NCBI GenBank assembly: GCA_947585795.1
Contig: CANPXG010000011.1
Coordinates: 1-52,520, forward strand
Length of the DNA: 52,520 nt
Origin: an uncultured Clostridia bacterium
Lineage (GTDB): Bacteria > Bacillota > Clostridia > UBA1381
Direction of reading: 5' to 3'
The translations under genes and the position numbers were made by a program. Every line of letters starts with the position of its first letter. Position 1 is the stretch's first letter. Below the pieces are notes generated by a model, which did not search any database, was not told where the DNA came from, and worked only from the letters and a program-made list of their open reading frames with translations. Below, piece after piece: positions 1 through 52,520 of this stretch.

Positions 1-1167
1 CAGCGCAGGGTTTATTCAACCAATCTTACGGAAAAGGACACGATTTACGGCGGAGCCTTAAAGCTTGAAAACACAATTCGCGAAGCGTATAAGCGTTCAA
101 AGCCGAGCGTAATTTTTGTGCTGACCACCTGCGCCGCCGGCATTATAGGCGATGATGTGGAGAGCGTTACAAACTCGTTGGAGGAGGAGCTGGGCATCCC
201 GATCGTGGCGATTTTCTGTGAGGGATTTCGTTCCAAAATGTGGACGTCCGGTTTTGACGCGGGTTATCACGGTATCGCAAGAAAACTGATAAAGCCTGCC
301 GAAAAAAAACGTAATATAATCAATGTAATAAATTTCTGGGGCAGCGATGTATTTAACAAATGGTTCAACCGATTCGGCTATGAGGCAAATTATCTCACGC
401 CGTATTCGACATATGAGACTATCCGACATTCCTCCGAAGCGGTATGTACCGTTCAGGCGTGCGCGACATTAGGCTCGTATCTCGCGACCGCACTCGATCA
501 GGAATTCGGCGTGCCCGAGCTTAAAAACTCACCGCCCTACGGTATAGCGCAGACCGAAAGATGGTTCAGAGAGTTAGGTCAGCTTATCGGCAAGGAAGAT
601 GAAATAGAGGAATTTCTGAAAGAGGAAAGAGAAAAGTATATGCCCAAAATTGAGGAGCTTCGCAAAAAATTAGCCGGTAAAACCGCGTATGTTACGGCGG
701 GAGCTTCGCACGGTCATTCGCTTCTGGCAATGCTTCAGGAGCTTGGAATGAAAGCCGTCGGCGCGGCGATATTCCATCACGACCCCCAATATGACAGCGC
801 AAGCTCTGACGCGGATACATTGAAGCATACAATAGAGGATTACGGCGACATTCCCAATTATAACGTCTGCAACAAGCAGGAATTCGAGCTTGTAAACGTG
901 CTGAACCGCCTGCGCCCCGATATTCTTTTTGCGCGGCACGGAGGCATGACATTATGGGGCGCAAAATTCGGTATTCCGTCGCTGCTGATTGGCGACGAGC
1001 ATTTCGGCATGGGTTACGAAGGACTTGTTAAGTATGGTGAACAGATACTTGAAACCATTGAAAATAATGAGTTTGTAAAAAATCTTGAAAAACACGCGGT
1101 AAATCCGTATACAAAATGGTGGCTTGAACAGGAGCCGTACACATTCCTGAAGGGAGGCAGAAACTGA
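1..1167 (+). CDS. Nitrogenase-like reductase, NifD-like subunit (5' end missing)
   Basis: The reading frame is open from base 1, so the gene starts before the window. The first visible residues carry TEKDTIYGG, matching the TEKDxxFGG hallmark of NifD/AnfD. TTCAAGIIGDD then matches the third P-cluster cysteine region of NifD, and CEGFR also follows the NifD pattern. The segment where NifD has its cofactor cysteine (the WSGDG region) reads YLTPYSTYETIRH here, with no cysteine, so the substrate site differs from true nitrogenase. A histidine in GDEHFGMGYEGL lies near where the NifD cofactor histidine would fall, by eye only. The stop overlaps the start of the K-like gene by one base. Family membership is solid. 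The substrate is unknown. A nitrogenase-like methylthio-alkane reductase is one possibility because a methionine transporter is next door. Confidence 0.85.
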   Translation, partial: QRRVYSTNLTEKDTIYGGALKLENTIREAYKRSKPSVIFVLTTCAAGIIGDDVESVTNSLEEELGIPIVAIFCEGFRSKMWTSGFDAGYHGIARKLIKPAEKKRNIINVINFWGSDVFNKWFNRFGYEANYLTPYSTYETIRHSSEAVCTVQACATLGSYLATALDQEFGVPELKNSPPYGIAQTERWFRELGQLIGKEDEIEEFLKEEREKYMPKIEELRKKLAGKTAYVTAGASHGHSLLAMLQELGMKAVGAAIFHHDPQYDSASSDADTLKHTIEDYGDIPNYNVCNKQEFELVNVLNRLRPDILFARHGGMTLWGAKFGIPSLLIGDEHFGMGYEGLVKYGEQILETIENNEFVKNLEKHAVNPYTKWWLEQEPYTFLKGGRN

Positions 1168-2504
1168 TGGCAGGACTTATCGAACAAGAGCGTTACGCCT
1201 GCGCCATAGGCGCGCTGCAGACGGTTGTGGCGATCCCGAGAGCGACGCCTATTCTCCACTCCGGTCCCGGCTGCGGAACAATGGTTCAAGGCTTTTTTGA
1301 GCGTTCCACCGGCTATGCCGGAGACAGCACTTCGCCATGTACCAACTTCAGTGAAACGGAGGTCGTTTTCGGCGGCGTAAACCGTTTAAGACAGATCATC
1401 GAAAATACATATAAGGTGCTCGATACGGACTTACAGGTGGTGGTAACGGGCTGTACCGCCGATATTGTAGGCGATGACGTGGCATCGGTAACCGATGAAT
1501 TTTTAGCTGAGGGCAAGCCGATAGTTCATGTGGAAACGGCAGGCTTTAAATCAAACAACTACGTTTCTCACAGTAATGTCGTGAACGCTATTATCGACCA
1601 GTATGTTGACAGGTTTATCGATGAAAATCCGGTGCGGAGCGAGAGGAACCTTGTAAATCTTTTTGCTTCAATTCCGTATCAGGATCCATTCTGGAAGGGC
1701 AATCTGACAGAGTATAAGCGTCTTTTGGAGGGCATAGGCTTAAAGGTAAATGTGCTGTTCGGTCCGTATTCGGACGGTGTGAAGGAATGGCAGACAATAC
1801 CGCGTGCAAACTTCAACATTTTAGTGTCCCCGTGGTATGGAGAACCTATCGCGAAGCACTTGGAGAAAAAGTACGGACAGCCGTATTATCACTTCCGCTA
1901 TGTGCCGATCGGGGCGAACGAAACAACGCGTTTCTTAAAAGAGGTTTTGGATTACGCCATAGAAAACGGCGCGGAAATGGATAAGGAAAAGGCGCTTAAA
2001 TTCATCGACCGGGAGGAGCGTGCCTACTACGAGGAAATAGACAATCTGGCAACATTCCTTTTGGAATTTCGTTACGGGCTGCCCAATCACGTTCATATCC
2101 TGCATGATGCCGGCTATGTCGTAGGATTATCGAGATTTCTGCTTCACGAAACCGGAATTGTGCCGAAGGAGCAATTTATAGTTGACAATACTCCGAAAGA
2201 GTATATCGACCGTATCACGGCAGATTTGAAGGGTGCGTCGGATAAGCGTGATATACCGGTATATTTCAATCCCGATGCGGGCGCGGCGCAGGATATAATC
2301 AGAAAGGTCAGTCATAGCGGACGCGGTCTTATAATCGGCAGCGGTTGGGATAAAGAGCTCGCAAAGGAAAAGGATTACGATTTTCTTTCCGCATCACTTC
2401 CGACTCCGTACAGATTGGTGCTCACAACAAATTATGTCGGTTATACCGGCGGTTTGAGAGTAATCGAGGACATCTACGATACGGTTCTTTACACTTATAG
2501 ATAA
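1167..2504 (+). CDS. Nitrogenase-like reductase, NifK-like subunit
   Basis: This 445-residue protein belongs to the nitrogenase component 1 family. Three cysteines match the P-cluster ligands of NifK: Cys12 in ERYACAIGALQ, Cys36 in HSGPGCG and Cys96 in VTGCTADIVGDD. Cys58 sits in PCTNFSETEVVFGG, equivalent to the NifK CxSDSMTEDAAVFGG segment. It lacks the long N-terminal extension of true NifK. The start ATG overlaps the upstream TGA by one base, with GGGAGG about ten bases upstream, so the two subunits should be translationally coupled and form a heterotetramer. It likely passes electrons through a P-cluster-like centre from a NifH-type reductase that is not in the window. It is not a canonical nitrogenase gene, since the partner subunit diverges at the cofactor site. 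Confidence 0.87.
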   Translation: MAGLIEQERYACAIGALQTVVAIPRATPILHSGPGCGTMVQGFFERSTGYAGDSTSPCTNFSETEVVFGGVNRLRQIIENTYKVLDTDLQVVVTGCTADIVGDDVASVTDEFLAEGKPIVHVETAGFKSNNYVSHSNVVNAIIDQYVDRFIDENPVRSERNLVNLFASIPYQDPFWKGNLTEYKRLLEGIGLKVNVLFGPYSDGVKEWQTIPRANFNILVSPWYGEPIAKHLEKKYGQPYYHFRYVPIGANETTRFLKEVLDYAIENGAEMDKEKALKFIDREERAYYEEIDNLATFLLEFRYGLPNHVHILHDAGYVVGLSRFLLHETGIVPKEQFIVDNTPKEYIDRITADLKGASDKRDIPVYFNPDAGAAQDIIRKVSHSGRGLIIGSGWDKELAKEKDYDFLSASLPTPYRLVLTTNYVGYTGGLRVIEDIYDTVLYTYR

Positions 2505-2522
2505 TATCATCAACACACTGAA

Positions 2523-2557
2523 TATCGGAAGGATATTTTCCTTCCGATAAGTTTTTA
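2523..2557 (+). terminator. Hairpin between the K-like and NifX-like genes
   Basis: A perfect 11-bp stem (TATCGGAAGGA, 2523-2533, with its complement at 2539-2549) and a 5-base loop is followed by GTTTTTAA. It looks like a partial terminator or RNA-processing hairpin that could lower expression of the cofactor gene relative to the two subunits. The T-run is short, so leaky read-through is likely. Confidence 0.6.
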
Positions 2558-2571
2558 AGGAGGGGATTATT

Positions 2572-2904
2572 ATGGCACTGATAGCGGTTGCAAGCACAGA
2601 CGGCATTAATATCAATGAGCATTTCGGCAGGGCGGCGGTTTTCAGGATATATGAAATAAAGAACGGCGGTTACTCTTATGTAGAGCTGCGCGACGCTGTT
2701 GCCGCATGTCAGCACGCGCACAGTCATAACCAAACAAATTTTGACAGAATAATAGAACTGCTTTCCGGCTGTGACGCGGTATTCGCCGGTAAAATCGGCG
2801 AAGGAGCGGCGGCGTACCTTATTTCAAAAGGTCTGAGAGTGTTTGAGGTCTCGGGAGAGATAAACGCGGTCTTTGAAAAGATCATAGAAGATAAAATCTT
2901 TTAA
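2572..2904 (+). CDS. Dinitrogenase iron-molybdenum cofactor family protein (NifX/NafY-like)
   Basis: This 110-residue single-domain protein has the NifX/NifB-C-terminal family pattern. It starts ALIAVASTDGININEHFGRA, where the HFGRA motif is diagnostic, and has a second glycine-rich segment, VFAGKIGEGAAAYLISKG. Members bind or carry Fe-S or Fe-Mo cofactor precursors. The start ATG follows AAGGAGGGGATTATT. A His-rich stretch (CQHAHSHNQ, about residues 44-52) could bind metal. It lies 67 bases after the K-like gene on the same strand, which suggests that it delivers a metallocluster to the nitrogenase-like enzyme. The role is inferred from family and neighbourhood. Confidence 0.85.
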   Translation: MALIAVASTDGININEHFGRAAVFRIYEIKNGGYSYVELRDAVAACQHAHSHNQTNFDRIIELLSGCDAVFAGKIGEGAAAYLISKGLRVFEVSGEINAVFEKIIEDKIF

Positions 2905-2956
2905 AAAACGCAGCGCAGCAACAGATCTGTCATAAATGCAATATGAACAAAAATAA

Positions 2957-3003
2957 AAAATCTCTTGAGAAATGACTTTTCGGTCATTTTTCAAGAGATT
3001 TAT
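2957..3003. terminator. Bidirectional terminator between convergent operons
   Basis: A long hairpin (AAATCTCTTGA paired with TCAAGAGATTT, extended inward by GAAATGAC with GTCATTTT) has A- and T-rich flanks. It lies between the 3' ends of the nitrogenase-like operon and metQ, so it can stop transcription from both sides. Confidence 0.85.
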
Positions 3004-3024
3004 ATTGTTTTCAAGACTATTTTT

Positions 3025-3930
3025 TTATTCCGCGGGAATCACCGCACCGTTATAATGTTCCTCTATAAACTTCTTTGTTTCATCACTTTTGAGTTCCTCC
3101 ACAAGCGCAGTGATTGCGGGATCATCCTTATCCTCGGCACGTACCGCGATTATATTTGCATACGGTGAATCCTTGCTCTCGCGGAATAAATACTTCGATG
3201 TGTCTATTCCCGCCTCGATAGCTTTATTTGTATTAATAATATATATATCAAAATCATTCGCAAGACCTATGACTTGATCTTCGTCAATTTCCGTTATTGT
3301 TACAGGCTTTATGTATTCTTTAATATCCGTAACTCCTGCTCTCAGTCCGGATAGATTTTCATCAAGCTTTATAAAGCCCGCCTCTTCAAGAATTTTAAGA
3401 GCTCTGTATTCGTTTGTCGAGTTGTTGGGCACAACGATCGTCGCATTATCGGGTATATCCTCAAGTCTTTCATATTTTTCCGAGTATGCCGCTATTGGCT
3501 CGATATGTATGCCGCCCGCGCTCACGAGAGTATCGCTGTTTGTTTCATTATACTCCTCAAGATACGGCAGGTGCTGGAAAAAGTTAAAATCAACCTCACC
3601 GACAGAAACGCGCTCATTTGTTGTCGCGTCGGAAGCCGTTGCAACAAGGTCTATTTTTATACCCCGCTTTTCAAGCGCCGGTTCAACAAACTCTATAAGC
3701 TCTGAGTGAGGAGTCAGATCCGTAATTCCCTTTAATACAACATATCCGTCCTTATCCGTTTCAAAATGACTGCCTGTGAGCTTTGCTCCGCCGCCGGTTT
3801 GTCCGTCGGAAGCCGTATTTGCCGCAGAATTGACATCGCTGTTCTGATTGGAAGCGTTATTGGCGCTTCCACAGGCTGAAACAATTAAAACCAACATTGC
3901 CGCCGTTAATATAAATGTAATCTTTTTCAT
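3025..3930 (-). CDS. metQ: Methionine/amino-acid ABC transporter lipoprotein, NlpA/MetQ family
   Basis: This 301-residue substrate-binding protein opens with a lipoprotein signal (MKKITFILTAAMLVLIVSAC), with Cys20 as the lipidation site. A low-complexity Asn/Ser/Gly linker to about residue 50 leads to the NlpA domain (LKGITDLTPHSELIEFVEPALEKRG). GEVDFNFFQHLPYLEEYN and VPNNSTNEYRALKILEEAG are typical MetQ blocks. It captures methionine or a related thioether at the outer face of the membrane for the MetI/MetN pair encoded upstream. It is last in the operon, 13 bases after metI, with AGGAGG before the ATG. Ligand specificity cannot be read from sequence: relatives bind L- or D-methionine, and some bind other amino acids. 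Confidence 0.9.
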   Translation of the reverse strand: MKKITFILTAAMLVLIVSACGSANNASNQNSDVNSAANTASDGQTGGGAKLTGSHFETDKDGYVVLKGITDLTPHSELIEFVEPALEKRGIKIDLVATASDATTNERVSVGEVDFNFFQHLPYLEEYNETNSDTLVSAGGIHIEPIAAYSEKYERLEDIPDNATIVVPNNSTNEYRALKILEEAGFIKLDENLSGLRAGVTDIKEYIKPVTITEIDEDQVIGLANDFDIYIINTNKAIEAGIDTSKYLFRESKDSPYANIIAVRAEDKDDPAITALVEELKSDETKKFIEEHYNGAVIPAE

Positions 3931-3943
3931 AATAAAAATCCTC

Positions 3944-4654
3944 CTAAATTATATGCCATTTTTTTAATAAAAAATTTGATATTTTATCGCCTAAAAACTG
4001 TATGAGCTGAACTATGATAATCAACACAAGTATTGTGGCGAACAGCATATCATGCTGATAACGTTGAAATCCGTAACGGACGGCTATATCACCTATGCCG
4101 CCAGCTCCGAAATTACCCGCAAGCGCGGTCATAGAAACTATTGCGATAAGCGCTGTCGTAAATGCTCTTACCATAGACGCCTTCGATTCGGGAATAATTA
4201 CATAAAATATGAGTTGACGCGTGTTGCTTCCCATAGCCTTCGCAGCTTCGATTTTACCCTTTGAAACCTCAATCAGAGCGCTTTCAACCATCCTTGCAAA
4301 CATTGGTATACAGCTTGCCGCCAATGCTAATATGCACGCGTTCGCACCGTAGCCCTTACCGAGAATAAGCCTTGCCAAAGGCAATGTTACAATAATCATA
4401 ATCATTTCGGGCAGCGAGCGAAGACAGTTTACAATCGTTCCGACAATTCTGTTAAACCATTTTAACGGAAATATACCGTCCGCTTGTGTTATATATAAAA
4501 GTACTCCAATTGTTATACCAAATACAAGCATAATCAAAGCGGCAACAGATACCATATAAAGAGTATCCCATGTCGCGGGCAGTATTTCTCCCCATACCTT
4601 TGCGCTGAATGTACTTTTAAGCACTTCCCATAATGAATTACTTCTAAGACTCAT
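3944..4654 (-). CDS. metI: Methionine ABC transporter permease, MetI family
   Basis: The 236-residue membrane permease has about five hydrophobic segments. The cytoplasmic coupling motif is EAAKAMGSNTRQLIFYVIIPES, close to residue 130-150. The downstream segment ALAGNFGAGGIGDIAVRYG is typical of MetI. Its start overlaps the 3' end of metN by four bases (ATGA), so the two are translationally coupled. With MetN it forms the transmembrane pore for the substrate that MetQ delivers. It is slightly longer than typical MetI (about 217) because of an N-terminal leader of roughly 20 residues. Confidence 0.92.
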   Translation of the reverse strand: MSLRSNSLWEVLKSTFSAKVWGEILPATWDTLYMVSVAALIMLVFGITIGVLLYITQADGIFPLKWFNRIVGTIVNCLRSLPEMIMIIVTLPLARLILGKGYGANACILALAASCIPMFARMVESALIEVSKGKIEAAKAMGSNTRQLIFYVIIPESKASMVRAFTTALIAIVSMTALAGNFGAGGIGDIAVRYGFQRYQHDMLFATILVLIIIVQLIQFLGDKISNFLLKKWHII

Positions 4655-5445
4655 ATGCCATCTCCTTCTCCGTATAAGTCATCTTTTCTGAATGAACTGT
4701 AAACATCTATAAAAATGCGCCCCGTTTTGCTGTTCGGATTCTGAAAAATACCCCGCACACTGCCTGATTCCGTTACAACTCCGTTTTCCAGAACAGCCAT
4801 GTTGCTGCATATGTATTTTATCGCTTCAAGCTCATGCGTTATAAGAAGTATTGTTATTCCGAACTTCTTATTGATTTCCCTCAGCAAATCAAGCACCGAA
4901 AGTGTCGTTTGGGGATCAAGCGCGCTTGTAGCCTCATCGCTGAGTAATACATCGGGTTGATTGGCAAGCGCCCTGCCTATTCCCACTCTTTGCTTTTGTC
5001 CTCCGGAAAGCTGTCCCGGATAGGCATCTCTCTTATCCTCCAGCCCTATCAAAGACAAAATCTCTTCGACACGGCTGTTTATTCTATCTTTGCTCCACCC
5101 GTCAAGCATAAGCGGATACGCGATGTTTTTAAAAACACTCTTCGATTCAAACAGATTAAACTGCTGAAAAATCATTCCGATTTTTCGCCTCCGCAGAGCA
5201 AGCTCCTTTTTGCTTAAGCCTGTAATATCAACTCCGTCTATGATGATTTGTCCGCTGTCCGGCTCTTCAAGGCGGTTTATGCATCGCGCAAGTGTGGATT
5301 TTCCCGCCCCGCTGAAGCCCACAATACCGAAAATGTCACCCTTTTCTATGTTGAGATCAATGCCTTTAAGCACCCGTGTTTCCTCTCCTGATCTTTTTTT
5401 GCCGTAAAATGTTTTATGTATATCTCTTATCTCTATAAAACTCAT
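4651..5445 (-). CDS. metN: Methionine ABC transporter ATPase, MetN-like, without the NIL domain
   Basis: This 264-residue ATPase has Walker A GFSGAGKST, a Q-loop FQQFNLFESK, signature LSGGQKQRVGIGRAL, Walker B VLLSDEATSALD and a switch His in LLITHELE. It powers uptake through MetI. Canonical MetN is about 340 residues and ends in an ACT-like NIL domain that binds cytoplasmic methionine and shuts the transporter down. This protein stops soon after the ATPase core (EGDGI), so that feedback should be absent. The start ATG follows AAGAAGTGATAAT. It is the first transporter gene, behind a tRNA-like element and a short ORF. Assignment rests on MetI and MetQ beside it. Confidence 0.88.
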   Translation of the reverse strand: MSFIEIRDIHKTFYGKKRSGEETRVLKGIDLNIEKGDIFGIVGFSGAGKSTLARCINRLEEPDSGQIIIDGVDITGLSKKELALRRRKIGMIFQQFNLFESKSVFKNIAYPLMLDGWSKDRINSRVEEILSLIGLEDKRDAYPGQLSGGQKQRVGIGRALANQPDVLLSDEATSALDPQTTLSVLDLLREINKKFGITILLITHELEAIKYICSNMAVLENGVVTESGSVRGIFQNPNSKTGRIFIDVYSSFRKDDLYGEGDGI

Positions 5446-5460
5446 ATTATCACTTCTTTT

Positions 5461-5538
5461 TTAGCAGATTTTTATGAACGACCGTAACATGACCGCCGTC
5501 ACCGATCCTATTTTTCCTATAACAATTTTTTTATTCAT
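5461..5538 (-). CDS. Putative 25-residue leader ORF upstream of metN
   Basis: ATG at 5538 is preceded by AAGGAGTAAAACAT, a strong ribosome site. The frame runs 25 codons (MNKKIVIGKIGSV... ending SFIKIC) to TAA, 15 bases before metN. It sits between the tRNA-like element and metN. The ORF has a single internal Met and ends with Cys. It could be a leader peptide coupling translation to transporter expression, or a remnant of a longer gene. The ribosome site is seen; the role is inference. Confidence 0.45.
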   Translation of the reverse strand: MNKKIVIGKIGSVTAVMLRSFIKIC

Positions 5539-5563
5539 ATGTTTTACTCCTTATAAGCGCAAA

Positions 5564-5639
5564 TGGCGGCACCGCCCGGAATCGAACCGGAAATATAAAA
5601 GTTTATGAAACTCCTCGCCAAACCTTTGGCTACAGTGCC
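5564..5639 (-). tRNA. tRNA-like element with CAU anticodon
   Basis: The minus strand folds as a 76-nt cloverleaf. The acceptor is GGCACTG with CGGTGCC (one G-U). A D-arm GCC...GGC encloses a loop with GG. The anticodon arm GGAGT/ACTTT carries loop TTCATAA, giving anticodon CAU. The T-arm is TCCGG, TTCGATT, CCGGG. The discriminator is G and CCA is encoded. The anticodon stem has two G-U pairs, and two unpaired bases separate it from the D-stem, so the fold is atypical. CAU would mean Met, or Ile2 if lysidine-modified. It does not look like ordinary initiator, elongator Met or Ile2 tRNAs as I remember them; the D-arm is closer to tRNA-Cys. Its place in the leader of a methionine transporter operon suggests a possible regulatory role. 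Confidence 0.6.
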
Positions 5640-5647
5640 ATAATAAT

Positions 5648-5684
5648 CAAAAAAGACTCGCACAATGTAAAATCACGCAAGCCT
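5648..5684 (-). terminator. Early terminator in the metNIQ leader
   Basis: On the minus strand AGGCTTGCG (5684-5676) pairs with TGCGAGTCT (5662-5654) over nine base pairs including three G-U pairs, followed by TTTTTT. It lies about 30 bases after the predicted transcription start and before the tRNA-like element, as expected for an attenuator or a very short RNA. Confidence 0.6.
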
Positions 5685-5717
5685 CTAATTTGTTTAGTCA
5701 ACCTTAACTTGTTATGC

Positions 5718-5747
5718 ATTATACTATAAACCTTTTATTTTGTCCAA
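5718..5747 (-). promoter_or_regulatory. Promoter for the metNIQ leader
   Basis: TTGGAC (5747-5742), an 18-base spacer and a perfect TATAAT (5723-5718) point toward the tRNA-like element and metN. The start would lie near 5711. Confidence 0.65.
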
Positions 5748-5818
5748 TTCAGTTTAGTTAGAGCCGGTTATAGTCTTTATCTATATCAAAAAGACTTCAA
5801 AATCAGATAAAATTACTA

Positions 5819-5847
5819 TTGACAAGCCCGCGTTAAAAGCGTATAAT
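5819..5847 (+). promoter_or_regulatory. Consensus sigma-A promoter for the ligase operon
   Basis: TTGACA (5819-5824), an exact 17-base spacer and TATAAT (5842-5847) form a perfect housekeeping promoter 53 bases upstream of the ligase start. It is divergent from the metN promoter about 70 bases away. Confidence 0.88.
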
Positions 5848-5900
5848 AAATCATATTAAATCTATGGGAATAATATATTTATTTAATATGGGTGGATAAA

Positions 5901-7289
5901 ATGAACCAAGAGATAATAAATCAAGCGATATATGAAAAATACATAACTCCGACAAAATCAAAAATCCGAAAATTTATAGGAATTGAGATTGAAATGCCGA
6001 TCGTAAATCTTAATAAAGAGCCGGTCGAGGAAGCTGTAATTTTTGAAATGACAAAAGCCTTCCGCGCTCATTTCAATTTCTCTCCAATCGGTTTTGACGC
6101 GGACGGAAACGCTTACTCCATGCAGGACGGCGCCACGGGCGATGACCTTTCCTTCGACTGCTCCTACTCCAATCTTGAGCTGTCGCTCGGCAAGGGTGAA
6201 AATCTGCACGAGATCAAACGGCGGTTTGACGCGTATTATACATATATAAACGGCTTTTTATCGAAGTATAACTACACGCTTACCGGAATGGGGATTAACC
6301 CGTACTATCATATAAACCGCAATAAGCCGATACCGAACGAACGATACAGAATGCTCTATCATCATCTGCATTCGTACCCGAAGTACGAAAACAACGGCTT
6401 CGCGTTTCATCATTTTCCGACATTCGGCACATTCACAAGCACGTCACAGGTGCAAATTGATATTTTTTACGATGATTTAATACCGGTGATAAACACCTTC
6501 GGCAGACTGGAGCCGTTTAAATCGCTGCTGTTTGCGAACTCGCTCATGGATGAGGAATCGGATCTGCTTTGCGCGCGCAATATGCTCTGGGAACGCAGTA
6601 TGCAGGGATGTAATCCGCATAATATCGGTATGTTTGAATACGAGCTGAAGGATGTAAACGATTTGGTTGAATATATTAAAACCACAAGCATTTACTGCAC
6701 AATGCGTGACGGCAAATATGTTAATTTCGAGCCTGTGCCGATAAACGAATATTTGAAACGCGATAAAATAGATGGTGAATATTTCGACGGCGAGCGTTAC
6801 GCGGATATTGAAATTACACCTTGCATTGAGGATCTGGAACATCTGAGAACCTTCAAATTTGAGGATCTGACCTACCGCGGAACAATAGAATTCCGCAGCA
6901 CCTGCTGCCAACCGATCTCAGACAGTATGTGCGTCGCGGCTTTTCACATAGGCTTACTTGAGCGCGTGCAGGAGCTTCAGGGACTGCTTGATGCGGATAA
7001 TGTCATATACTCGCACGGATACAGCGCGTCGGAATTACAGCGTATGCTTTCAAAGAACACGCTGCCCGATTTCGTAAACAAGGACAGCCTTGTAAAGGTG
7101 CTGTTACGTATCCTGGAGCTCTCAAAATCTGGACTTAAAGAGCGCGGAATGAACGAGGAGATATTTTTGGAGCCTCTTTATGAGCGTGCAAAAAAGCTCT
7201 CAAATCCCGCAAAAATTATGCTTGAAGGGCTAAACAACGGTACTCCGCCGGAGCATTATATCAAAGAATATTCACGGCTTTTGAGGTGA
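5901..7289 (+). CDS. Glutamate-cysteine ligase family enzyme (GCS2-type)
   Basis: This protein of about 462 residues belongs to the GCS2 (plant/alphaproteobacterial-type) glutamate-cysteine ligase superfamily. An ATP/metal-binding region near the N-terminus reads FIGIEIEMPIVN, and SNLELSLG follows. A later block, FEDLTYRGTIEFRSTCCQPISD, resembles the arginine-containing substrate region. Such enzymes make a gamma-glutamyl amide from glutamate, ATP and cysteine or another amine. I chose ATG 5901 because GGGTGG lies at 5890-5895; an in-frame GTG at 5892 has no ribosome site. It is the first gene of a three-gene operon. The amine substrate is unknown. Two ligases side by side argue against a simple glutathione pathway. 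Confidence 0.82.
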   Translation: MNQEIINQAIYEKYITPTKSKIRKFIGIEIEMPIVNLNKEPVEEAVIFEMTKAFRAHFNFSPIGFDADGNAYSMQDGATGDDLSFDCSYSNLELSLGKGENLHEIKRRFDAYYTYINGFLSKYNYTLTGMGINPYYHINRNKPIPNERYRMLYHHLHSYPKYENNGFAFHHFPTFGTFTSTSQVQIDIFYDDLIPVINTFGRLEPFKSLLFANSLMDEESDLLCARNMLWERSMQGCNPHNIGMFEYELKDVNDLVEYIKTTSIYCTMRDGKYVNFEPVPINEYLKRDKIDGEYFDGERYADIEITPCIEDLEHLRTFKFEDLTYRGTIEFRSTCCQPISDSMCVAAFHIGLLERVQELQGLLDADNVIYSHGYSASELQRMLSKNTLPDFVNKDSLVKVLLRILELSKSGLKERGMNEEIFLEPLYERAKKLSNPAKIMLEGLNNGTPPEHYIKEYSRLLR

Positions 7290-7295
7290 TTGGAC

Positions 7296-8522
7296 TTGTA
7301 TCTGGATAACGAATATATATTTGACGGTTATTTCGGTTTGGAACGCGAAACGCTGCGTGTATCATCCGACGGCTCTATCGCCAATACCCTGCACCCTTTC
7401 GCGGATAACGAATATCTCGACCGCGATTTTTGCGAAAATCAGCTTGAGCTTATCACTCCGGTGTGCGGCAGCATAGACTCGCTTATGGCTGTTCTCAAAC
7501 AACTGGACGATTATGTGAAAACCACACTTTTAAAATCCGGCGAATACATATGGCTGTGCAGCAATCCGCCGCATATCAAGTCCGAGCGTGACATTCCCAT
7601 CGCCGAGTTCGGAGGCGACAAAGAATTTAAGCGTAATTACCGCATAAATCTTGAACGCCGCTACGGAAAACGGCTTATGCTGTATTCGGGAATACACTTT
7701 AACTTTTCTTTTTCTGAAAAACTGCTTCGATCGCTGTGCGGCGGCGAGTATGATTACAAAATATTTAAAAATGCGCTCTATTTCCGCTTGTCGAAGCAAG
7801 TATACCGTTACAGCTGGCTGCTTGTGCTTCTGACCGCGGCAAGTCCCGTGTATGATAAGTCCTTAGACGGCGATAACCTGTCCGGCAGCGCCTTTGACGG
7901 ATACGCTTCCATGCGCTGCGGCGAGCGCGGCTATTGGAATGAATTTATGCCGATACTTGATTATACGGATTTGAGCTCATATGTAAGCTCTGTAAACAAT
8001 TATGTGGACAAAGGTATGCTGTTCTCATCCGGCGAGTTGTACCTTCCCGTTCGCTTAAAACCACATTCCGCCGGCAATCTTGATTCTCTTATCAAGGACG
8101 GTGTGAACCATATCGAGCTTCGTATGTTTGACTTAAATCCGCTGTCACCTTTGGGGATATGCGGCGCGGATTTGGAATTTGCACACTATTTTTTGATTTA
8201 CCTTTTATTGCTGCCGGACTTTGAGTTTACAAGCGGACTTCAGGAAACGGCAGTAAAAAATTATAAATCGGCGGCAAGATACGATCTGTCGGAGATAACA
8301 ATAAACGGCTATAACGCAAAAGACGCCGCGTTAGGGATTCTTAATGATATGAGCTGTTACTTTAAGGATTTTAAAAGGGTTTTGAAAATAATAGATTTTC
8401 AGAAGAGTAAAATAGTTAAAAATGAGCGCTACAGTGTCAGAGTATATAACAAGCTCCACGGGGATTTTCAAAGCGAGATGTTTAGAATTACAAAACAGTA
8501 CGGAGGTGAGAGTAATGTGTGA
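7296..8522 (+). CDS. Second glutamate-cysteine ligase homologue (GshA/GCS1-like)
   Basis: The protein has about 408 residues. Its N-terminal FGLERETLRV is the signature of the GshA (GCS1) and GshF N-terminal ligase family, followed by DFCENQLELITP. A central segment MLYSGIHFNFSFSEKL matches the GshA SGIHYNxS block, and HIELRMFDLNPLSPLG matches its C-terminal part. It is shorter than E. coli GshA (518) and lacks the GshF ATP-grasp half, so it should make only a gamma-glutamyl dipeptide. The likely start is TTG 7296, nine bases after GAGG (7283-7286). TTG 7290 would leave no spacing. The 3' end overlaps the amidohydrolase gene by eight bases. Confidence 0.83.
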   Translation: MYLDNEYIFDGYFGLERETLRVSSDGSIANTLHPFADNEYLDRDFCENQLELITPVCGSIDSLMAVLKQLDDYVKTTLLKSGEYIWLCSNPPHIKSERDIPIAEFGGDKEFKRNYRINLERRYGKRLMLYSGIHFNFSFSEKLLRSLCGGEYDYKIFKNALYFRLSKQVYRYSWLLVLLTAASPVYDKSLDGDNLSGSAFDGYASMRCGERGYWNEFMPILDYTDLSSYVSSVNNYVDKGMLFSSGELYLPVRLKPHSAGNLDSLIKDGVNHIELRMFDLNPLSPLGICGADLEFAHYFLIYLLLLPDFEFTSGLQETAVKNYKSAARYDLSEITINGYNAKDAALGILNDMSCYFKDFKRVLKIIDFQKSKIVKNERYSVRVYNKLHGDFQSEMFRITKQYGGESNV

Positions 8523-9282
8523 ATTATTGGGGCTTAGCTCCAAAACTCCCGCAGATGTTCGGGAATATCTTAATGTGTTTTACAGTCACAGCGTCCGCCA
8601 TCCTAACGGTTGGGGACTTATGCGTGAAAACAACGGGCGGACCGAAATAATAAAAGAGCCGGTATGCGCGCTGCAAAGCTCGGTTATAGACGAAATCGTG
8701 CGTGAAACCGAGCCGCAGACGCTGATGCTCGCTCATATCAGACTTGCGACTGTCGGCACGGTAAAATACGACAACTGCCACCCGTACACAGCCTTTGATG
8801 TGTCAGGAAGGCGCTGGACGCTTATTCATAACGGAACGATTTATTCGGGTACGGAGCTTATGGAGTATTTATCTGTGCAGTCCGGCGATACCGATTCGGA
8901 GCGCATATTTTTGTATTTGATCGACGAAGTAAACAGCGCGATCATCCAAAACGGCGCGCCGCTGTCCATCGCTCAAAGATGCGAAATCGCAGATAAGCTG
9001 GCGGTTACACTTTCACCGAGAAATAAGCTGAATTTTATGATTTCCGACGGTGAATTATTGTATGTTCATAAAAATATGAGCGATACACTGTCATATAAAA
9101 AAACGGAAAACGGTTTGATTTTTGCGACATCGCCGCTTGACAATGAGGACTGGCAGCCGTTCCCCATGACGCAAATGCACGCGTTTAAAGACGGCAAGCG
9201 CGTATTTGCGGGAACAAACCACAAGCATAAATTTATACCGACGCTCGAATATATAACAGCCCTTGACGCTATGAACATATAG
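8515..9282 (+). CDS. Class II glutamine amidotransferase-like hydrolase (EgtC/YafJ-type)
   Basis: This 255-residue N-terminal-nucleophile protein begins Met-Cys2 (MCELLGLSSKTP), where Cys2 is the nucleophile, exposed after Met removal. NGWGLM, LAHIRLATVGT and LIHNGTIYSG are the family's glutamine-binding blocks. Start ATG 8515 follows GGAGGTGAGAGTA and is fixed by the Cys2 requirement. EgtC in the ergothioneine pathway belongs to this family and cuts a gamma-glutamyl bond after EgtA, a glutamate-cysteine ligase, has built it. Here the two upstream ligases suggest the same logic of gamma-glutamyl attachment and later removal. No EgtB- or EgtD-like gene is in the window, so ergothioneine itself is not supported. 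Confidence 0.85.
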   Translation: MCELLGLSSKTPADVREYLNVFYSHSVRHPNGWGLMRENNGRTEIIKEPVCALQSSVIDEIVRETEPQTLMLAHIRLATVGTVKYDNCHPYTAFDVSGRRWTLIHNGTIYSGTELMEYLSVQSGDTDSERIFLYLIDEVNSAIIQNGAPLSIAQRCEIADKLAVTLSPRNKLNFMISDGELLYVHKNMSDTLSYKKTENGLIFATSPLDNEDWQPFPMTQMHAFKDGKRVFAGTNHKHKFIPTLEYITALDAMNI

Positions 9283-9303
9283 GCAGTCAAAGGGCTGTTT
9301 TTT
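9255..9303 (+). terminator. Terminator of the ligase operon
   Basis: AACAGCCCTTGAC (9255-9267) pairs with GTCAA and GGGCTGTT (9286-9299) around one bulged A, ending in a T-run. The stem starts inside the last codons of the hydrolase gene. Confidence 0.8.
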
Positions 9304-9345
9304 GTATCAATAATGTCAATCGTTTTACGCGTATTTGTGTAATCG

Positions 9346-9561
9346 TTATCCTCTCACAAAGCCGCCGCTGTATTCTGCGTTGATCTCCGCTATTTCCTTC
9401 TCTCCCTCAATATACGGGCGATAAATTTCGTCCACTCTGCCGCCGCCCAAATTGTCGCATCCGTTGCAAAACTCGCATTCACCGCCGCAAAACGACAATG
9501 CGCGGCTGACGATTTTTTCGCGTTCTTCTCTTGTTGTGTCCTTTACAAGAATTGATTTCAT
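9346..9561 (-). CDS. Small cysteine-motif protein of unknown function
   Basis: This protein of about 71 residues starts MKSILVKDTTREERE. It has four clustered cysteines in FCGGECEFCNGCDN (CxxxCxxCxxC), a likely metal-binding knuckle. I recognise similar short proteins in Clostridia but know no function. ATG 9561 is preferred because GGAGG lies 11 bases upstream; an ATG at 9579 would place that site inside the gene. It is convergent with the ligase operon and stands alone. Confidence 0.65.
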   Translation of the reverse strand: MKSILVKDTTREEREKIVSRALSFCGGECEFCNGCDNLGGGRVDEIYRPYIEGEKEIAEINAEYSGGFVRG

Positions 9562-9683
9562 AATATGTCTAACCTCCATAACATCTATAGTTCATCCCTA
9601 CCTTTATTATAGTGCTTTACCGCTTGATCGGTCAATATCCCAATGCGTATTATACATATGAAAATTTTTTAAATTTTTTCGAT

Positions 9684-9711
9684 TTGAAAAGTAAACTCTA
9701 TATGATATAAT
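9684..9711 (+). promoter_or_regulatory. Promoter ahead of the duplicated leader
   Basis: TTGAAA (9684-9689), a 16-base spacer and TATAAT (9706-9711) with an upstream TATGA. Transcription would start near 9718 and run through both 116-bp units into the ThiF-like gene. The -10 sequence recurs at 9822 and 9938 at the start of each later unit, without a good -35. Confidence 0.6.
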
Positions 9712-9933
9712 AACCTCACGGCGTTACCAAAAGCAGAGCTTTTGACGCCTGAGAGAGCATTGCATCATACTTTGCGTGCCACGCTGCGGCACCGACTGCT
9801 GTGCAGTCTGCAAATTTATGATATAATAACCTCACGGCGTTACCAAAAGCAGAGCTTTTGACGCCTGAGAGAGCATTGCATCATACTTTGCGTGCCACGC
9901 TGCGGCACCGACTGCTGTGCAGTCTGCAAATTT
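9702..9933 (+). repeat. Exact tandem duplication of a 116-bp structured unit
   Basis: Units 9702-9817 and 9818-9933 appear identical, and the first 11 bases recur once more at 9934. Each unit carries three hairpins: GGCGT...CAAAAGC with GCTTTTG...ACGCC, GTGCC with GGCAC, and GACTGC-TGT-GCAGTC. The unit sits in the 5' leader of the ThiF-like gene. It is not a CRISPR array, as there are no spacers. A tandem regulatory RNA or a recent slippage duplication would both fit. Confidence 0.9.
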
Positions 9934-9978
9934 ATGATATAATGTTAAAGACTATATTTTTTAATTTGAGGTGGCATT

Positions 9979-10791
9979 ATGACTTTTTCAAAGGAGCAGC
10001 TTGAACGATATTCAAGACATATAATACTAAATGGTGTCGGACTGCAAGGGCAAAAAAAATTATTATCGGCAAAGGTTCTGGTTATAGGCGCCGGTGGTCT
10101 TGGCGCGCCTGCCCTCATGTATCTTGCGGCATCGGGTATCGGCACTCTCGGTATCGCTGATTTTGATAACGTTGAGCTGTCAAATCTGCAAAGACAGATC
10201 ATACACAAAACAGCAAACGTGGGTATGAATAAAACACTATCAGCTGCAAACTCAATACACGAAATAAATCCGGATGTTAACATAATCACACACAACGCAG
10301 AAATAACTGCTGAAAATATTATGAAAGTAATCGACAATTATGATTTCATTGTTGACGGTACGGATAATTTCGCAGCCAAGTTTTTAATAAACGATGCATG
10401 CGTATTACACAATAAACCGTTCTGCCACGGTGGTGTTCGAGGTTTTTCAGGGCAGCTGATGACATATGTTCCCAACAGCGGACCGTGCTATCGATGCATT
10501 TTTGAAGATATCCCCGATACCCCTGAAGTATCCGACTGTTCGCAATTTGGCGTTCTTGGTACTCTGCCCGGAATAATAGGCGCATTACAAGCGTTGGAGG
10601 CACAAAAATATATAGTAGGTTCGGGAGATTTGCTCGTTGGCAGAATGTTGATTTTTGATGGACTGACAATGAAATTCCGTGAAGTGCAATTTCCAAACTT
10701 AAATCCACTATGTCGTGTGTGCGGTAAAAATGCAGATATAAATGAGGTAAAAAAAGATAATTACGTCAGTAGATACAGTTGTAAATCGTAA
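9979..10791 (+). CDS. ThiF/MoeB/HesA-family E1-like adenylyltransferase
   Basis: The 270-residue protein has the Rossmann motif VIGAGGLGAPAL (about residues 35-46), the metal/ATP motif DGTDNFAAKFLINDAC and the activation block FCHGGVRGFSGQ. Paired cysteines CYRC and CRVC make the structural zinc site. These enzymes adenylate the C-terminal glycine of a ubiquitin-like sulfur carrier (ThiS, MoaD or similar) for thiamin, molybdopterin or other sulfur transfer. No rhodanese domain is fused and no carrier gene is adjacent, so the partner is unknown. The start follows TTTGAGGTGGCATT. The last 20 or so residues diverge from the family. Confidence 0.88.
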   Translation: MTFSKEQLERYSRHIILNGVGLQGQKKLLSAKVLVIGAGGLGAPALMYLAASGIGTLGIADFDNVELSNLQRQIIHKTANVGMNKTLSAANSIHEINPDVNIITHNAEITAENIMKVIDNYDFIVDGTDNFAAKFLINDACVLHNKPFCHGGVRGFSGQLMTYVPNSGPCYRCIFEDIPDTPEVSDCSQFGVLGTLPGIIGALQALEAQKYIVGSGDLLVGRMLIFDGLTMKFREVQFPNLNPLCRVCGKNADINEVKKDNYVSRYSCKS

Positions 10792-10820
10792 CTAAAATAA
10801 TGAACTGTATCAAAATTGAG

Positions 10821-10861
10821 GGTGGGGTACTAACAATCTAAACCATTTTTCGGTGGGGTAC
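10821..10861 (+). repeat. Pair of GGTGGGGTAC decamers
   Basis: GGTGGGGTAC occurs at 10821-10830 and again at 10852-10861, 31 bases apart. Repeated short motifs like this are found at the ends of some insertion sequences, so this may be a relic of a lost IS. No transposase remains. Confidence 0.45.
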
Positions 10862-10877
10862 CTTTTTAACTAACAGC

Positions 10878-10909
10878 AAAAAAGCGATAACCGTGGTTAT
10901 CGCTTTTTT
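10878..10909. terminator. Bidirectional terminator
   Basis: A near-perfect palindrome (AAAAAAGCGATAACC with its complement, 10878-10909) has A6 and T6 flanks. It ends plus-strand transcription after the ThiF-like gene and could also end minus-strand transcription past the tRNA fragment. Confidence 0.9.
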
Positions 10910-10910
10910 A

Positions 10911-10971
10911 TGGCTCCTGAAGTCCGGCTCGAACGGACGACCCTGCGGTTAACAGCCGCATGCTCTGCCAT
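10911..10971 (-). pseudogene. Truncated tRNA-Asn (GUU), probable attachment-site scar
   Basis: The minus strand from 10971 to 10911 contains the D-loop (ATGGCAGAGC), an anticodon arm with loop CTGTTAA (anticodon GUU), T-arm GTCCG-TTCGAGC-CGGAC, the 3' acceptor strand and encoded CCA. The 5' acceptor strand and first D-stem half that should precede it are replaced by unrelated sequence. About 61 of 76 bases remain. A tRNA 3' portion facing mobile genes is the usual mark left at one end of an element that integrated in a tRNA gene. The intact copy would lie at the far end of the element, outside this window. Confidence 0.8.
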
Positions 10972-11008
10972 GCGTCAACAAATATACCCTACGAAATCAA
11001 TAAGCCAT

Positions 11009-11019
11009 AAAGCCGATAT
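11009..11019. repeat. Left copy of an 11-bp direct repeat flanking the recombinase
   Basis: AAAGCCGATAT occurs here and at 12681-12691, just outside each end of the serine recombinase gene, and both copies are followed by T-rich sequence with TTTGT. It may be a recombinase attachment-core remnant. Confidence 0.4.
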
Positions 11020-11051
11020 ATTTGTCAAAACATGAAAAAAATTTATTACAT

Positions 11052-12647
11052 TTATCCGACTTCTTTCATCTCCGCAGCTTCTTCGCCGAAAAACTGCTCA
11101 TAGCTCGCGTTGAGATGTATTTCCACATCGTAGCCCTTCCCCACTCTTATCTCGCTTATCAACTGACATATTATCATTTTCTTCTGCTCCATAGATGCCT
11201 CCTCAAACTCGTCCGCCCATGTTACAAACTGGTTATAGTAAAAGTCAAGTTTACCGAGCACGTCCGTCTGCTGCTCCAATTCTGTGTTGCACTCGTGCAG
11301 TAGCTTCTCTGTTTCCGCGATTTCTTCCTTCGTGGAATTTATAGACATCGACAGCACATCCATTGGGAACGCACTCTCGCCGCACAAACATTTTCCTACC
11401 TCTGACGATAATTCTTTGTGCCGTTTTTGTAGCTTTTCATGCTTATCGGCAAGCTCGCGCTTGATTTTGCGTTTCTCTGTCAATTCCTTCTTGTAACGGA
11501 TTTCAAGAGCTTTATCCTTTGGTGTTTGCTTGATTTCCGCCAAATAATGCCGTACTACTCCAAGTACGATTTTATCAATTCTGTCGGCTTGATAGACACT
11601 CTGACCGTCGCAGGTACTCAGTTTCCTCGCGCGATGATAACATACATACCGAATATAGTCGCTCTTTCTGACCGTACCATCTTTCAAGGTATAAATATCT
11701 GTTCCTCCCGATGCGACAAGTTTTCCTCCGCAATGCGCGCAGTATATGTTGCCGGAAAGCAGCGTTTTTCCTTTGGTAGTTCTCGCTATATGCTGCTTTT
11801 CATCATTCTTTTTGGAACGCTGCTTCAGAATTTTCTGTACCTCGTCAAAAACATTCTCGTCTATTATGACAAGGTTTTCGAGCTTCGGCGACGATGTGTC
11901 TCCCGCAACATAGTATCCGCAGTAAAGCCTATTCTTCAGAATACGGTTAATTGTATTGCACTGGAAGTCGCTACCGTTACGCGTCTTTACGCCGAGATTA
12001 TTCAGATACTCAGCCATTCTGTACGAGCCGTAACCCTCGTTGAGCGTCTTGCTGAAAATCATCTTGACATATTCGGCTTCACGCGCGTCTATCTCCAAAT
12101 CCTTAACAGGCTGACCTTTCTTATTCATACGTCCGCGGTTTACCGCTCTGTAACCGAGCGGGGTCGCGCCGCCGTGATATGTACCCTCGGCTGTAAGCTG
12201 TGCCATGCGTGTTTTTAATCGCATAGAGGTTTTAACGCTTTCGCCATTTGCCTGCCAGTAGCGTATATAATTAAGAAGTTTATCGGTCTGGTTCTCAAAT
12301 CTCTGCTGTCCCTCCTGCGTACTCCAGACCTCTATCCCCTGCTTTACAAACCATTCCACAACAAACGGGGTTTCATCGTCTCGTCTGCCGAGTCTGTCGA
12401 ACATATACACAAGAAGCACGTCAAATTCATGATTGAGCGCGGCTTCCTTCAAGTCCTGAATGGCATCTCTGTCATTCGCCGATACTTTGAAACCCGATAT
12501 GCCCTTTTCGTAAAACTCCTTAGCGATAATCCAGCCGTTGTTTTCAGCGAACTCGTGACAAGCGATTTTCTGCATCGGAATATCGTCTTTCATTTTGTCC
12601 ACCTGTTTTTTCGTTGATACTCTGTATAAGCAATAAGTCTTTTTCAT
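11052..12647 (-). CDS. Large serine recombinase
   Basis: The 531-residue protein has the resolvase catalytic domain at the N-terminus with nucleophile Ser11 in YRVSTKKQ and a downstream MFDRLGRRDDE helix segment. The recombinase domain follows (GYGSYRMAEYLNNLGVKTRNG), then a zinc ribbon (CAHCGGKL...CYHRARKLSTC, about residues 305-345) and a coiled coil (about 385-460). It cuts and rejoins DNA at att sites and could integrate, excise or invert DNA. The ATG follows AAGGAGAACAGCAAC and a perfect promoter lies upstream. No other genes of a mobile unit flank it closely, so the DNA it moves is unclear. Confidence 0.92.
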   Translation of the reverse strand: MKKTYCLYRVSTKKQVDKMKDDIPMQKIACHEFAENNGWIIAKEFYEKGISGFKVSANDRDAIQDLKEAALNHEFDVLLVYMFDRLGRRDDETPFVVEWFVKQGIEVWSTQEGQQRFENQTDKLLNYIRYWQANGESVKTSMRLKTRMAQLTAEGTYHGGATPLGYRAVNRGRMNKKGQPVKDLEIDAREAEYVKMIFSKTLNEGYGSYRMAEYLNNLGVKTRNGSDFQCNTINRILKNRLYCGYYVAGDTSSPKLENLVIIDENVFDEVQKILKQRSKKNDEKQHIARTTKGKTLLSGNIYCAHCGGKLVASGGTDIYTLKDGTVRKSDYIRYVCYHRARKLSTCDGQSVYQADRIDKIVLGVVRHYLAEIKQTPKDKALEIRYKKELTEKRKIKRELADKHEKLQKRHKELSSEVGKCLCGESAFPMDVLSMSINSTKEEIAETEKLLHECNTELEQQTDVLGKLDFYYNQFVTWADEFEEASMEQKKMIICQLISEIRVGKGYDVEIHLNASYEQFFGEEAAEMKEVG

Positions 12648-12680
12648 GTTGCTGTTCTCCTTTACATAATTAAATTATGC

Positions 12681-12691
12681 AAAGCCGATAT
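12681..12691. repeat. Right copy of the 11-bp direct repeat
   Basis: AAAGCCGATAT, the partner of 11009-11019, lies in the recombinase 5' leader between its promoter and ATG. Confidence 0.4.
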
Positions 12692-12718
12692 TTTGTTTTC
12701 AAGGTTCATTATATCTAT

Positions 12719-12747
12719 ATTATATAGTAAGAACACATCTCTGTCAA
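12719..12747 (-). promoter_or_regulatory. Consensus promoter for the serine recombinase
   Basis: TTGACA (12747-12742), a 17-base spacer and TATAAT (12724-12719) match sigma-A consensus exactly. The leader to the ATG is about 65 bases. Confidence 0.88.
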
Positions 12748-12771
12748 ATTCGCCTTGCGTTTAATACAAAA

Positions 12772-12794
12772 AACGCCCTTGCGGACGTTTTGCT
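12772..12794 (-). terminator. Terminator of the type III toxin gene
   Basis: AACGTCC-GCAA-GGGCGTT (one T-G pair, GNRA tetraloop) followed by a T-run on the minus strand, just after the toxin stop codon. Confidence 0.8.
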
Positions 12795-12795
12795 C

Positions 12796-13278
12796 TTATT
12801 TATCATATTTCCCATATATCGTTTCGAGTAATACAAAATCACAGCATCTGTTCTTTACTGCTTTCTTGTACCCCGAAACAGCTTTTTCATCAAATAATCT
12901 TCTCAGCTTTGTCGCCGTTTTTTTCACATTCTCGAAGTCATGTAGAAGCCATTCATACTGTTCGTTTAAAAGTCGTTTATACTTTTCATCCGTAATAGCC
13001 GGAATATTTATCATCATTAGTGCACTATCAGGAACGGGCAGCATATTATTAAGGTTAATTGCACCAAGTTTTCCGCTGTCAATTTTTCTGAAGTCAAGTC
13101 CGTTTTTCATATATAGATGCTTGTTCTTTGGAGATGCTAACGGCGCGTAATATTTAATCCCGTTTATTTCAAAGACAATTCCTATATACGGTCTTGTTTC
13201 ATCTTTATTATACAGTACTCTGTCGTCATATTGACGCAGAAAATTGATATATGAATTTTTAATATGGTAGAATTTCAT
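12796..13278 (-). CDS. toxN: Type III toxin, ToxN/AbiQ-family endoribonuclease
   Basis: The 160-residue protein begins MKFYHIKNSYINFLRQYD and contains RPYIGIVFEINGIKYYAPLASPK-type sequence, the AbiQ/ToxN core fold. Family members cut RNA and block phage growth by abortive infection; they are held inactive by a repeated RNA antitoxin. The start ATG 13278 follows GTGAGGTAACATT. All expected neighbours lie upstream in order: promoter, three 36-nt repeats, terminator hairpin, toxin. This order and the repeat length match AntiQ-AbiQ and ToxI-ToxN systems. The identification is strong; the phage targets are unknown. Confidence 0.9.
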   Translation of the reverse strand: MKFYHIKNSYINFLRQYDDRVLYNKDETRPYIGIVFEINGIKYYAPLASPKNKHLYMKNGLDFRKIDSGKLGAINLNNMLPVPDSALMMINIPAITDEKYKRLLNEQYEWLLHDFENVKKTATKLRRLFDEKAVSGYKKAVKNRCCDFVLLETIYGKYDK

Positions 13279-13300
13279 AATGTTACCTCACTATGTACAA

Positions 13301-13325
13301 ATAGGGGCGATTGCTCGCCCCTATC
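13301..13325 (-). terminator. Attenuating terminator between RNA antitoxin and toxin
   Basis: ATAGGGGCGA pairs with TCGCCCCTAT around a short loop, with only a short T-run afterwards on the minus strand. In type III systems such a hairpin lets most transcripts stop after the antitoxin repeats, with few reading through to the toxin. Confidence 0.85.
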
Positions 13326-13332
13326 TTTTTCA

Positions 13333-13439
13333 AGTCCCTCTTTCGGCGGAGAAACGCCGGCTTTTTTAAGTCTCGCTTTATGGCGGAGAAACACCGCTTT
13401 TTTTAGTCCCGTTTATATGGTAGGGAAACACCACTTTTT
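13333..13439 (-). ncRNA. Type III antitoxin RNA repeats (ToxI/AntiQ-like)
   Basis: Three direct repeats lie at 13439-13405, 13404-13369 and 13368-13333, a 35/36-nt period. Each has the pattern AAAAAGxxGGxGTTTC, then a complementary CCxCC segment and GxGACT. Repeat stem GGTG or GGCG pairs with a CGCC/TACC block, as in the pseudoknots of ToxI and AntiQ. Arm changes between repeats are mostly compensated (GTGG/CTACC, GCGG/CCGCC, CCGGCG/CGCCGG-type). The number of repeats (about 2.97) is near AntiQ's 2.8. Confidence 0.88.
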
Positions 13440-13447
13440 CTATAATT

Positions 13448-13476
13448 ATTATATACCGTTTTATCTAAAAAGTCAA
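13448..13476 (-). promoter_or_regulatory. Promoter of the type III toxin-antitoxin locus
   Basis: TTGACT (13476-13471), a 17-base spacer and TATAAT (13453-13448). The transcription start would fall near 13440, at the first base of the first antitoxin repeat. Confidence 0.88.
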
Positions 13477-13537
13477 TATCAAGCCGAAAATTTTATATGT
13501 AATATATTCCTCAATAACTTTCCTCTCTATCGCTATA

Positions 13538-13705
13538 CTAAGCTTCTTTGCGTATTCTCTGTTCATACGACATCAGTAGGTTATTAGTCACAATATTTTC
13601 GATTTCGGGGTTATCCTCTTTGGAAAAGACAATCTTTACATGACTGCCGTTCTCCATTTCCATTTCAATAATATTTCCCGCTATGCGGTGTATATCGCAA
13701 TCCAT
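13538..13705 (-). CDS. Small protein of unknown function
   Basis: This 55-residue protein reads MDCDIHRIAGNIIEMEMENG and later KEDNPEIENIVTNNLLMSYEQRI. The second part resembles short proteins carried by Firmicutes mobile elements, by memory only. ATG 13705 is chosen because GAGGACGGTG lies just upstream; a longer start at 13744 would include that site. It lies between the structured-RNA candidate and the toxin-antitoxin locus and has no predicted membrane or signal segment. Confidence 0.55.
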   Translation of the reverse strand: MDCDIHRIAGNIIEMEMENGSHVKIVFSKEDNPEIENIVTNNLLMSYEQRIRKEA

Positions 13706-13799
13706 TATTATCACCGTCCTCATTTTTTTATATGTTGATAACACAAGTCAATATTTACACAAATAAATACTGATTTCTATTATTAACAAAAGTAAGCAA

Positions 13800-14285
13800 T
13801 CACCGAACGGCGGTTTGCAAGACCGCCCATAGGAATCTCACCTTCCCGGCATCCACCCGGACTGCTGTCTGACGTGCGACGCTTTTAACGCTCAAGTTCG
13901 ACTCAGCAGAAGTATCATTATCCCGATATGAAGTCCCCGCCGTTCAATTCGCCGTTGATTTCAATTGTAGGTGTTTATCGCTCGGCTGAAGTACAGACGC
14001 ATAAACGCGCTATGCGGCTTTCGCATAGGTAGAAGCTGTACATCAGTGTCTTGGCGCACTCAATCCTTGGCTCATCCATACCGGAAAGTGTTCGGCTGCT
14101 CTTTATGCTGCGGCGGCGTTATCTTCCGCGCTTTCTTTGTAGGAATAAATAACTATAGGCTTGCCAGCCCGTTAAAGCACATTCTTGAAAATATGCTTTA
14201 ACCGAATGGCAGCTTGTCCATGTGCAAGGCGCAAAAACGGCAATACGCCTTACCTCGGACGTTTAGGGGGGTGTTTCATAAACCA
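13800..14285 (-). ncRNA. Candidate large structured noncoding RNA
   Basis: About 490 bases without a convincing gene on either strand are dense in hairpins when read on the minus strand. Examples are AAGGCG...CGCCTT nested within GTCC...GGAC near 14255-14215; TGCCA...TGGCA enclosing TTAAAGCA...TGTGCTTTAA near 14208-14162; CTATGCG...CGCATAG near 14028-14010; TACAGxC...GTCTGTA around it; and GGCGGTCTTGCAAACCGCC near 13828-13810. A TTGACA (14333-14328) upstream could be a -35. Length, island setting and nearness to a tRNA scar recall ROOL or GOLLD RNAs, but I cannot confirm the family. Strand choice rests on the hairpin layout and upstream motif only. Confidence 0.6.
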
Positions 14286-14329
14286 AAATGCCGTTTTAGG
14301 TAGTATCTTCAACTATGATATATCTGTTG

Positions 14330-14665
14330 TCAAATTTTGTTTTTCGTAAATTTTGTGATAATTTCATGCAAAATTTTACGTTCATCATTCGTTACGCTGT
14401 CCATTAAGCGATACAGGCAAAGCTCCTCGGAAGCGGAAAGATAATTCTTATAGCTTCTGTATTCCGGTAATATGTAAATCCCTCCGTTTTTGCCTTGCTT
14501 GGTGTATACGGGGGCAAAGCTGCTGATGTACTCAATATCTCGCACAATTGTATTTACGGAAACATCAAACTCAAACGCCAATTCCATGCGCGTGGTATGT
14601 TTTCTCAATACAAGAAAATTTAATATTTGGATTCTGCGTTCACTGACGCAAAGTTTGTCCATCAT
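14330..14665 (-). CDS. HTH transcriptional regulator (HTH_11/DeoR-like)
   Basis: This protein of about 111 residues starts MMDKLCVSERRIQILNFL. Its winged-helix segment is HTTRMELAFEFDVSVNTIVRDIEYI (about residues 22-46), followed by the wing KNGGIYIL. There is no WYL or ligand domain, so it is a stand-alone DNA-binding protein. The start follows AAAGGAGGGCAAAGCG. A 10-bp inverted repeat covers the -35 zone of its own promoter, suggesting autorepression. It is immediately upstream of the structured-RNA candidate and may control it. Confidence 0.8.
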   Translation of the reverse strand: MMDKLCVSERRIQILNFLVLRKHTTRMELAFEFDVSVNTIVRDIEYISSFAPVYTKQGKNGGIYILPEYRSYKNYLSASEELCLYRLMDSVTNDERKILHEIITKFTKNKI

Positions 14666-14698
14666 CGCTTTGCCCTCCTTTCGAGAGCAGTATAGCAC

Positions 14699-14727
14699 TT
14701 AAACCACCCAAATCTTTGGTGGTTTAA
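14699..14727. promoter_or_regulatory. Perfect inverted repeat upstream of the HTH gene (candidate operator)
   Basis: TTAAACCACC and GGTGGTTTAA form a perfect 10-bp palindrome with a 9-base gap. It sits just upstream of a -10-like TATACT (14694-14689, minus strand), covering where the -35 would be. That layout suits a repressor binding site. A terminator reading is weaker, though A and T runs follow at 14726-14740. Confidence 0.6.
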
Positions 14728-15155
14728 AAAAATTTTTTCAAATTTTTTTGTTTTTTTCATTTTCAGCAATTCCTTTCGTAAATTTATGAAAAGAAATTGC
14801 TTTGGGCGGCGCTCTTATGTCGCAGGGCAATAAAAATACACGACAGCATATATCGGTCGTGCGTTTATTATTCATATATATACGTTCTATTACTTCGGGT
14901 TTTATATCTGATATTACATTGCAAGAACTGTTTATTTTTTTAGCGCATCACTTCGAAACAACGCTTTCAAACAAAAACCTCCCCCGTAAACGCAGTTCGA
15001 GAAGGTTGTCGCAACTAAACAAGCCTCATCAAACAAGCGTTTTTTTTGATGAGGCTGTATATTGCATTATTTATTCGTACAATTACGAATTATATAATCG
15101 TGTTCAAGGCACAAAAAATCCTGTACAATGTAACAGGAGGTGAATTATTTCTGCT
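14728..15155. other. Gene-poor interval
   Basis: AT-rich DNA with no gene I can support. A perfect 12-bp hairpin (AGCCTCATCAAA 15022-15033 with 15045-15056) lies in the middle. An open frame at 14802-15143 runs through this hairpin and has no good ribosome site. The right end holds the leader of the Xre gene. Confidence 0.5.
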
Positions 15156-15476
15156 ATGGAACACGATGTTTTAGGTGAGGTTATAAAGGAATCCCGACTG
15201 CGCAAGGGACTGTCGCAAGAGCAGTTGGCGGAAATGCTGAATTGCAGTCCGCGCCACATAATGGCGATCGAAAATGAACATAAGAAGCCCGGCTATAAGC
15301 GGCTGTATAAAATTATCCGTCTGCTAAACATTCCCGCCGACACAATATTCTACCCCGAACGCAGGGCGGCAACAAAACAGGACGCCGCGCTTGATGAGCT
15401 TATAAATATGCTGCATATGTGCGATGAGCGCACCGTCCGCTCCGTTGCCGCCGCTGTGCGGGAATCCCTTAAATGA
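15156..15476 (+). CDS. Xre-family HTH regulator
   Basis: The 106-residue protein has an HTH_3 domain at residues 7-62 (VIKESRLRKGLSQEQLAEML, then CSPRHIMAIENEHKKPGYKRL) and a helical tail with no other known domain. These regulators bind operator DNA as dimers. AGGAGGTGA lies 13 bases before the ATG, a long spacing. It is convergent with the small gene at 15484, eight bases away. Context is a mobile-DNA patch, so it may control element genes. Confidence 0.85.
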   Translation: MEHDVLGEVIKESRLRKGLSQEQLAEMLNCSPRHIMAIENEHKKPGYKRLYKIIRLLNIPADTIFYPERRAATKQDAALDELINMLHMCDERTVRSVAAAVRESLK

Positions 15477-15483
15477 GTGAGCG

Positions 15484-15771
15484 TTATAAAACGCCTAATT
15501 TTTTTAACAGTCGCACACAGTCTATCGCGCCCTGCTCGTACAAATACGCGCAGTCCTTGTCTGCCAGCGCGGAGGTTTTGGCGATATAGCCGTTTATAAC
15601 CTCCGCGCTTGCAGCGGGAAGCTCGTCTAATATGGCTTGCATTTGACCGCTCAACTTTGCGATTTCGACATTTAGTTTATCATACGCCTCATTGTGCGTT
15701 TCCCGTAGCTCGTCCAGTCTGCACTCGATGATCTCGTCTATCACCATTTTTATTATTTCTTCTTCTGTCAT
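15484..15771 (-). CDS. Hypothetical helical protein
   Basis: This 95-residue, largely alpha-helical protein (MTEEEIIKMVIDEIIECRLDEL... CVRLLKKLGVL) is probably a cytosolic coiled-coil bundle. Similar short proteins occur in Clostridia mobile elements, but I know no function. The start follows GAGGAGTTGATTTT. It has no signal or membrane segment. Confidence 0.7.
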   Translation of the reverse strand: MTEEEIIKMVIDEIIECRLDELRETHNEAYDKLNVEIAKLSGQMQAILDELPAASAEVINGYIAKTSALADKDCAYLYEQGAIDCVRLLKKLGVL

Positions 15772-16089
15772 AAAATCAACTCCTCATTAAATTGAATATC
15801 GTATAATATCCCCTTCTATTAATATATAAACGGATTAGTTGTTTGTTTTTGTCATATTTTACAAATTTTTGCGCAAGAACAGTGCAAAAACCATATCATC
15901 CTTCTCGTAATTCGCAATAAAATATATACTAAGGAAAAAATGCGATTGATGAATATCTGTAATTCTAGTTTACTAAAATTATATACTAAATTAATATAGT
16001 ATGACGTAAAACCCCGCTTTTCCTAACGTGAATTATCAAAATAACATAATCCGAGTCTTATAACCCAATAAATGTTGCGACGCTCTTGA
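15772..16089. other. AT-rich intergenic DNA
   Basis: No gene, tRNA or clear hairpin was found. It holds the leader of the 95-residue gene and the left flank of the IS630 element. Confidence 0.6.
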
Positions 16090-16107
16090 CTATAGCACTC
16101 CAACAAA

Positions 16108-16728
16108 TTAATACCTGCCAGTGACCGCAGAAAACCATCCCAAGCAATCAGAAACAGAAATGCAGTTAAAAGCATATTTAACAGCCAAAGGCAATTTTTC
16201 GTTATCCCTGATTTTTAATTTTCGGAGGATAGCCTTGATTTTCGACCACATCATTTCAATAGGGTTAAAATCAGGACTGTAAGGCGGAAGATACAGTATT
16301 GTCAGATTTTTATTCGATTTACTTACCGTTTCGGCAACTTCTTTAACGTGATGAGATCGCATATTATCCATAATGAGCACATCACCGTCCTTAAGAGTCG
16401 GTATCAGAACATTTTCAAGATAATCAACAAATTTTTCTTTTGTTGTTCCTCCCGAATAAGTCGTATACGCTGTTTTTCCGTTAAGACGTACAGATGACAA
16501 AATCGTTGTGTTCTTCGGTGTGTTTAACGGCGCATGGTCAATACAGCGAGTTCCGCCGAGACTGCGTCCGTAAATTCTTGTCATATCGGTATTTACACCG
16601 CTTTCATCGAGATAAACAAGACTGTTTTCGTCAAATTCGGAAATAGTTTTACTCCATTCCTTTCTCTGTTCTGCTACATCGGGAACGTTCACGCTCGGTG
16701 GCGTGAAGAGATTTTTTCTTTCGGACAT
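16108..16728 (-). CDS. IS630 transposase catalytic part (OrfB)
   Basis: This 206-residue frame carries the DDE catalytic domain: LVYLDESGVNTD (first Asp), LIMDNMRSHH (second Asp) and LPPYSPDFNPIEMMWSKIK (Glu in PIE). It lacks its own DNA-binding region and continues that of OrfA in the +1 frame. Full transposase is probably a fused product. It cuts and inserts the element at TA sites. The stop lies just inside the left terminal repeat. Confidence 0.88.
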   Translation of the reverse strand: MSERKNLFTPPSVNVPDVAEQRKEWSKTISEFDENSLVYLDESGVNTDMTRIYGRSLGGTRCIDHAPLNTPKNTTILSSVRLNGKTAYTTYSGGTTKEKFVDYLENVLIPTLKDGDVLIMDNMRSHHVKEVAETVSKSNKNLTILYLPPYSPDFNPIEMMWSKIKAILRKLKIRDNEKLPLAVKYAFNCISVSDCLGWFSAVTGRY

Positions 16729-17050
16729 ATCCCATTTTTATCACTGCTTTGCGTACAGTTTCGTTTGTGACGTGCAGATCAAGCTTTTCAATTATTTCGT
16801 CAATAGTTATATCCGGACGTTCCTGTATTGTTTTGCTTATTGCTGACAAAGCATCTTCCGAAAGCAGGGGTTTCCTTCCCCGCTGATTTGTGCGCAGTTT
16901 AACGGATCCCGTTGCTTTTTTCTGACGTTCAAGACGATATACAATACTTTCATCAACCGAGTAACATTCCGCCACTTCTTTGGCATTATGAGTCCTTTCA
17001 TATGCTTCTACTAATAATTCCCCTGCTTCGTTATGCAGCATTTTTACCAC
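16649..17050 (-). CDS. IS630 transposase DNA-binding part (OrfA)
   Basis: The 133-residue frame has paired HTH segments: NAKEVAECYSVDESIVYRLER and ITIDEIIEKLDLHVTNETVRKAV. Homology ends at GYVRKKK, where a run of six A in GAAAAAATC allows slippage into the OrfB frame. After that point OrfA codes a short nonhomologous tail. The fused protein would read GYVRKK followed by NLFTPP. Confidence 0.85.
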   Translation of the reverse strand: MVKMLHNEAGELLVEAYERTHNAKEVAECYSVDESIVYRLERQKKATGSVKLRTNQRGRKPLLSEDALSAISKTIQERPDITIDEIIEKLDLHVTNETVRKAVIKMGYVRKKKSLHATERERSRCSRTEKGME

Positions 17051-17208
17051 CTCTATCTTTATTATACCTCTTTTGTCAAGCTTTGGTGGTATTTTGTTGG
17101 ATTGCTATAGGTTCGGCTCGGTATCAGGAATATTGGCATGAAACAGTTACGGCTGCCGGAATCTAAATGGTTGGTTAATGTTGCGCGATAGTATTTGAAC
17201 AATAAAGA

Positions 17209-17232
17209 AGGTCACGGGTGATTCCGTGACCT
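17209..17232 (-). terminator. Hairpin after the toxin-immunity genes
   Basis: A perfect 9-bp stem (AGGTCACGG with CCGTGACCT, loop of six) with TCTTTATT after it on the minus strand, a weak T-tract, downstream of the immunity gene. Confidence 0.6.
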
Positions 17233-17291
17233 CCTCCTATCAAATCAATGACTATTAAACAGACTTGTCAATAAAAATGTATATACTGTCA

Positions 17292-17732
17292 TTAACATTT
17301 ATGTATTTTATTATGCCATTCCGTTAAGTCTCTATAAAGATTATTCGCAATATCGTTAATGTAAGTTTGGTCTATATCAAAGTTAAACTTCAATAATTGC
17401 TCTTTATGTTCACTATATAAATCCCCCTCAATTGATATTCTACCTAATCTATTTATAGAAAATATAACTTGTGATCCAAGTGATAAATCTTTAATTAATG
17501 CTGTGCCACTCAGCGTTTTGTTCAATTTATATAAACATTCAGCAAATATATATATATCATTAAAATCAACAATAAATAAACTTTTGCCACAATAATTATG
17601 GGAAACTACATCAATCTCAAATTCTGTATTAAACTTATTACCTCTCTTTTTATCCTCAAGAGAAATACTAATGTTACGAATTATAAAATTATCCCCATCA
17701 TTATTTTTGCTAAGTCTATATTCTTCCATCAT
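17292..17732 (-). CDS. Probable immunity protein for the RHS toxin
   Basis: The 146-residue cytosolic protein shows alternating beta-strand pattern (FIIRNISISLED, FNTEFEIDVVS, KSLFIVDFNDIYIFAECLYKL) and a helical end. It resembles small RHS/WapA-neighbour immunity proteins in size and layout, though I cannot name its family. Its ATG follows GGAGGTTTGTTGGA and is 29 bases after the RHS stop. Gene order toxin then immunity is standard for polymorphic toxins. Function is inferred from position. Confidence 0.6.
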   Translation of the reverse strand: MMEEYRLSKNNDGDNFIIRNISISLEDKKRGNKFNTEFEIDVVSHNYCGKSLFIVDFNDIYIFAECLYKLNKTLSGTALIKDLSLGSQVIFSINRLGRISIEGDLYSEHKEQLLKFNFDIDQTYINDIANNLYRDLTEWHNKIHKC

Positions 17733-17761
17733 TCCAACAAACCTCCTGTATCAGTTTAAAA

Positions 17762-20700
17762 CTATCTCCAATATTTAAAATGGTAGATTGTATTTGAAAC
17801 TATATCATATAATACTTCCAGTGTATATTCTTTTCCATTTTTTATCATAGAGATATAGTACATATACGCATTAGACCCTTGTGGGTCTGGTATAGACTCG
17901 CCATATTCAATTGCTTGCTGCAATATTTGTATAGGCACATATCTTCCAGCTTCGCTCATATGCTTAGCAGCAGTTTCTGAAAAATTGAACAAAGTGCTAT
18001 TTGTATCAGCTATATTTCCTAATACTCTTCCACCTTTTATGAATGCTGCTATGGTCATGGTAGAAATAGTAAAGTAAGCAATTTCATCGATAACATCTCG
18101 TCTATGTGCTATAATTTTTGCCCCTTTTACGTATTCTATGGCGTTGTAGATTTTATCTAAACTATTATTATCCCCATTTACAATAGAATTTAAAGCATCT
18201 GCTATTCCACCCCAGTTTTCATAATACTCTACTTCGTTAGCAATTATTGCTTTTGCATTCATAGCTATATCATATGCATCTTCAAATTCTACTGTATATG
18301 ACGCATAACATTCCATAATATTTCTGGCATAGTATATATCATCTAATGCATAAATAATCTCATCATAACTCATTCCCCGCGGGTCAACAAATATAACCGG
18401 ATTATTCCCGCAATAAGCATACCAATTCAATCCGTCCCGCGCAGGGTCTTCGCTGATAAAACGTCCTGTTACAGGTTTGTAATATCTTGCTCTAAGGTAG
18501 GTGCTGTCCGTTTCAGTATCATAATACTCACCACAATATCTGAACGGATTTGTATCATTATCAGCCTTGTTTATCTCAACACCAAAAGCATCATAGCTAT
18601 ACTGCTTTGTTATATTTCCGCTGCTATTGGTAAGTTGCACAACATCGCCGTGTCCGTTATAGGTATAGAAGCTTTCGTTGCTGCCCTTCTTTGACGAAAT
18701 AAGCTGTATTCCGCGGATATACTTCGTTACCGTACCGTTTGTAACATCACCCGCTATATTCGTTCCGTCCCAAATATGGCTTGTGGTTACTCCGTCAACC
18801 GTTTTGCTCATACGCAGTCCGTCGCCGTTGTAGGTGTAACTTGTTGTCTTGCCGTTTTGCATCGTTCTTGTGAGCTGATTCCAACTGTCGTATTCGCTGT
18901 AGCTGTTCGTAGCGCCGCCCGCAGGTTCTACGCCCATGCTCGGTGCGCCGGTACTGCTTGCTGTGGTTGTCATACTTGAAATCTGGTTGCCGTTCGGGTC
19001 ATACCAAAAATCGGTTGTTTCCGAAGATTCATTTAATTTTTTGGTCTGATTTCTAAGACGATTGTTCTTGTCATATGTATAACTTGTAGTATAGTTTTCA
19101 TTTCCCGTAACGCTCAGCTGACTTCTGTTGCCATAAATGTCATACTGATAGCTGTATGTATTATCCGGCGTTTGCTCCTTGACAAGACGATTGACACCGT
19201 CATAGGTGTAATTTGTCGTACCTTTGCTTACTCCCGCAACGCTCTCTGTTTTACTCTCTTGGTTTCCGTCTACATAATATGTATAACTGTACTTGGAAAT
19301 CTGCGTACTGCCGTTCGCGTTATTTACTTCGGTAAGCAGACTTGCAAGGTTATAACTGTAGTCTGTTGTCTGACTGCCGTATGAGGACTTTTTCAGCGTT
19401 CCGTCGGGATTGTATGTGTACGCAGCCTTTACAGTGCCGTTCTCATATACCTTTGTAAGCTGATTCGTTTTATCGTAGTCATAGGTAAGCGTATATTGAA
19501 CCGTACCGCCTTTTGTGAGCTTAAAGCTCTTACGGTTGCCGTTTATATCATAATTATACTCCTTAACGCTGCCGTCTGTCAAGCTTTCTTTGAGTAATCT
19601 TCCAAGACCGTCATAGGTGGACGTAGTAGTTACGCCACCGCCCGTCATGCTTGTACGATTGCCTTTCATATTATATGTATACGTGTAGGTATCATCGCTT
19701 GATTTGCTCGAACTCTTTTTCGTAAGCTGATTTAAACCGTCATAGTTATATGTTAACGTGTATCCGTTTCTGTCAACGGTTTTTATGAGATTGCCGTTGA
19801 TGTCGTAAGTGTTTGTAACCCTCTGTCCCAAAGCGTCTGTCTGCGATGTACACCTGTTCATGCTGTCATACGCATATTTAGTAACAGCGTAATTGCTCGA
19901 ACCGCTGACTTTATCCAGTTCCGTGATTTTAAGAGCATCTACATCACCTGTGTACATTCTGAGCACGTTACCAACGCTGTCATAATAATACTGCACGCAG
20001 TCGGCAACATCGCTTCCATCGAAAGTGCTTACCTTAGTCGGCTGGTTCTGCCAGTTATACGTGTACTCCGTCGTCGTGTACGACGCGCTCGAACCAACGG
20101 CATTATTCGCTGTCTGAGACTTTGTAAGATTGCCGTTTCCGTCATAATAATATTTATTTGTCGAATATACCGTGCTTGTACCGTTCTTTTGGAAAGGAAT
20201 CTGTTCCTGAATCAGTCTGCCGAGATTATCATAGGTGTTTGTGGTTACATTTCCGTTTTTATCCTTAACCGTTATCAGATTTCCCAACCCGTCATAGGTG
20301 TTTGTAATACTGTAGCCGTTAACGTCTGTTTCCTTGGTGACATTTCCCACCGCGTCATACTCATATTTCGCCGAATATACGGTTGAACTCCAGCCCTCAT
20401 CGGCAGCTCGCGGCTCGCGGACGGTTTTCACATTGCCGAGATAGTCATATGTGTATGTAGTGACAGCTGACTTATTTACGCCGTTTTCCTTATATTGAAC
20501 ATCTTCTTTGACTACGTTGCCGTATATATCGGAATACTGTATATTCTTAGTGTTTTGGGCTTCCGTATCTCCAATAACGGTTGTTGTAACCTTAAATTGC
20601 TTTTCGGTGGGCAGCACTTCGTACTCATAAGTTTGTTTGGATAAAGTTTTACCGCTATTATCTATGACCTCGCTTGATGTTTTTCTTCCCAAAGCATCAA

Positions 20701-23700
20701 ATGAAGTTACTGTTTTTGAGTTGTTGTCTACGTCACTATATGTCTGTACAATATCCTGTCCGTTTGCAAACGCATATTCGTGTGATGTTATTTTTTTATC
20801 GTCAGATACGTTATATTCAGAACTCAAATTGCCAACGCTGTCATAATCATACCTAATTGTTTTACCATTTTCATTTCTCACTGCGACTTGGTTTTTTACG
20901 ATTACATTTGTCCGGTCAAACTGAACAGTATAGGTGTATGTTCTGTAGCTGTCATCGGGATTTGTTGTTTTGGTTAATCGGTTATTTTTATCATATTCAT
21001 AGCTGTAAATATTACCGTTGCTGTCCGTTTCTTTAATTACGTTGCCCCAACAGTCATAAACATAGCTATGCTGAACGGCGCTTACTGCGTTTCCGTTAGC
21101 ATCTTTCAAATCTGATTCTTTAGCTGATGTAATATAAGCGTTAGATATGACATTATTACTATCTGCATACGCAAACGATACTGTGGCATACTGGCTCATA
21201 TTACCGTTTACACCATATTGATTTACTTTTGTTACATTGCCATATGAATCATACTCGTATGTTGACTTTTTCTTTGTGCTGTTATTTTCCAATACTGTGC
21301 TTTCCGTTATAGTCTTGTGGTTACTGCTCGGAGTATAGTTTTCTATAATGCTTTTGCCCGATTCGCTCTTATACGACTTTTTAATCGGATAATGATATGA
21401 GGAATCATATGTATATGTAACTTTTCTATCATTATCATTATTGATTGTTTCTGTCAAAACATTTCCCCAATCATCGTATGTTCGTTGAACACTTGTTTCG
21501 ACGAATTGCGTGTGGCTTTTGCTTTCAGGGTCAGAGAATGTTTTTCTTTGTTGTTTAGTGCATAGATTCCTTTTATCATATGTATATGATGTTGTAGTTC
21601 TATCATATGCCGGATAAGAAGTTATGTCGTTAACCGTTTGTTTTTTTATAGCTTCAACGGTAGCTTCGGATAGTAATATCTCATCATTCTGGTAAATGTA
21701 CGAATTGGTTGTCAATACTTTATCATCAATGGATCTTGCATTTATATTCCTTCTTTCTATGCCGACAACAAATTTTACGTCATATGGTATCTCTGTTATA
21801 TTTCTGTAGTGAGGATATCCCGACGGTGTTTTAATATCCCGTGCATTACTGGTTTTATCTTTTACGGATATTTCATGAGTAATATTTTCAACGCCAACCG
21901 TATTATTACTAATTTTATTAGTTTCATCATTGTAATAATAATTTCTTAAGATTGCACTTGTGTATGATGGATATTCTCTAATTCCATCTGTACCAAAATT
22001 ATCTGTTATTGACATTTGGTTGAAATTATATGTAGCACCTGTAGGATATACTACTGAAGACATATATGAATATGGAATTTCAGTTCCATGCATCTTTATG
22101 TTCTTATCTGTTAAAGAAATCATGCCATAGGTATTGCTATAAGTATATTTTGTTGATAATCCTTCTGAGTCCGTAACCAAAGTTAGATTATATAAGCAAG
22201 GATTAGGTTGAAAATAAAGACCATCCGTTACATCAACAATATATTCTTCGCCGTCAATATCTGTACGAGTTAATCCTACGTTAAGTATTTTATCCTTAGC
22301 ATATGTGATAGTTTTTATAGTGTTTGTCTTTGGCTCCTTTATAGTAATATCTATAAAATATCTGTCGTAAGTAACATATTCTTGCGCCAACTGACTCCAG
22401 CCTTGAGCGGTTTCTTTTCTATTATAGTCAAATGTGATCTCTCGCCCGACACTGTCTATTATCTTATTCAGTACATAGTAGCTGTGAATATTTTTCCCAT
22501 AATAAAAACGAATTTTATTACCAAATCTGTCTTCAATACCAAGTAATTCTCCATTAGTGCCAAAGTAATACTTTTTACCGTCTGATTCTGTTAACAAATA
22601 TCCTGTTGAACGACCATCAAATTTACCGCCATAATATGTTAGCTGCATATCTTTTAGTTTATACCCAACAAGATTTGAATAACTAGCACCTCGTTCATAA
22701 CACCAAGTACCTTTAGTTCCATAATGAAGATATTCATATGGTTCATATTCTAACTCACTATCAACATATCTCTGTTCATCTTTGATTTCTATATATGGAA
22801 AATCAAATTCCCAGCCCACACCTAAATCAGAGAAGCTTTTTGTCTTATTGATCAATTTTTCTGTTGTATAGTAAGGAATCTCCGGAATTGTTACATAAAC
22901 CTCTTCTTTAGTGATATTGTTATCATCAACTAGTATAGAGATTTCTTTGATTTTTCCATGACTAAATGAAATAGTCTTATCGTATTTTCCATTGCCGACA
23001 TCTTGTTTTGCTTGATTAACATCTGAGGTGTGTTCGAACAAGCCGGAGATATTCCCTCTCTCTATTTGTTCATCTACATATTGGTGCTCTACTGCACTAT
23101 ATATATAATAATTTCCGTACTGCTGCGGTGGTAGCAATGTAACCGAATAAGAGTTGGTAGCAGCGCTTGGTGTACTTCCGTTTGTTGTGCTCTCTCTGTA
23201 TGTTATTTTTATATCTGCAACTGCGTAAACTCTAAAATATCCTATTTTACGATTTTGATAATTATCAGATAATGCAACACCTGCATCAAGCATATTAGCT
23301 CTTTCTGAACTATATACTCTGTTTAAGTTTAAATCTAAACCATTGATACCCTTTAAACTAAGGTCATTTTCAACCACAGTAAGATTTCCGCTGACCGGAT
23401 TAATATCATAGCCTGTTTTTATGGTGTATCCACTTGTTTTTTCATTATCGTATTTTGCTGTAGGATATATTGAACCATTATATGTGGTTATAATGTCATC
23501 GTTATCAGTTGACGCAGTTAAAGATATTTCTTTGTTATTATTCGGAATACTTTTGAGAATAACGGGAGGATTATTTTCTTCAGCCCAGTCTTCACTAATA
23601 TCAGCATCCAAATTATCTGAATTTTCAATAACGCCGCTTTCCTTTGCTTCGACTATTTCGGATTCACTCAGACCGTTTTTCAACAATAAATCGTCTAGTC

Positions 23701-24256
23701 CTAATTGATTGAACACTGTCTCAATATCATCAGGTTCTCCATCATACATTATTTCCGAATTTTCATTTACCTCAATATTTTCCGACAAATTTAATTCTTC
23801 TTTCACCTGTTGCCATGTCATTTCTTGAGATGGACTTTCGATTTTATCATCTTCCGCCATTAATGCAATTTGCTGCTGAGCAATTTCCGTGCGCGACCCT
23901 TTTATTTTCAGTATTTCATATGGTGTTTTGTCACACTTTTCAGAAAGCTTGATGGCATTTGAAATGTCCAACATAGAGAATCCTAAATCATATAAATCTT
24001 TAATATCTTTTCCGTTCAACTCCGCGCCCGGATTTACATACTCCTCTTTATATTCAGCATCGTTGTCATCTTCCTCACCCGCGCCGGAAAACATTTCAGA
24101 AAAAATATTTTTCGCTTTATCTGCCCCATACGATATTGCGAACTCAATTTCATTGCCTGTAACTTCCGAATCAGCAATTTCTCCCGCATATGCGATACTG
24201 GGCAAAAACATCGAAATTGTCAGCAGCGAAGCAATTATCTTTTTTATCTTACTCAT
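17762..24256 (-). CDS. RHS/YD-repeat polymorphic toxin, secreted
   Basis: This 2164-residue protein has a signal peptide (MSKIKKIIASLLTISMFLPS, cleavage likely after AYA at 25). A variable N-terminal region runs to about residue 280. Residues about 280-1950 are RHS/YD repeats with many YDxxGNxxxxxxxN units (for example YDSVGNVLRMYTGD). The shell closes with YLRARYYKPVTGRFISEDP and NPVIFVDPRG. The last 202 residues after DPRG are the delivered toxin region. Their final 75 residues (FSETAAKHMSEAGRYVPIQI...) recall BECR/DUF4258-like ribonuclease tips, by eye. It likely acts in contact-dependent competition. An S8 protease gene sits directly upstream in the operon and may process it. WapA of Bacillus is the nearest known analogue. 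Confidence 0.9.
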   Translation of the reverse strand: MSKIKKIIASLLTISMFLPSIAYAGEIADSEVTGNEIEFAISYGADKAKNIFSEMFSGAGEEDDNDAEYKEEYVNPGAELNGKDIKDLYDLGFSMLDISNAIKLSEKCDKTPYEILKIKGSRTEIAQQQIALMAEDDKIESPSQEMTWQQVKEELNLSENIEVNENSEIMYDGEPDDIETVFNQLGLDDLLLKNGLSESEIVEAKESGVIENSDNLDADISEDWAEENNPPVILKSIPNNNKEISLTASTDNDDIITTYNGSIYPTAKYDNEKTSGYTIKTGYDINPVSGNLTVVENDLSLKGINGLDLNLNRVYSSERANMLDAGVALSDNYQNRKIGYFRVYAVADIKITYRESTTNGSTPSAATNSYSVTLLPPQQYGNYYIYSAVEHQYVDEQIERGNISGLFEHTSDVNQAKQDVGNGKYDKTISFSHGKIKEISILVDDNNITKEEVYVTIPEIPYYTTEKLINKTKSFSDLGVGWEFDFPYIEIKDEQRYVDSELEYEPYEYLHYGTKGTWCYERGASYSNLVGYKLKDMQLTYYGGKFDGRSTGYLLTESDGKKYYFGTNGELLGIEDRFGNKIRFYYGKNIHSYYVLNKIIDSVGREITFDYNRKETAQGWSQLAQEYVTYDRYFIDITIKEPKTNTIKTITYAKDKILNVGLTRTDIDGEEYIVDVTDGLYFQPNPCLYNLTLVTDSEGLSTKYTYSNTYGMISLTDKNIKMHGTEIPYSYMSSVVYPTGATYNFNQMSITDNFGTDGIREYPSYTSAILRNYYYNDETNKISNNTVGVENITHEISVKDKTSNARDIKTPSGYPHYRNITEIPYDVKFVVGIERRNINARSIDDKVLTTNSYIYQNDEILLSEATVEAIKKQTVNDITSYPAYDRTTTSYTYDKRNLCTKQQRKTFSDPESKSHTQFVETSVQRTYDDWGNVLTETINNDNDRKVTYTYDSSYHYPIKKSYKSESGKSIIENYTPSSNHKTITESTVLENNSTKKKSTYEYDSYGNVTKVNQYGVNGNMSQYATVSFAYADSNNVISNAYITSAKESDLKDANGNAVSAVQHSYVYDCWGNVIKETDSNGNIYSYEYDKNNRLTKTTNPDDSYRTYTYTVQFDRTNVIVKNQVAVRNENGKTIRYDYDSVGNLSSEYNVSDDKKITSHEYAFANGQDIVQTYSDVDNNSKTVTSFDALGRKTSSEVIDNSGKTLSKQTYEYEVLPTEKQFKVTTTVIGDTEAQNTKNIQYSDIYGNVVKEDVQYKENGVNKSAVTTYTYDYLGNVKTVREPRAADEGWSSTVYSAKYEYDAVGNVTKETDVNGYSITNTYDGLGNLITVKDKNGNVTTNTYDNLGRLIQEQIPFQKNGTSTVYSTNKYYYDGNGNLTKSQTANNAVGSSASYTTTEYTYNWQNQPTKVSTFDGSDVADCVQYYYDSVGNVLRMYTGDVDALKITELDKVSGSSNYAVTKYAYDSMNRCTSQTDALGQRVTNTYDINGNLIKTVDRNGYTLTYNYDGLNQLTKKSSSKSSDDTYTYTYNMKGNRTSMTGGGVTTTSTYDGLGRLLKESLTDGSVKEYNYDINGNRKSFKLTKGGTVQYTLTYDYDKTNQLTKVYENGTVKAAYTYNPDGTLKKSSYGSQTTDYSYNLASLLTEVNNANGSTQISKYSYTYYVDGNQESKTESVAGVSKGTTNYTYDGVNRLVKEQTPDNTYSYQYDIYGNRSQLSVTGNENYTTSYTYDKNNRLRNQTKKLNESSETTDFWYDPNGNQISSMTTTASSTGAPSMGVEPAGGATNSYSEYDSWNQLTRTMQNGKTTSYTYNGDGLRMSKTVDGVTTSHIWDGTNIAGDVTNGTVTKYIRGIQLISSKKGSNESFYTYNGHGDVVQLTNSSGNITKQYSYDAFGVEINKADNDTNPFRYCGEYYDTETDSTYLRARYYKPVTGRFISEDPARDGLNWYAYCGNNPVIFVDPRGMSYDEIIYALDDIYYARNIMECYASYTVEFEDAYDIAMNAKAIIANEVEYYENWGGIADALNSIVNGDNNSLDKIYNAIEYVKGAKIIAHRRDVIDEIAYFTISTMTIAAFIKGGRVLGNIADTNSTLFNFSETAAKHMSEAGRYVPIQILQQAIEYGESIPDPQGSNAYMYYISMIKNGKEYTLEVLYDIVSNTIYHFKYWR

Positions 24257-24290
24257 AATTTTTTCCTTTCTTAGCGTTTTTTTTGTAATA

Positions 24291-27173
24291 TTATTTGACC
24301 TCGACCTTGATACTGGTTGTTCCCGTTGATAATGCCTTAAAGCCTATTAGATTTACTGTCCCTGATGTTAATCCTGTCTTATTAACCTTAAATTGAATCT
24401 GCGATAATGTTTTCGATAATATTGTTATATCGGTATCAGCAGCTTTGCCTGTTGACATATCCTTTTCCCATGTTTGAGCACATACGTCCTCTAAACTTAG
24501 TTTTGTGCTGTCGTACGATACGATAAAAATTTTATTATATAAATTTTCCATATTAGAGATCGTTACTGCAAATGTATATGGTTCTCCAGAAACAAGTTCA
24601 ACATTTTTTTCTATTGTGATTCCATCATCAGTTGCTGGCTTATTGCCAAAGGCATCTATTAAAGTTGGAGTTATATAATTGGAATCAATATTGTCAAATC
24701 CACATTGTTTATGCTGATTTCTACCAGCTGAATATACTCCGTTTTCACTCAAAAATAATGTATGATTACCTCCCACTGATACAGCAGTATATGTTCCTGG
24801 TATATGCATAATATTTCTTTCGTTGGTCAAAGTATAACCAACACCAAGTTGTCCATATGCATTTGAACCACAGCCATAGGCAGAGCCGTCTTCCTTTAAA
24901 AATACAGTTGATAAATTAGATGAAATGTCTGCAACATTATCAATGTTTATTTTAGTAAGAGCAGTTCTTTTACTTATTGTACCATCACCGAGTTGCCCAA
25001 ACATATTAAGACCATACGCATATACTGTTTTATCGGATTTTATAAAAAAACTATTATCTGTTCCAGCGATAATCTTTTTCACATCAGAAATATTTAATTC
25101 ATGTGGTGAATAGTATTTTTCATTTGGCAACTCACCTAAAGCACCATTATAAGCACGTCCCCAACCGTATATGCTTCCGTCAGCTTTTTGCGCTAAAGCA
25201 TGATAGTGTCCCGCACTTATACTTTTAACATCAGTTAAACCACTTACAAGTTGAGGAGTGGTAAAAAAAGCATATGAATTATTATTTCCTACTTGTCCAT
25301 CCTTATTATTTCCCCATGCATATACTCGTCCGCTTGAATCTAATGCCATTGAAAATTGGTGTCCAGCGGCTATATCTACAATATTGCTCAAGCCTAATAC
25401 TTGCCAAGTAGATTCATAACCGTCAGCAATATAACCATTAACATAACCAACGCCCAACTGACCGTATTGGTTTGCTCCAATAGAGCGTACAGTACCATCG
25501 CTCAATAATATGAGGTTGTGGTCGCCTCGTGTGCTTATTTTTTTGACAACAAACGATGTAGAAGTGCCATATGGCGGCTTTACACCAAACATTTTAGCAC
25601 CTGGAGCTGTAAGGTCATCTTCCCCCCAATAGTAATTTCCATCAATTGCTGATAAACTACCAAAAAGGTATACATCATTATTAACCATTATTGCAGAATG
25701 ATATCCACCTGCTGAAATCTGATTTATACATTCAGGAGTTATTTCTGACATGGAATTTTCGCTTGATATATACGTTTTAGTTTCTATATTTTTCGTATTA
25801 AACTCTTTACCATTTATTAATAATGCTGTGTCTGTGCTACTTAAAATCCGTTCTTTTATATCAAAAATAGAATCTTCACGTCTTTCTGATAAGATTTCTG
25901 AAATAATCTCGCTGACATATGCTGCGGCAGATGATGTTCCAGAACTGTTACCATATTCATTTTCGGGAACTGAAGATAATATGCTACAGCCATTTGCAGC
26001 TAAATCAACCGTATTTCCGTAATTGGAGAAATATGCCAGATTATTATCATTATCTGTCGCTGCAACGGATATCACATTTTCCGAATCATATGATGCCGGA
26101 TAGACAGGACATTCATCTATATTCTGAGACTGGTTTCCCGCCGCACATACAAATATCATAGAAGAATTCGAAATGATTTCTTGCAATGCTCTGTTGTCTT
26201 CGTTTGAGCTGAAACTGCAATTTACAATGTCTGCTCCGATTTCTTCCGCATAATTTATTGCTCTGATAATATCACTTGTATATCCGCATCCGCTGTCAAA
26301 TGCTTTCAGCGGAAGTATCTTGGCGTTAGAATGTGCTCCTTGAATTTCATCAGCACTGCCTGCGATAATGCCTGCAATATGAGTTCCATGGCTGTACTCG
26401 ACAATTTGAGTATGCTCATATGACAAAGGGCTATTGTTAACAAAATCCCAACCGGAAACATCATCAACATATCCGTTATTATCGGAATCTTCGTTATCAA
26501 CTGTTTCATTGTCGTTTATAAATATGCTGTCTTTGATTGCCTCATGTTCAATATCAATACCGGAATCAATAACCGCGACAACTACATCTTCTTCGGGTGC
26601 TAAAGCGGGAACTTCCGTTTCCGTTTCTGTTGATGTATCAACGATGGGAATGCTTTCATTTATATTTTTCGTGTTTTCATCAGCCGTATCTGTCAGGTCG
26701 CTTTCGCCGTCTGTTTCACTTGTATTATCACACAATATAAACTGATAATCCGGCTGAACATACTCAATATTATCATTTTCAGCCAATAGACTCTCTGTAT
26801 ATGAGTCAATGTCAGTATCAGGCTCCACAATTACAGCGTCCATGGTCGGGTTAATGTAAATCTTATTTACATCATCAACCTTATTGCCGTTCTCGTCAAG
26901 GTATTTCACAATTAAACGTGAATTAGTTTCTATATATTCACTTTCTTGGTCTGAATTCAGTATAGAATCCGATAAATCCTCAAATACAGCCGAATCGACC
27001 GGCTCACTGAACATTGACGAATCCTCTTGATTTTGCTCCGCTGCCACGGTTATGTTTTCTCCGGAAAACTCATTCAAAGTCTCCGACGCCATAACGGGAT
27101 TAAATCCCGCATTGAGCAGAATAGAAAGCGCTATTCCCAGATTTAAAATCTTTAATTTGTAAAATTTTCTCAT
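24291..27173 (-). CDS. Secreted subtilase (S8) fused to RCC1 repeats
   Basis: The 960-residue protein starts with a signal sequence (to about residue 29, PVMAS). An I9-like propeptide follows (LIVKYLDENG...NIEYVQPDY, about 87-143), then the S8 domain with Asp203 (AVIDSGID), His262 (SHGTHIAG), oxyanion Asn347 (AAGN) and Ser414 (SGTSSAAA). About residues 480-860 are RCC1 propeller repeats (VYAWGNNKDGQVG, VYAYGLNMFGQLGDG, AYGCGSNAYGQLG). The end resembles a beta-sandwich domain of cohesin type (YNKIFIVSYDSTKLSLEDV). The propeller likely positions the protease on a partner. It is upstream of the RHS gene by 34 bases, which suggests cleavage of the RHS protein outside the cell. Confidence 0.88.
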   Translation of the reverse strand: MRKFYKLKILNLGIALSILLNAGFNPVMASETLNEFSGENITVAAEQNQEDSSMFSEPVDSAVFEDLSDSILNSDQESEYIETNSRLIVKYLDENGNKVDDVNKIYINPTMDAVIVEPDTDIDSYTESLLAENDNIEYVQPDYQFILCDNTSETDGESDLTDTADENTKNINESIPIVDTSTETETEVPALAPEEDVVVAVIDSGIDIEHEAIKDSIFINDNETVDNEDSDNNGYVDDVSGWDFVNNSPLSYEHTQIVEYSHGTHIAGIIAGSADEIQGAHSNAKILPLKAFDSGCGYTSDIIRAINYAEEIGADIVNCSFSSNEDNRALQEIISNSSMIFVCAAGNQSQNIDECPVYPASYDSENVISVAATDNDNNLAYFSNYGNTVDLAANGCSILSSVPENEYGNSSGTSSAAAYVSEIISEILSERREDSIFDIKERILSSTDTALLINGKEFNTKNIETKTYISSENSMSEITPECINQISAGGYHSAIMVNNDVYLFGSLSAIDGNYYWGEDDLTAPGAKMFGVKPPYGTSTSFVVKKISTRGDHNLILLSDGTVRSIGANQYGQLGVGYVNGYIADGYESTWQVLGLSNIVDIAAGHQFSMALDSSGRVYAWGNNKDGQVGNNNSYAFFTTPQLVSGLTDVKSISAGHYHALAQKADGSIYGWGRAYNGALGELPNEKYYSPHELNISDVKKIIAGTDNSFFIKSDKTVYAYGLNMFGQLGDGTISKRTALTKINIDNVADISSNLSTVFLKEDGSAYGCGSNAYGQLGVGYTLTNERNIMHIPGTYTAVSVGGNHTLFLSENGVYSAGRNQHKQCGFDNIDSNYITPTLIDAFGNKPATDDGITIEKNVELVSGEPYTFAVTISNMENLYNKIFIVSYDSTKLSLEDVCAQTWEKDMSTGKAADTDITILSKTLSQIQFKVNKTGLTSGTVNLIGFKALSTGTTSIKVEVK

Positions 27174-27218
27174 TCTAAGACCTCTTTTCTTCTTATTCTA
27201 GCTTATCAAACTACATGG

Positions 27219-27283
27219 TTTTATGAGAAATCATATATCGGATAGAGGGAACAAAAAATCCTCCACATGATTTCTCAATAAAA
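27219..27283 (-). terminator. Long inverted repeat after the small secreted gene
   Basis: TTTTATGAGAAATCAT (27219-27234) pairs with ATGATTTCTCA-ATAAAA (27267-27283) with one bulge, enclosing 32 bases. It may partly terminate transcription between the small secreted gene and the protease gene or act as an mRNA end. Confidence 0.5.
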
Positions 27284-27292
27284 CTTAACCTA

Positions 27293-27757
27293 TTATATGC
27301 TTACACCATCTGTTTCTGAATATGTGGTTTCCGTGCGTCCATTATTCTTCACTGTATGTTCGCCTTCAACCTTATATTTGTGCCCAGATTCAACCCATAC
27401 AGTTCTCGATCTAAATCGAGTATAATCAGTATTATAGCCATAAACCGTATCCGACCACACTGATTTCCAAACTCCAGTTCCTATCTCTTGATAAACGGTC
27501 AATTTTACAGTCACCTCGCTTGAACTCTCGTAAGCTTCCGTATAGCCATTAACAACAACCCTGTTACTACCGCCAGGTTTTATACTGCAGCCTCCGCAAT
27601 GCAAATATAAACCATACGGTTGAATGCCATTGTTAAAACTTGATTGTATAGACTGAACATCCGTTTCACATGTGGCTACAATATTGGATGCCATTGCTGT
27701 TCCATGCGTAAATAACAATACCGCCAAAGCAATGCACAAGCATTTTATCTTTTTCAA
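27293..27757 (-). CDS. Small secreted protein of unknown function (DUF6147-like)
   Basis: The 154-residue protein has a signal peptide (KIKCLCIALAVLLFTHGTAMA) and a mature beta-rich domain with HCGGCSI and repeated Tyr/Val strands (VTVKLTVYQEIG, YKVEGEHTVKN). I recall DUF6147-type proteins with this look, which is not verified. The start is TTG 27757 after GGAGAGGGGTTCG. It lies between the sigma/anti-sigma pair and the protease-toxin genes and may be controlled with them. Confidence 0.65.
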   Translation of the reverse strand: MKKIKCLCIALAVLLFTHGTAMASNIVATCETDVQSIQSSFNNGIQPYGLYLHCGGCSIKPGGSNRVVVNGYTEAYESSSEVTVKLTVYQEIGTGVWKSVWSDTVYGYNTDYTRFRSRTVWVESGHKYKVEGEHTVKNNGRTETTYSETDGVSI

Positions 27758-27858
27758 CGAACCCCTCTCCTTTCCAAAATGGATATTCTATCCCCTCTAC
27801 TTCATATAAACGGGGAACGTAAATTTTTTTGTCATTTTTTCGTTTTTTTACAAAAAAA

Positions 27859-27891
27859 ATTATATGCAATAAATGTTATATTGCATATAAT
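27859..27891 (-). terminator. Terminator of the sigma-factor operon
   Basis: A perfect 13-bp AT-rich stem (ATTATATGCAATA with its complement, 7-base loop) followed by T8 on the minus strand, seven bases after the membrane protein stop. Confidence 0.85.
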
Positions 27892-27897
27892 TTTTTT

Positions 27898-28692
27898 TTA
27901 ATATTGAAAGCCTTCTATAACTTTATCAAGCAATCCTTGTTCAATGTTTGTCTTTATTTCATAAAGCACATTGTCATCACTCCATATAGCATTTATCCAT
28001 TTTTCCGCATCGTCACGAGTGTAATAATATATGTATATTTGCTTCCCGTTTATCGTTTTCATTGATGCTTCGCTATATTTTGTGTCAATAGATTCACTTG
28101 ACATCTCTTCTTGGTTGATTTTGTTTATTTCTAGGTTGATAATATTGCCGTAATTGTCAGAATAATTTGCCTTTGCGCAGTTATCGTCAACAATATTTAT
28201 TTTTTCAAGAGTCATTTCATCAGGTAAATAATAAGGTTTTTGAAATTCTATTCCCAGATGTTTCTCAACTTTTAAATATGCTTTATCATTTTCAACAGTA
28301 TATTCCTCAATATCACTCTTATTTCCTTTTCTTAATTTGATAGTGTCAGTTGTCAGTTGGTTAAAAATATGAAAAATGTACACTTTTACTGCATTTACGT
28401 TCAACATCATTGCCAGTGTTATTACTATCACCGCCGCAATAATCAGAACCTTTTTCCACGTAATTTTTTTATGTTTATGTCTGTTACTTTTGATATTGTC
28501 ATATGCTTTGCAGGAGTTAATGATTCTGTCATACATATTGTCCGGCGGCAATGAATATCCGCCTTTCATAATTTCATCATCGCTCGGAATAGGTGTGTCA
28601 TCTTCCGTATCCATATATATTTTCACACTTTCTTTTATTATTTCATCAAATATGTTCCTGATTTTCTCGTGTTTTTCATTCCTATCTTTCAT
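27898..28692 (-). CDS. Probable anti-sigma membrane protein (DUF4367-type)
   Basis: This protein of about 264 residues has a cytosolic N-terminal part (1-80), one membrane helix (VLIIAAVIVITLAMMLNVNA) and an extracellular domain. The latter resembles DUF4367 (YLPDEMTLEKINIVDDN, QIYIYYYTRDDAEKWINAIW). The layout fits an anti-sigma factor: the inner part holds the sigma factor and the outer part senses a signal. ATG 28692 is chosen after GGAGGTGTGTCAT. It overlaps the sigma gene by 11 bases, so the two are coupled. No canonical zinc anti-sigma HxxxCxxC motif is visible, so the inhibitor mechanism is unclear. Confidence 0.72.
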   Translation of the reverse strand: MKDRNEKHEKIRNIFDEIIKESVKIYMDTEDDTPIPSDDEIMKGGYSLPPDNMYDRIINSCKAYDNIKSNRHKHKKITWKKVLIIAAVIVITLAMMLNVNAVKVYIFHIFNQLTTDTIKLRKGNKSDIEEYTVENDKAYLKVEKHLGIEFQKPYYLPDEMTLEKINIVDDNCAKANYSDNYGNIINLEINKINQEEMSSESIDTKYSEASMKTINGKQIYIYYYTRDDAEKWINAIWSDDNVLYEIKTNIEQGLLDKVIEGFQY

Positions 28693-29275
28693 ATGACACA
28701 CCTCCGTTCAAAAAATATTCTTTAAGAGAATCGCTTATGTTTTCATAAAGTATTGACCGTGCTCTGCTTAATCTTGAATATATTGTATTCTCAGATATGT
28801 GTAGTCTTTCCGCGATTTCTTTTACGGAAAATTCCGAATAATAGTACAGTATAATCACTTCAAAATGTATCGGTTTTAATTTGCATAATTCATTCACGAG
28901 TTCTCCCGCAGCTTCTTTCTTGACCAATTCATCCAGTGGTGCATTTTCCAAAATATTGATACAACTGTCAAATATTTCTTCATCGTCTAAAATAATACGT
29001 ATATGCTTTTCATAAGTCGCAGCTTTCATGCCGGAATCTATAATTGTACTTTTGGTTACCAATTGGATCCATCTCGTAATGGCGCGTTCACTTTGAAATC
29101 TTCCCAAAGTCAAATAGAGCTTTACAAATACATCCTGCATTATTTCTTCTTGTAAAGATATATCAGTTATGGTTGAGTTTTTTATCTGCTTCCATACCAT
29201 GTTTTTATATTTTTGATATATGTATTCAAAATCGAACGGTTCATCTTGCCGCGATGCAGTAAGATATATTACCAA
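28682..29275 (-). CDS. ECF-type RNA polymerase sigma factor
   Basis: The protein has about 197 residues. Region 2 is FDFEYIYQKYKNMVWKQIKN and EEIMQDVFVKLYLTLGRFQ. Region 4 is LKPIHFEVIILYYYSEFSVK, followed by EIAERLHISENTIYSRLSRA. The start is probably TTG 29275, nine bases after GGAGG. It directs polymerase to a small set of promoters. The most likely targets are the small secreted gene and the protease-toxin operon downstream, since they share strand and island. No target promoter motif could be fixed from one locus. Confidence 0.88.
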   Translation of the reverse strand: MVIYLTASRQDEPFDFEYIYQKYKNMVWKQIKNSTITDISLQEEIMQDVFVKLYLTLGRFQSERAITRWIQLVTKSTIIDSGMKAATYEKHIRIILDDEEIFDSCINILENAPLDELVKKEAAGELVNELCKLKPIHFEVIILYYYSEFSVKEIAERLHISENTIYSRLSRARSILYENISDSLKEYFLNGGVSYER

Positions 29276-29351
29276 TATAACCACCCTCCAATATTTTTAT
29301 AAATCCCCACCAAACAAGTGTCGTAACGTAACTGAAAGTTTACCGTAACAT

Positions 29352-29543
29352 TTAGCTTTTTTTTCTTCGGGGATCTTCCGGTTTTCTCGCATTTGAGGGA
29401 ATTATCCATGTAGAGCCTATTTTTACTGCCCCCTCTACTCGTCCTTCCGCACAAAATATTTGTACTCTTCGACGAGAAATCCCCCATTTGACCGCCATTT
29501 CTGCCGCACTGCAAAGCTGTGCGGTATCTTTATAACTGTCCAT
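29352..29543 (-). CDS. Small HTH DNA-binding protein (excisionase/MerR-like fold)
   Basis: The 63-residue protein has a single winged helix: CSAAEMAVKWGISRRRVQIF followed by GAVKIGSTWIIPSNARKPEDP. This ends in a typical excisionase-like wing. Proteins of this type appear beside toxin and mobile genes in Clostridia. The ATG 29543 is preceded by CAGGTGATAATAAC; an in-frame ATG at 29591 has no such site. It may control the sigma operon, whose start is 76 bases downstream. Confidence 0.75.
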   Translation of the reverse strand: MDSYKDTAQLCSAAEMAVKWGISRRRVQIFCAEGRVEGAVKIGSTWIIPSNARKPEDPRRKKS

Positions 29544-29615
29544 GTTATTATCACCTGCCTTTATTATATTCCATATTGCGAATATTTTCAAGTAAAAAAT
29601 ATATAAAATTCGCAG

Positions 29616-30098
29616 TTAAATTAAAAATTTAAAATCATCTATACACAGTTTGCTTATAACAATACTGTCAGATATATGCACAACGATTATATCGCCAATA
29701 TTCATCTCTAACATTTGCTGTATTTCTTTATCTATTTCTATTCTGTCCGAGGATGTAACGGAAACTTCGGTGCATATAGCGGAAGCATCATCTTTCATAA
29801 ACTTCCTTTGCCAGTCCTCTAAATCAAGGGATGTATAATATAGCTCAAGACAGTTGTTTTTTTTATATACGACAGCACACAGTATATCCTTACCTTCCAA
29901 GCCTTTTATCTTGTAAGGAAGTTTTATTGAATGGTTTTCTTCTAATTCCGAGAAAAATATATTTAATTCATCATACTGTATATTTTCTAATCCTGCAATT
30001 TCATTATAGATTTCACTCATAGATGTAAAATTCTTTTCGTCAGCTGCAGTGATAAACTCTTGAATCAATCTATCCAAATATTCATTACTCCTACGCAT
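29616..30098 (-). CDS. Hypothetical protein with AbrB-like C-terminal segment
   Basis: The 160-residue protein has a helical N-terminal half (DRLIQEFITAADEKNFTSMS). A C-terminal segment, SVTSSDRIEIDKEIQQMLEM, is followed by a GD-containing strand. It resembles the swapped-hairpin AbrB/SpoVT pattern (SSGRIxIPKEIR...GD). That resemblance is by eye and may be chance. The ATG follows AAGGAGGGAAATAT. It is upstream of the HTH and sigma genes on the same strand. Confidence 0.6.
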   Translation of the reverse strand: MRRSNEYLDRLIQEFITAADEKNFTSMSEIYNEIAGLENIQYDELNIFFSELEENHSIKLPYKIKGLEGKDILCAVVYKKNNCLELYYTSLDLEDWQRKFMKDDASAICTEVSVTSSDRIEIDKEIQQMLEMNIGDIIVVHISDSIVISKLCIDDFKFLI

Positions 30099-30161
30099 AT
30101 ATTTCCCTCCTTGAGTTCAACATATAATTTTATTAAAGTATGACGGTTTATTTTTCCAAAC

Positions 30162-30204
30162 CGATATAATGTCATATAATTTTTAATTATATGACATTAT
30201 ATCG
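30162..30204. repeat. Perfect 19-bp inverted repeat
   Basis: CGATATAATGTCATATAAT (30162-30180) and its exact complement (30186-30204) are separated by TTTTA. It follows the integrase stop (30234, minus) and could terminate the integrase transcript or bind a dimeric protein. There is no strong T-tract on either side. Confidence 0.75.
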
Positions 30205-30233
30205 CTTCTCTCGCTATTTTCTAAGATTTGCGT

Positions 30234-31349
30234 TCAGTTGACGATTTGATCTGACGGACTTTCATATAGCATATTCAGTTTTTCCATCTCTTTTCTCTTA
30301 TGCTCCGGTAAAGCATGAGCATACAAATTCAAAGTCGTGGTTACGCTTGAATGCCCCAATATTTCACTTAAGGTTTTTGCGTCAAAACCAAGCTCCAAGG
30401 CGCGTGATGAAAATGTATGCCGTAGGCAGTGATAATTCATATCTCTGATATCAGCAGTCTTTAAAAGCTGCTTAAATCTTCGACTTATATTGCGTGTGTC
30501 GGTGAATTTACCGTTTTCTCGTAATATATACCCGTCATTACGTTTATATTTTGCCAATATGTTTACCAAAAACTGTGGTATGGGAATTATACGTGATGAT
30601 GATTGGCTTTTCGGAGTATCAAAATTTATTCTTGTTTTTGTTTTGTTATCCGTGTTTTTAACGCGCTGAACCGTCTTATTTATTGTTATAATCGCATCGG
30701 TAAGATTGATATTCTCCCATTTTAAAGCGCATAACTCCCCAATGCGGATACCTGTATACAAGCAGAGTAGTATTCCTATATCATATTGATTATTGCTTTC
30801 AAATATAACCTTTTCAAGCCGTTTTTGTTCACCTGCCGTTAAGACACGAACTTCCTTTTGACGCACCTTCGGCAGCTTGATTGATGAATATATATCGGCA
30901 ATATACCTCCGGCGATGAGCTTCCGACAGCGCCAACCTCAACATAGAAAAAATGGCGTGAACACTTTTTGGGGAGTATCTTGCTGTTAAATAATCAACAA
31001 AAGCTTGGACTATATCTTCATTTAATCTTTTCAACTGTGTTTTCCCTATATTGCTTTCAATATGATTCTCGAGATGTGAGTAATACATTGTTTTTGTCGT
31101 TAATTTAATTTGTTTCTGAGATTCTATCCATTGTCTTATCCAATCTGTCAACAGCATATTCGAATCAACAGGCTTTATATCATTCCGCGCACTTATGCGG
31201 CATTGAGCGAGCTTATCTTTAACTTCCGTATAAGTTCGGGCATAAACGTAACCTAATTTCGCTTTACCGTTAATATCATAGCCTTTAATATAACGCCCTT
31301 CATATCTTCCATCTTTTCTTTTATAGATATTTTCTCCCGTTCTTGGCAT
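30234..31349 (-). CDS. Tyrosine integrase (phage/Tn916 type)
   Basis: The protein has about 371 residues. An N-terminal arm-binding domain (GENIYKRKDGRYEGRYIKG) leads to a SAM-like core-binding domain (about 55-160) and the catalytic domain. The catalytic residues are visible in TGIRIGELCALKW (Arg), CLRHTFSSRALE (His-x-x-Arg region), LGHSS and LNLYAH (Tyr nucleophile). It inserts and excises an element at an attachment site. ATG 31349 follows GGAGGATTTTAAA. Its position beside the conjugation module suggests that it serves the ICE, but it also borders the toxin island. Confidence 0.92.
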   Translation of the reverse strand: MPRTGENIYKRKDGRYEGRYIKGYDINGKAKLGYVYARTYTEVKDKLAQCRISARNDIKPVDSNMLLTDWIRQWIESQKQIKLTTKTMYYSHLENHIESNIGKTQLKRLNEDIVQAFVDYLTARYSPKSVHAIFSMLRLALSEAHRRRYIADIYSSIKLPKVRQKEVRVLTAGEQKRLEKVIFESNNQYDIGILLCLYTGIRIGELCALKWENINLTDAIITINKTVQRVKNTDNKTKTRINFDTPKSQSSSRIIPIPQFLVNILAKYKRNDGYILRENGKFTDTRNISRRFKQLLKTADIRDMNYHCLRHTFSSRALELGFDAKTLSEILGHSSVTTTLNLYAHALPEHKRKEMEKLNMLYESPSDQIVN

Positions 31350-31430
31350 TTTAAAATCCTCCTCATAAAATATTGACTGTTTATTTGACGGACTTTTAAT
31401 CAGAAAAAACATAAAAATCGTCTTAAAATC

Positions 31431-31459
31431 TTGATTTCCGTGTTACTATATGATATAAT
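31431..31459 (+). promoter_or_regulatory. Orphan plus-strand promoter
   Basis: TTGATT (31431-31436), 17-base spacer, TATAAT (31454-31459), with no plus-strand gene behind it. The segment CTATATGATATAATAAC (31447-31463) is identical to 9699-9715 in the ThiF leader. Confidence 0.6.
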
Positions 31460-31466
31460 AACAGTG

Positions 31467-31626
31467 CGGTTATTTTATATGGCTAAAATCCATAAAACCG
31501 CATAAATATACGCATAGATAGATATAATGATAGAATATCCTATAATTAAAAATTATTTGAAACATTGTCTCATTATGCCGTGATAAGTTCAAAACAACAG
31601 CGTGAAGCCGTTTGACTTCACGCTGT
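31467..31626 (+). ncRNA. Possible small RNA between orphan promoter and hairpin
   Basis: About 160 bases run from the predicted start to a perfect 11-bp hairpin (ACAGCGTGAAG with CTTCACGCTGT, 31597-31626). There is no ORF. The hairpin also serves as a terminator for the minus-strand gene at 31649. Expression is not shown by sequence. Confidence 0.35.
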
Positions 31627-31648
31627 ATTTGTATCACATGACGTTATT

Positions 31649-32221
31649 CTATTTTGCGTTTTTGCTCTGCGCCCCCAGTAACAGCCGTCGCGCCACTGTG
31701 AACGTTGCCATATCCACTACGGGCATATCGCGGTAGCAGGTGTCGATTGAAAACTGCTCATCGGGATTGAACGACGGATTGACGGATTTGTAAATAAGTA
31801 TGTACGCTTCTTTTTTAGCTTCGTCATAGTCCAGACCGTTCTCAACCTCGGCTATTACGTCCGAGAGCAGCACCTTTAACCGCTCCGTTTCCGATTGATA
31901 CAACTCAGGTCGCAGGTGCATATCGCGAATTGTGCGGATTGCGTTTCTCACGATAGCCGACATAACTCTGTAGCCGTATCCACCCGTTTCCTTTGCGATA
32001 ACCGCCTTTCTTACAAGCGCGTTCGCCCTGCCGATGGAATACTCAGCCGTTCCGTTTTCCACTTCGTCGAGAATCCCGCCGATAATGCTTTCCGTGATTT
32101 GGATTGCTTCCTCCGTTGCGTTCGCGGGAGCGGATTCGCGAGGAATCGCCGTCGCAAACGCTGTTGTCGCGGTCATGAGCGTCATCGCGACAACTAAAGT
32201 GAATGTAATAAATTTTTTCAT
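31649..32221 (-). CDS. Secreted protein of unknown function
   Basis: The 190-residue protein has a signal peptide (MKKFITFTLVVAMTLMTATT, cleavage after AFA) and a mostly helical mature part (ESIIGGILDEVENGTAEYSI, DVIAEVENGLDYDEAKKEAY). I recognise no domain. It is at the downstream end of the conjugation operon, after the NlpC/P60 protein, and may be exported with it. It was likely carried by the ICE. Confidence 0.7.
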   Translation of the reverse strand: MKKFITFTLVVAMTLMTATTAFATAIPRESAPANATEEAIQITESIIGGILDEVENGTAEYSIGRANALVRKAVIAKETGGYGYRVMSAIVRNAIRTIRDMHLRPELYQSETERLKVLLSDVIAEVENGLDYDEAKKEAYILIYKSVNPSFNPDEQFSIDTCYRDMPVVDMATFTVARRLLLGAQSKNAK

Positions 32222-32347
32222 TGTGAAAACCCCTTTCCATAATTTATTTCTAAATAAATTGTATCAGAGATATTCACTTTTATCAAATTTTAAAGTATTT
32301 TCAAAAAAATTTGACAAATGCGTTTTCTTGTGGTACAATGCCGCGCT

Positions 32348-35050
32348 TTAATAGCACAGCGGTCTGCGGAACACTGTAAATCCCACGCTCGCCGCCGTGG
32401 ACAGCACGACGTTATTCGCGCTCGATGAGCAGTGGATAACGAGAATATTTCCGTCCGTATTTTTTCCTACGACGATTCCGACGTGGCTGTAACTCGACAG
32501 GAAGCATAAATCGCCCGCCTGTACAGTGGATTCGGATACTTGGATGCTCGCGTCGCGCTGACCGTATGTGCCGTGTCCGACTGCGTATCCCATACCGCTG
32601 TTGTTGAATGCCCATGTTACAAAGCCGGAGCAGTCAAGACCGTATGCGCGTATCGTTCCCGACGACGGACTGCCTGCGGCGGTCACTCGCTGCATAGTAC
32701 CCCACGCGCTGTCCCAGCCGATCGCGCTCGACTTGCCGCCCCAGAAGTAATTGACCTTGCCGACGAGCGACGCGGCGTTCTTTACAACGTCTTTTCGCTT
32801 CTGCGGAAGTGACGCGGGCAATCCCTCTATAATTGCCTGAACATTCGCGTCCGTCACCGCAAGACTGTGGCTTGACGATGTAAGCACGTCACCGTGTTCA
32901 AGCAGCGTTTCAACCGCTTCGCGCTGTTTGTCGGTAAGTTCAAAGCAGTCCATCAGTTCCTCTTTTGTTTTACCCGTTATCGTTATATTCAAGCGGCTGC
33001 CTGTGTCCCCGTATGGCTCGACTGTATATTCTACGATGTTTGCGGCACGGAAAAATTCTTTTAGTTTCTCGGCCTTTTCAGCATCAAATACAACAACGTC
33101 GGTCGCGGTATTGTCCTCCGTTCCGGCGGTTTTAGCGGCAAATACGGCTATTACAACATTGGTATTCGTCTGATTATCGGTAACATTTACGTCTGTATGC
33201 GGAACGGATAACTCTATATCCTCTACCTCCTGCGTCAGTTCCACGTTATACTCGGCTATTATCTGAGACAGCGGAATTGTGCCGACATCGTTCGCTTCCT
33301 CCGAAAAGAATATCCCGAACGGACTTGCCGCGATAGCCGCGATGATGATTACGATAATAAGCACCGTCACCAATACCGCAATGCCGCCCATAGCCGATAT
33401 TGCGGATAACGCCGCACGCGCTATACCCAACGCCGCCGAAGCAATAGCCTTTGCCGCTCTGACGGCATATTGCACTCCCGCCTTTACCGCCTGTGCGGAT
33501 TTCTTCGCAGCGTCGCGCGCTCGCACTGCCGCTTGCTTCGCGGCTTTCCTGGCAAACTGCTGTTCTTTTTTCTTCGCCGCCGTTTTTGCGGATTTGATAC
33601 TGCGATTTGCAGTCTTTACTGCGCGGGTAGGCTTGGAAATCGACGCTTTTATATGCTCCGTTTTGTTTCTTACAATATTTGTTATGCCTTTCGGCTTGCT
33701 CTTTATGCTACGCTTATCGGCGGTTATGATATGCGGACTATCAAGCTCCGCGGGTCTTGCCTTGATATTCATTCCATTATGTGAACGGATAGAGCTGCCA
33801 CGGGTTTTGATGTCGGTCTTTTTCGTCTTAATCAATTTCTCCAACGTGGGCTTCTGTTTCGGAATTGCGCTTGAGTCCGCAGAAATCATCATATCGGGCA
33901 CAGTAGCCGCTTCCGGTGAATAACCAACGTCCGGCATAAGAATTGTTTGCGATTCCGATGGTGGAATAGTATTCTTCGCCGCCTCCGACTGTGCTTTCAG
34001 CTTATTTTGCACATACTTCCGACGAGCGATTTGCGTTTTATCGACGGACATTTGCTTCTGCTCCGCTTCTTTTACCCAGACCGTCGGCAAGGGTTTCGCC
34101 TGAAAAGGCGGCTTCAATTTACAGCTTGAGTCCGGCATGTTCTGCATCGGCTCGGATTTGAGCTTTAAATACTCGTCCTTTGTCTTTATTTTCATAGGCG
34201 GTTCTGTCGATTTCGGTAATGATTCCGCTGTTGGCGCAGCCTCGCGAACAGGTGCAGATTTTGGCATCGGTTTGGCAGATTCAGCCTTTACGCTGTTACT
34301 GTGAGCTAAAACACTTTCTTTTGTTTTAATCTCACTTTTCGGAGCAATTTGTTTTTGCTCCGAAACAGCTTGCCGCGTCTTTATCTTGGGCGATTCAGCC
34401 GCCGATTTTTCGCTGCTGTGAAAGACGCTTTCTTTTGTCTTTATAGCTTTCGGATTTTCTTTTACGGACGGTGATTGATTGATGTTTAGATATTCTTCCT
34501 TAGTTTTTATCATCGATTTTGTATTAGCCTGCGCCGCAGTTCTCTGTTCTTTTGCTTTAACCGCCGCTTCACGGCGCATTTTTACCTTCGCCTGTTCCTG
34601 CGGCTTAGGCTTCGCCTCCGGCAATTCCGCTGTTTTCGGCTGATTGATACGCGAATGCTGCGTCTGCTGCGGAGTGTCCGCGCCCTTCATAATATTCGGC
34701 ATAGGCGGAATATCCCGCTGTGTTCCGCGCTGACGTATATTTTCCTTTATATTTTTCCCTGTCCGCGCAATTACGTCCGCCGCGGTATATACAGAAGTTT
34801 CTGCTCTGTCCTCAACCTTGTCTACCGCGTAATTCTCCGGCTTTTCATACTGCTCCGAAGTCTGCTTCTGAAGTTCCGCTTTCTTCTGCGCATACTGGCG
34901 TTTTAGCGTATCTACCGTACTCCGAGGAACAGTCGTTCTCGCCGCAATTTGCGACGACTGCGCCGTTTTCGGTGTCCGCGCCGAAAAAGACTGTTTCAGT
35001 TTATATTGCTTCCGCTTCGTCGTTTTTGGCTTGGTTTTTACATCTTTCAC
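32348..35050 (-). CDS. Conjugation-associated membrane protein with NlpC/P60 hydrolase domain
   Basis: The protein has about 900 residues. Residues 1 to about 540 are a Lys/Pro/Gln-rich disordered region with repeated TKEEYL- and KTKES-type motifs. A hydrophobic segment (GIAVLVTVLIIVIIIAAIAA) spans the membrane. The outer C-terminal NlpC/P60 domain has Cys in YGLDCSGFVTWAF, His in SYSHVGIVV and a third polar residue in VIHCSS. It cuts peptidoglycan so that the mating channel can cross the wall. GTG 35050 follows AGAGGTGGTAAA. Its family is the CD1108-type mobile-element hydrolase, by memory. Confidence 0.85.
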   Translation of the reverse strand: MKDVKTKPKTTKRKQYKLKQSFSARTPKTAQSSQIAARTTVPRSTVDTLKRQYAQKKAELQKQTSEQYEKPENYAVDKVEDRAETSVYTAADVIARTGKNIKENIRQRGTQRDIPPMPNIMKGADTPQQTQHSRINQPKTAELPEAKPKPQEQAKVKMRREAAVKAKEQRTAAQANTKSMIKTKEEYLNINQSPSVKENPKAIKTKESVFHSSEKSAAESPKIKTRQAVSEQKQIAPKSEIKTKESVLAHSNSVKAESAKPMPKSAPVREAAPTAESLPKSTEPPMKIKTKDEYLKLKSEPMQNMPDSSCKLKPPFQAKPLPTVWVKEAEQKQMSVDKTQIARRKYVQNKLKAQSEAAKNTIPPSESQTILMPDVGYSPEAATVPDMMISADSSAIPKQKPTLEKLIKTKKTDIKTRGSSIRSHNGMNIKARPAELDSPHIITADKRSIKSKPKGITNIVRNKTEHIKASISKPTRAVKTANRSIKSAKTAAKKKEQQFARKAAKQAAVRARDAAKKSAQAVKAGVQYAVRAAKAIASAALGIARAALSAISAMGGIAVLVTVLIIVIIIAAIAASPFGIFFSEEANDVGTIPLSQIIAEYNVELTQEVEDIELSVPHTDVNVTDNQTNTNVVIAVFAAKTAGTEDNTATDVVVFDAEKAEKLKEFFRAANIVEYTVEPYGDTGSRLNITITGKTKEELMDCFELTDKQREAVETLLEHGDVLTSSSHSLAVTDANVQAIIEGLPASLPQKRKDVVKNAASLVGKVNYFWGGKSSAIGWDSAWGTMQRVTAAGSPSSGTIRAYGLDCSGFVTWAFNNSGMGYAVGHGTYGQRDASIQVSESTVQAGDLCFLSSYSHVGIVVGKNTDGNILVIHCSSSANNVVLSTAASVGFTVFRRPLCY

Positions 35051-35079
35051 TTTACCACCTCTTTTTTTCGTATAATGTA

Positions 35080-35108
35080 TTGATTTTTTCGTGCAAACAG
35101 CGTATAAT
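35080..35108 (+). promoter_or_regulatory. Promoter of the DinJ/YafQ module
   Basis: TTGATT (35080-35085), 17-base spacer, TATAAT (35103-35108). It faces away from the NlpC/P60 gene. A weaker minus-strand -10 (TATACG) overlaps its upstream flank, so binding at one promoter may affect the other. Confidence 0.75.
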
Positions 35109-35137
35109 ATATATATCAACTTGAAAGGAGTATACAC

Positions 35138-35413
35138 ATGGCAAGCACAACAAATATCAGCATCCGCATGGATACCGAATTAAAATCGCAGGCTGATGCG
35201 CTGTTCGGCGAATTGGGAATGAATATTTCCACCGCTTTCAATATATTCGTCCGTCAGGCTCTGCGCGAAAAGCGTATACCGTTCGATATATCGCTTAACC
35301 AACCCAATCAGGAAACAATAGCCGCTATGCTTGAGGCTGAAAGGATTGCAAAGGATTCGTCCGTAAAGGGTTATACCGATTTAGATGAATTATTTGCCGA
35401 TTTGGAAAAATGA
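35138..35413 (+). CDS. dinJ: Type II antitoxin, DinJ/RelB family
   Basis: The 91-residue protein has an RHH DNA-binding N-terminal part (NISIRMDTELKSQADALFGEL...NISTAFNIFVRQALREKRIPF) and an acidic C-terminal tail that would cap the toxin. It binds its own promoter as a repressor, and with the toxin more tightly. The ATG follows GAAAGGAGTATACAC. Its last codons overlap the toxin start by four bases. Confidence 0.92.
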   Translation: MASTTNISIRMDTELKSQADALFGELGMNISTAFNIFVRQALREKRIPFDISLNQPNQETIAAMLEAERIAKDSSVKGYTDLDELFADLEK

Positions 35414-35700
35414 GACTAACAAAATTTACGGTAAAACCGACCTCGCAATTCAAAAAAGACTACAAGCGCGCCATAAAGCGCGGGCTTGATATACGTCTTT
35501 TGCAAAATATCATAGCAAGGCTCGCAAACGGCGAAAAGCTTGATGAGCAGAATCGCGATCACGCGCTGTCTGGCAGCTTGGCGGGACATCGCGAGTGTCA
35601 CATTCTCCCCGATTGGCTTCTGATGTACAGATACGAGGATGACGTACTTGTCCTGACGCTGTCGCGTACAGGCACACACAGCGATTTGTTCGGAAAATAG
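35410..35700 (+). CDS. yafQ: Type II toxin, YafQ-family mRNA interferase
   Basis: The 96-residue RelE-fold protein has the YafQ pattern: KPTSQFKKDYKRAIKRGLDI, DHALSGSLAGHRECHILPDWLLMY and LTLSRTGTHSDLF. The catalytic histidines typical of YafQ are present in GHRECHI and the C-terminal TGTHSDLF. It cuts mRNA at the ribosome when freed from the antitoxin. The pair lies divergent to the conjugation operon and is likely an addiction module that keeps the element in the cell. Confidence 0.92.
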   Translation: MRLTKFTVKPTSQFKKDYKRAIKRGLDIRLLQNIIARLANGEKLDEQNRDHALSGSLAGHRECHILPDWLLMYRYEDDVLVLTLSRTGTHSDLFGK

Positions 35701-35704
35701 GTAA

Positions 35705-35741
35705 TATACGGCTCAGTATTATACCGAGCCGTATATATTTT
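35705..35741 (+). terminator. Terminator of the DinJ/YafQ module
   Basis: TATACGGCTC and GAGCCGTATA form a 10-bp stem with a 11-base loop followed by TATTTTTA. It may also end the minus-strand gene at 35741. Confidence 0.85.
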
Positions 35742-36085
35742 TACATCACATTATGCTCTATCGTCACTTCAAGCGGATAACCTTTCCCCACCGCAGCAAA
35801 GCCTATGGAATCCTTTAGATGCGAAACATAACCGCGAATATCAGATTGAACGAGGCAAATATATTCACCCTCGGTTATTTTGTGATACTTACCGTTTCCC
35901 TCTAATACATCGGCAATACAATTCCGTACCGTTTCCTCCGCTTCCTTCGCCGCGTCCTCGCCGAACGCGGCGGCAATTCCCCTGAGATTGTCAACGCTTA
36001 CAACCGCAGCGTTTATTACATCAGGTTCCTGCAAATACTCGCGCAAATATTTCTTGATATATTTTTTTAATTTTCTCTTTTTCAT
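35741..36085 (-). CDS. Small protein with degenerate GGDEF-like fold
   Basis: The 114-residue protein has a basic N-terminus (MKKRKLKKYIKKYLREYL) and then VVSVDNLRGIAAAFGEDAAK followed by a helix and KYHKITEGEYICLVQ. That order matches the first half of a GGDEF domain (DIDNFK... GDELL... RIGGDEFVVLL), but the signature is EGEY and the metal Asp is changed, so no cyclase activity is expected. It may bind nucleotides or act as a scaffold. The ATG 36085 follows GGAGGTAAAC. It is downstream of virB4 in the conjugation operon. The likeness is by eye. Confidence 0.6.
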   Translation of the reverse strand: MKKRKLKKYIKKYLREYLQEPDVINAAVVSVDNLRGIAAAFGEDAAKEAEETVRNCIADVLEGNGKYHKITEGEYICLVQSDIRGYVSHLKDSIGFAAVGKGYPLEVTIEHNVM

Positions 36086-36116
36086 GTTTACCTCCACTAA
36101 TAGAAACAGCGGCGGA

Positions 36117-38459
36117 TTAAACCGCCGCCGTTTCCTCACCCGGTCTTGTGCTCATCAATTTATATAGCTTTGTATCCGTTGGAAAATCGTTTACGAACGG
36201 TACAATAGAGCCGCCGACCTTAATCAGTCCGTGTCCCGCCGGAGCGTTCGTTATATATCCCATCTGCGTTTCCGAAATATTCAGCAGTCCCGCAAGCTCG
36301 ATACGGTCCGACGGCGCTTGATTAAGCATCAGCAGAAACTCGCTGTTAGCAAGCATACCGCGCGCCGTATCGTTTCTCAGACAATCCTCGATGTTCTGCG
36401 TAATACCTGTCAGCAGACCGCCGTACTTTCTGAAACGTTTCCATGCTTTGAGCAAAAACTCCGCGCTGTACTGATTTTTAAAGAACAGGTGCGCCTCATC
36501 TATATATACTCTCGTGTACTTACCGCGCTTGCGATTTGCCATAACCCTGTTCATTATGTTATCGAGCATGATTAACAGTCCGATAGACTTCATCTGGTCG
36601 CCGAGTTCGAGTATATCATAACAGGCGATTCGGTTATTGACGTTTACGTTGCTCTGATGCGAGAAAGCGTCCAAGCTGCCCGTTGCGAACAATTCAAGCG
36701 ATAACGCCAAATCGTGCGCCTCCTGTTCCGGCTGACGGAGCAGCTCGTTACGGAAGTCGGCAAGCGTCGGCATAATGTTCGATTTACCGTTGAAATAGCT
36801 GTTGTAGACGTTTATCGTACAACGGTCGATAATGGAACGGTCTTTCGCTCCTACGCCGCCGCCGAAACGAGCATCACCGTTCTTCAATAACTGGTCGAAC
36901 AGCGAGATAAGAAACTCCGACTTGATTGAAATGGGATTATCGTCGCTGCCAACGTCGTCGCTTATATCCATCGCGTTTATATGATTGGGCGAGGACGCCG
37001 ACAGCTTTATAATCTCGCCGCCGAGATTCGATACAAGCGGCGCATACTCGCGTTCGGGATCTACCACGATAATATCATCATCAGTAAACAACGCCGCCAT
37101 AGCTATTTCCATTTTCGACGCGAACGACTTACCGGAACCCGATACGCCTATGATGAAGCCGTTGCCGTTAAGCAGCAGCTTTCTGTTACACATCAATAGA
37201 TTATGCGATATGGCGTTTATGCCGTAATACAGTCCGTCTTTATCGATAATCTCCTGCGTCTTGTACGGAATGAGCACCGCCGTGCTTTCCGTCGTAAGCG
37301 TCCGCGTCGCGCATATTTCCATAAGTCCGTAGGGTAGAACGGTATTCAGACCGTCCTCCTGCTGATATTTGAGTACCGCAAGATTACACAGGTCTTTTCT
37401 TCCTATCGACATCAGCGTTTCAGTGTCATTGTCGAGTTCCTCCAATGAGTCCGCGATATGCACAAGCGTCAGCGTAACGAACATCATTCTCTGATCGCGC
37501 ATAGTGAGGTCGTCCATAAACTCTTTAGTTTCCGAACGCATCTGCTCCAGTTCATACGGGATAGTTGCCGAGAAATTATTGTTCATGTTCTGCTTTTGCT
37601 GCCATTTTGTAATATCCGTTTCTATTGCTAACAGCTTCTTTTGAATATCCTTAACGGCTTCGGCGGTGGGAATAGTTTGAATGTCTATGGACACCATCAT
37701 GCTCCGTGAAAAATCCGTTAGCTGCGACAGTAAATCGTCCTTGAGGAACGACGGATATTCTTTCAGAAACAGCACTCTCGCATACTTATCGCCTATACGG
37801 ATATGGTCTTTCTTAAACTCAATATTGTCGGGGCAGATATAGTCCTTAAAATGCGCGCCGCGCGCCATCGCTTGCTTGAGATCGAAATTAAACTCTCCCT
37901 CGTCGTTTCCTCTGAAAAATTCGTGGAATATGCGAAGCCGCTCCTTATAGCCGAGTTCGGTTGTCTGCGACGATATTTTATTAAAATCCGACGCTAAATC
38001 GCTGCCGACGCGAGCGAAATATGTACGCGCTTCCGCTATGTTTTTCTTTATCGCGGAAACGGTTACAAACTTATCGTGAACGATGTTATTTGATTCCGCC
38101 ATCTTATCGCTCAGCAGTCCCTCCAGTTCGCGCGTGTACGTCGCGAACCCGATGCCCGTTTTCGGCTGCGCCATTTGCTCGAATACGCTGTTCACAAGCT
38201 GCCTGTTGTACGAGCTTATTTTAACAAGCGCGTCGGTGGGCAAACCGTTGAGTATTGCCGAATGAGCCAAGAACATTTCCTCTTGGTCTGCCTGCGACGC
38301 TACCTCGTAATTTATATCCGAAAACCGCCACGTTTTGGAAAATATTTTGCTGTACTGAAAAATCCCGTCCTTATATACAACATCTATCGGTATGGACTGT
38401 TGTACTGTCTTAGGTATTTTTCTTTTTCCTGCCTTTATTGCTTCCTGCTTTTTTCGCAT
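36117..38459 (-). CDS. virB4: VirB4-type conjugation ATPase
   Basis: The 780-residue ATPase has Walker A GVSGSGKSFASK (about residues 440-451) and Walker B RVYIDEAHLFF, with FRKYGGLLTGITQNIEDCL after it. It powers assembly of the mating channel or DNA transfer at the membrane. The N-terminal half (about 1-420) is the VirB4 interaction region. Its start overlaps the PrgI-family gene by 50 bases. It is close in length to Clostridial ICE VirB4 proteins. Confidence 0.93.
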   Translation of the reverse strand: MRKKQEAIKAGKRKIPKTVQQSIPIDVVYKDGIFQYSKIFSKTWRFSDINYEVASQADQEEMFLAHSAILNGLPTDALVKISSYNRQLVNSVFEQMAQPKTGIGFATYTRELEGLLSDKMAESNNIVHDKFVTVSAIKKNIAEARTYFARVGSDLASDFNKISSQTTELGYKERLRIFHEFFRGNDEGEFNFDLKQAMARGAHFKDYICPDNIEFKKDHIRIGDKYARVLFLKEYPSFLKDDLLSQLTDFSRSMMVSIDIQTIPTAEAVKDIQKKLLAIETDITKWQQKQNMNNNFSATIPYELEQMRSETKEFMDDLTMRDQRMMFVTLTLVHIADSLEELDNDTETLMSIGRKDLCNLAVLKYQQEDGLNTVLPYGLMEICATRTLTTESTAVLIPYKTQEIIDKDGLYYGINAISHNLLMCNRKLLLNGNGFIIGVSGSGKSFASKMEIAMAALFTDDDIIVVDPEREYAPLVSNLGGEIIKLSASSPNHINAMDISDDVGSDDNPISIKSEFLISLFDQLLKNGDARFGGGVGAKDRSIIDRCTINVYNSYFNGKSNIMPTLADFRNELLRQPEQEAHDLALSLELFATGSLDAFSHQSNVNVNNRIACYDILELGDQMKSIGLLIMLDNIMNRVMANRKRGKYTRVYIDEAHLFFKNQYSAEFLLKAWKRFRKYGGLLTGITQNIEDCLRNDTARGMLANSEFLLMLNQAPSDRIELAGLLNISETQMGYITNAPAGHGLIKVGGSIVPFVNDFPTDTKLYKLMSTRPGEETAAV

Positions 38460-38790
38460 CTCGCAACGCCTCCTCGTAAATATTTAAAAGTATGTTTTCC
38501 GATTCAAACAGCCGTTTGCCGGACGCTAAAAACTCGCTGCGGATAAAAGCCACAGCGAATTTCTCAAACGTCATTCCGTTATATTTAAAGAACCCCGCCG
38601 CAGCGAACGGAGCGGCAAGCGCCACGCACAGCCACGACACAACTTCCTTTCCGACAATATCGCGCAAGCCGAAATACGTGCCGACCGCCGCGCCCACGGC
38701 AAGCGCGGAGCATACAAACTGCCGCGCCGATAAGCCGAAAAACATACTTTCATGGTAGTCTTTGATTTCCTTATTGATTTTTATTTCCAT
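38410..38790 (-). CDS. PrgI-family membrane protein
   Basis: The 126-residue protein has two hydrophobic segments (QFVCSALAVGAAVGTYFGL and VSWLCVALAAPFAAAGFF), flanked by a charged N-terminus (MEIKINKEIKDYHE) and a basic tail. This is the standard PrgI/VirB3-like layout, always beside VirB4 in Gram-positive conjugation systems. It overlaps virB4 by 50 bases, tying their translation. Confidence 0.88.
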   Translation of the reverse strand: MEIKINKEIKDYHESMFFGLSARQFVCSALAVGAAVGTYFGLRDIVGKEVVSWLCVALAAPFAAAGFFKYNGMTFEKFAVAFIRSEFLASGKRLFESENILLNIYEEALRDAKKAGSNKGRKKKNT

Positions 38791-38801
38791 AACCGCGCTC
38801 C

Positions 38802-39377
38802 TTATCTCTCCGGCGCGTCCTTCTTCGGCGTTTTCGGCTGTATCTCCGACGGGTTGCGTCCGTCCAAGGGCTTGACGAAATCCATCTTATCCGCCGCCGC
38901 GAATGTTTTGCGGTCGAGCTTTCGCTGCCATGCCTTAGCCTTAAACGCCCATTTAAAGCCGCTTTTCTTTATCACCGCAAGCTGCTTTTTATCGGGCTTC
39001 TCGTCAAATTTAAGCTGTAACCGATTATTCGCAAGATTTACAACAGCCTCTCCGCCTGCGAATTTCCAACCTTGAAACAGCGTTTCGGGCTGATTTTGTA
39101 CGCGCTCCATGATTTTCTGCGTTTGCTGAATTGAATCGGAATTGTCCTTGAAAAATTTACCCGGATACGGAACCGCGCCGGATTCGTTTGCGCGTCCGTC
39201 AAGCTCATGCGCCATTGCATCGTCAATGCCGGGACAGCCGACAACAGTGCCGTTCTCCTTGTAATGGTCGTTTATTTTCTGCATATAGCCTATTCTGTCT
39301 TCGAGAAACTTTACATTCTCCGACAGCAATTTAACCGCGTTCGGGTCATCGCTTCTTACTACTGAATTGTAACTCAT
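38802..39377 (-). CDS. ICE-encoded hypothetical protein
   Basis: The 191-residue soluble protein has helical N-terminal part (LLSENVKFLEDRIGYMQKIN) and a compact C-terminal domain (LKFDEKPDKKQLAVIKKSGF, then KWAFKAKAWQRKLD). I recall this C-terminal block in other mobile-element proteins of Firmicutes. Its start ATG has AAGGAAGATAATT upstream. It sits between VirB6-like and PrgI genes, so it moves with the transfer operon. Confidence 0.7.
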   Translation of the reverse strand: MSYNSVVRSDDPNAVKLLSENVKFLEDRIGYMQKINDHYKENGTVVGCPGIDDAMAHELDGRANESGAVPYPGKFFKDNSDSIQQTQKIMERVQNQPETLFQGWKFAGGEAVVNLANNRLQLKFDEKPDKKQLAVIKKSGFKWAFKAKAWQRKLDRKTFAAADKMDFVKPLDGRNPSEIQPKTPKKDAPER

Positions 39378-39397
39378 AATTATCTTCCTTTCCGGCG

Positions 39398-40237
39398 TTA
39401 TACGCCTAACATTTCTTTTACTATTCTATCCGCGCCTTTGATTAGTCCGACGAGTACAAGCATATTAAAGATTACCTCGCCGATATACTTCCATATCATA
39501 GTTACCGTCGTTATATCGGTATCGAGCACAGGCGCACTTGAACTCGCGAACGCCGAAAATATGAGGCACGATAATACAATTACCGCGCCCTCCAAGCATA
39601 CGCCGACATAGGATTTCACAAACGACTTTCCCATCTGCGACGTACCCTCTCCGGCGAACGTCGATAACGGAACGGGAGCTAACGCCGTGTACATATACAA
39701 TCGAAAAAAGCGTCCGTACACGGTCATTATCATAATGAACGACATTACCGTTATGAACAGACTGCCCAAAATCGTAACGAGCCACAGCGGAATACTCGCC
39801 CAGAAGCCCGCGTCCTCTATCGCAGTTTCTATCGCAGCCGGGAGCGTAACCGTTGCGCCGCCTATGCCGCCCAGACTCCTTGCTATACTCTCGACTACGC
39901 CGCCGCATATCGAATATATTACCGTCATTATATCAAGCGCGTATGTAATCGCCACCTTTGCCGCAACAAACCGTATGAAATGCTTCAGCGCATATTCGGG
40001 ACGCTGAAAATCGCGGAATGACGCTGTTGATTTGAATACACTCATAGCGAAAAAGAGTATCAGCAGTCCGTAGCCGATAGCCTGCAAGCCGCCGTTTATG
40101 CCCGTCACTATACTCCAGATAGTACCGCCCTTAAAATCCTGCGGAGACATCGTGACAAGCCCCCATATTTCCGTCATTTTATCGTTCCATGTTGCAAACG
40201 CGTTTTCGAGATTTGCAACAATCCAATTATCACTCAA
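39398..40237 (-). CDS. VirB6/TrbL-like conjugation membrane protein
   Basis: The 279-residue protein has at least five membrane helices (for example LQAIGYGLLILFFAMSVF, LVTILGSLFITVMSFIMIM and GAVIVLSCLIFSAFA). A VirB6-like block FFRLYMYTALAPVPLSTFAG is diagnostic of the CD1112-type family of Gram-positive ICE proteins. It should form the channel core in the membrane. It follows Maff2 by 59 bases on the same strand. Confidence 0.87.
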   Translation of the reverse strand: MSDNWIVANLENAFATWNDKMTEIWGLVTMSPQDFKGGTIWSIVTGINGGLQAIGYGLLILFFAMSVFKSTASFRDFQRPEYALKHFIRFVAAKVAITYALDIMTVIYSICGGVVESIARSLGGIGGATVTLPAAIETAIEDAGFWASIPLWLVTILGSLFITVMSFIMIMTVYGRFFRLYMYTALAPVPLSTFAGEGTSQMGKSFVKSYVGVCLEGAVIVLSCLIFSAFASSSAPVLDTDITTVTMIWKYIGEVIFNMLVLVGLIKGADRIVKEMLGV

Positions 40238-40296
40238 CTGCTATCACCTCCTCGCCGCCGCTCCGAAGAACGGCGGCATTGTAGTGTAATCGGAAA

Positions 40297-40644
40297 TTAC
40301 GCCATTATCAAATCGAGAATATCCTTCGCGAACGCGATAACGATACCGCCGAAGAATGTCAGGAAGCCGTTGGCTCTCTGCTGTGCGTCGTGCGATTTGA
40401 GCGACAAGCCTATCTGGACAATACCGAAGCCCAAGAGTATCATACCGATAGCCTTGATAGCCGAAAAGATAAACGTCGATAAGCCGTTAATCGCCGCGAG
40501 CGGATCGTCCGCGAATACGGGCGGCGCGAATGTCGTCATCGCCAACGCCGCTATTAACAATGCCGTTCTGGTAACGCGCAAGCCTTTCTTAACCTTCGAG
40601 ATTTTCTCCGTTACCGCTGTTGATTTTGATTTCATCGTTTTCAT
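40297..40644 (-). CDS. Maff2-family small membrane protein (VirB2-like)
   Basis: The 115-residue protein has a signal-like first helix (TRTALLIAALAMTTFAPPVFA) and a second helix (FIFSAIKAIGMILLGFGIVQ), then a third near the end. The block LKSHDAQQRANGFLTFFGGIVIAFAK is the Maff2 signature. Its size and two-helix core resemble VirB2 pilins. The ATG 40644 follows GGAGGAGTATGTAA, so it overlaps the 3' end of virD4 by 56 bases. Confidence 0.88.
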   Translation of the reverse strand: MKTMKSKSTAVTEKISKVKKGLRVTRTALLIAALAMTTFAPPVFADDPLAAINGLSTFIFSAIKAIGMILLGFGIVQIGLSLKSHDAQQRANGFLTFFGGIVIAFAKDILDLIMA

Positions 40645-42400
40645 TTACATACTCCTCCGTTTTAAATTCAATAAATTCTATTGTGTCGGGATTATCAAAG
40701 GAAATATCCTTTCTGAACCTCGACATATCCTTGTTGTGTTTGTACGGTTTAGCGCCTCCGTCTTCAGTGAATTTAATGTTTGGGTGTGACAGAATATTGA
40801 ATTTTTTATCCATAATCGGCTTTTCGCCGCGTATGAATATGAGCGCCTGCGAGTTGTCGAGCTGCCTAACCTCGTCCAAAGTCAACAGCTCTCTGCCCGC
40901 GTTTTGATAATTTGTGTTGCTGCTGCCGTGCTGTCCTTTGGTAACACCGCGCGTTCGTGTGTCGATGGTTTCCTTTCCGAGCATTTTTGAAATATACTCG
41001 TGTGTCGCCTGTTCGTTGCCGCCGAGATACAAAAAAGTATCACAATTACCTGTGACGCTTTCCCAGCTATCCTTAAAAAGCGCTTTCAACTGCGCCATAT
41101 TCTGGATGATAATTGACACCGATATTCGCCGCGAACGCATAGTCGCAAGCACCCTCTCGAAGTTATCCGGCAAAGCTACGTTAGCAAACTCGTCCATAAC
41201 AAAATGAACGGGAACAGGCAGTTCGCCGCCGTGTTCATGGTCGGCTCTGTGATACAGCTCCTGAAACGCTTGTGTATAAAGCATACCAACGAGATAATTG
41301 AACGAGTTGTCGTTATCTGGGATAACGCAAAAGATGGCTTTCTTTTTCTCGCCGAGGCTGCCTATGTCGATATTATCATACGATGTCATACGCGCAATTT
41401 CGGGCAAATTAAAAGCGGCGAGCCTTACCGCCGCCGATATAAGTATCGACTTCGCAGTTTTGCCCGCCGCCTGTTTAAAGATTTTCCATTGCCTGAGCGC
41501 GATATGGTCGGGATAATCTTCTTCAAGCATTTCAAACATAATATCAACAGGGGATTTGTATTCCTCGTCGTCCTCCATAGCCGCCGCGTTCTCTATCAGG
41601 AACATCAGCGTTTCAAAGTTCTGCTCCTCCGGCGGAGCTTCGTGTATCAGGTACAGCATAAGCGCCGTATCGAGCGCAAGTTCCGATTTTTCCCAGAACG
41701 GGTCGGAGTTTCCCGCGTTCTTCGGAGTGGTATTCTGTATGAGGTTTGTAATCAGCTTGATAACGTCCTCGTCGCTGCGAATGTAGGTAAACGGATTGTA
41801 CCCGTCCGATTCACCCGGATTTATCAGATTAAATACCTTTACATCATACCCCTGCTCCAGAAGCAGCGGAGCGGTAGCGCGAAGCAGCTCTCCCTTCGGA
41901 TCCGCTGCGACAAATGAGGTATTGCATTGTAAAATATTCGGTTTCGCATAAAACCGAGTTTTACCCGCGCCCGAACCGCCGACTACAAGCACATTCAGAT
42001 TTCGTCTGTGACTTTTCGCATTGAGGCTCAGCGCCACCGTATGCGATAGAATAAGGTTTTCAAATCTGTGCTTCCTGTCGGCGTATTTTCGCGCAATACC
42101 CGCCGCATTACCCCACTTAGCCGAGCCGTGTTCTTCTCCCGGTCTGCGGTTCTCCCGCGACGTCATATACACGCCGATACCCATAGCGTATGCGAACAGG
42201 AAAAATAGCGCGAATTTCACGCTGTATTGATTTACCGAGATATTGAGCGGCTGATTAAGAGCCGAGGTCAGTCGCTCCAGTAAATCAAACAGGTTTATCC
42301 CGTCCTCATAACAGCCTGCCGTAACGAGCGCAAGCCACACAACCGCTATGGACAGCAGCGCAAGCATAAGATAATTGCTCCTATCGCCGCGCCTGTTCAA
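40589..42400 (-). CDS. virD4: VirD4-type coupling protein
   Basis: The 603-residue protein has two N-terminal membrane helices (YLMLALLSIAVVWLALVTAG and FALFFLFAYAMGIGVYM), then GEEHGSAKWG, Walker A VVGGSGAGKTRFYAKPN and Walker B HFVMDEFANVALP, and RGEKPIMDKKFNIL near the end. It docks the relaxase-DNA complex to the channel. The start appears to be TTG 42400, joined to the stop of a 12-codon ORF as TTGA. Confidence 0.92.
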   Translation of the reverse strand: MNRRGDRSNYLMLALLSIAVVWLALVTAGCYEDGINLFDLLERLTSALNQPLNISVNQYSVKFALFFLFAYAMGIGVYMTSRENRRPGEEHGSAKWGNAAGIARKYADRKHRFENLILSHTVALSLNAKSHRRNLNVLVVGGSGAGKTRFYAKPNILQCNTSFVAADPKGELLRATAPLLLEQGYDVKVFNLINPGESDGYNPFTYIRSDEDVIKLITNLIQNTTPKNAGNSDPFWEKSELALDTALMLYLIHEAPPEEQNFETLMFLIENAAAMEDDEEYKSPVDIMFEMLEEDYPDHIALRQWKIFKQAAGKTAKSILISAAVRLAAFNLPEIARMTSYDNIDIGSLGEKKKAIFCVIPDNDNSFNYLVGMLYTQAFQELYHRADHEHGGELPVPVHFVMDEFANVALPDNFERVLATMRSRRISVSIIIQNMAQLKALFKDSWESVTGNCDTFLYLGGNEQATHEYISKMLGKETIDTRTRGVTKGQHGSSNTNYQNAGRELLTLDEVRQLDNSQALIFIRGEKPIMDKKFNILSHPNIKFTEDGGAKPYKHNKDMSRFRKDISFDNPDTIEFIEFKTEEYVNENDEIKINSGNGENLEG

Positions 42401-42435
42401 CTGCTGTCACGCACCTTTTTATATGGATTTTGCAT
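42397..42435 (-). CDS. Twelve-codon ORF coupled to virD4
   Basis: ATG 42435 after AGGGAGTGATGAAT encodes MQNPYKKVRDSS and stops TGA, overlapping the virD4 TTG start as TTGA. The ribosome site here is stronger than any for virD4 itself. This arrangement suggests that translation of the short ORF is needed for virD4 to be made. The peptide itself may have no function. Confidence 0.45.
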   Translation of the reverse strand: MQNPYKKVRDSS

Positions 42436-42464
42436 ATTCATCACTCCCTTTTTCATAACTGACG

Positions 42465-42502
42465 GAAAAAGGGCAATTCTTTTCAACGAATTACCCTTTT
42501 TC
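42465..42502 (-). terminator. Terminator of the SLH surface protein gene
   Basis: GAAAAAGGGCAATTC pairs with GAATTACCCTTTTTC (one G-T pair) around an 8-base loop; the minus strand ends the stem in TTTTTC. It separates the surface gene from virD4, which lies downstream. Confidence 0.8.
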
Positions 42503-42516
42503 GTTATAAATGATTT

Positions 42517-45500
42517 TTATTCCACCCACGCTTCGCCGTTTGTCTTTTCAACCGCCATATGCGTGTTCGCGGCTTCGGTTATCTCGTAATACGCCCAGTA
42601 GCCTTTATCGGTCAGGTCAGTAAATCTGTTCAGCGTCGAAAGATTTTTATTAACGTACTCCGTATCGGCTTCGCGGTCTGTCACACGGTTTACTATCGTT
42701 ACAACCTCGGCGCGGGTGATGTTGCTGTCAGGCTTGAATGTTCCGTCAGCGTAACCCACTATCCAATTCATTGAAATAGCGTTGCAGATATTCGCCGCCG
42801 CCCAATGCGACGCGGGAACATCGGTAAAGATATTTTTCGTTGCTGTTTTTACAGTATCAAACATACCATAGAACCGCATACACATTGTTACAAACTCCGC
42901 TCTTGTAATTTGAGCGTCCGGTCTGAAAGTTCCGTCCTCATATCCTACTATTATATTGTAGTTTTCCAGATACGCGATGTACTCGCTGTACCACAGATTA
43001 GCGGCAATATCCGTAAACTTTGACTTAGCGCCGGTCATTTTTTCACCCTTGCGGTCAGCGATATTTCTCGCGAAAATCACCGCAGCCTCGGCTCTCGTCA
43101 TGTTGCCCTCCGGCATAAAAGAACCGTCCTCATAACCTACGATGTAGGATTTATGCTCGGTCGCGGGGAGTACAAGCTTACCGTTTACGTCCGTAACGCC
43201 GTTAGCGGAGTTGTTTTTCTTGTCTTTTAAAGTAACGTCAATATCGGGAGCGGCTTTGCCGTTCTTATCGGTAACGAGGATTGTGTAATAATCGTTGCCG
43301 TCGAGGGTCTTGCCGTTCGGGAGCGTCAGCGTAATCTTGCCGTCTTTAACGGATTTTGTGACATTTACATTTTTACCGTTCTTGTCCGTTACCTTGACAT
43401 TGTAGGTGGTAGTAACAGTGACGCTGCCGCCGCCACCGCCGCCGCCTGACGAGCCGCCGCTGCTTGAACCGCCGCCACCGCCGCCTGACGAGGACTTTTT
43501 GGGAAGTGTAACCTTACCGCTCGCGTTAGTCGCGTCTGTCGCCGTCGCGTTATTCTTATCGGTAATAGTTACGCTCATATCCTTAACAGGCTTCGAGTCC
43601 TTATCGGTAACGGTTACGGTTGTCTGATTGCTTGTCGTAAGCGTGTTCGTATCGGGCAGCTTGACGCTGATTTTACCGTCCCTGATTTCAACAAAAGCGT
43701 TTTCAATCTTAGCCTTTGTGTCCTCGACAACAACGGTATATCCCTCAACAACCGCCTGACCGTCTTTATCGGTCATATCCTCGGAAAGCGGGGGAACGAT
43801 AACCTTGCCGTTAGCATCGGTCGTGCCTGTCCTGTCGCCGCCGTTGGCGTCCTTGACGTTTACAGACATATCCTTAACAGGAGCGTTATCCTTATCGGTA
43901 ACAGTTACCGTAGTTCTGTCCGCATAGTCGATAACCGTTCCGTCGGGGAGCGTAACGGTGATTTTACCATCCGCAATCTGTACTTTCGCGCCCTCGATAT
44001 TGCCCTTTGTTTCGGTAGCGACATTAACGTTGTAAAGATTGCCTTTATCGTCCGTAATCTGAGCCTTGCCGTCCTTGTCGGTCATATCCTCCGAAAGCGG
44101 GGGAACAACTACTTTTTCGTTTGCGTCGGTAGTTCCTGTTCTGTCGCCGCCGATGTTGTCCTTGACGTTTACGGACATATCCTTAACGGGAGCGTTATCC
44201 TTATCGGTCACAGTCACCGTAGTTCTGTCGGCATAGTCGATAACCGTACCGTCGGGGAGCGTAACGATGATTTTACCGTCCGCAATCTGCACTTTCGCGC
44301 CCTCGATATTACCCTTTGTTTCGGTAGTGACATTAACATTGTAAAGATTGCCGTTTTCGTCCTTGACCTGCGCGTCGCCGTTCGCGTCCGTAATATCCGT
44401 ATCGGAAACGGGCACGATTGCAATTCCGTTGCTGTTTGTAATATCTGACGCTGAATTATTTTCAGTGTCGGTTACATTTACCGTGATACCTTTTACGGGC
44501 GAACCGGCGTTTTCGTTGATAACACGGATGTTTACTTTGTTATCCGCCGTAAGCGTTTTGTTCTGCGGCAATTCAATTTCAAGATTACCGTTGTCCTGCA
44601 ATTTTACAAGACCAAATTCCGTAATAGCTCCGTCGTTGTCCCACACAAATACGCGGTACTTGTAATTCTTGTTCTGCACAACAGCGCCGTCGCCCATATC
44701 GGGAGTGGGAGTAGGCTCGCTCGGTTTTTCCGTGGGTTTTGTTGTTTCGCTCGGCGTTTCCGTAGGTTTATCCGAGGGAGTAGGCGTTTGCGTCGGTTCA
44801 GTCGGTTTTGCCGTTTCACCGGGTTTCGGTGTATCTGTCGGCTTCGGCGTTTCCGTCGGCTTCTCCGTAGGCTTTGTTGTTTCAGTCGGTTTCTGCGTCG
44901 GTCTGTCCGAGGGAGCAGGCGTTTCAGTCGGTTCAGTCGGCTTTCCCGTTACATCAGGCTTCGGAGTAGTTTCAACGCCGGGTAACGGCGTAGCCTCAGC
45001 GCCGGGGTCGGGCGTGGGAGTAGGCTTACCAAACGGCGCTTCGCTGAGCGGAGGAACGACTACAATTCCGTCCTCGTCCGTAAGCTCCGTCCTAAGTCCG
45101 CTGCCATCCTTGTTGTAAACGCTGACCTTCCAATCCTTAACAGGCGTTCCGTCAGAGCGCATTACCTTGACCGTGGTTCTGTTGTAATAGTCGATAACCT
45201 TGCCCTGCGGCAAGCATACAAGCACGGAATTGTCCTTTGCGATGAGCGTTATAACCGCGTCCTTGATAAGTCCGTTTTCGTCGCTCACGGTTACAATGTA
45301 ATCGTAAACCTTTTCGCCGTCCTTATCTCCGACCTCTCCGCTGCCGTTGTCGTCGGTAATATCGGTGTTGCTTACGGGAAGCGTTATCTGTCCTTTGATA
45401 TTGGTATATCCGTTCTCTACAAAATCACCGTCCCCAATAAGCTGAACGCGCAGATTTTTCACAGGCTCGCCCTTTTCGGTTACTACCGTTACCGTCACGC

Positions 45501-48500
45501 GGTTATCTTTATCAAACGCTGTGCCATCAGGGAGCTTGACGTTAATGGAATAATTATCGCCTACGGTTACGCCGCAGTTTGGGATAAGCTCGCCGTTCTT
45601 GTCCGTTACCACAACAACATAAGTGTTGTTTTTATCCGCGACCGTACCGTTGCTGTCGCCTGTGGAAGAAGACGCGTTCGGCACTTTAAGCTGACCGTTA
45701 GCGTCAGTTTTACCTGTCGCGGCATTGTTTGACGTATCTGCAACGAATATGCTGATACCCTTTACAGGCTGCTGTGTTTCGCTGTTCGTTACCGTGATTG
45801 TGGTAATATCGTCAGCCGAAAGCAAGCGACCATCGGGCAGCTTTATCGTTATATTGTCGTTCGTATCAATGGAAATCTCGCTGTTGAAAATCGGCTTGTT
45901 GTTCTTATCGGTAATTAAGATGCTGTAATCGCCGACCTTTGATTTTCCGTCCTCATCGGAGTTATCCTTATCGGAAAGCTGCGGGATTTCGGCTGTTTCC
46001 AATGTTTCACCGCATACTGTACACTGCTTGTGTTTACTGCCGCTATGCTCGATTGTCGCGGGAGTGTCGATTATCCAGTCGGACGGTTTATGTCCCGCCG
46101 CTTCAACATAGTTAATCTTGTGCGTCTCGCCGCATACGGAACAGGTGATAGTCGTATATCCAAGCTCCGTACAAGTCGGCTTTGTTACAACGGAAGTGTA
46201 ATTATGCTCCGCTTTTGCGGTTTCGTTGCCCTTGTAGCTCGCTCCGCACACGTCACAGGTAAAGGTTGAATAACCAAGCGCCGTACAAGTCGGCGGCGTT
46301 ACCGTTTCCTTATAGCTGTGACCCTTCGCGTCCGTATATTCGCCCGTGTAGGTGTCGCCGCAGTCCTTACAGTTAAACACCGTATATCCCATAGCCGTAC
46401 ACGTCGGCTCTGTCACGGTCTTATCATAGTTATGCGGCAGCTTCGCCTTTTCGTTCCCGATATATGAAGCGTCGCAGTTCGCACAGTCAAAGGTTGAGTA
46501 ACCAATCTCCGTACAAGTCGGCGGCGTTACCGTTTCAACATAATCGTGTCCCTTCGGGTTAGTGTAGTCGGCAACGTAGGAATACTCGCAGTCCTCGCAA
46601 GTGTATGTCGTATATCCCATATCCAAGCACGTCGGCTCTGTTACAACCGAGGTGAACGTATGAGGAATTGACTCCTTCTCATCACCGATATATTCCTTAC
46701 CGCAGTCGGGGCAGTTGTAAACCGTATATCCCTGCGAGGTACACGTCGGGTCAACAACCTTTTTTGTGTAGTTGTGAGGCAATACCTCGGTATAGTCCGC
46801 AACATAGCTGTCCTCACAGTCAGCGCAGGTGTAGGTGGTATATCCCATTGTCGTGCAGGTTGCGGGAGTTACAACCGCCTGATAATTATGCGGCTTTTTC
46901 TCCGTATAATCGCTCTTGTATTCCTTACCGCACTCGGTACAGGTGTACGTTGTATATCCGAGCGATGTACAGGTCGCGGGAGTGATTACGCTGTGGTAGT
47001 GATGTTCAGCCTTGTCTGTATAATCGCCGACATAAGACGTACCGCAGTCGTCACAGGTATATGTCGTATATCCCATTGCCGTACAAGTCGCGGGTGTTAC
47101 CGCTTCGGAGTAATGATGACCCGTCGGGAGTTCGAGGATAGCTCCGCAAGTTAAGCAAGTCTGCGGTTCGGTACACGTTGCTTCTGCGCCCGGCTTATGA
47201 CCCGTCGCCGATTTCGCCTCGCGCTTTGTTGCTTCGCAATGCTTACAGTTGTATTCCAACAGTCCCTCGCCGTTGCACGTTGCGTGGGTTATTTCGTGAC
47301 CGTTATCCCATTCGTGACCTTTCGCGTCCTTGTAATCGGAAACATAAGTGTCGCCGCAATCTTCACAGGTGTATGTTGTAAAGCCGCGTCCCGTACAAGT
47401 CGGCTCGGTTACCTTCGCGCGGTAATCGTGCTTTGCAAGCGGAGTTAAGTCCGTGATGTACTTGTAACCGCAGTTGATACACTTATGCTCCGTATAGCCG
47501 TTCGTGGTACAAGTAGCCGCAACGTTCGTAGTCTGATACTTGTGGTCGGTCATTGACGTTTCTTCAGTATAGAACGCGCCGCACTTATTACAACTGTGCA
47601 GCTCCAAGCCGCCCTGCTGACAGCTTGCTTCACGAATTACAACGGTTTTGTAATCGTGTCCATTTACGGGAACGTAATTCTCTTTCTTCAGCGCTCCGCA
47701 AGTGCTGCACTGAAAACGGTCATAGCCAAGCTCCGTGCAAGTCGGGCGCACCGTTTCAAGATAACGGTAATCGTGAGCGTGCGGCGTTGCCGTATCGCTC
47801 TGTACTTTTGAGTTTGAGTTGTCCGCGAGCAGCCATACATACGACACGCCGTTTTCTTTCATACTCTCGCCCGCATAGCGATAGGTAATCTCGTAATATA
47901 CGGGGTAGTATCCCGCTTCGGTATAGTTGGGCGCGGAGGTAAGATTGCACTTAGCCGCGCTCTCGCCATATCGAATACTTGTGTTCACGCCGCTCTCCGA
48001 TAAGTCGGACAGCGTGATTGTATGCGCCGCTCCGTCGGCTATGCCGTAATAGCTCTGCACGACTGATTTCGCGACAGCGTATTCGTTTTCAATAAAGCCG
48101 CAGTCCTTGCACTCGCCCGTAATATGGAAACGCTGATTTCCTACCTGCGCGTCCACAATCTCGGTTATGTTGTGCGGCTCCTGCTTGTCCTCGGCTCTTG
48201 CGTATGTGCCGTGGCAAAACTGACAATACTTGCCCTTTTTAAGCGTGGTCGTATGATTATCCTTATCATACGGCGCATATGTCGTATTGTCGAAGTCGAG
48301 GAAAAAGTTGTAGTCGCAGGCGTTAAGACCGTAAACGTCCTTACCGAACGAGTACGAACCCTCTCCGTCTACCACGTTTAACGTGCCGCAAACCTGACAC
48401 ACAGACTTCGTCCAATGATAACCTGTGAAAAACGCGTCAACGCCGGGAGTACCGTCGTCGAGGTTCGCTTTGCTCACGCCATCCATACAAGTACCGTCCG

Positions 48501-48798
48501 AGTACAGCACATTGCGGTTTTTTGCCGTTTCGCCGCTGCGCGTGTATTCGGGAACGCGGTAACAGGTTTGAGGTGTTATTTGTCCGCATACATCGCAATT
48601 AGCTGTTCCGTAGGTGACGACGGCGTTAGCGTCAAGCTCGCTTGTTCTGTTGTTCGTACTCAGCCATACATCGGCGGGATCAACATACGCGTTCGTCTGT
48701 GCCGCGTGTACTGCCGGTATTGACGGTATAAGGCTAAGCGTCATACACGCCGCCATTACGCCTGAAATGATTTTCTTCATTATATTTCTGATATTCAT
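42517..48798 (-). CDS. Giant SLH-anchored surface protein with Cys-pair repeats
   Basis: This 2093-residue protein has a signal peptide (cleavage near HAA, residue 32). Next come N-terminal CxxC motifs, then about 15 repeats of about 38 residues with PTCTxxGYTTYTCxxCG (about residues 340-930), each with two cysteine pairs likely to bind zinc. Ig-like domains (SETQQPVKGISIFV and similar) follow, then a Thr/Pro-rich linker (about 1250-1370), further Ig-like repeats (TVTVTDKDNAPVKDMSVNVK twice) and a Gly/Ser-rich spacer (about 1765-1790). Three SLH domains follow (GYEDGSFMPEGNMTRAEAAV, GYEDGTFRPDAQITRAEFV, GYADGTFKPDSNITRAEVV). The SLH domains bind secondary wall polymer. Its place in the transfer operon suggests a mating-pair or adhesion factor. 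Confidence 0.88.
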   Translation of the reverse strand: MNIRNIMKKIISGVMAACMTLSLIPSIPAVHAAQTNAYVDPADVWLSTNNRTSELDANAVVTYGTANCDVCGQITPQTCYRVPEYTRSGETAKNRNVLYSDGTCMDGVSKANLDDGTPGVDAFFTGYHWTKSVCQVCGTLNVVDGEGSYSFGKDVYGLNACDYNFFLDFDNTTYAPYDKDNHTTTLKKGKYCQFCHGTYARAEDKQEPHNITEIVDAQVGNQRFHITGECKDCGFIENEYAVAKSVVQSYYGIADGAAHTITLSDLSESGVNTSIRYGESAAKCNLTSAPNYTEAGYYPVYYEITYRYAGESMKENGVSYVWLLADNSNSKVQSDTATPHAHDYRYLETVRPTCTELGYDRFQCSTCGALKKENYVPVNGHDYKTVVIREASCQQGGLELHSCNKCGAFYTEETSMTDHKYQTTNVAATCTTNGYTEHKCINCGYKYITDLTPLAKHDYRAKVTEPTCTGRGFTTYTCEDCGDTYVSDYKDAKGHEWDNGHEITHATCNGEGLLEYNCKHCEATKREAKSATGHKPGAEATCTEPQTCLTCGAILELPTGHHYSEAVTPATCTAMGYTTYTCDDCGTSYVGDYTDKAEHHYHSVITPATCTSLGYTTYTCTECGKEYKSDYTEKKPHNYQAVVTPATCTTMGYTTYTCADCEDSYVADYTEVLPHNYTKKVVDPTCTSQGYTVYNCPDCGKEYIGDEKESIPHTFTSVVTEPTCLDMGYTTYTCEDCEYSYVADYTNPKGHDYVETVTPPTCTEIGYSTFDCANCDASYIGNEKAKLPHNYDKTVTEPTCTAMGYTVFNCKDCGDTYTGEYTDAKGHSYKETVTPPTCTALGYSTFTCDVCGASYKGNETAKAEHNYTSVVTKPTCTELGYTTITCSVCGETHKINYVEAAGHKPSDWIIDTPATIEHSGSKHKQCTVCGETLETAEIPQLSDKDNSDEDGKSKVGDYSILITDKNNKPIFNSEISIDTNDNITIKLPDGRLLSADDITTITVTNSETQQPVKGISIFVADTSNNAATGKTDANGQLKVPNASSSTGDSNGTVADKNNTYVVVVTDKNGELIPNCGVTVGDNYSINVKLPDGTAFDKDNRVTVTVVTEKGEPVKNLRVQLIGDGDFVENGYTNIKGQITLPVSNTDITDDNGSGEVGDKDGEKVYDYIVTVSDENGLIKDAVITLIAKDNSVLVCLPQGKVIDYYNRTTVKVMRSDGTPVKDWKVSVYNKDGSGLRTELTDEDGIVVVPPLSEAPFGKPTPTPDPGAEATPLPGVETTPKPDVTGKPTEPTETPAPSDRPTQKPTETTKPTEKPTETPKPTDTPKPGETAKPTEPTQTPTPSDKPTETPSETTKPTEKPSEPTPTPDMGDGAVVQNKNYKYRVFVWDNDGAITEFGLVKLQDNGNLEIELPQNKTLTADNKVNIRVINENAGSPVKGITVNVTDTENNSASDITNSNGIAIVPVSDTDITDANGDAQVKDENGNLYNVNVTTETKGNIEGAKVQIADGKIIVTLPDGTVIDYADRTTVTVTDKDNAPVKDMSVNVKDNIGGDRTGTTDANEKVVVPPLSEDMTDKDGKAQITDDKGNLYNVNVATETKGNIEGAKVQIADGKITVTLPDGTVIDYADRTTVTVTDKDNAPVKDMSVNVKDANGGDRTGTTDANGKVIVPPLSEDMTDKDGQAVVEGYTVVVEDTKAKIENAFVEIRDGKISVKLPDTNTLTTSNQTTVTVTDKDSKPVKDMSVTITDKNNATATDATNASGKVTLPKKSSSGGGGGGSSSGGSSGGGGGGGSVTVTTTYNVKVTDKNGKNVNVTKSVKDGKITLTLPNGKTLDGNDYYTILVTDKNGKAAPDIDVTLKDKKNNSANGVTDVNGKLVLPATEHKSYIVGYEDGSFMPEGNMTRAEAAVIFARNIADRKGEKMTGAKSKFTDIAANLWYSEYIAYLENYNIIVGYEDGTFRPDAQITRAEFVTMCMRFYGMFDTVKTATKNIFTDVPASHWAAANICNAISMNWIVGYADGTFKPDSNITRAEVVTIVNRVTDREADTEYVNKNLSTLNRFTDLTDKGYWAYYEITEAANTHMAVEKTNGEAWVE

Positions 48799-48834
48799 TT
48801 TAAATCCTCCATTTTAATTTTTTGCATAAAAAAA

Positions 48835-48867
48835 GCCGCCTATGTTTCAAGTAAAATCATAGGCGGC
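48835..48867 (-). terminator. Terminator between PcfB and the surface protein
   Basis: GCCGCCTATG pairs with CATAGGCGGC around 13 bases; a T7 run follows on the minus strand. Strong. It implies that the surface protein gene has its own promoter or depends on read-through. Confidence 0.9.
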
Positions 48868-48894
48868 GAACGTACTTTGCCGTATTCCATAGTA

Positions 48895-49530
48895 TTATCC
48901 TCTCGACTTACCTCTCGGCTTCGGAGTTCTTGTTCTTTGCGGAGCAGCTTTCGATTTTTCCTTCTGCTTCGCCTTAATATCGTTTATCCTTGCCCTAACC
49001 GAAGGCTTATCGCTATTCTTCTGTTTCTCCTTGCCCCCGCGCGCTGTATATCGTTTTTCTGACTGATACTCTTTCGTGCGGGGGTTTGATTTTTTTTCGG
49101 ATTTATCGCCGCTCTTATCCTCGGCTTTTTCCTCCGGCTTCTCGTCCTGCGTAATCTGCGGCGCGGCATATCCCATACGCTCCATTATATAATTGAGCTT
49201 GGTAACGTCCTCCTGTTTCGCGATAATATCGCAAAGTCCGGTATGATTGGTCTTGTCCGTAACCGCAGTAAACAGTACGCCGTACTTCTTCGCTTCGCTG
49301 TTGAATTTATGAATATCCGCTTCTTTTATCTGTAATATACAAAGCGGTTTATCCGATTTCAAAAGCTGCGTCAGATTGGTCTTGCCGCGAAGCCGTTTCT
49401 CATCCTGCATCATAGCTATGATAATAGCCGCAAGATTTTTCGCGCCGAGCGCGGCTAATTTTGTTGCCGATTCGGTAATCTGAATACCTTCTTTTACCAT
49501 TAAATCAGCGACTTCGCCGCTCGTGTTCAT
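48895..49530 (-). CDS. PcfB-family protein (DUF3801)
   Basis: The protein has about 211 residues. The N-terminal domain (NTSGEVADLMVKEGIQITES, then LAALGAKNLAAIIIAMMQ) is the PcfB/DUF3801 family hallmark. The C-terminal third is a Lys/Arg-rich disordered tail. PcfB-type proteins assist the relaxase or link it to the coupling protein. ATG 49530 follows AAGGAGGAAAAACGCC; a longer start would lie inside the relaxase gene. It overlaps the relaxase 3' end by 26 bases. Confidence 0.88.
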   Translation of the reverse strand: MNTSGEVADLMVKEGIQITESATKLAALGAKNLAAIIIAMMQDEKRLRGKTNLTQLLKSDKPLCILQIKEADIHKFNSEAKKYGVLFTAVTDKTNHTGLCDIIAKQEDVTKLNYIMERMGYAAPQITQDEKPEEKAEDKSGDKSEKKSNPRTKEYQSEKRYTARGGKEKQKNSDKPSVRARINDIKAKQKEKSKAAPQRTRTPKPRGKSRG

Positions 49531-50842
49531 GGCGTTTTTCCTCCTTTCTTTGCTGTAATTCTTTAGCTTTGGTATACATTTCTTGTATCTGCGCCGCGTC
49601 AGATAAAATTTTGTTGCACATTCGCACATAAGAGCGATATGTTTTCAGTTCACCATTCAAAGCAGAAATTTGTTCTGTAATCTCCGCTTGTTCCGATTCA
49701 TCAGCGGCACTGCGTCTGTTATACAGATTTTCTCGCTGTTCAACTAAGTCATTGATTTTATCCTCCTGTTCCGATTTATATTCCGTTAGCTGTCCGGCAG
49801 TTTCTATTCCGCGCTCATAGAGAAAATGAAACTGCTTCTGATACCGCTCCATTTTCGTAAGCTCCGAACGCAGATAGTATGAAACTTGCGGCGAAGTCCT
49901 GCGCTTTTTAACCTTGCCGAACAAATACAGATAATGAAAATACAACGCGATAAAGCCGTGCAGCTTTTTACCGCGCCTATTTTGCAAACTGCCTTTTGCC
50001 CTATATTTTTTCTTAATCTGCGACGGCGGCGTCAGCCGTATCCCGTACCGCGCGGCGACGATCCGTTCTTTAATCGCTTCTTCAGTGTACGAATCGCCGA
50101 GGCTGTCTATTCGTACCGGTCTTTTGCCGAACGGCGGAATTATTGACGTGTGCGCTATATTAACTCCGCGGCGGTGAACAACATATCCCGCTTTATTAAG
50201 ATTACGCCAAATCTCGTTTACCGTTCGGGAACGTGCGATAATTTCGTCAAGTTCTTCTCTCATACGTCCGCGGATTGTAGGCTTGCCCTGCTGTTCCGCG
50301 TTCCATTCGGCATAATGCTTATCCTTGCGCTTCGGATTTTCAATAACCGACAATTCATTCTCGCGGCACAATCTGTCCGACGTTTTCCTTATTATATTGT
50401 AATAACTCTCCGGAGTTGACCGCAGCTTGCCGCCGTCTGCAAAGGAAACGGAGTTTACCACGATATGGTTATGCAGATGGTTTTTATCAAGATGCGTTCC
50501 GATAACGACCTCAAATCTGTCACCAAAACACTCGCGGGCAAATTCCACGCCGATTTTATGTGCCAGTTCGGGAGTAACCTCGTCCGGTGCGAACGACTGT
50601 ATATAATGATAGGCGAAAACCTTGTCCTCCTTGCCGAATTTTCGCTTAGTCGCAATCATCTCACGATAGGCGTTTTCGACGCTCGAACAGTTTATGACGC
50701 TCTCGAACAGCCGCCGCTCCGTTTTCACGGGATTGGCGGCATAGGCTATTATGTTGTCAAGCGAAGTTTTGTCCTCGTTCGCCGCATAGTTCACTGCTCG
50801 TTGTAACTTGTTCCGTACCGCGTAAACCTTAGTAATCGCCAT
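49505..50842 (-). CDS. MobP-type relaxase (mobilization nuclease)
   Basis: The 445-residue protein has a relaxase/VirD2 domain. N-terminal NKLQRAVNYAANEDKT (Tyr near residue 19 or 34) and the three-His motif THLDKNHLHNHIVVNS (His117, 122, 124, 126) are clear. A basic central part and C-terminal coiled coil (about 320-445) follow. It nicks oriT, stays covalently bound through Tyr, and pilots DNA to VirD4. Its start overlaps the MobC stop by one base. Confidence 0.92.
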   Translation of the reverse strand: MAITKVYAVRNKLQRAVNYAANEDKTSLDNIIAYAANPVKTERRLFESVINCSSVENAYREMIATKRKFGKEDKVFAYHYIQSFAPDEVTPELAHKIGVEFARECFGDRFEVVIGTHLDKNHLHNHIVVNSVSFADGGKLRSTPESYYNIIRKTSDRLCRENELSVIENPKRKDKHYAEWNAEQQGKPTIRGRMREELDEIIARSRTVNEIWRNLNKAGYVVHRRGVNIAHTSIIPPFGKRPVRIDSLGDSYTEEAIKERIVAARYGIRLTPPSQIKKKYRAKGSLQNRRGKKLHGFIALYFHYLYLFGKVKKRRTSPQVSYYLRSELTKMERYQKQFHFLYERGIETAGQLTEYKSEQEDKINDLVEQRENLYNRRSAADESEQAEITEQISALNGELKTYRSYVRMCNKILSDAAQIQEMYTKAKELQQRKEEKRHEHERRSR

Positions 50843-51144
50843 CAGTTCTTTACCTCGCGGTAAATCTCGCCGAGCAGACGAAACAGCTCATCAAGCTGAT
50901 TCTGCGATACACGATTTTCGGTATTAACCTTCCGTGCAATTTGGTTTATATTATTGCCGATGGCGTTAATTTCGCGGATAAGCTGCGGTATATTGTCCGG
51001 CGGTCGCGGACGGATTTCAACGCCCATAATAAGTTTACGGATAAACGGCTCAACCTTGAGTCCGGCATTTACAGCCTGTCGCTTTAAGTGAGCGTGTTCT
51101 CGTTCGGAAACACGTACAGATAATTTTATATTCCGTTCTGCCAT
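50842..51144 (-). CDS. mobC: MobC-family mobilization accessory protein
   Basis: The 100-residue protein has an RHH-like N-terminal part (NIKLSVRVSEREHAHLKRQA) and a MobC C-terminal helix pair (INAIGNNINQIARKVNTEN). It binds oriT and helps open the DNA for the relaxase. The start ATG follows GGAGGTGAATTT. It abuts the predicted oriT on its upstream side. Confidence 0.9.
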   Translation of the reverse strand: MAERNIKLSVRVSEREHAHLKRQAVNAGLKVEPFIRKLIMGVEIRPRPPDNIPQLIREINAIGNNINQIARKVNTENRVSQNQLDELFRLLGEIYREVKN

Positions 51145-51171
51145 AAATTCACCTCCAATACGGCATCGGGG

Positions 51172-51261
51172 TTTTAGGGGGATCCCCTAAAAAGCGCATT
51201 TTGCCGTCAAAATGCTATGCTTGCACGTACTATGATAATGTAATTTTCCCCTGCGGGAAAA
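51172..51261 (-). other. Candidate oriT
   Basis: Three perfect inverted repeats lie in 90 bases upstream of mobC: TTTTAGGGG with CCCCTAAAA (51172-51192), GCATTTTG-CCGT-CAAAATGC (51196-51215) and TTTTCCC-CTGC-GGGAAAA (51244-51261). MobP-type oriTs have such hairpins just before the nick site, here likely in 51216-51243. The exact nick is not known. Confidence 0.7.
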
Positions 51262-51271
51262 TATCATATCC

Positions 51272-51538
51272 TTATGACTGTGACAGCGATTCGAGCCATT
51301 TATCCGTATCAATATAACCGCTGCCTATACGGGTATAGCTTTTCATTTCTGTTTCAAGGCTACCCGGTTTTGATGCTGTGATGTATATATTGTCCATATC
51401 GTTGTCGGTCATTTTTATGACGCTTGTATTCTGATATATGTGTAGAGCCTGCGCTATTGCGTCCTCCTCGTTTTCTGCAATTAAAGTGAATTTCTTGCTT
51501 GCATACCCGCTTATTGTAATATCATATTTGGTTCCCAT
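51272..51538 (-). CDS. Hypothetical protein
   Basis: The 88-residue protein (MGTKYDITISGYASKKFTLI...) has alternating beta-strand and helix, with AENEEDAIAQALHIYQN resembling short DpnD/PcfM-like domain segments, by memory only. The ATG follows AAGCGAGGTGATAAT. It lies between the ParR-like gene and oriT on the same strand. Confidence 0.65.
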   Translation of the reverse strand: MGTKYDITISGYASKKFTLIAENEEDAIAQALHIYQNTSVIKMTDNDMDNIYITASKPGSLETEMKSYTRIGSGYIDTDKWLESLSQS

Positions 51539-51576
51539 ATTATCACCTCGCTTTCGTTTGCTAATTTTGTATATAC

Positions 51577-51646
51577 CAATATTGATTTACGCCACTTTCA
51601 ATATTGCATAAGCAGCATTATCCTTGAAAGAATTTTATCAATATTG
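51577..51646. repeat. Three palindromic CAATATTG repeats (possible parC/operator)
   Basis: CAATATTG occurs at 51577-51584, 51599-51606 and 51639-51646, two followed by ATTT. Spacings of 22 and 40 bases are near two and four DNA turns, putting the sites on one face. They lie just after the ParR-like gene and before the 88-residue gene, where a ParR-type binding array could be. Confidence 0.55.
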
Positions 51647-51649
51647 ATT

Positions 51650-51949
51650 TTACCGTATTTCAACATCGTCTCCGAGAAAATCCCATGTAATGTCACCGGT
51701 ATCCGTTTCGGGTTTATTCGCGGCTGTTATCTGTTGATTGCCGATGCTGTCTTGAACGGCAGCTACTATTCGTCCGATAAGCCTTTCCTCGTAATTGTCA
51801 CTATCGAAATAGCTGTTGAGCGCCTTAATCAAAATATCCGAATATGACTTAAATTTTGCCCTGTCCATATTCTGCAATCTTGACCATGCTTTTTGATGTT
51901 CCGGCTTACCGAGGTTAAATCTAACCGTGCAAAATCTCCGCTCCGCCAT
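51650..51949 (-). CDS. ParR-like DNA-binding partner of the ParM-like gene
   Basis: This 99-residue protein has an RHH-style N-terminal region (RRFCTVRFNLGKPEHQKAWSRL...SYSDILIKALNSYF), then a short acidic tail ending TGDITWDFLGDDVEIR. Its first gene neighbour is ParM-like, and the pair spacing is four bases. ParR binds centromere repeats and feeds the ParM filament. Assignment rests on the layout, since ParR proteins diverge widely. Confidence 0.75.
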   Translation of the reverse strand: MAERRFCTVRFNLGKPEHQKAWSRLQNMDRAKFKSYSDILIKALNSYFDSDNYEERLIGRIVAAVQDSIGNQQITAANKPETDTGDITWDFLGDDVEIR

Positions 51950-51953
51950 TCAT

Positions 51954-52520
51954 TCAACCTCTGCGAAACTGCAAGTACGCAAGATACTCATATCCTTTAG
52001 CAGTAGCACATATATCGCCGATTATCTCAACAGCGTTCGCGTCATACTCGGCAAAGTTATTTATTATACAGCCACCGCCGCCGATTATGTATAGCTTCAT
52101 CAATTCGGGATTGTACTCGTAATTCCGTAATGCCGTGAAAATATCATTGGCGTACTCAACTGCCGTTCTGTGAAGCAACTCCGCATATTTCACGCCAATG
52201 TCGGCTTTCCCGAACCGTATAAACTGCTCAATAATACTCTCGTCGATTTTCACTCCGAAGTTGTCCATAACGACGTTTTTCGCTTTTATGACAAGCTGAT
52301 TAACACCGAGCTTCTCAGTCCATAACTTACTTTCAATCGGCTTCTTGTTCAGGATATACAGAATATTCATTGTGCCGTTGCCTATGTCGGCAAGAATATT
52401 CGTCCCCTTGAAATCGCTTATGCGCTCGACAATCGCCGGATAACCCTGCGGATATACGCTGCAACCGACAAAATTTATATGGTAGTCCTTATTATTAAAG
52501 CGGAAATTCACCGTCTTGTT
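51954..52520 (-). CDS. ParM/StbA-family actin-like ATPase (5' end missing)
   Basis: The frame is open through the right edge, so only the C-terminal part is visible (about 188 residues). LADIGNGTMNILY is the second phosphate-loop of the actin fold and KLYIIGGGGCIINNF is the adenosine motif. These order as in ParM/Alp family proteins. The filament pulls DNA copies apart. A ParM system on an ICE suggests that the excised circle replicates and segregates. Confidence 0.87.
   Translation of the reverse strand, partial: NKTVNFRFNNKDYHINFVGCSVYPQGYPAIVERISDFKGTNILADIGNGTMNILYILNKKPIESKLWTEKLGVNQLVIKAKNVVMDNFGVKIDESIIEQFIRFGKADIGVKYAELLHRTAVEYANDIFTALRNYEYNPELMKLYIIGGGGCIINNFAEYDANAVEIIGDICATAKGYEYLAYLQFRRG

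Follow-up and report, generated by a model that had tools for sequence, protein, structure and literature searches.

The window, by which we mean the whole stretch of 52,520 nucleotides analysed here from an uncultured Clostridia bacterium, begins at a contig edge inside the end of a real nitrogenase-like operon, in which a D subunit cut at its 5′ end is followed by a K subunit, a NifX-type cluster carrier and a convergent metNIQ transporter. Judged from sequence, the enzyme is a member of the group IV-A (Nfa) clade and not an orthologue of methylthio-alkane reductase (Mar, group IV-C). It is probably the catalytic half of an assimilatory reductase that would carry out a Mar-like C–S cleavage, yielding methanethiol from which methionine is made; its pocket is altered, and its substrate is probably a different one.

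Gene layout at the contig edge

The matches of D and K to the Pfam family Oxidored_nitro (E values of 1.6e-75 and 3.7e-65) and of the NifX-type frame to Nitro_FeMo-Co (3.2e-21) are too strong to be due to chance. The features are as follows.

1–1167, plus strand: D subunit of a group IV-A (Nfa) nitrogenase-like reductase, 5′ end lost at the contig edge
130–132, plus strand: third P-cluster cysteine of D (C146 of sibling locus L009); 58/58 clade rows
241–255, plus strand: Trp and Phe (MarD W195/F199) at the NifD Gln191/His195 positions, by NifD alignment; 58/58 clade rows
460–462, plus strand: cluster-ligating cysteine (MarD Cys270), residue 154 of window D; 58/58 clade rows; role according to PMC12552129
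775–777, plus strand: active-site histidine (MarD His375); 58/58 clade rows
934–939, plus strand: Arg-His of Mar Loop I (MarD R428-H429); 58/58 clade rows; role according to PMC12552129
1167–2504, plus strand: K subunit with P-cluster cysteines C12, C36 and C96, from domain match, alignment and K tree
2572–2904, plus strand: NifX/NafY-type cluster carrier (PF02579), E value 3.2e-21
3025–3930, minus strand: metQ, NlpA/MetQ substrate-binding lipoprotein, from profile matches
3944–4654, minus strand: metI permease, from profile matches
4651–5445, minus strand: metN ATPase (TIGR02314, 319 bits, below its 500-bit cut-off)

The window D is a 388-residue fragment, equivalent to residues 103–490 of the full-length protein at L009. 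The open reading frames and most of the features described in the initial annotation were recovered: both D motifs (TEKDTIYGG and CAAGIIGDD), the NifX/NafY-like gene after K, the metNIQ genes and the three K cysteines, which are Cys in all 102 aligned K rows. The exception was its claim that D lacks the cofactor cysteine region, which is wrong, as the cluster cysteine lies at nucleotides 460–462.

Family placement

In the D tree, the window protein falls in a 58-row clade that also contains the Endomicrobium proavitum protein of group IV-A (Nfa) (SH-aLRT 100; 100/100 in a more careful tree). MarD of R. rubrum sits in a separate clade with 11 other rows (SH-aLRT 100), or with 10 others in the careful tree (100/100). 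The K tree gives a 59-row clade that holds E. proavitum K and also five Chlorohelix-group rows, with the Mar K rows outside it; one K (L056_8), labelled Nfa by adjacency, nevertheless groups with Mar. The relatives were drawn best-first and comprise the best 80 of 507, so the sample leans toward near relatives. Three of the 286 candidates of more than 300 residues fell outside the range 380–720 and were dropped, whilst plasmid searches yielded outgroups and two relatives (L160 and L161); the trees were built without P. riograndensis, Heliophilum and Isr sequences.

In a PDB search, D matched R. rubrum Mar (9fmg/9d9u) with 391 bits, the next entry reaching 125. The predicted fold, from an AlphaFold model of the D of sibling genome G009 in place of the truncated window D (D alone), is also nearest to Mar. 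The plain Mar orthologue that the PDB matches suggested was dropped because both trees place Mar in another clade. The sulfur-compound reductase proposed initially is supported as to the link to sulfur metabolism, with Mar as nearest solved structure and relatives in gut Clostridia, but the enzyme is Nfa rather than Mar.

Against curated nitrogenase models the D fragment of 388 residues scored below every cut-off (TIGR01862, 164 of 486 bits; TIGR01282, 118 of 654; TIGR01286, 79 of 427). The chlorophyll and F430 groups, named in the initial annotation as the placement that would speak against its reading, fared no better: the best DPOR/COR scores were 69 (D) and 88 (K) of 490 bits, and the CfbD model gave 38 and 35 of 268. 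A tetrapyrrole enzyme of the DPOR, COR or CfbD type is therefore hardly credible, since the weak shared matches to BchB/BchN models are far below the cut-offs, the Mar cluster ligands are present and the fold is nearest to Mar.

Cluster ligands and active site

The third P-cluster cysteine of D is the only one inside the window; the first two were read in relatives, where they are Cys in all 57 clade rows that reach the region. The third cysteine and the equivalent of MarD Cys270 are conserved in 58/58 rows of the alignment. In Mar, Cys270 is the first cluster ligand and the Loop I histidine the second (PMC12552129). The window D shares with MarBHDK the predicted fold, the P-cluster cysteines, Cys270, Arg428-His429, Trp195, Phe199 and His375. 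It differs in that D is 42% identical and in a separate clade, and in two pocket positions. MarD His194, which lies near S2B, is replaced by Ile, Val or Met in 58/58 Nfa rows, and at the Gln74 position 50 of 57 rows have Met or Thr and two have Gln. With these positions altered, Mar chemistry is not guaranteed. The new substrate raised in the initial annotation is supported as a possibility.

It is unlikely that the enzyme is simply a clostridial Mar (IV-C) acting on the R. rubrum substrates methylthio-ethanol and dimethyl sulfide. Cluster ligands and fold are the same and the kinds of neighbour genes overlap, but D and K are each phylogenetically apart from Mar, and residue 194 is His in 12/12 Mar rows and in none of the 58 Nfa rows. 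Both types are found in each of R. albus AR67, Ruminococcus UBA7013 and Pectinatus, a co-occurrence that argues for different substrates. MtnA of the MTA route was above its cut-off in only 4/17 carrier assemblies, which also makes MTA-derived methylthio-ethanol unlikely as a general substrate.

Partner genes in sibling genomes

The initial annotation proposed looking to the left of the window for NifH- and NifB-like genes, and took the lack of a NifH partner near the locus as an argument against its reading. Neither is in the window, and profile and sequence searches of its own assembly found neither, but both lie divergent from D in two genomes of the same genus (G012 and G009) with 99% identical D, so that relatives do have the NifH partner. 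The H and B partners are accordingly inferred from these siblings. A PF00142 search of the own assembly gave two partial matches of 33–38 bits on other contigs, which were tentatively taken for ParA/MinD-like proteins. The sibling nifB-nifH-CGS-cysK-metY stretch matched the own assembly only in two short segments (73–77%), in adjacent MetY and CysK genes on contig C20. The sibling B hits the NifB model, though with a score under the cut-off. No NifEN was found in G012 or G009, where a D query matches D and K alone; this lack is the basis for regarding the NifX/NafY-type proteins as putative cluster carriers. The metQ of the window had no match in the same two assemblies.

Sulfur-gene neighbourhood

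O-acetylhomoserine sulfhydrylase, cystathionine lyase/synthase or cysteine synthase (MetY/CGS/CysK) genes lie near 39 of the 42 clade loci with full flanks, compared with 0/20 control stretches. These loci include near-duplicates, hence a second figure of 22/24 (24 D genes in 23 loci). The controls were chosen by hand, 18 from clade carriers and two (G378 and G214) from sister-clade carriers. Three of the 42 loci have no such gene nearby, and the window itself holds no MetY. Across all 87 clade loci the count is at least 61, a lower bound given that many of them are on short contigs. NifX-type genes are found at 39/42 full-flank loci. The metNIQ neighbour pointed out initially proved to be recurrent, with MetNIQ within 9 kb at 8/42 full-flank loci and 0/20 controls, and inside the gene run at L017. 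SsuA-, SsuC- and SsuB-type genes occur at 18, 19 and 22 of the 42, and a sibling carries an SsuABC-type transporter module with SsuA at 101 bits (cut-off 163.5). Transporters of the SsuABC type suggest sulfonates no less than thioethers.

Those transporters bring into view an Isr-like sulfonate reductase that would give sulfite or sulfide, with SsuABC as sulfonate importer. Passages of PMC11423573 describe the isethionate reductase IsrBHDK of R. capsulatus as a group IV sulfur-scavenging enzyme that works with ssuCAB transport, a likeness to the loci studied here. The same passages report that IsrD lacks two P-cluster cysteines, keeping one, and that IsrB is BciD-like and not NifB-like, whereas here all three cysteines are present in rows that reach them and the sibling B is of NifB type, albeit below the model cut-off, as is SsuA for its own. 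Sulfite reductase (NIR_SIR) had no match in 13/17 carrier assemblies and was present in 4/17; in the 13, sulfite would be a dead end. We consider this alternative improbable, and it was set aside mainly on the absent sulfite reductase and the P-cluster cysteine pattern.

Discussion

The reading that we favour is an assimilatory C–S reductase. It builds on family and clade, the ligand residues, the predicted fold, the conserved sulfur genes nearby and the absence of a sulfite reductase match in most carriers. A NifH-type protein would pass electrons, with ATP, to DK, where they would reach first the P-cluster and then an [Fe8S9C]-type cluster made by NifB, presumably held by the cysteine and the Mar-type Arg-His loop and carried by separate NifX/NafY-type proteins. 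The adjoining transporter module, MetNIQ here and SsuABC in a sibling genome, would import the sulfur source, an organosulfur compound that is most likely a methyl thioether. Its C–S bond would be cut reductively (R-S-CH3 → R-H + methanethiol); O-acetylhomoserine sulfhydrylase could then convert methanethiol to methionine, and a cystathionine synthase/lyase pair methionine to cysteine. NifB- and NifH-type partners are shared with Mar, but Nfa loci hold in addition NifX genes and clustered cysteine and methionine genes. Mo-nitrogenase NifDK has the superfamily fold, the P-cluster cysteines and the cluster cysteine in common with the window enzyme, but is only about 20% identical in structure alignment, with His442, Gln191 and His195 replaced and no NifEN in the siblings.

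The closest comparison is with E. proavitum, whose D and K are 69% and 68% identical and which shares the clade, ligands, partner genes and sulfur neighbours: O-acetylhomoserine sulfhydrylase, cystathionine lyase/synthase and cysteine synthase are all at its locus, together with SsuABC-type transport. Its NifH is 50% identical to the sibling NifH, its MetQ is an 83-residue remnant, and its enzyme is reported as a nitrogenase. Passages of PMC9147875, PMC11257099 and PMC8399215 state that this termite gut bacterium incorporates 15N2 with the IV-A enzyme as its sole nif-like genes, and in both Endomicrobium and Heliophilum such genes have been interpreted as serving nitrogen fixation (PMC11257099, PMC9147875). 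The notion of a group IV nitrogenase that does without NifEN is founded on the E. proavitum enzyme. Within the literature covered, with Zheng 2016 and North 2020 outside its scope, no statement was found that treats the E. proavitum locus as a sulfur operon.

That the enzyme is a nitrogenase without NifEN, as the E. proavitum report (PMC9147875) would have it, seems very improbable to us. NifB, NifH and NifX partners are present, but NifD Gln191, His195, His442 and Val70 align with Trp, Phe, Met and Cys in both L009 and the E. proavitum protein (the Val70 position, left of the window, was read in these two). In the Mar paper (PMC12552129), Val70, Gln191 and His195 are described as essential, and Mar, with the same ligands, gave no 15NH4. 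The recurrent neighbours are sulfur genes, with neither P-II nor an ammonium transporter among the eight other recurrent families scanned, and the P-II genes of E. proavitum lie about 560 kb from its locus. The 15N2 report conflicts with C–S reduction, and this conflict makes the C–S reductase reading testable.

We lean, less firmly than for the window enzyme, towards regarding the whole IV-A family, E. proavitum included, as assimilatory C–S reductases for a novel substrate and not nitrogenases, with an operon that supplies methionine and cysteine and a transporter module that is exchanged even among close relatives, some having MetNIQ, some SsuABC and some neither. If IV-A enzymes are sulfur-scavenging reductases, diazotrophy calls based on IV-A genes need revision, and in the rumen and other guts the family would be a widespread source of methanethiol and possibly also of small hydrocarbons. 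If, on the other hand, N2 fixation by E. proavitum is genuine and proceeds at a Mar-type site, this would overturn the supposed requirements of N2 reduction.

Results

Organisation of the locus

The window begins at a contig edge, and its first genes form the nitrogenase-like locus and its neighbouring transporter:

1-1167, + strand: D-type subunit of nitrogenase component 1, ORF open from base 1, last 388 residues
1167-2504, + strand: K-type subunit, after D
2572-2904, + strand: Nitro_FeMo-Co (NifX/NafY-type) protein, after K
3025-5445, - strand: metQ, metI and metN, convergent on the D-K-NifX genes

The initial annotation of these genes is partly borne out: K has all three P-cluster cysteines, D carries the expected TEKDxxxGG and CxxGIIGDD motifs (as TEKDTIYGG and CAAGIIGDD), and the NifX/NafY-like protein and convergent metNIQ lie where described. 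P-cluster cysteines 1 and 2 of D belong to the part cut off by the contig edge; the clade relatives that reach this region have cysteine at both positions in 57/57 cases. Elsewhere in the window, 5892-8522 holds two adjoining genes. One encodes a 465-aa protein whose sole match, to GCS2, stays below threshold (17.7 bits), the other a glutamate-cysteine ligase (PF04262); genes for a class II amidotransferase and a ThiF protein come next. A large serine recombinase (Resolvase, Recombinase, zinc ribbon) at 11052-12647 possibly marks a mobile element edge, and a 2164-aa RHS-repeat protein (17762-24256) adjoins a 960-aa ORF (24291-27173) with matches to RCC1 repeats in its final 235 residues.

Among 16 genomes of this genus, three carry the gene: that of the window, G012 and G009. 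Both siblings have a D 99% identical to that of the window and show the full arrangement. The NifH- and NifB-like genes that the initial annotation proposed to look for to the left of the window are found in these siblings, divergent from D, with a NifX-domain gene and a cystathionine gamma-lyase/synthase; in G012 this side also holds genes for cysteine synthase and O-acetylhomoserine sulfhydrylase (MetY). The sibling NifB-type protein (291 aa) aligns only to the N-terminal two thirds of the NifB model, and therefore lacks a C-terminal NifX domain. A search of the window's own assembly did not find the NifB-NifH side, most simply owing to a break in the MAG (86.5% complete, 130 contigs) inside D. 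Its contig C20 does carry a MetY-cysteine synthase (CysK) pair sharing 44% and 45% identity with that of the sibling, which puts the downstream chemistry within this genome's reach. The side 3′ of K is variable: the window has NifX with metNIQ, G012 has NifX with SsuABC and MetY, and G009 has neither set. Among the three assemblies, MetQ is matched in the window's alone and the operon SsuA in G012 alone, the other two having just remote 25–28% matches to SsuA.

Phylogeny and active-site residues

Sequences were drawn from the best 80 of 507 relatives, from 391 class genomes (38 with a match), from the family of an Endomicrobium MAG (59 genomes, 8 with a match) and from plasmid records, giving 147 D and 136 K sequences that were reduced to 108 and 101. 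In this sample, which includes those best 80 of 507, the window D falls in a 58-row clade and Rhodospirillum rubrum MarD, of the methylthio-alkane reductase (Mar), in a separate 12-row clade, both with SH-aLRT 100. A careful 48-row tree recovers both at 100/100 (17 and 11 rows respectively); the deeper order is less sure, with 90/89 at the fork uniting the window's clade with its two nearest sister groups. The window K is placed in a 59-row clade, together with five Chlorohelix-group rows; the Mar K rows fall outside it. The D and K trees proposed in the initial annotation thus set the window's D and K with Endomicrobium proavitum, whose D (69% identical; K, 68%) lies inside the window's D clade, and leave Mar in other groups. 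As judged from this placement, the window's enzyme belongs to group IV-A, called Nfa in PMC9147875 and PMC11423573. Nfa-type and Mar-type DK occur together in Ruminococcus albus AR67, Ruminococcus UBA7013 and Pectinatus, in the latter two loci within a single run of sulfur genes; the edge of the Pectinatus locus also cuts a third DK-like pair.

Among solved structures, the window proteins score best against R. rubrum Mar (9fmg/9d9u): D reaches 391 bits (next entry 125) and K reaches 384 (next 67). In 9fmg numbering, which agrees with the residues named in PMC12552129, the window D has Trp195, Phe199, Cys270, His375, Arg428 and His429 in common with Mar; the cofactor cysteine region that had been held to be missing is therefore present. 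Arg428 and His429 are described there as a possible hallmark of Mar. Residue 194 is His in 12/12 Mar rows and Ile, Val or Met in 58/58 rows of the window's clade (Met in the window), whilst the Gln74 position is Gln in the 11/11 Mar rows covering it and, in the window's clade, Met or Thr in 50/57 and Gln in 2/57. The pocket of the window-clade enzyme thus differs from that of Mar.

Sulfur genes around the clade loci

There were 87 distinct clade D sequences, 42 with at least 7 kb on both sides. MetY, cystathionine synthase/lyase (CGS) or CysK lies within 9 kb in 39/42 of these loci, a sample that includes the best 80 of 507 relatives, and in 22/24 after dereplication at 93%. The exceptions are L086, L090 and L123, the last of which has MetNIQ. 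NifH is found in 36/42, NifB in 36/42, NifX in 39/42, SsuA in 18/42, SsuC in 19/42, SsuB in 22/42 and MetNIQ in 8/42. At the same thresholds none of these families was found in twenty hand-picked 20-kb control stretches (0/20; 18 from clade carriers, two from sister-clade carriers), and sulfur genes were seen in 0/4 loci of the deeper clade F, two of them with full flanks. Clustering the neighbours of 23 dereplicated loci gave, commonest first, D, the MetY/CGS group, K, NifX, NifH, SsuB (with MetN), NifB, SsuA, SsuC, CysK and then MetQ. Representatives of eight other unlabelled clusters, each in at least two loci, matched Rrf2 with aminotransferase, LacI, LysR, aminotransferase, M20 peptidase, C39-like peptidase and FtsX, one being without a match; P-II and an ammonium transporter were not among them.

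The E. proavitum locus (L179) reads MetY, SsuA, SsuC, SsuB, D, K, a MetQ remnant, NifX, CGS, CysK, NifB, NifX and NifH. The remnant, between nfaK and nifX (11457-11708, 83 aa), matches the C-terminal third of NlpA/MetQ and may be left over from a metNIQ module that was lost. Two NifH types occur in Nfa loci, 79–100% identical to the sibling NifH in 53 loci and 48–52% in seven, E. proavitum and Sinanaerobacter among the latter; the loci compared include L009, L179, L052, L068, L078, L082, L083 and L087. On the Treponema saccharophilum plasmid pTS2, a region with two nitrogenase-like DK pairs, NifX genes and an ABC transporter adjoins a type I-C CRISPR locus.

Discussion

Group IV-A MarHDK-like genes have been noted within or close to methyltransferase clusters with sulfur genes, and methionine salvage has been proposed (PMC10418091). 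We add a test, over 58 rows, of the residues at the nitrogenase and Mar sites, the interpretation of the E. proavitum locus itself as a putative sulfur operon, the sulfite reductase test, and the exchange of transporter modules, none of which was found in the literature searched, which omits most subscription journals.

In alignment with a Rhizobium NifD, both the window's sibling and E. proavitum have Trp, Phe, Met and Cys where NifD has Gln191, His195, His442 and Val70, and the His442 position is Met in 58/58 clade rows. Val70, Gln191 and His195 are called essential for N2 reduction, and Mar gave no 15NH4 (PMC12552129). PMC9147875 credits E. proavitum Nfa with a predicted full set of ligands for N2 reduction and reports that the cells incorporate 15N2; PMC8399215 and PMC11257099 repeat the statement on nitrogen fixation. 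Our alignment speaks against the statement on ligands and allows no verdict on the 15N2 incorporation; the tension between the replaced residues and that report stands.

The main alternative to a thioether as substrate is a sulfonate. A sulfite/nitrite reductase (NIR_SIR) is matched in 4/17 carriers and not in the other 13, which include E. proavitum (closed chromosome) and the window's genome; several carriers are incomplete MAGs, but G207 is a single contig, 100% complete. Sulfite release of the isethionate reductase type would therefore not feed those 13 carriers. MtnA exceeds its cut-off in 4/17 carriers only, so methylthioadenosine made by the cell itself is an unlikely general origin of the substrate. 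We conclude that the enzyme is probably a thioether-type C-S reductase acting on an imported substrate. Methanethiol would feed the 13 carriers through MetY, and cysteine would come from the CGS/CysK pair, the best model for the CGS-type protein being cystathionine gamma-lyase/homocysteine desulfhydrase (557 bits, cut-off 594).
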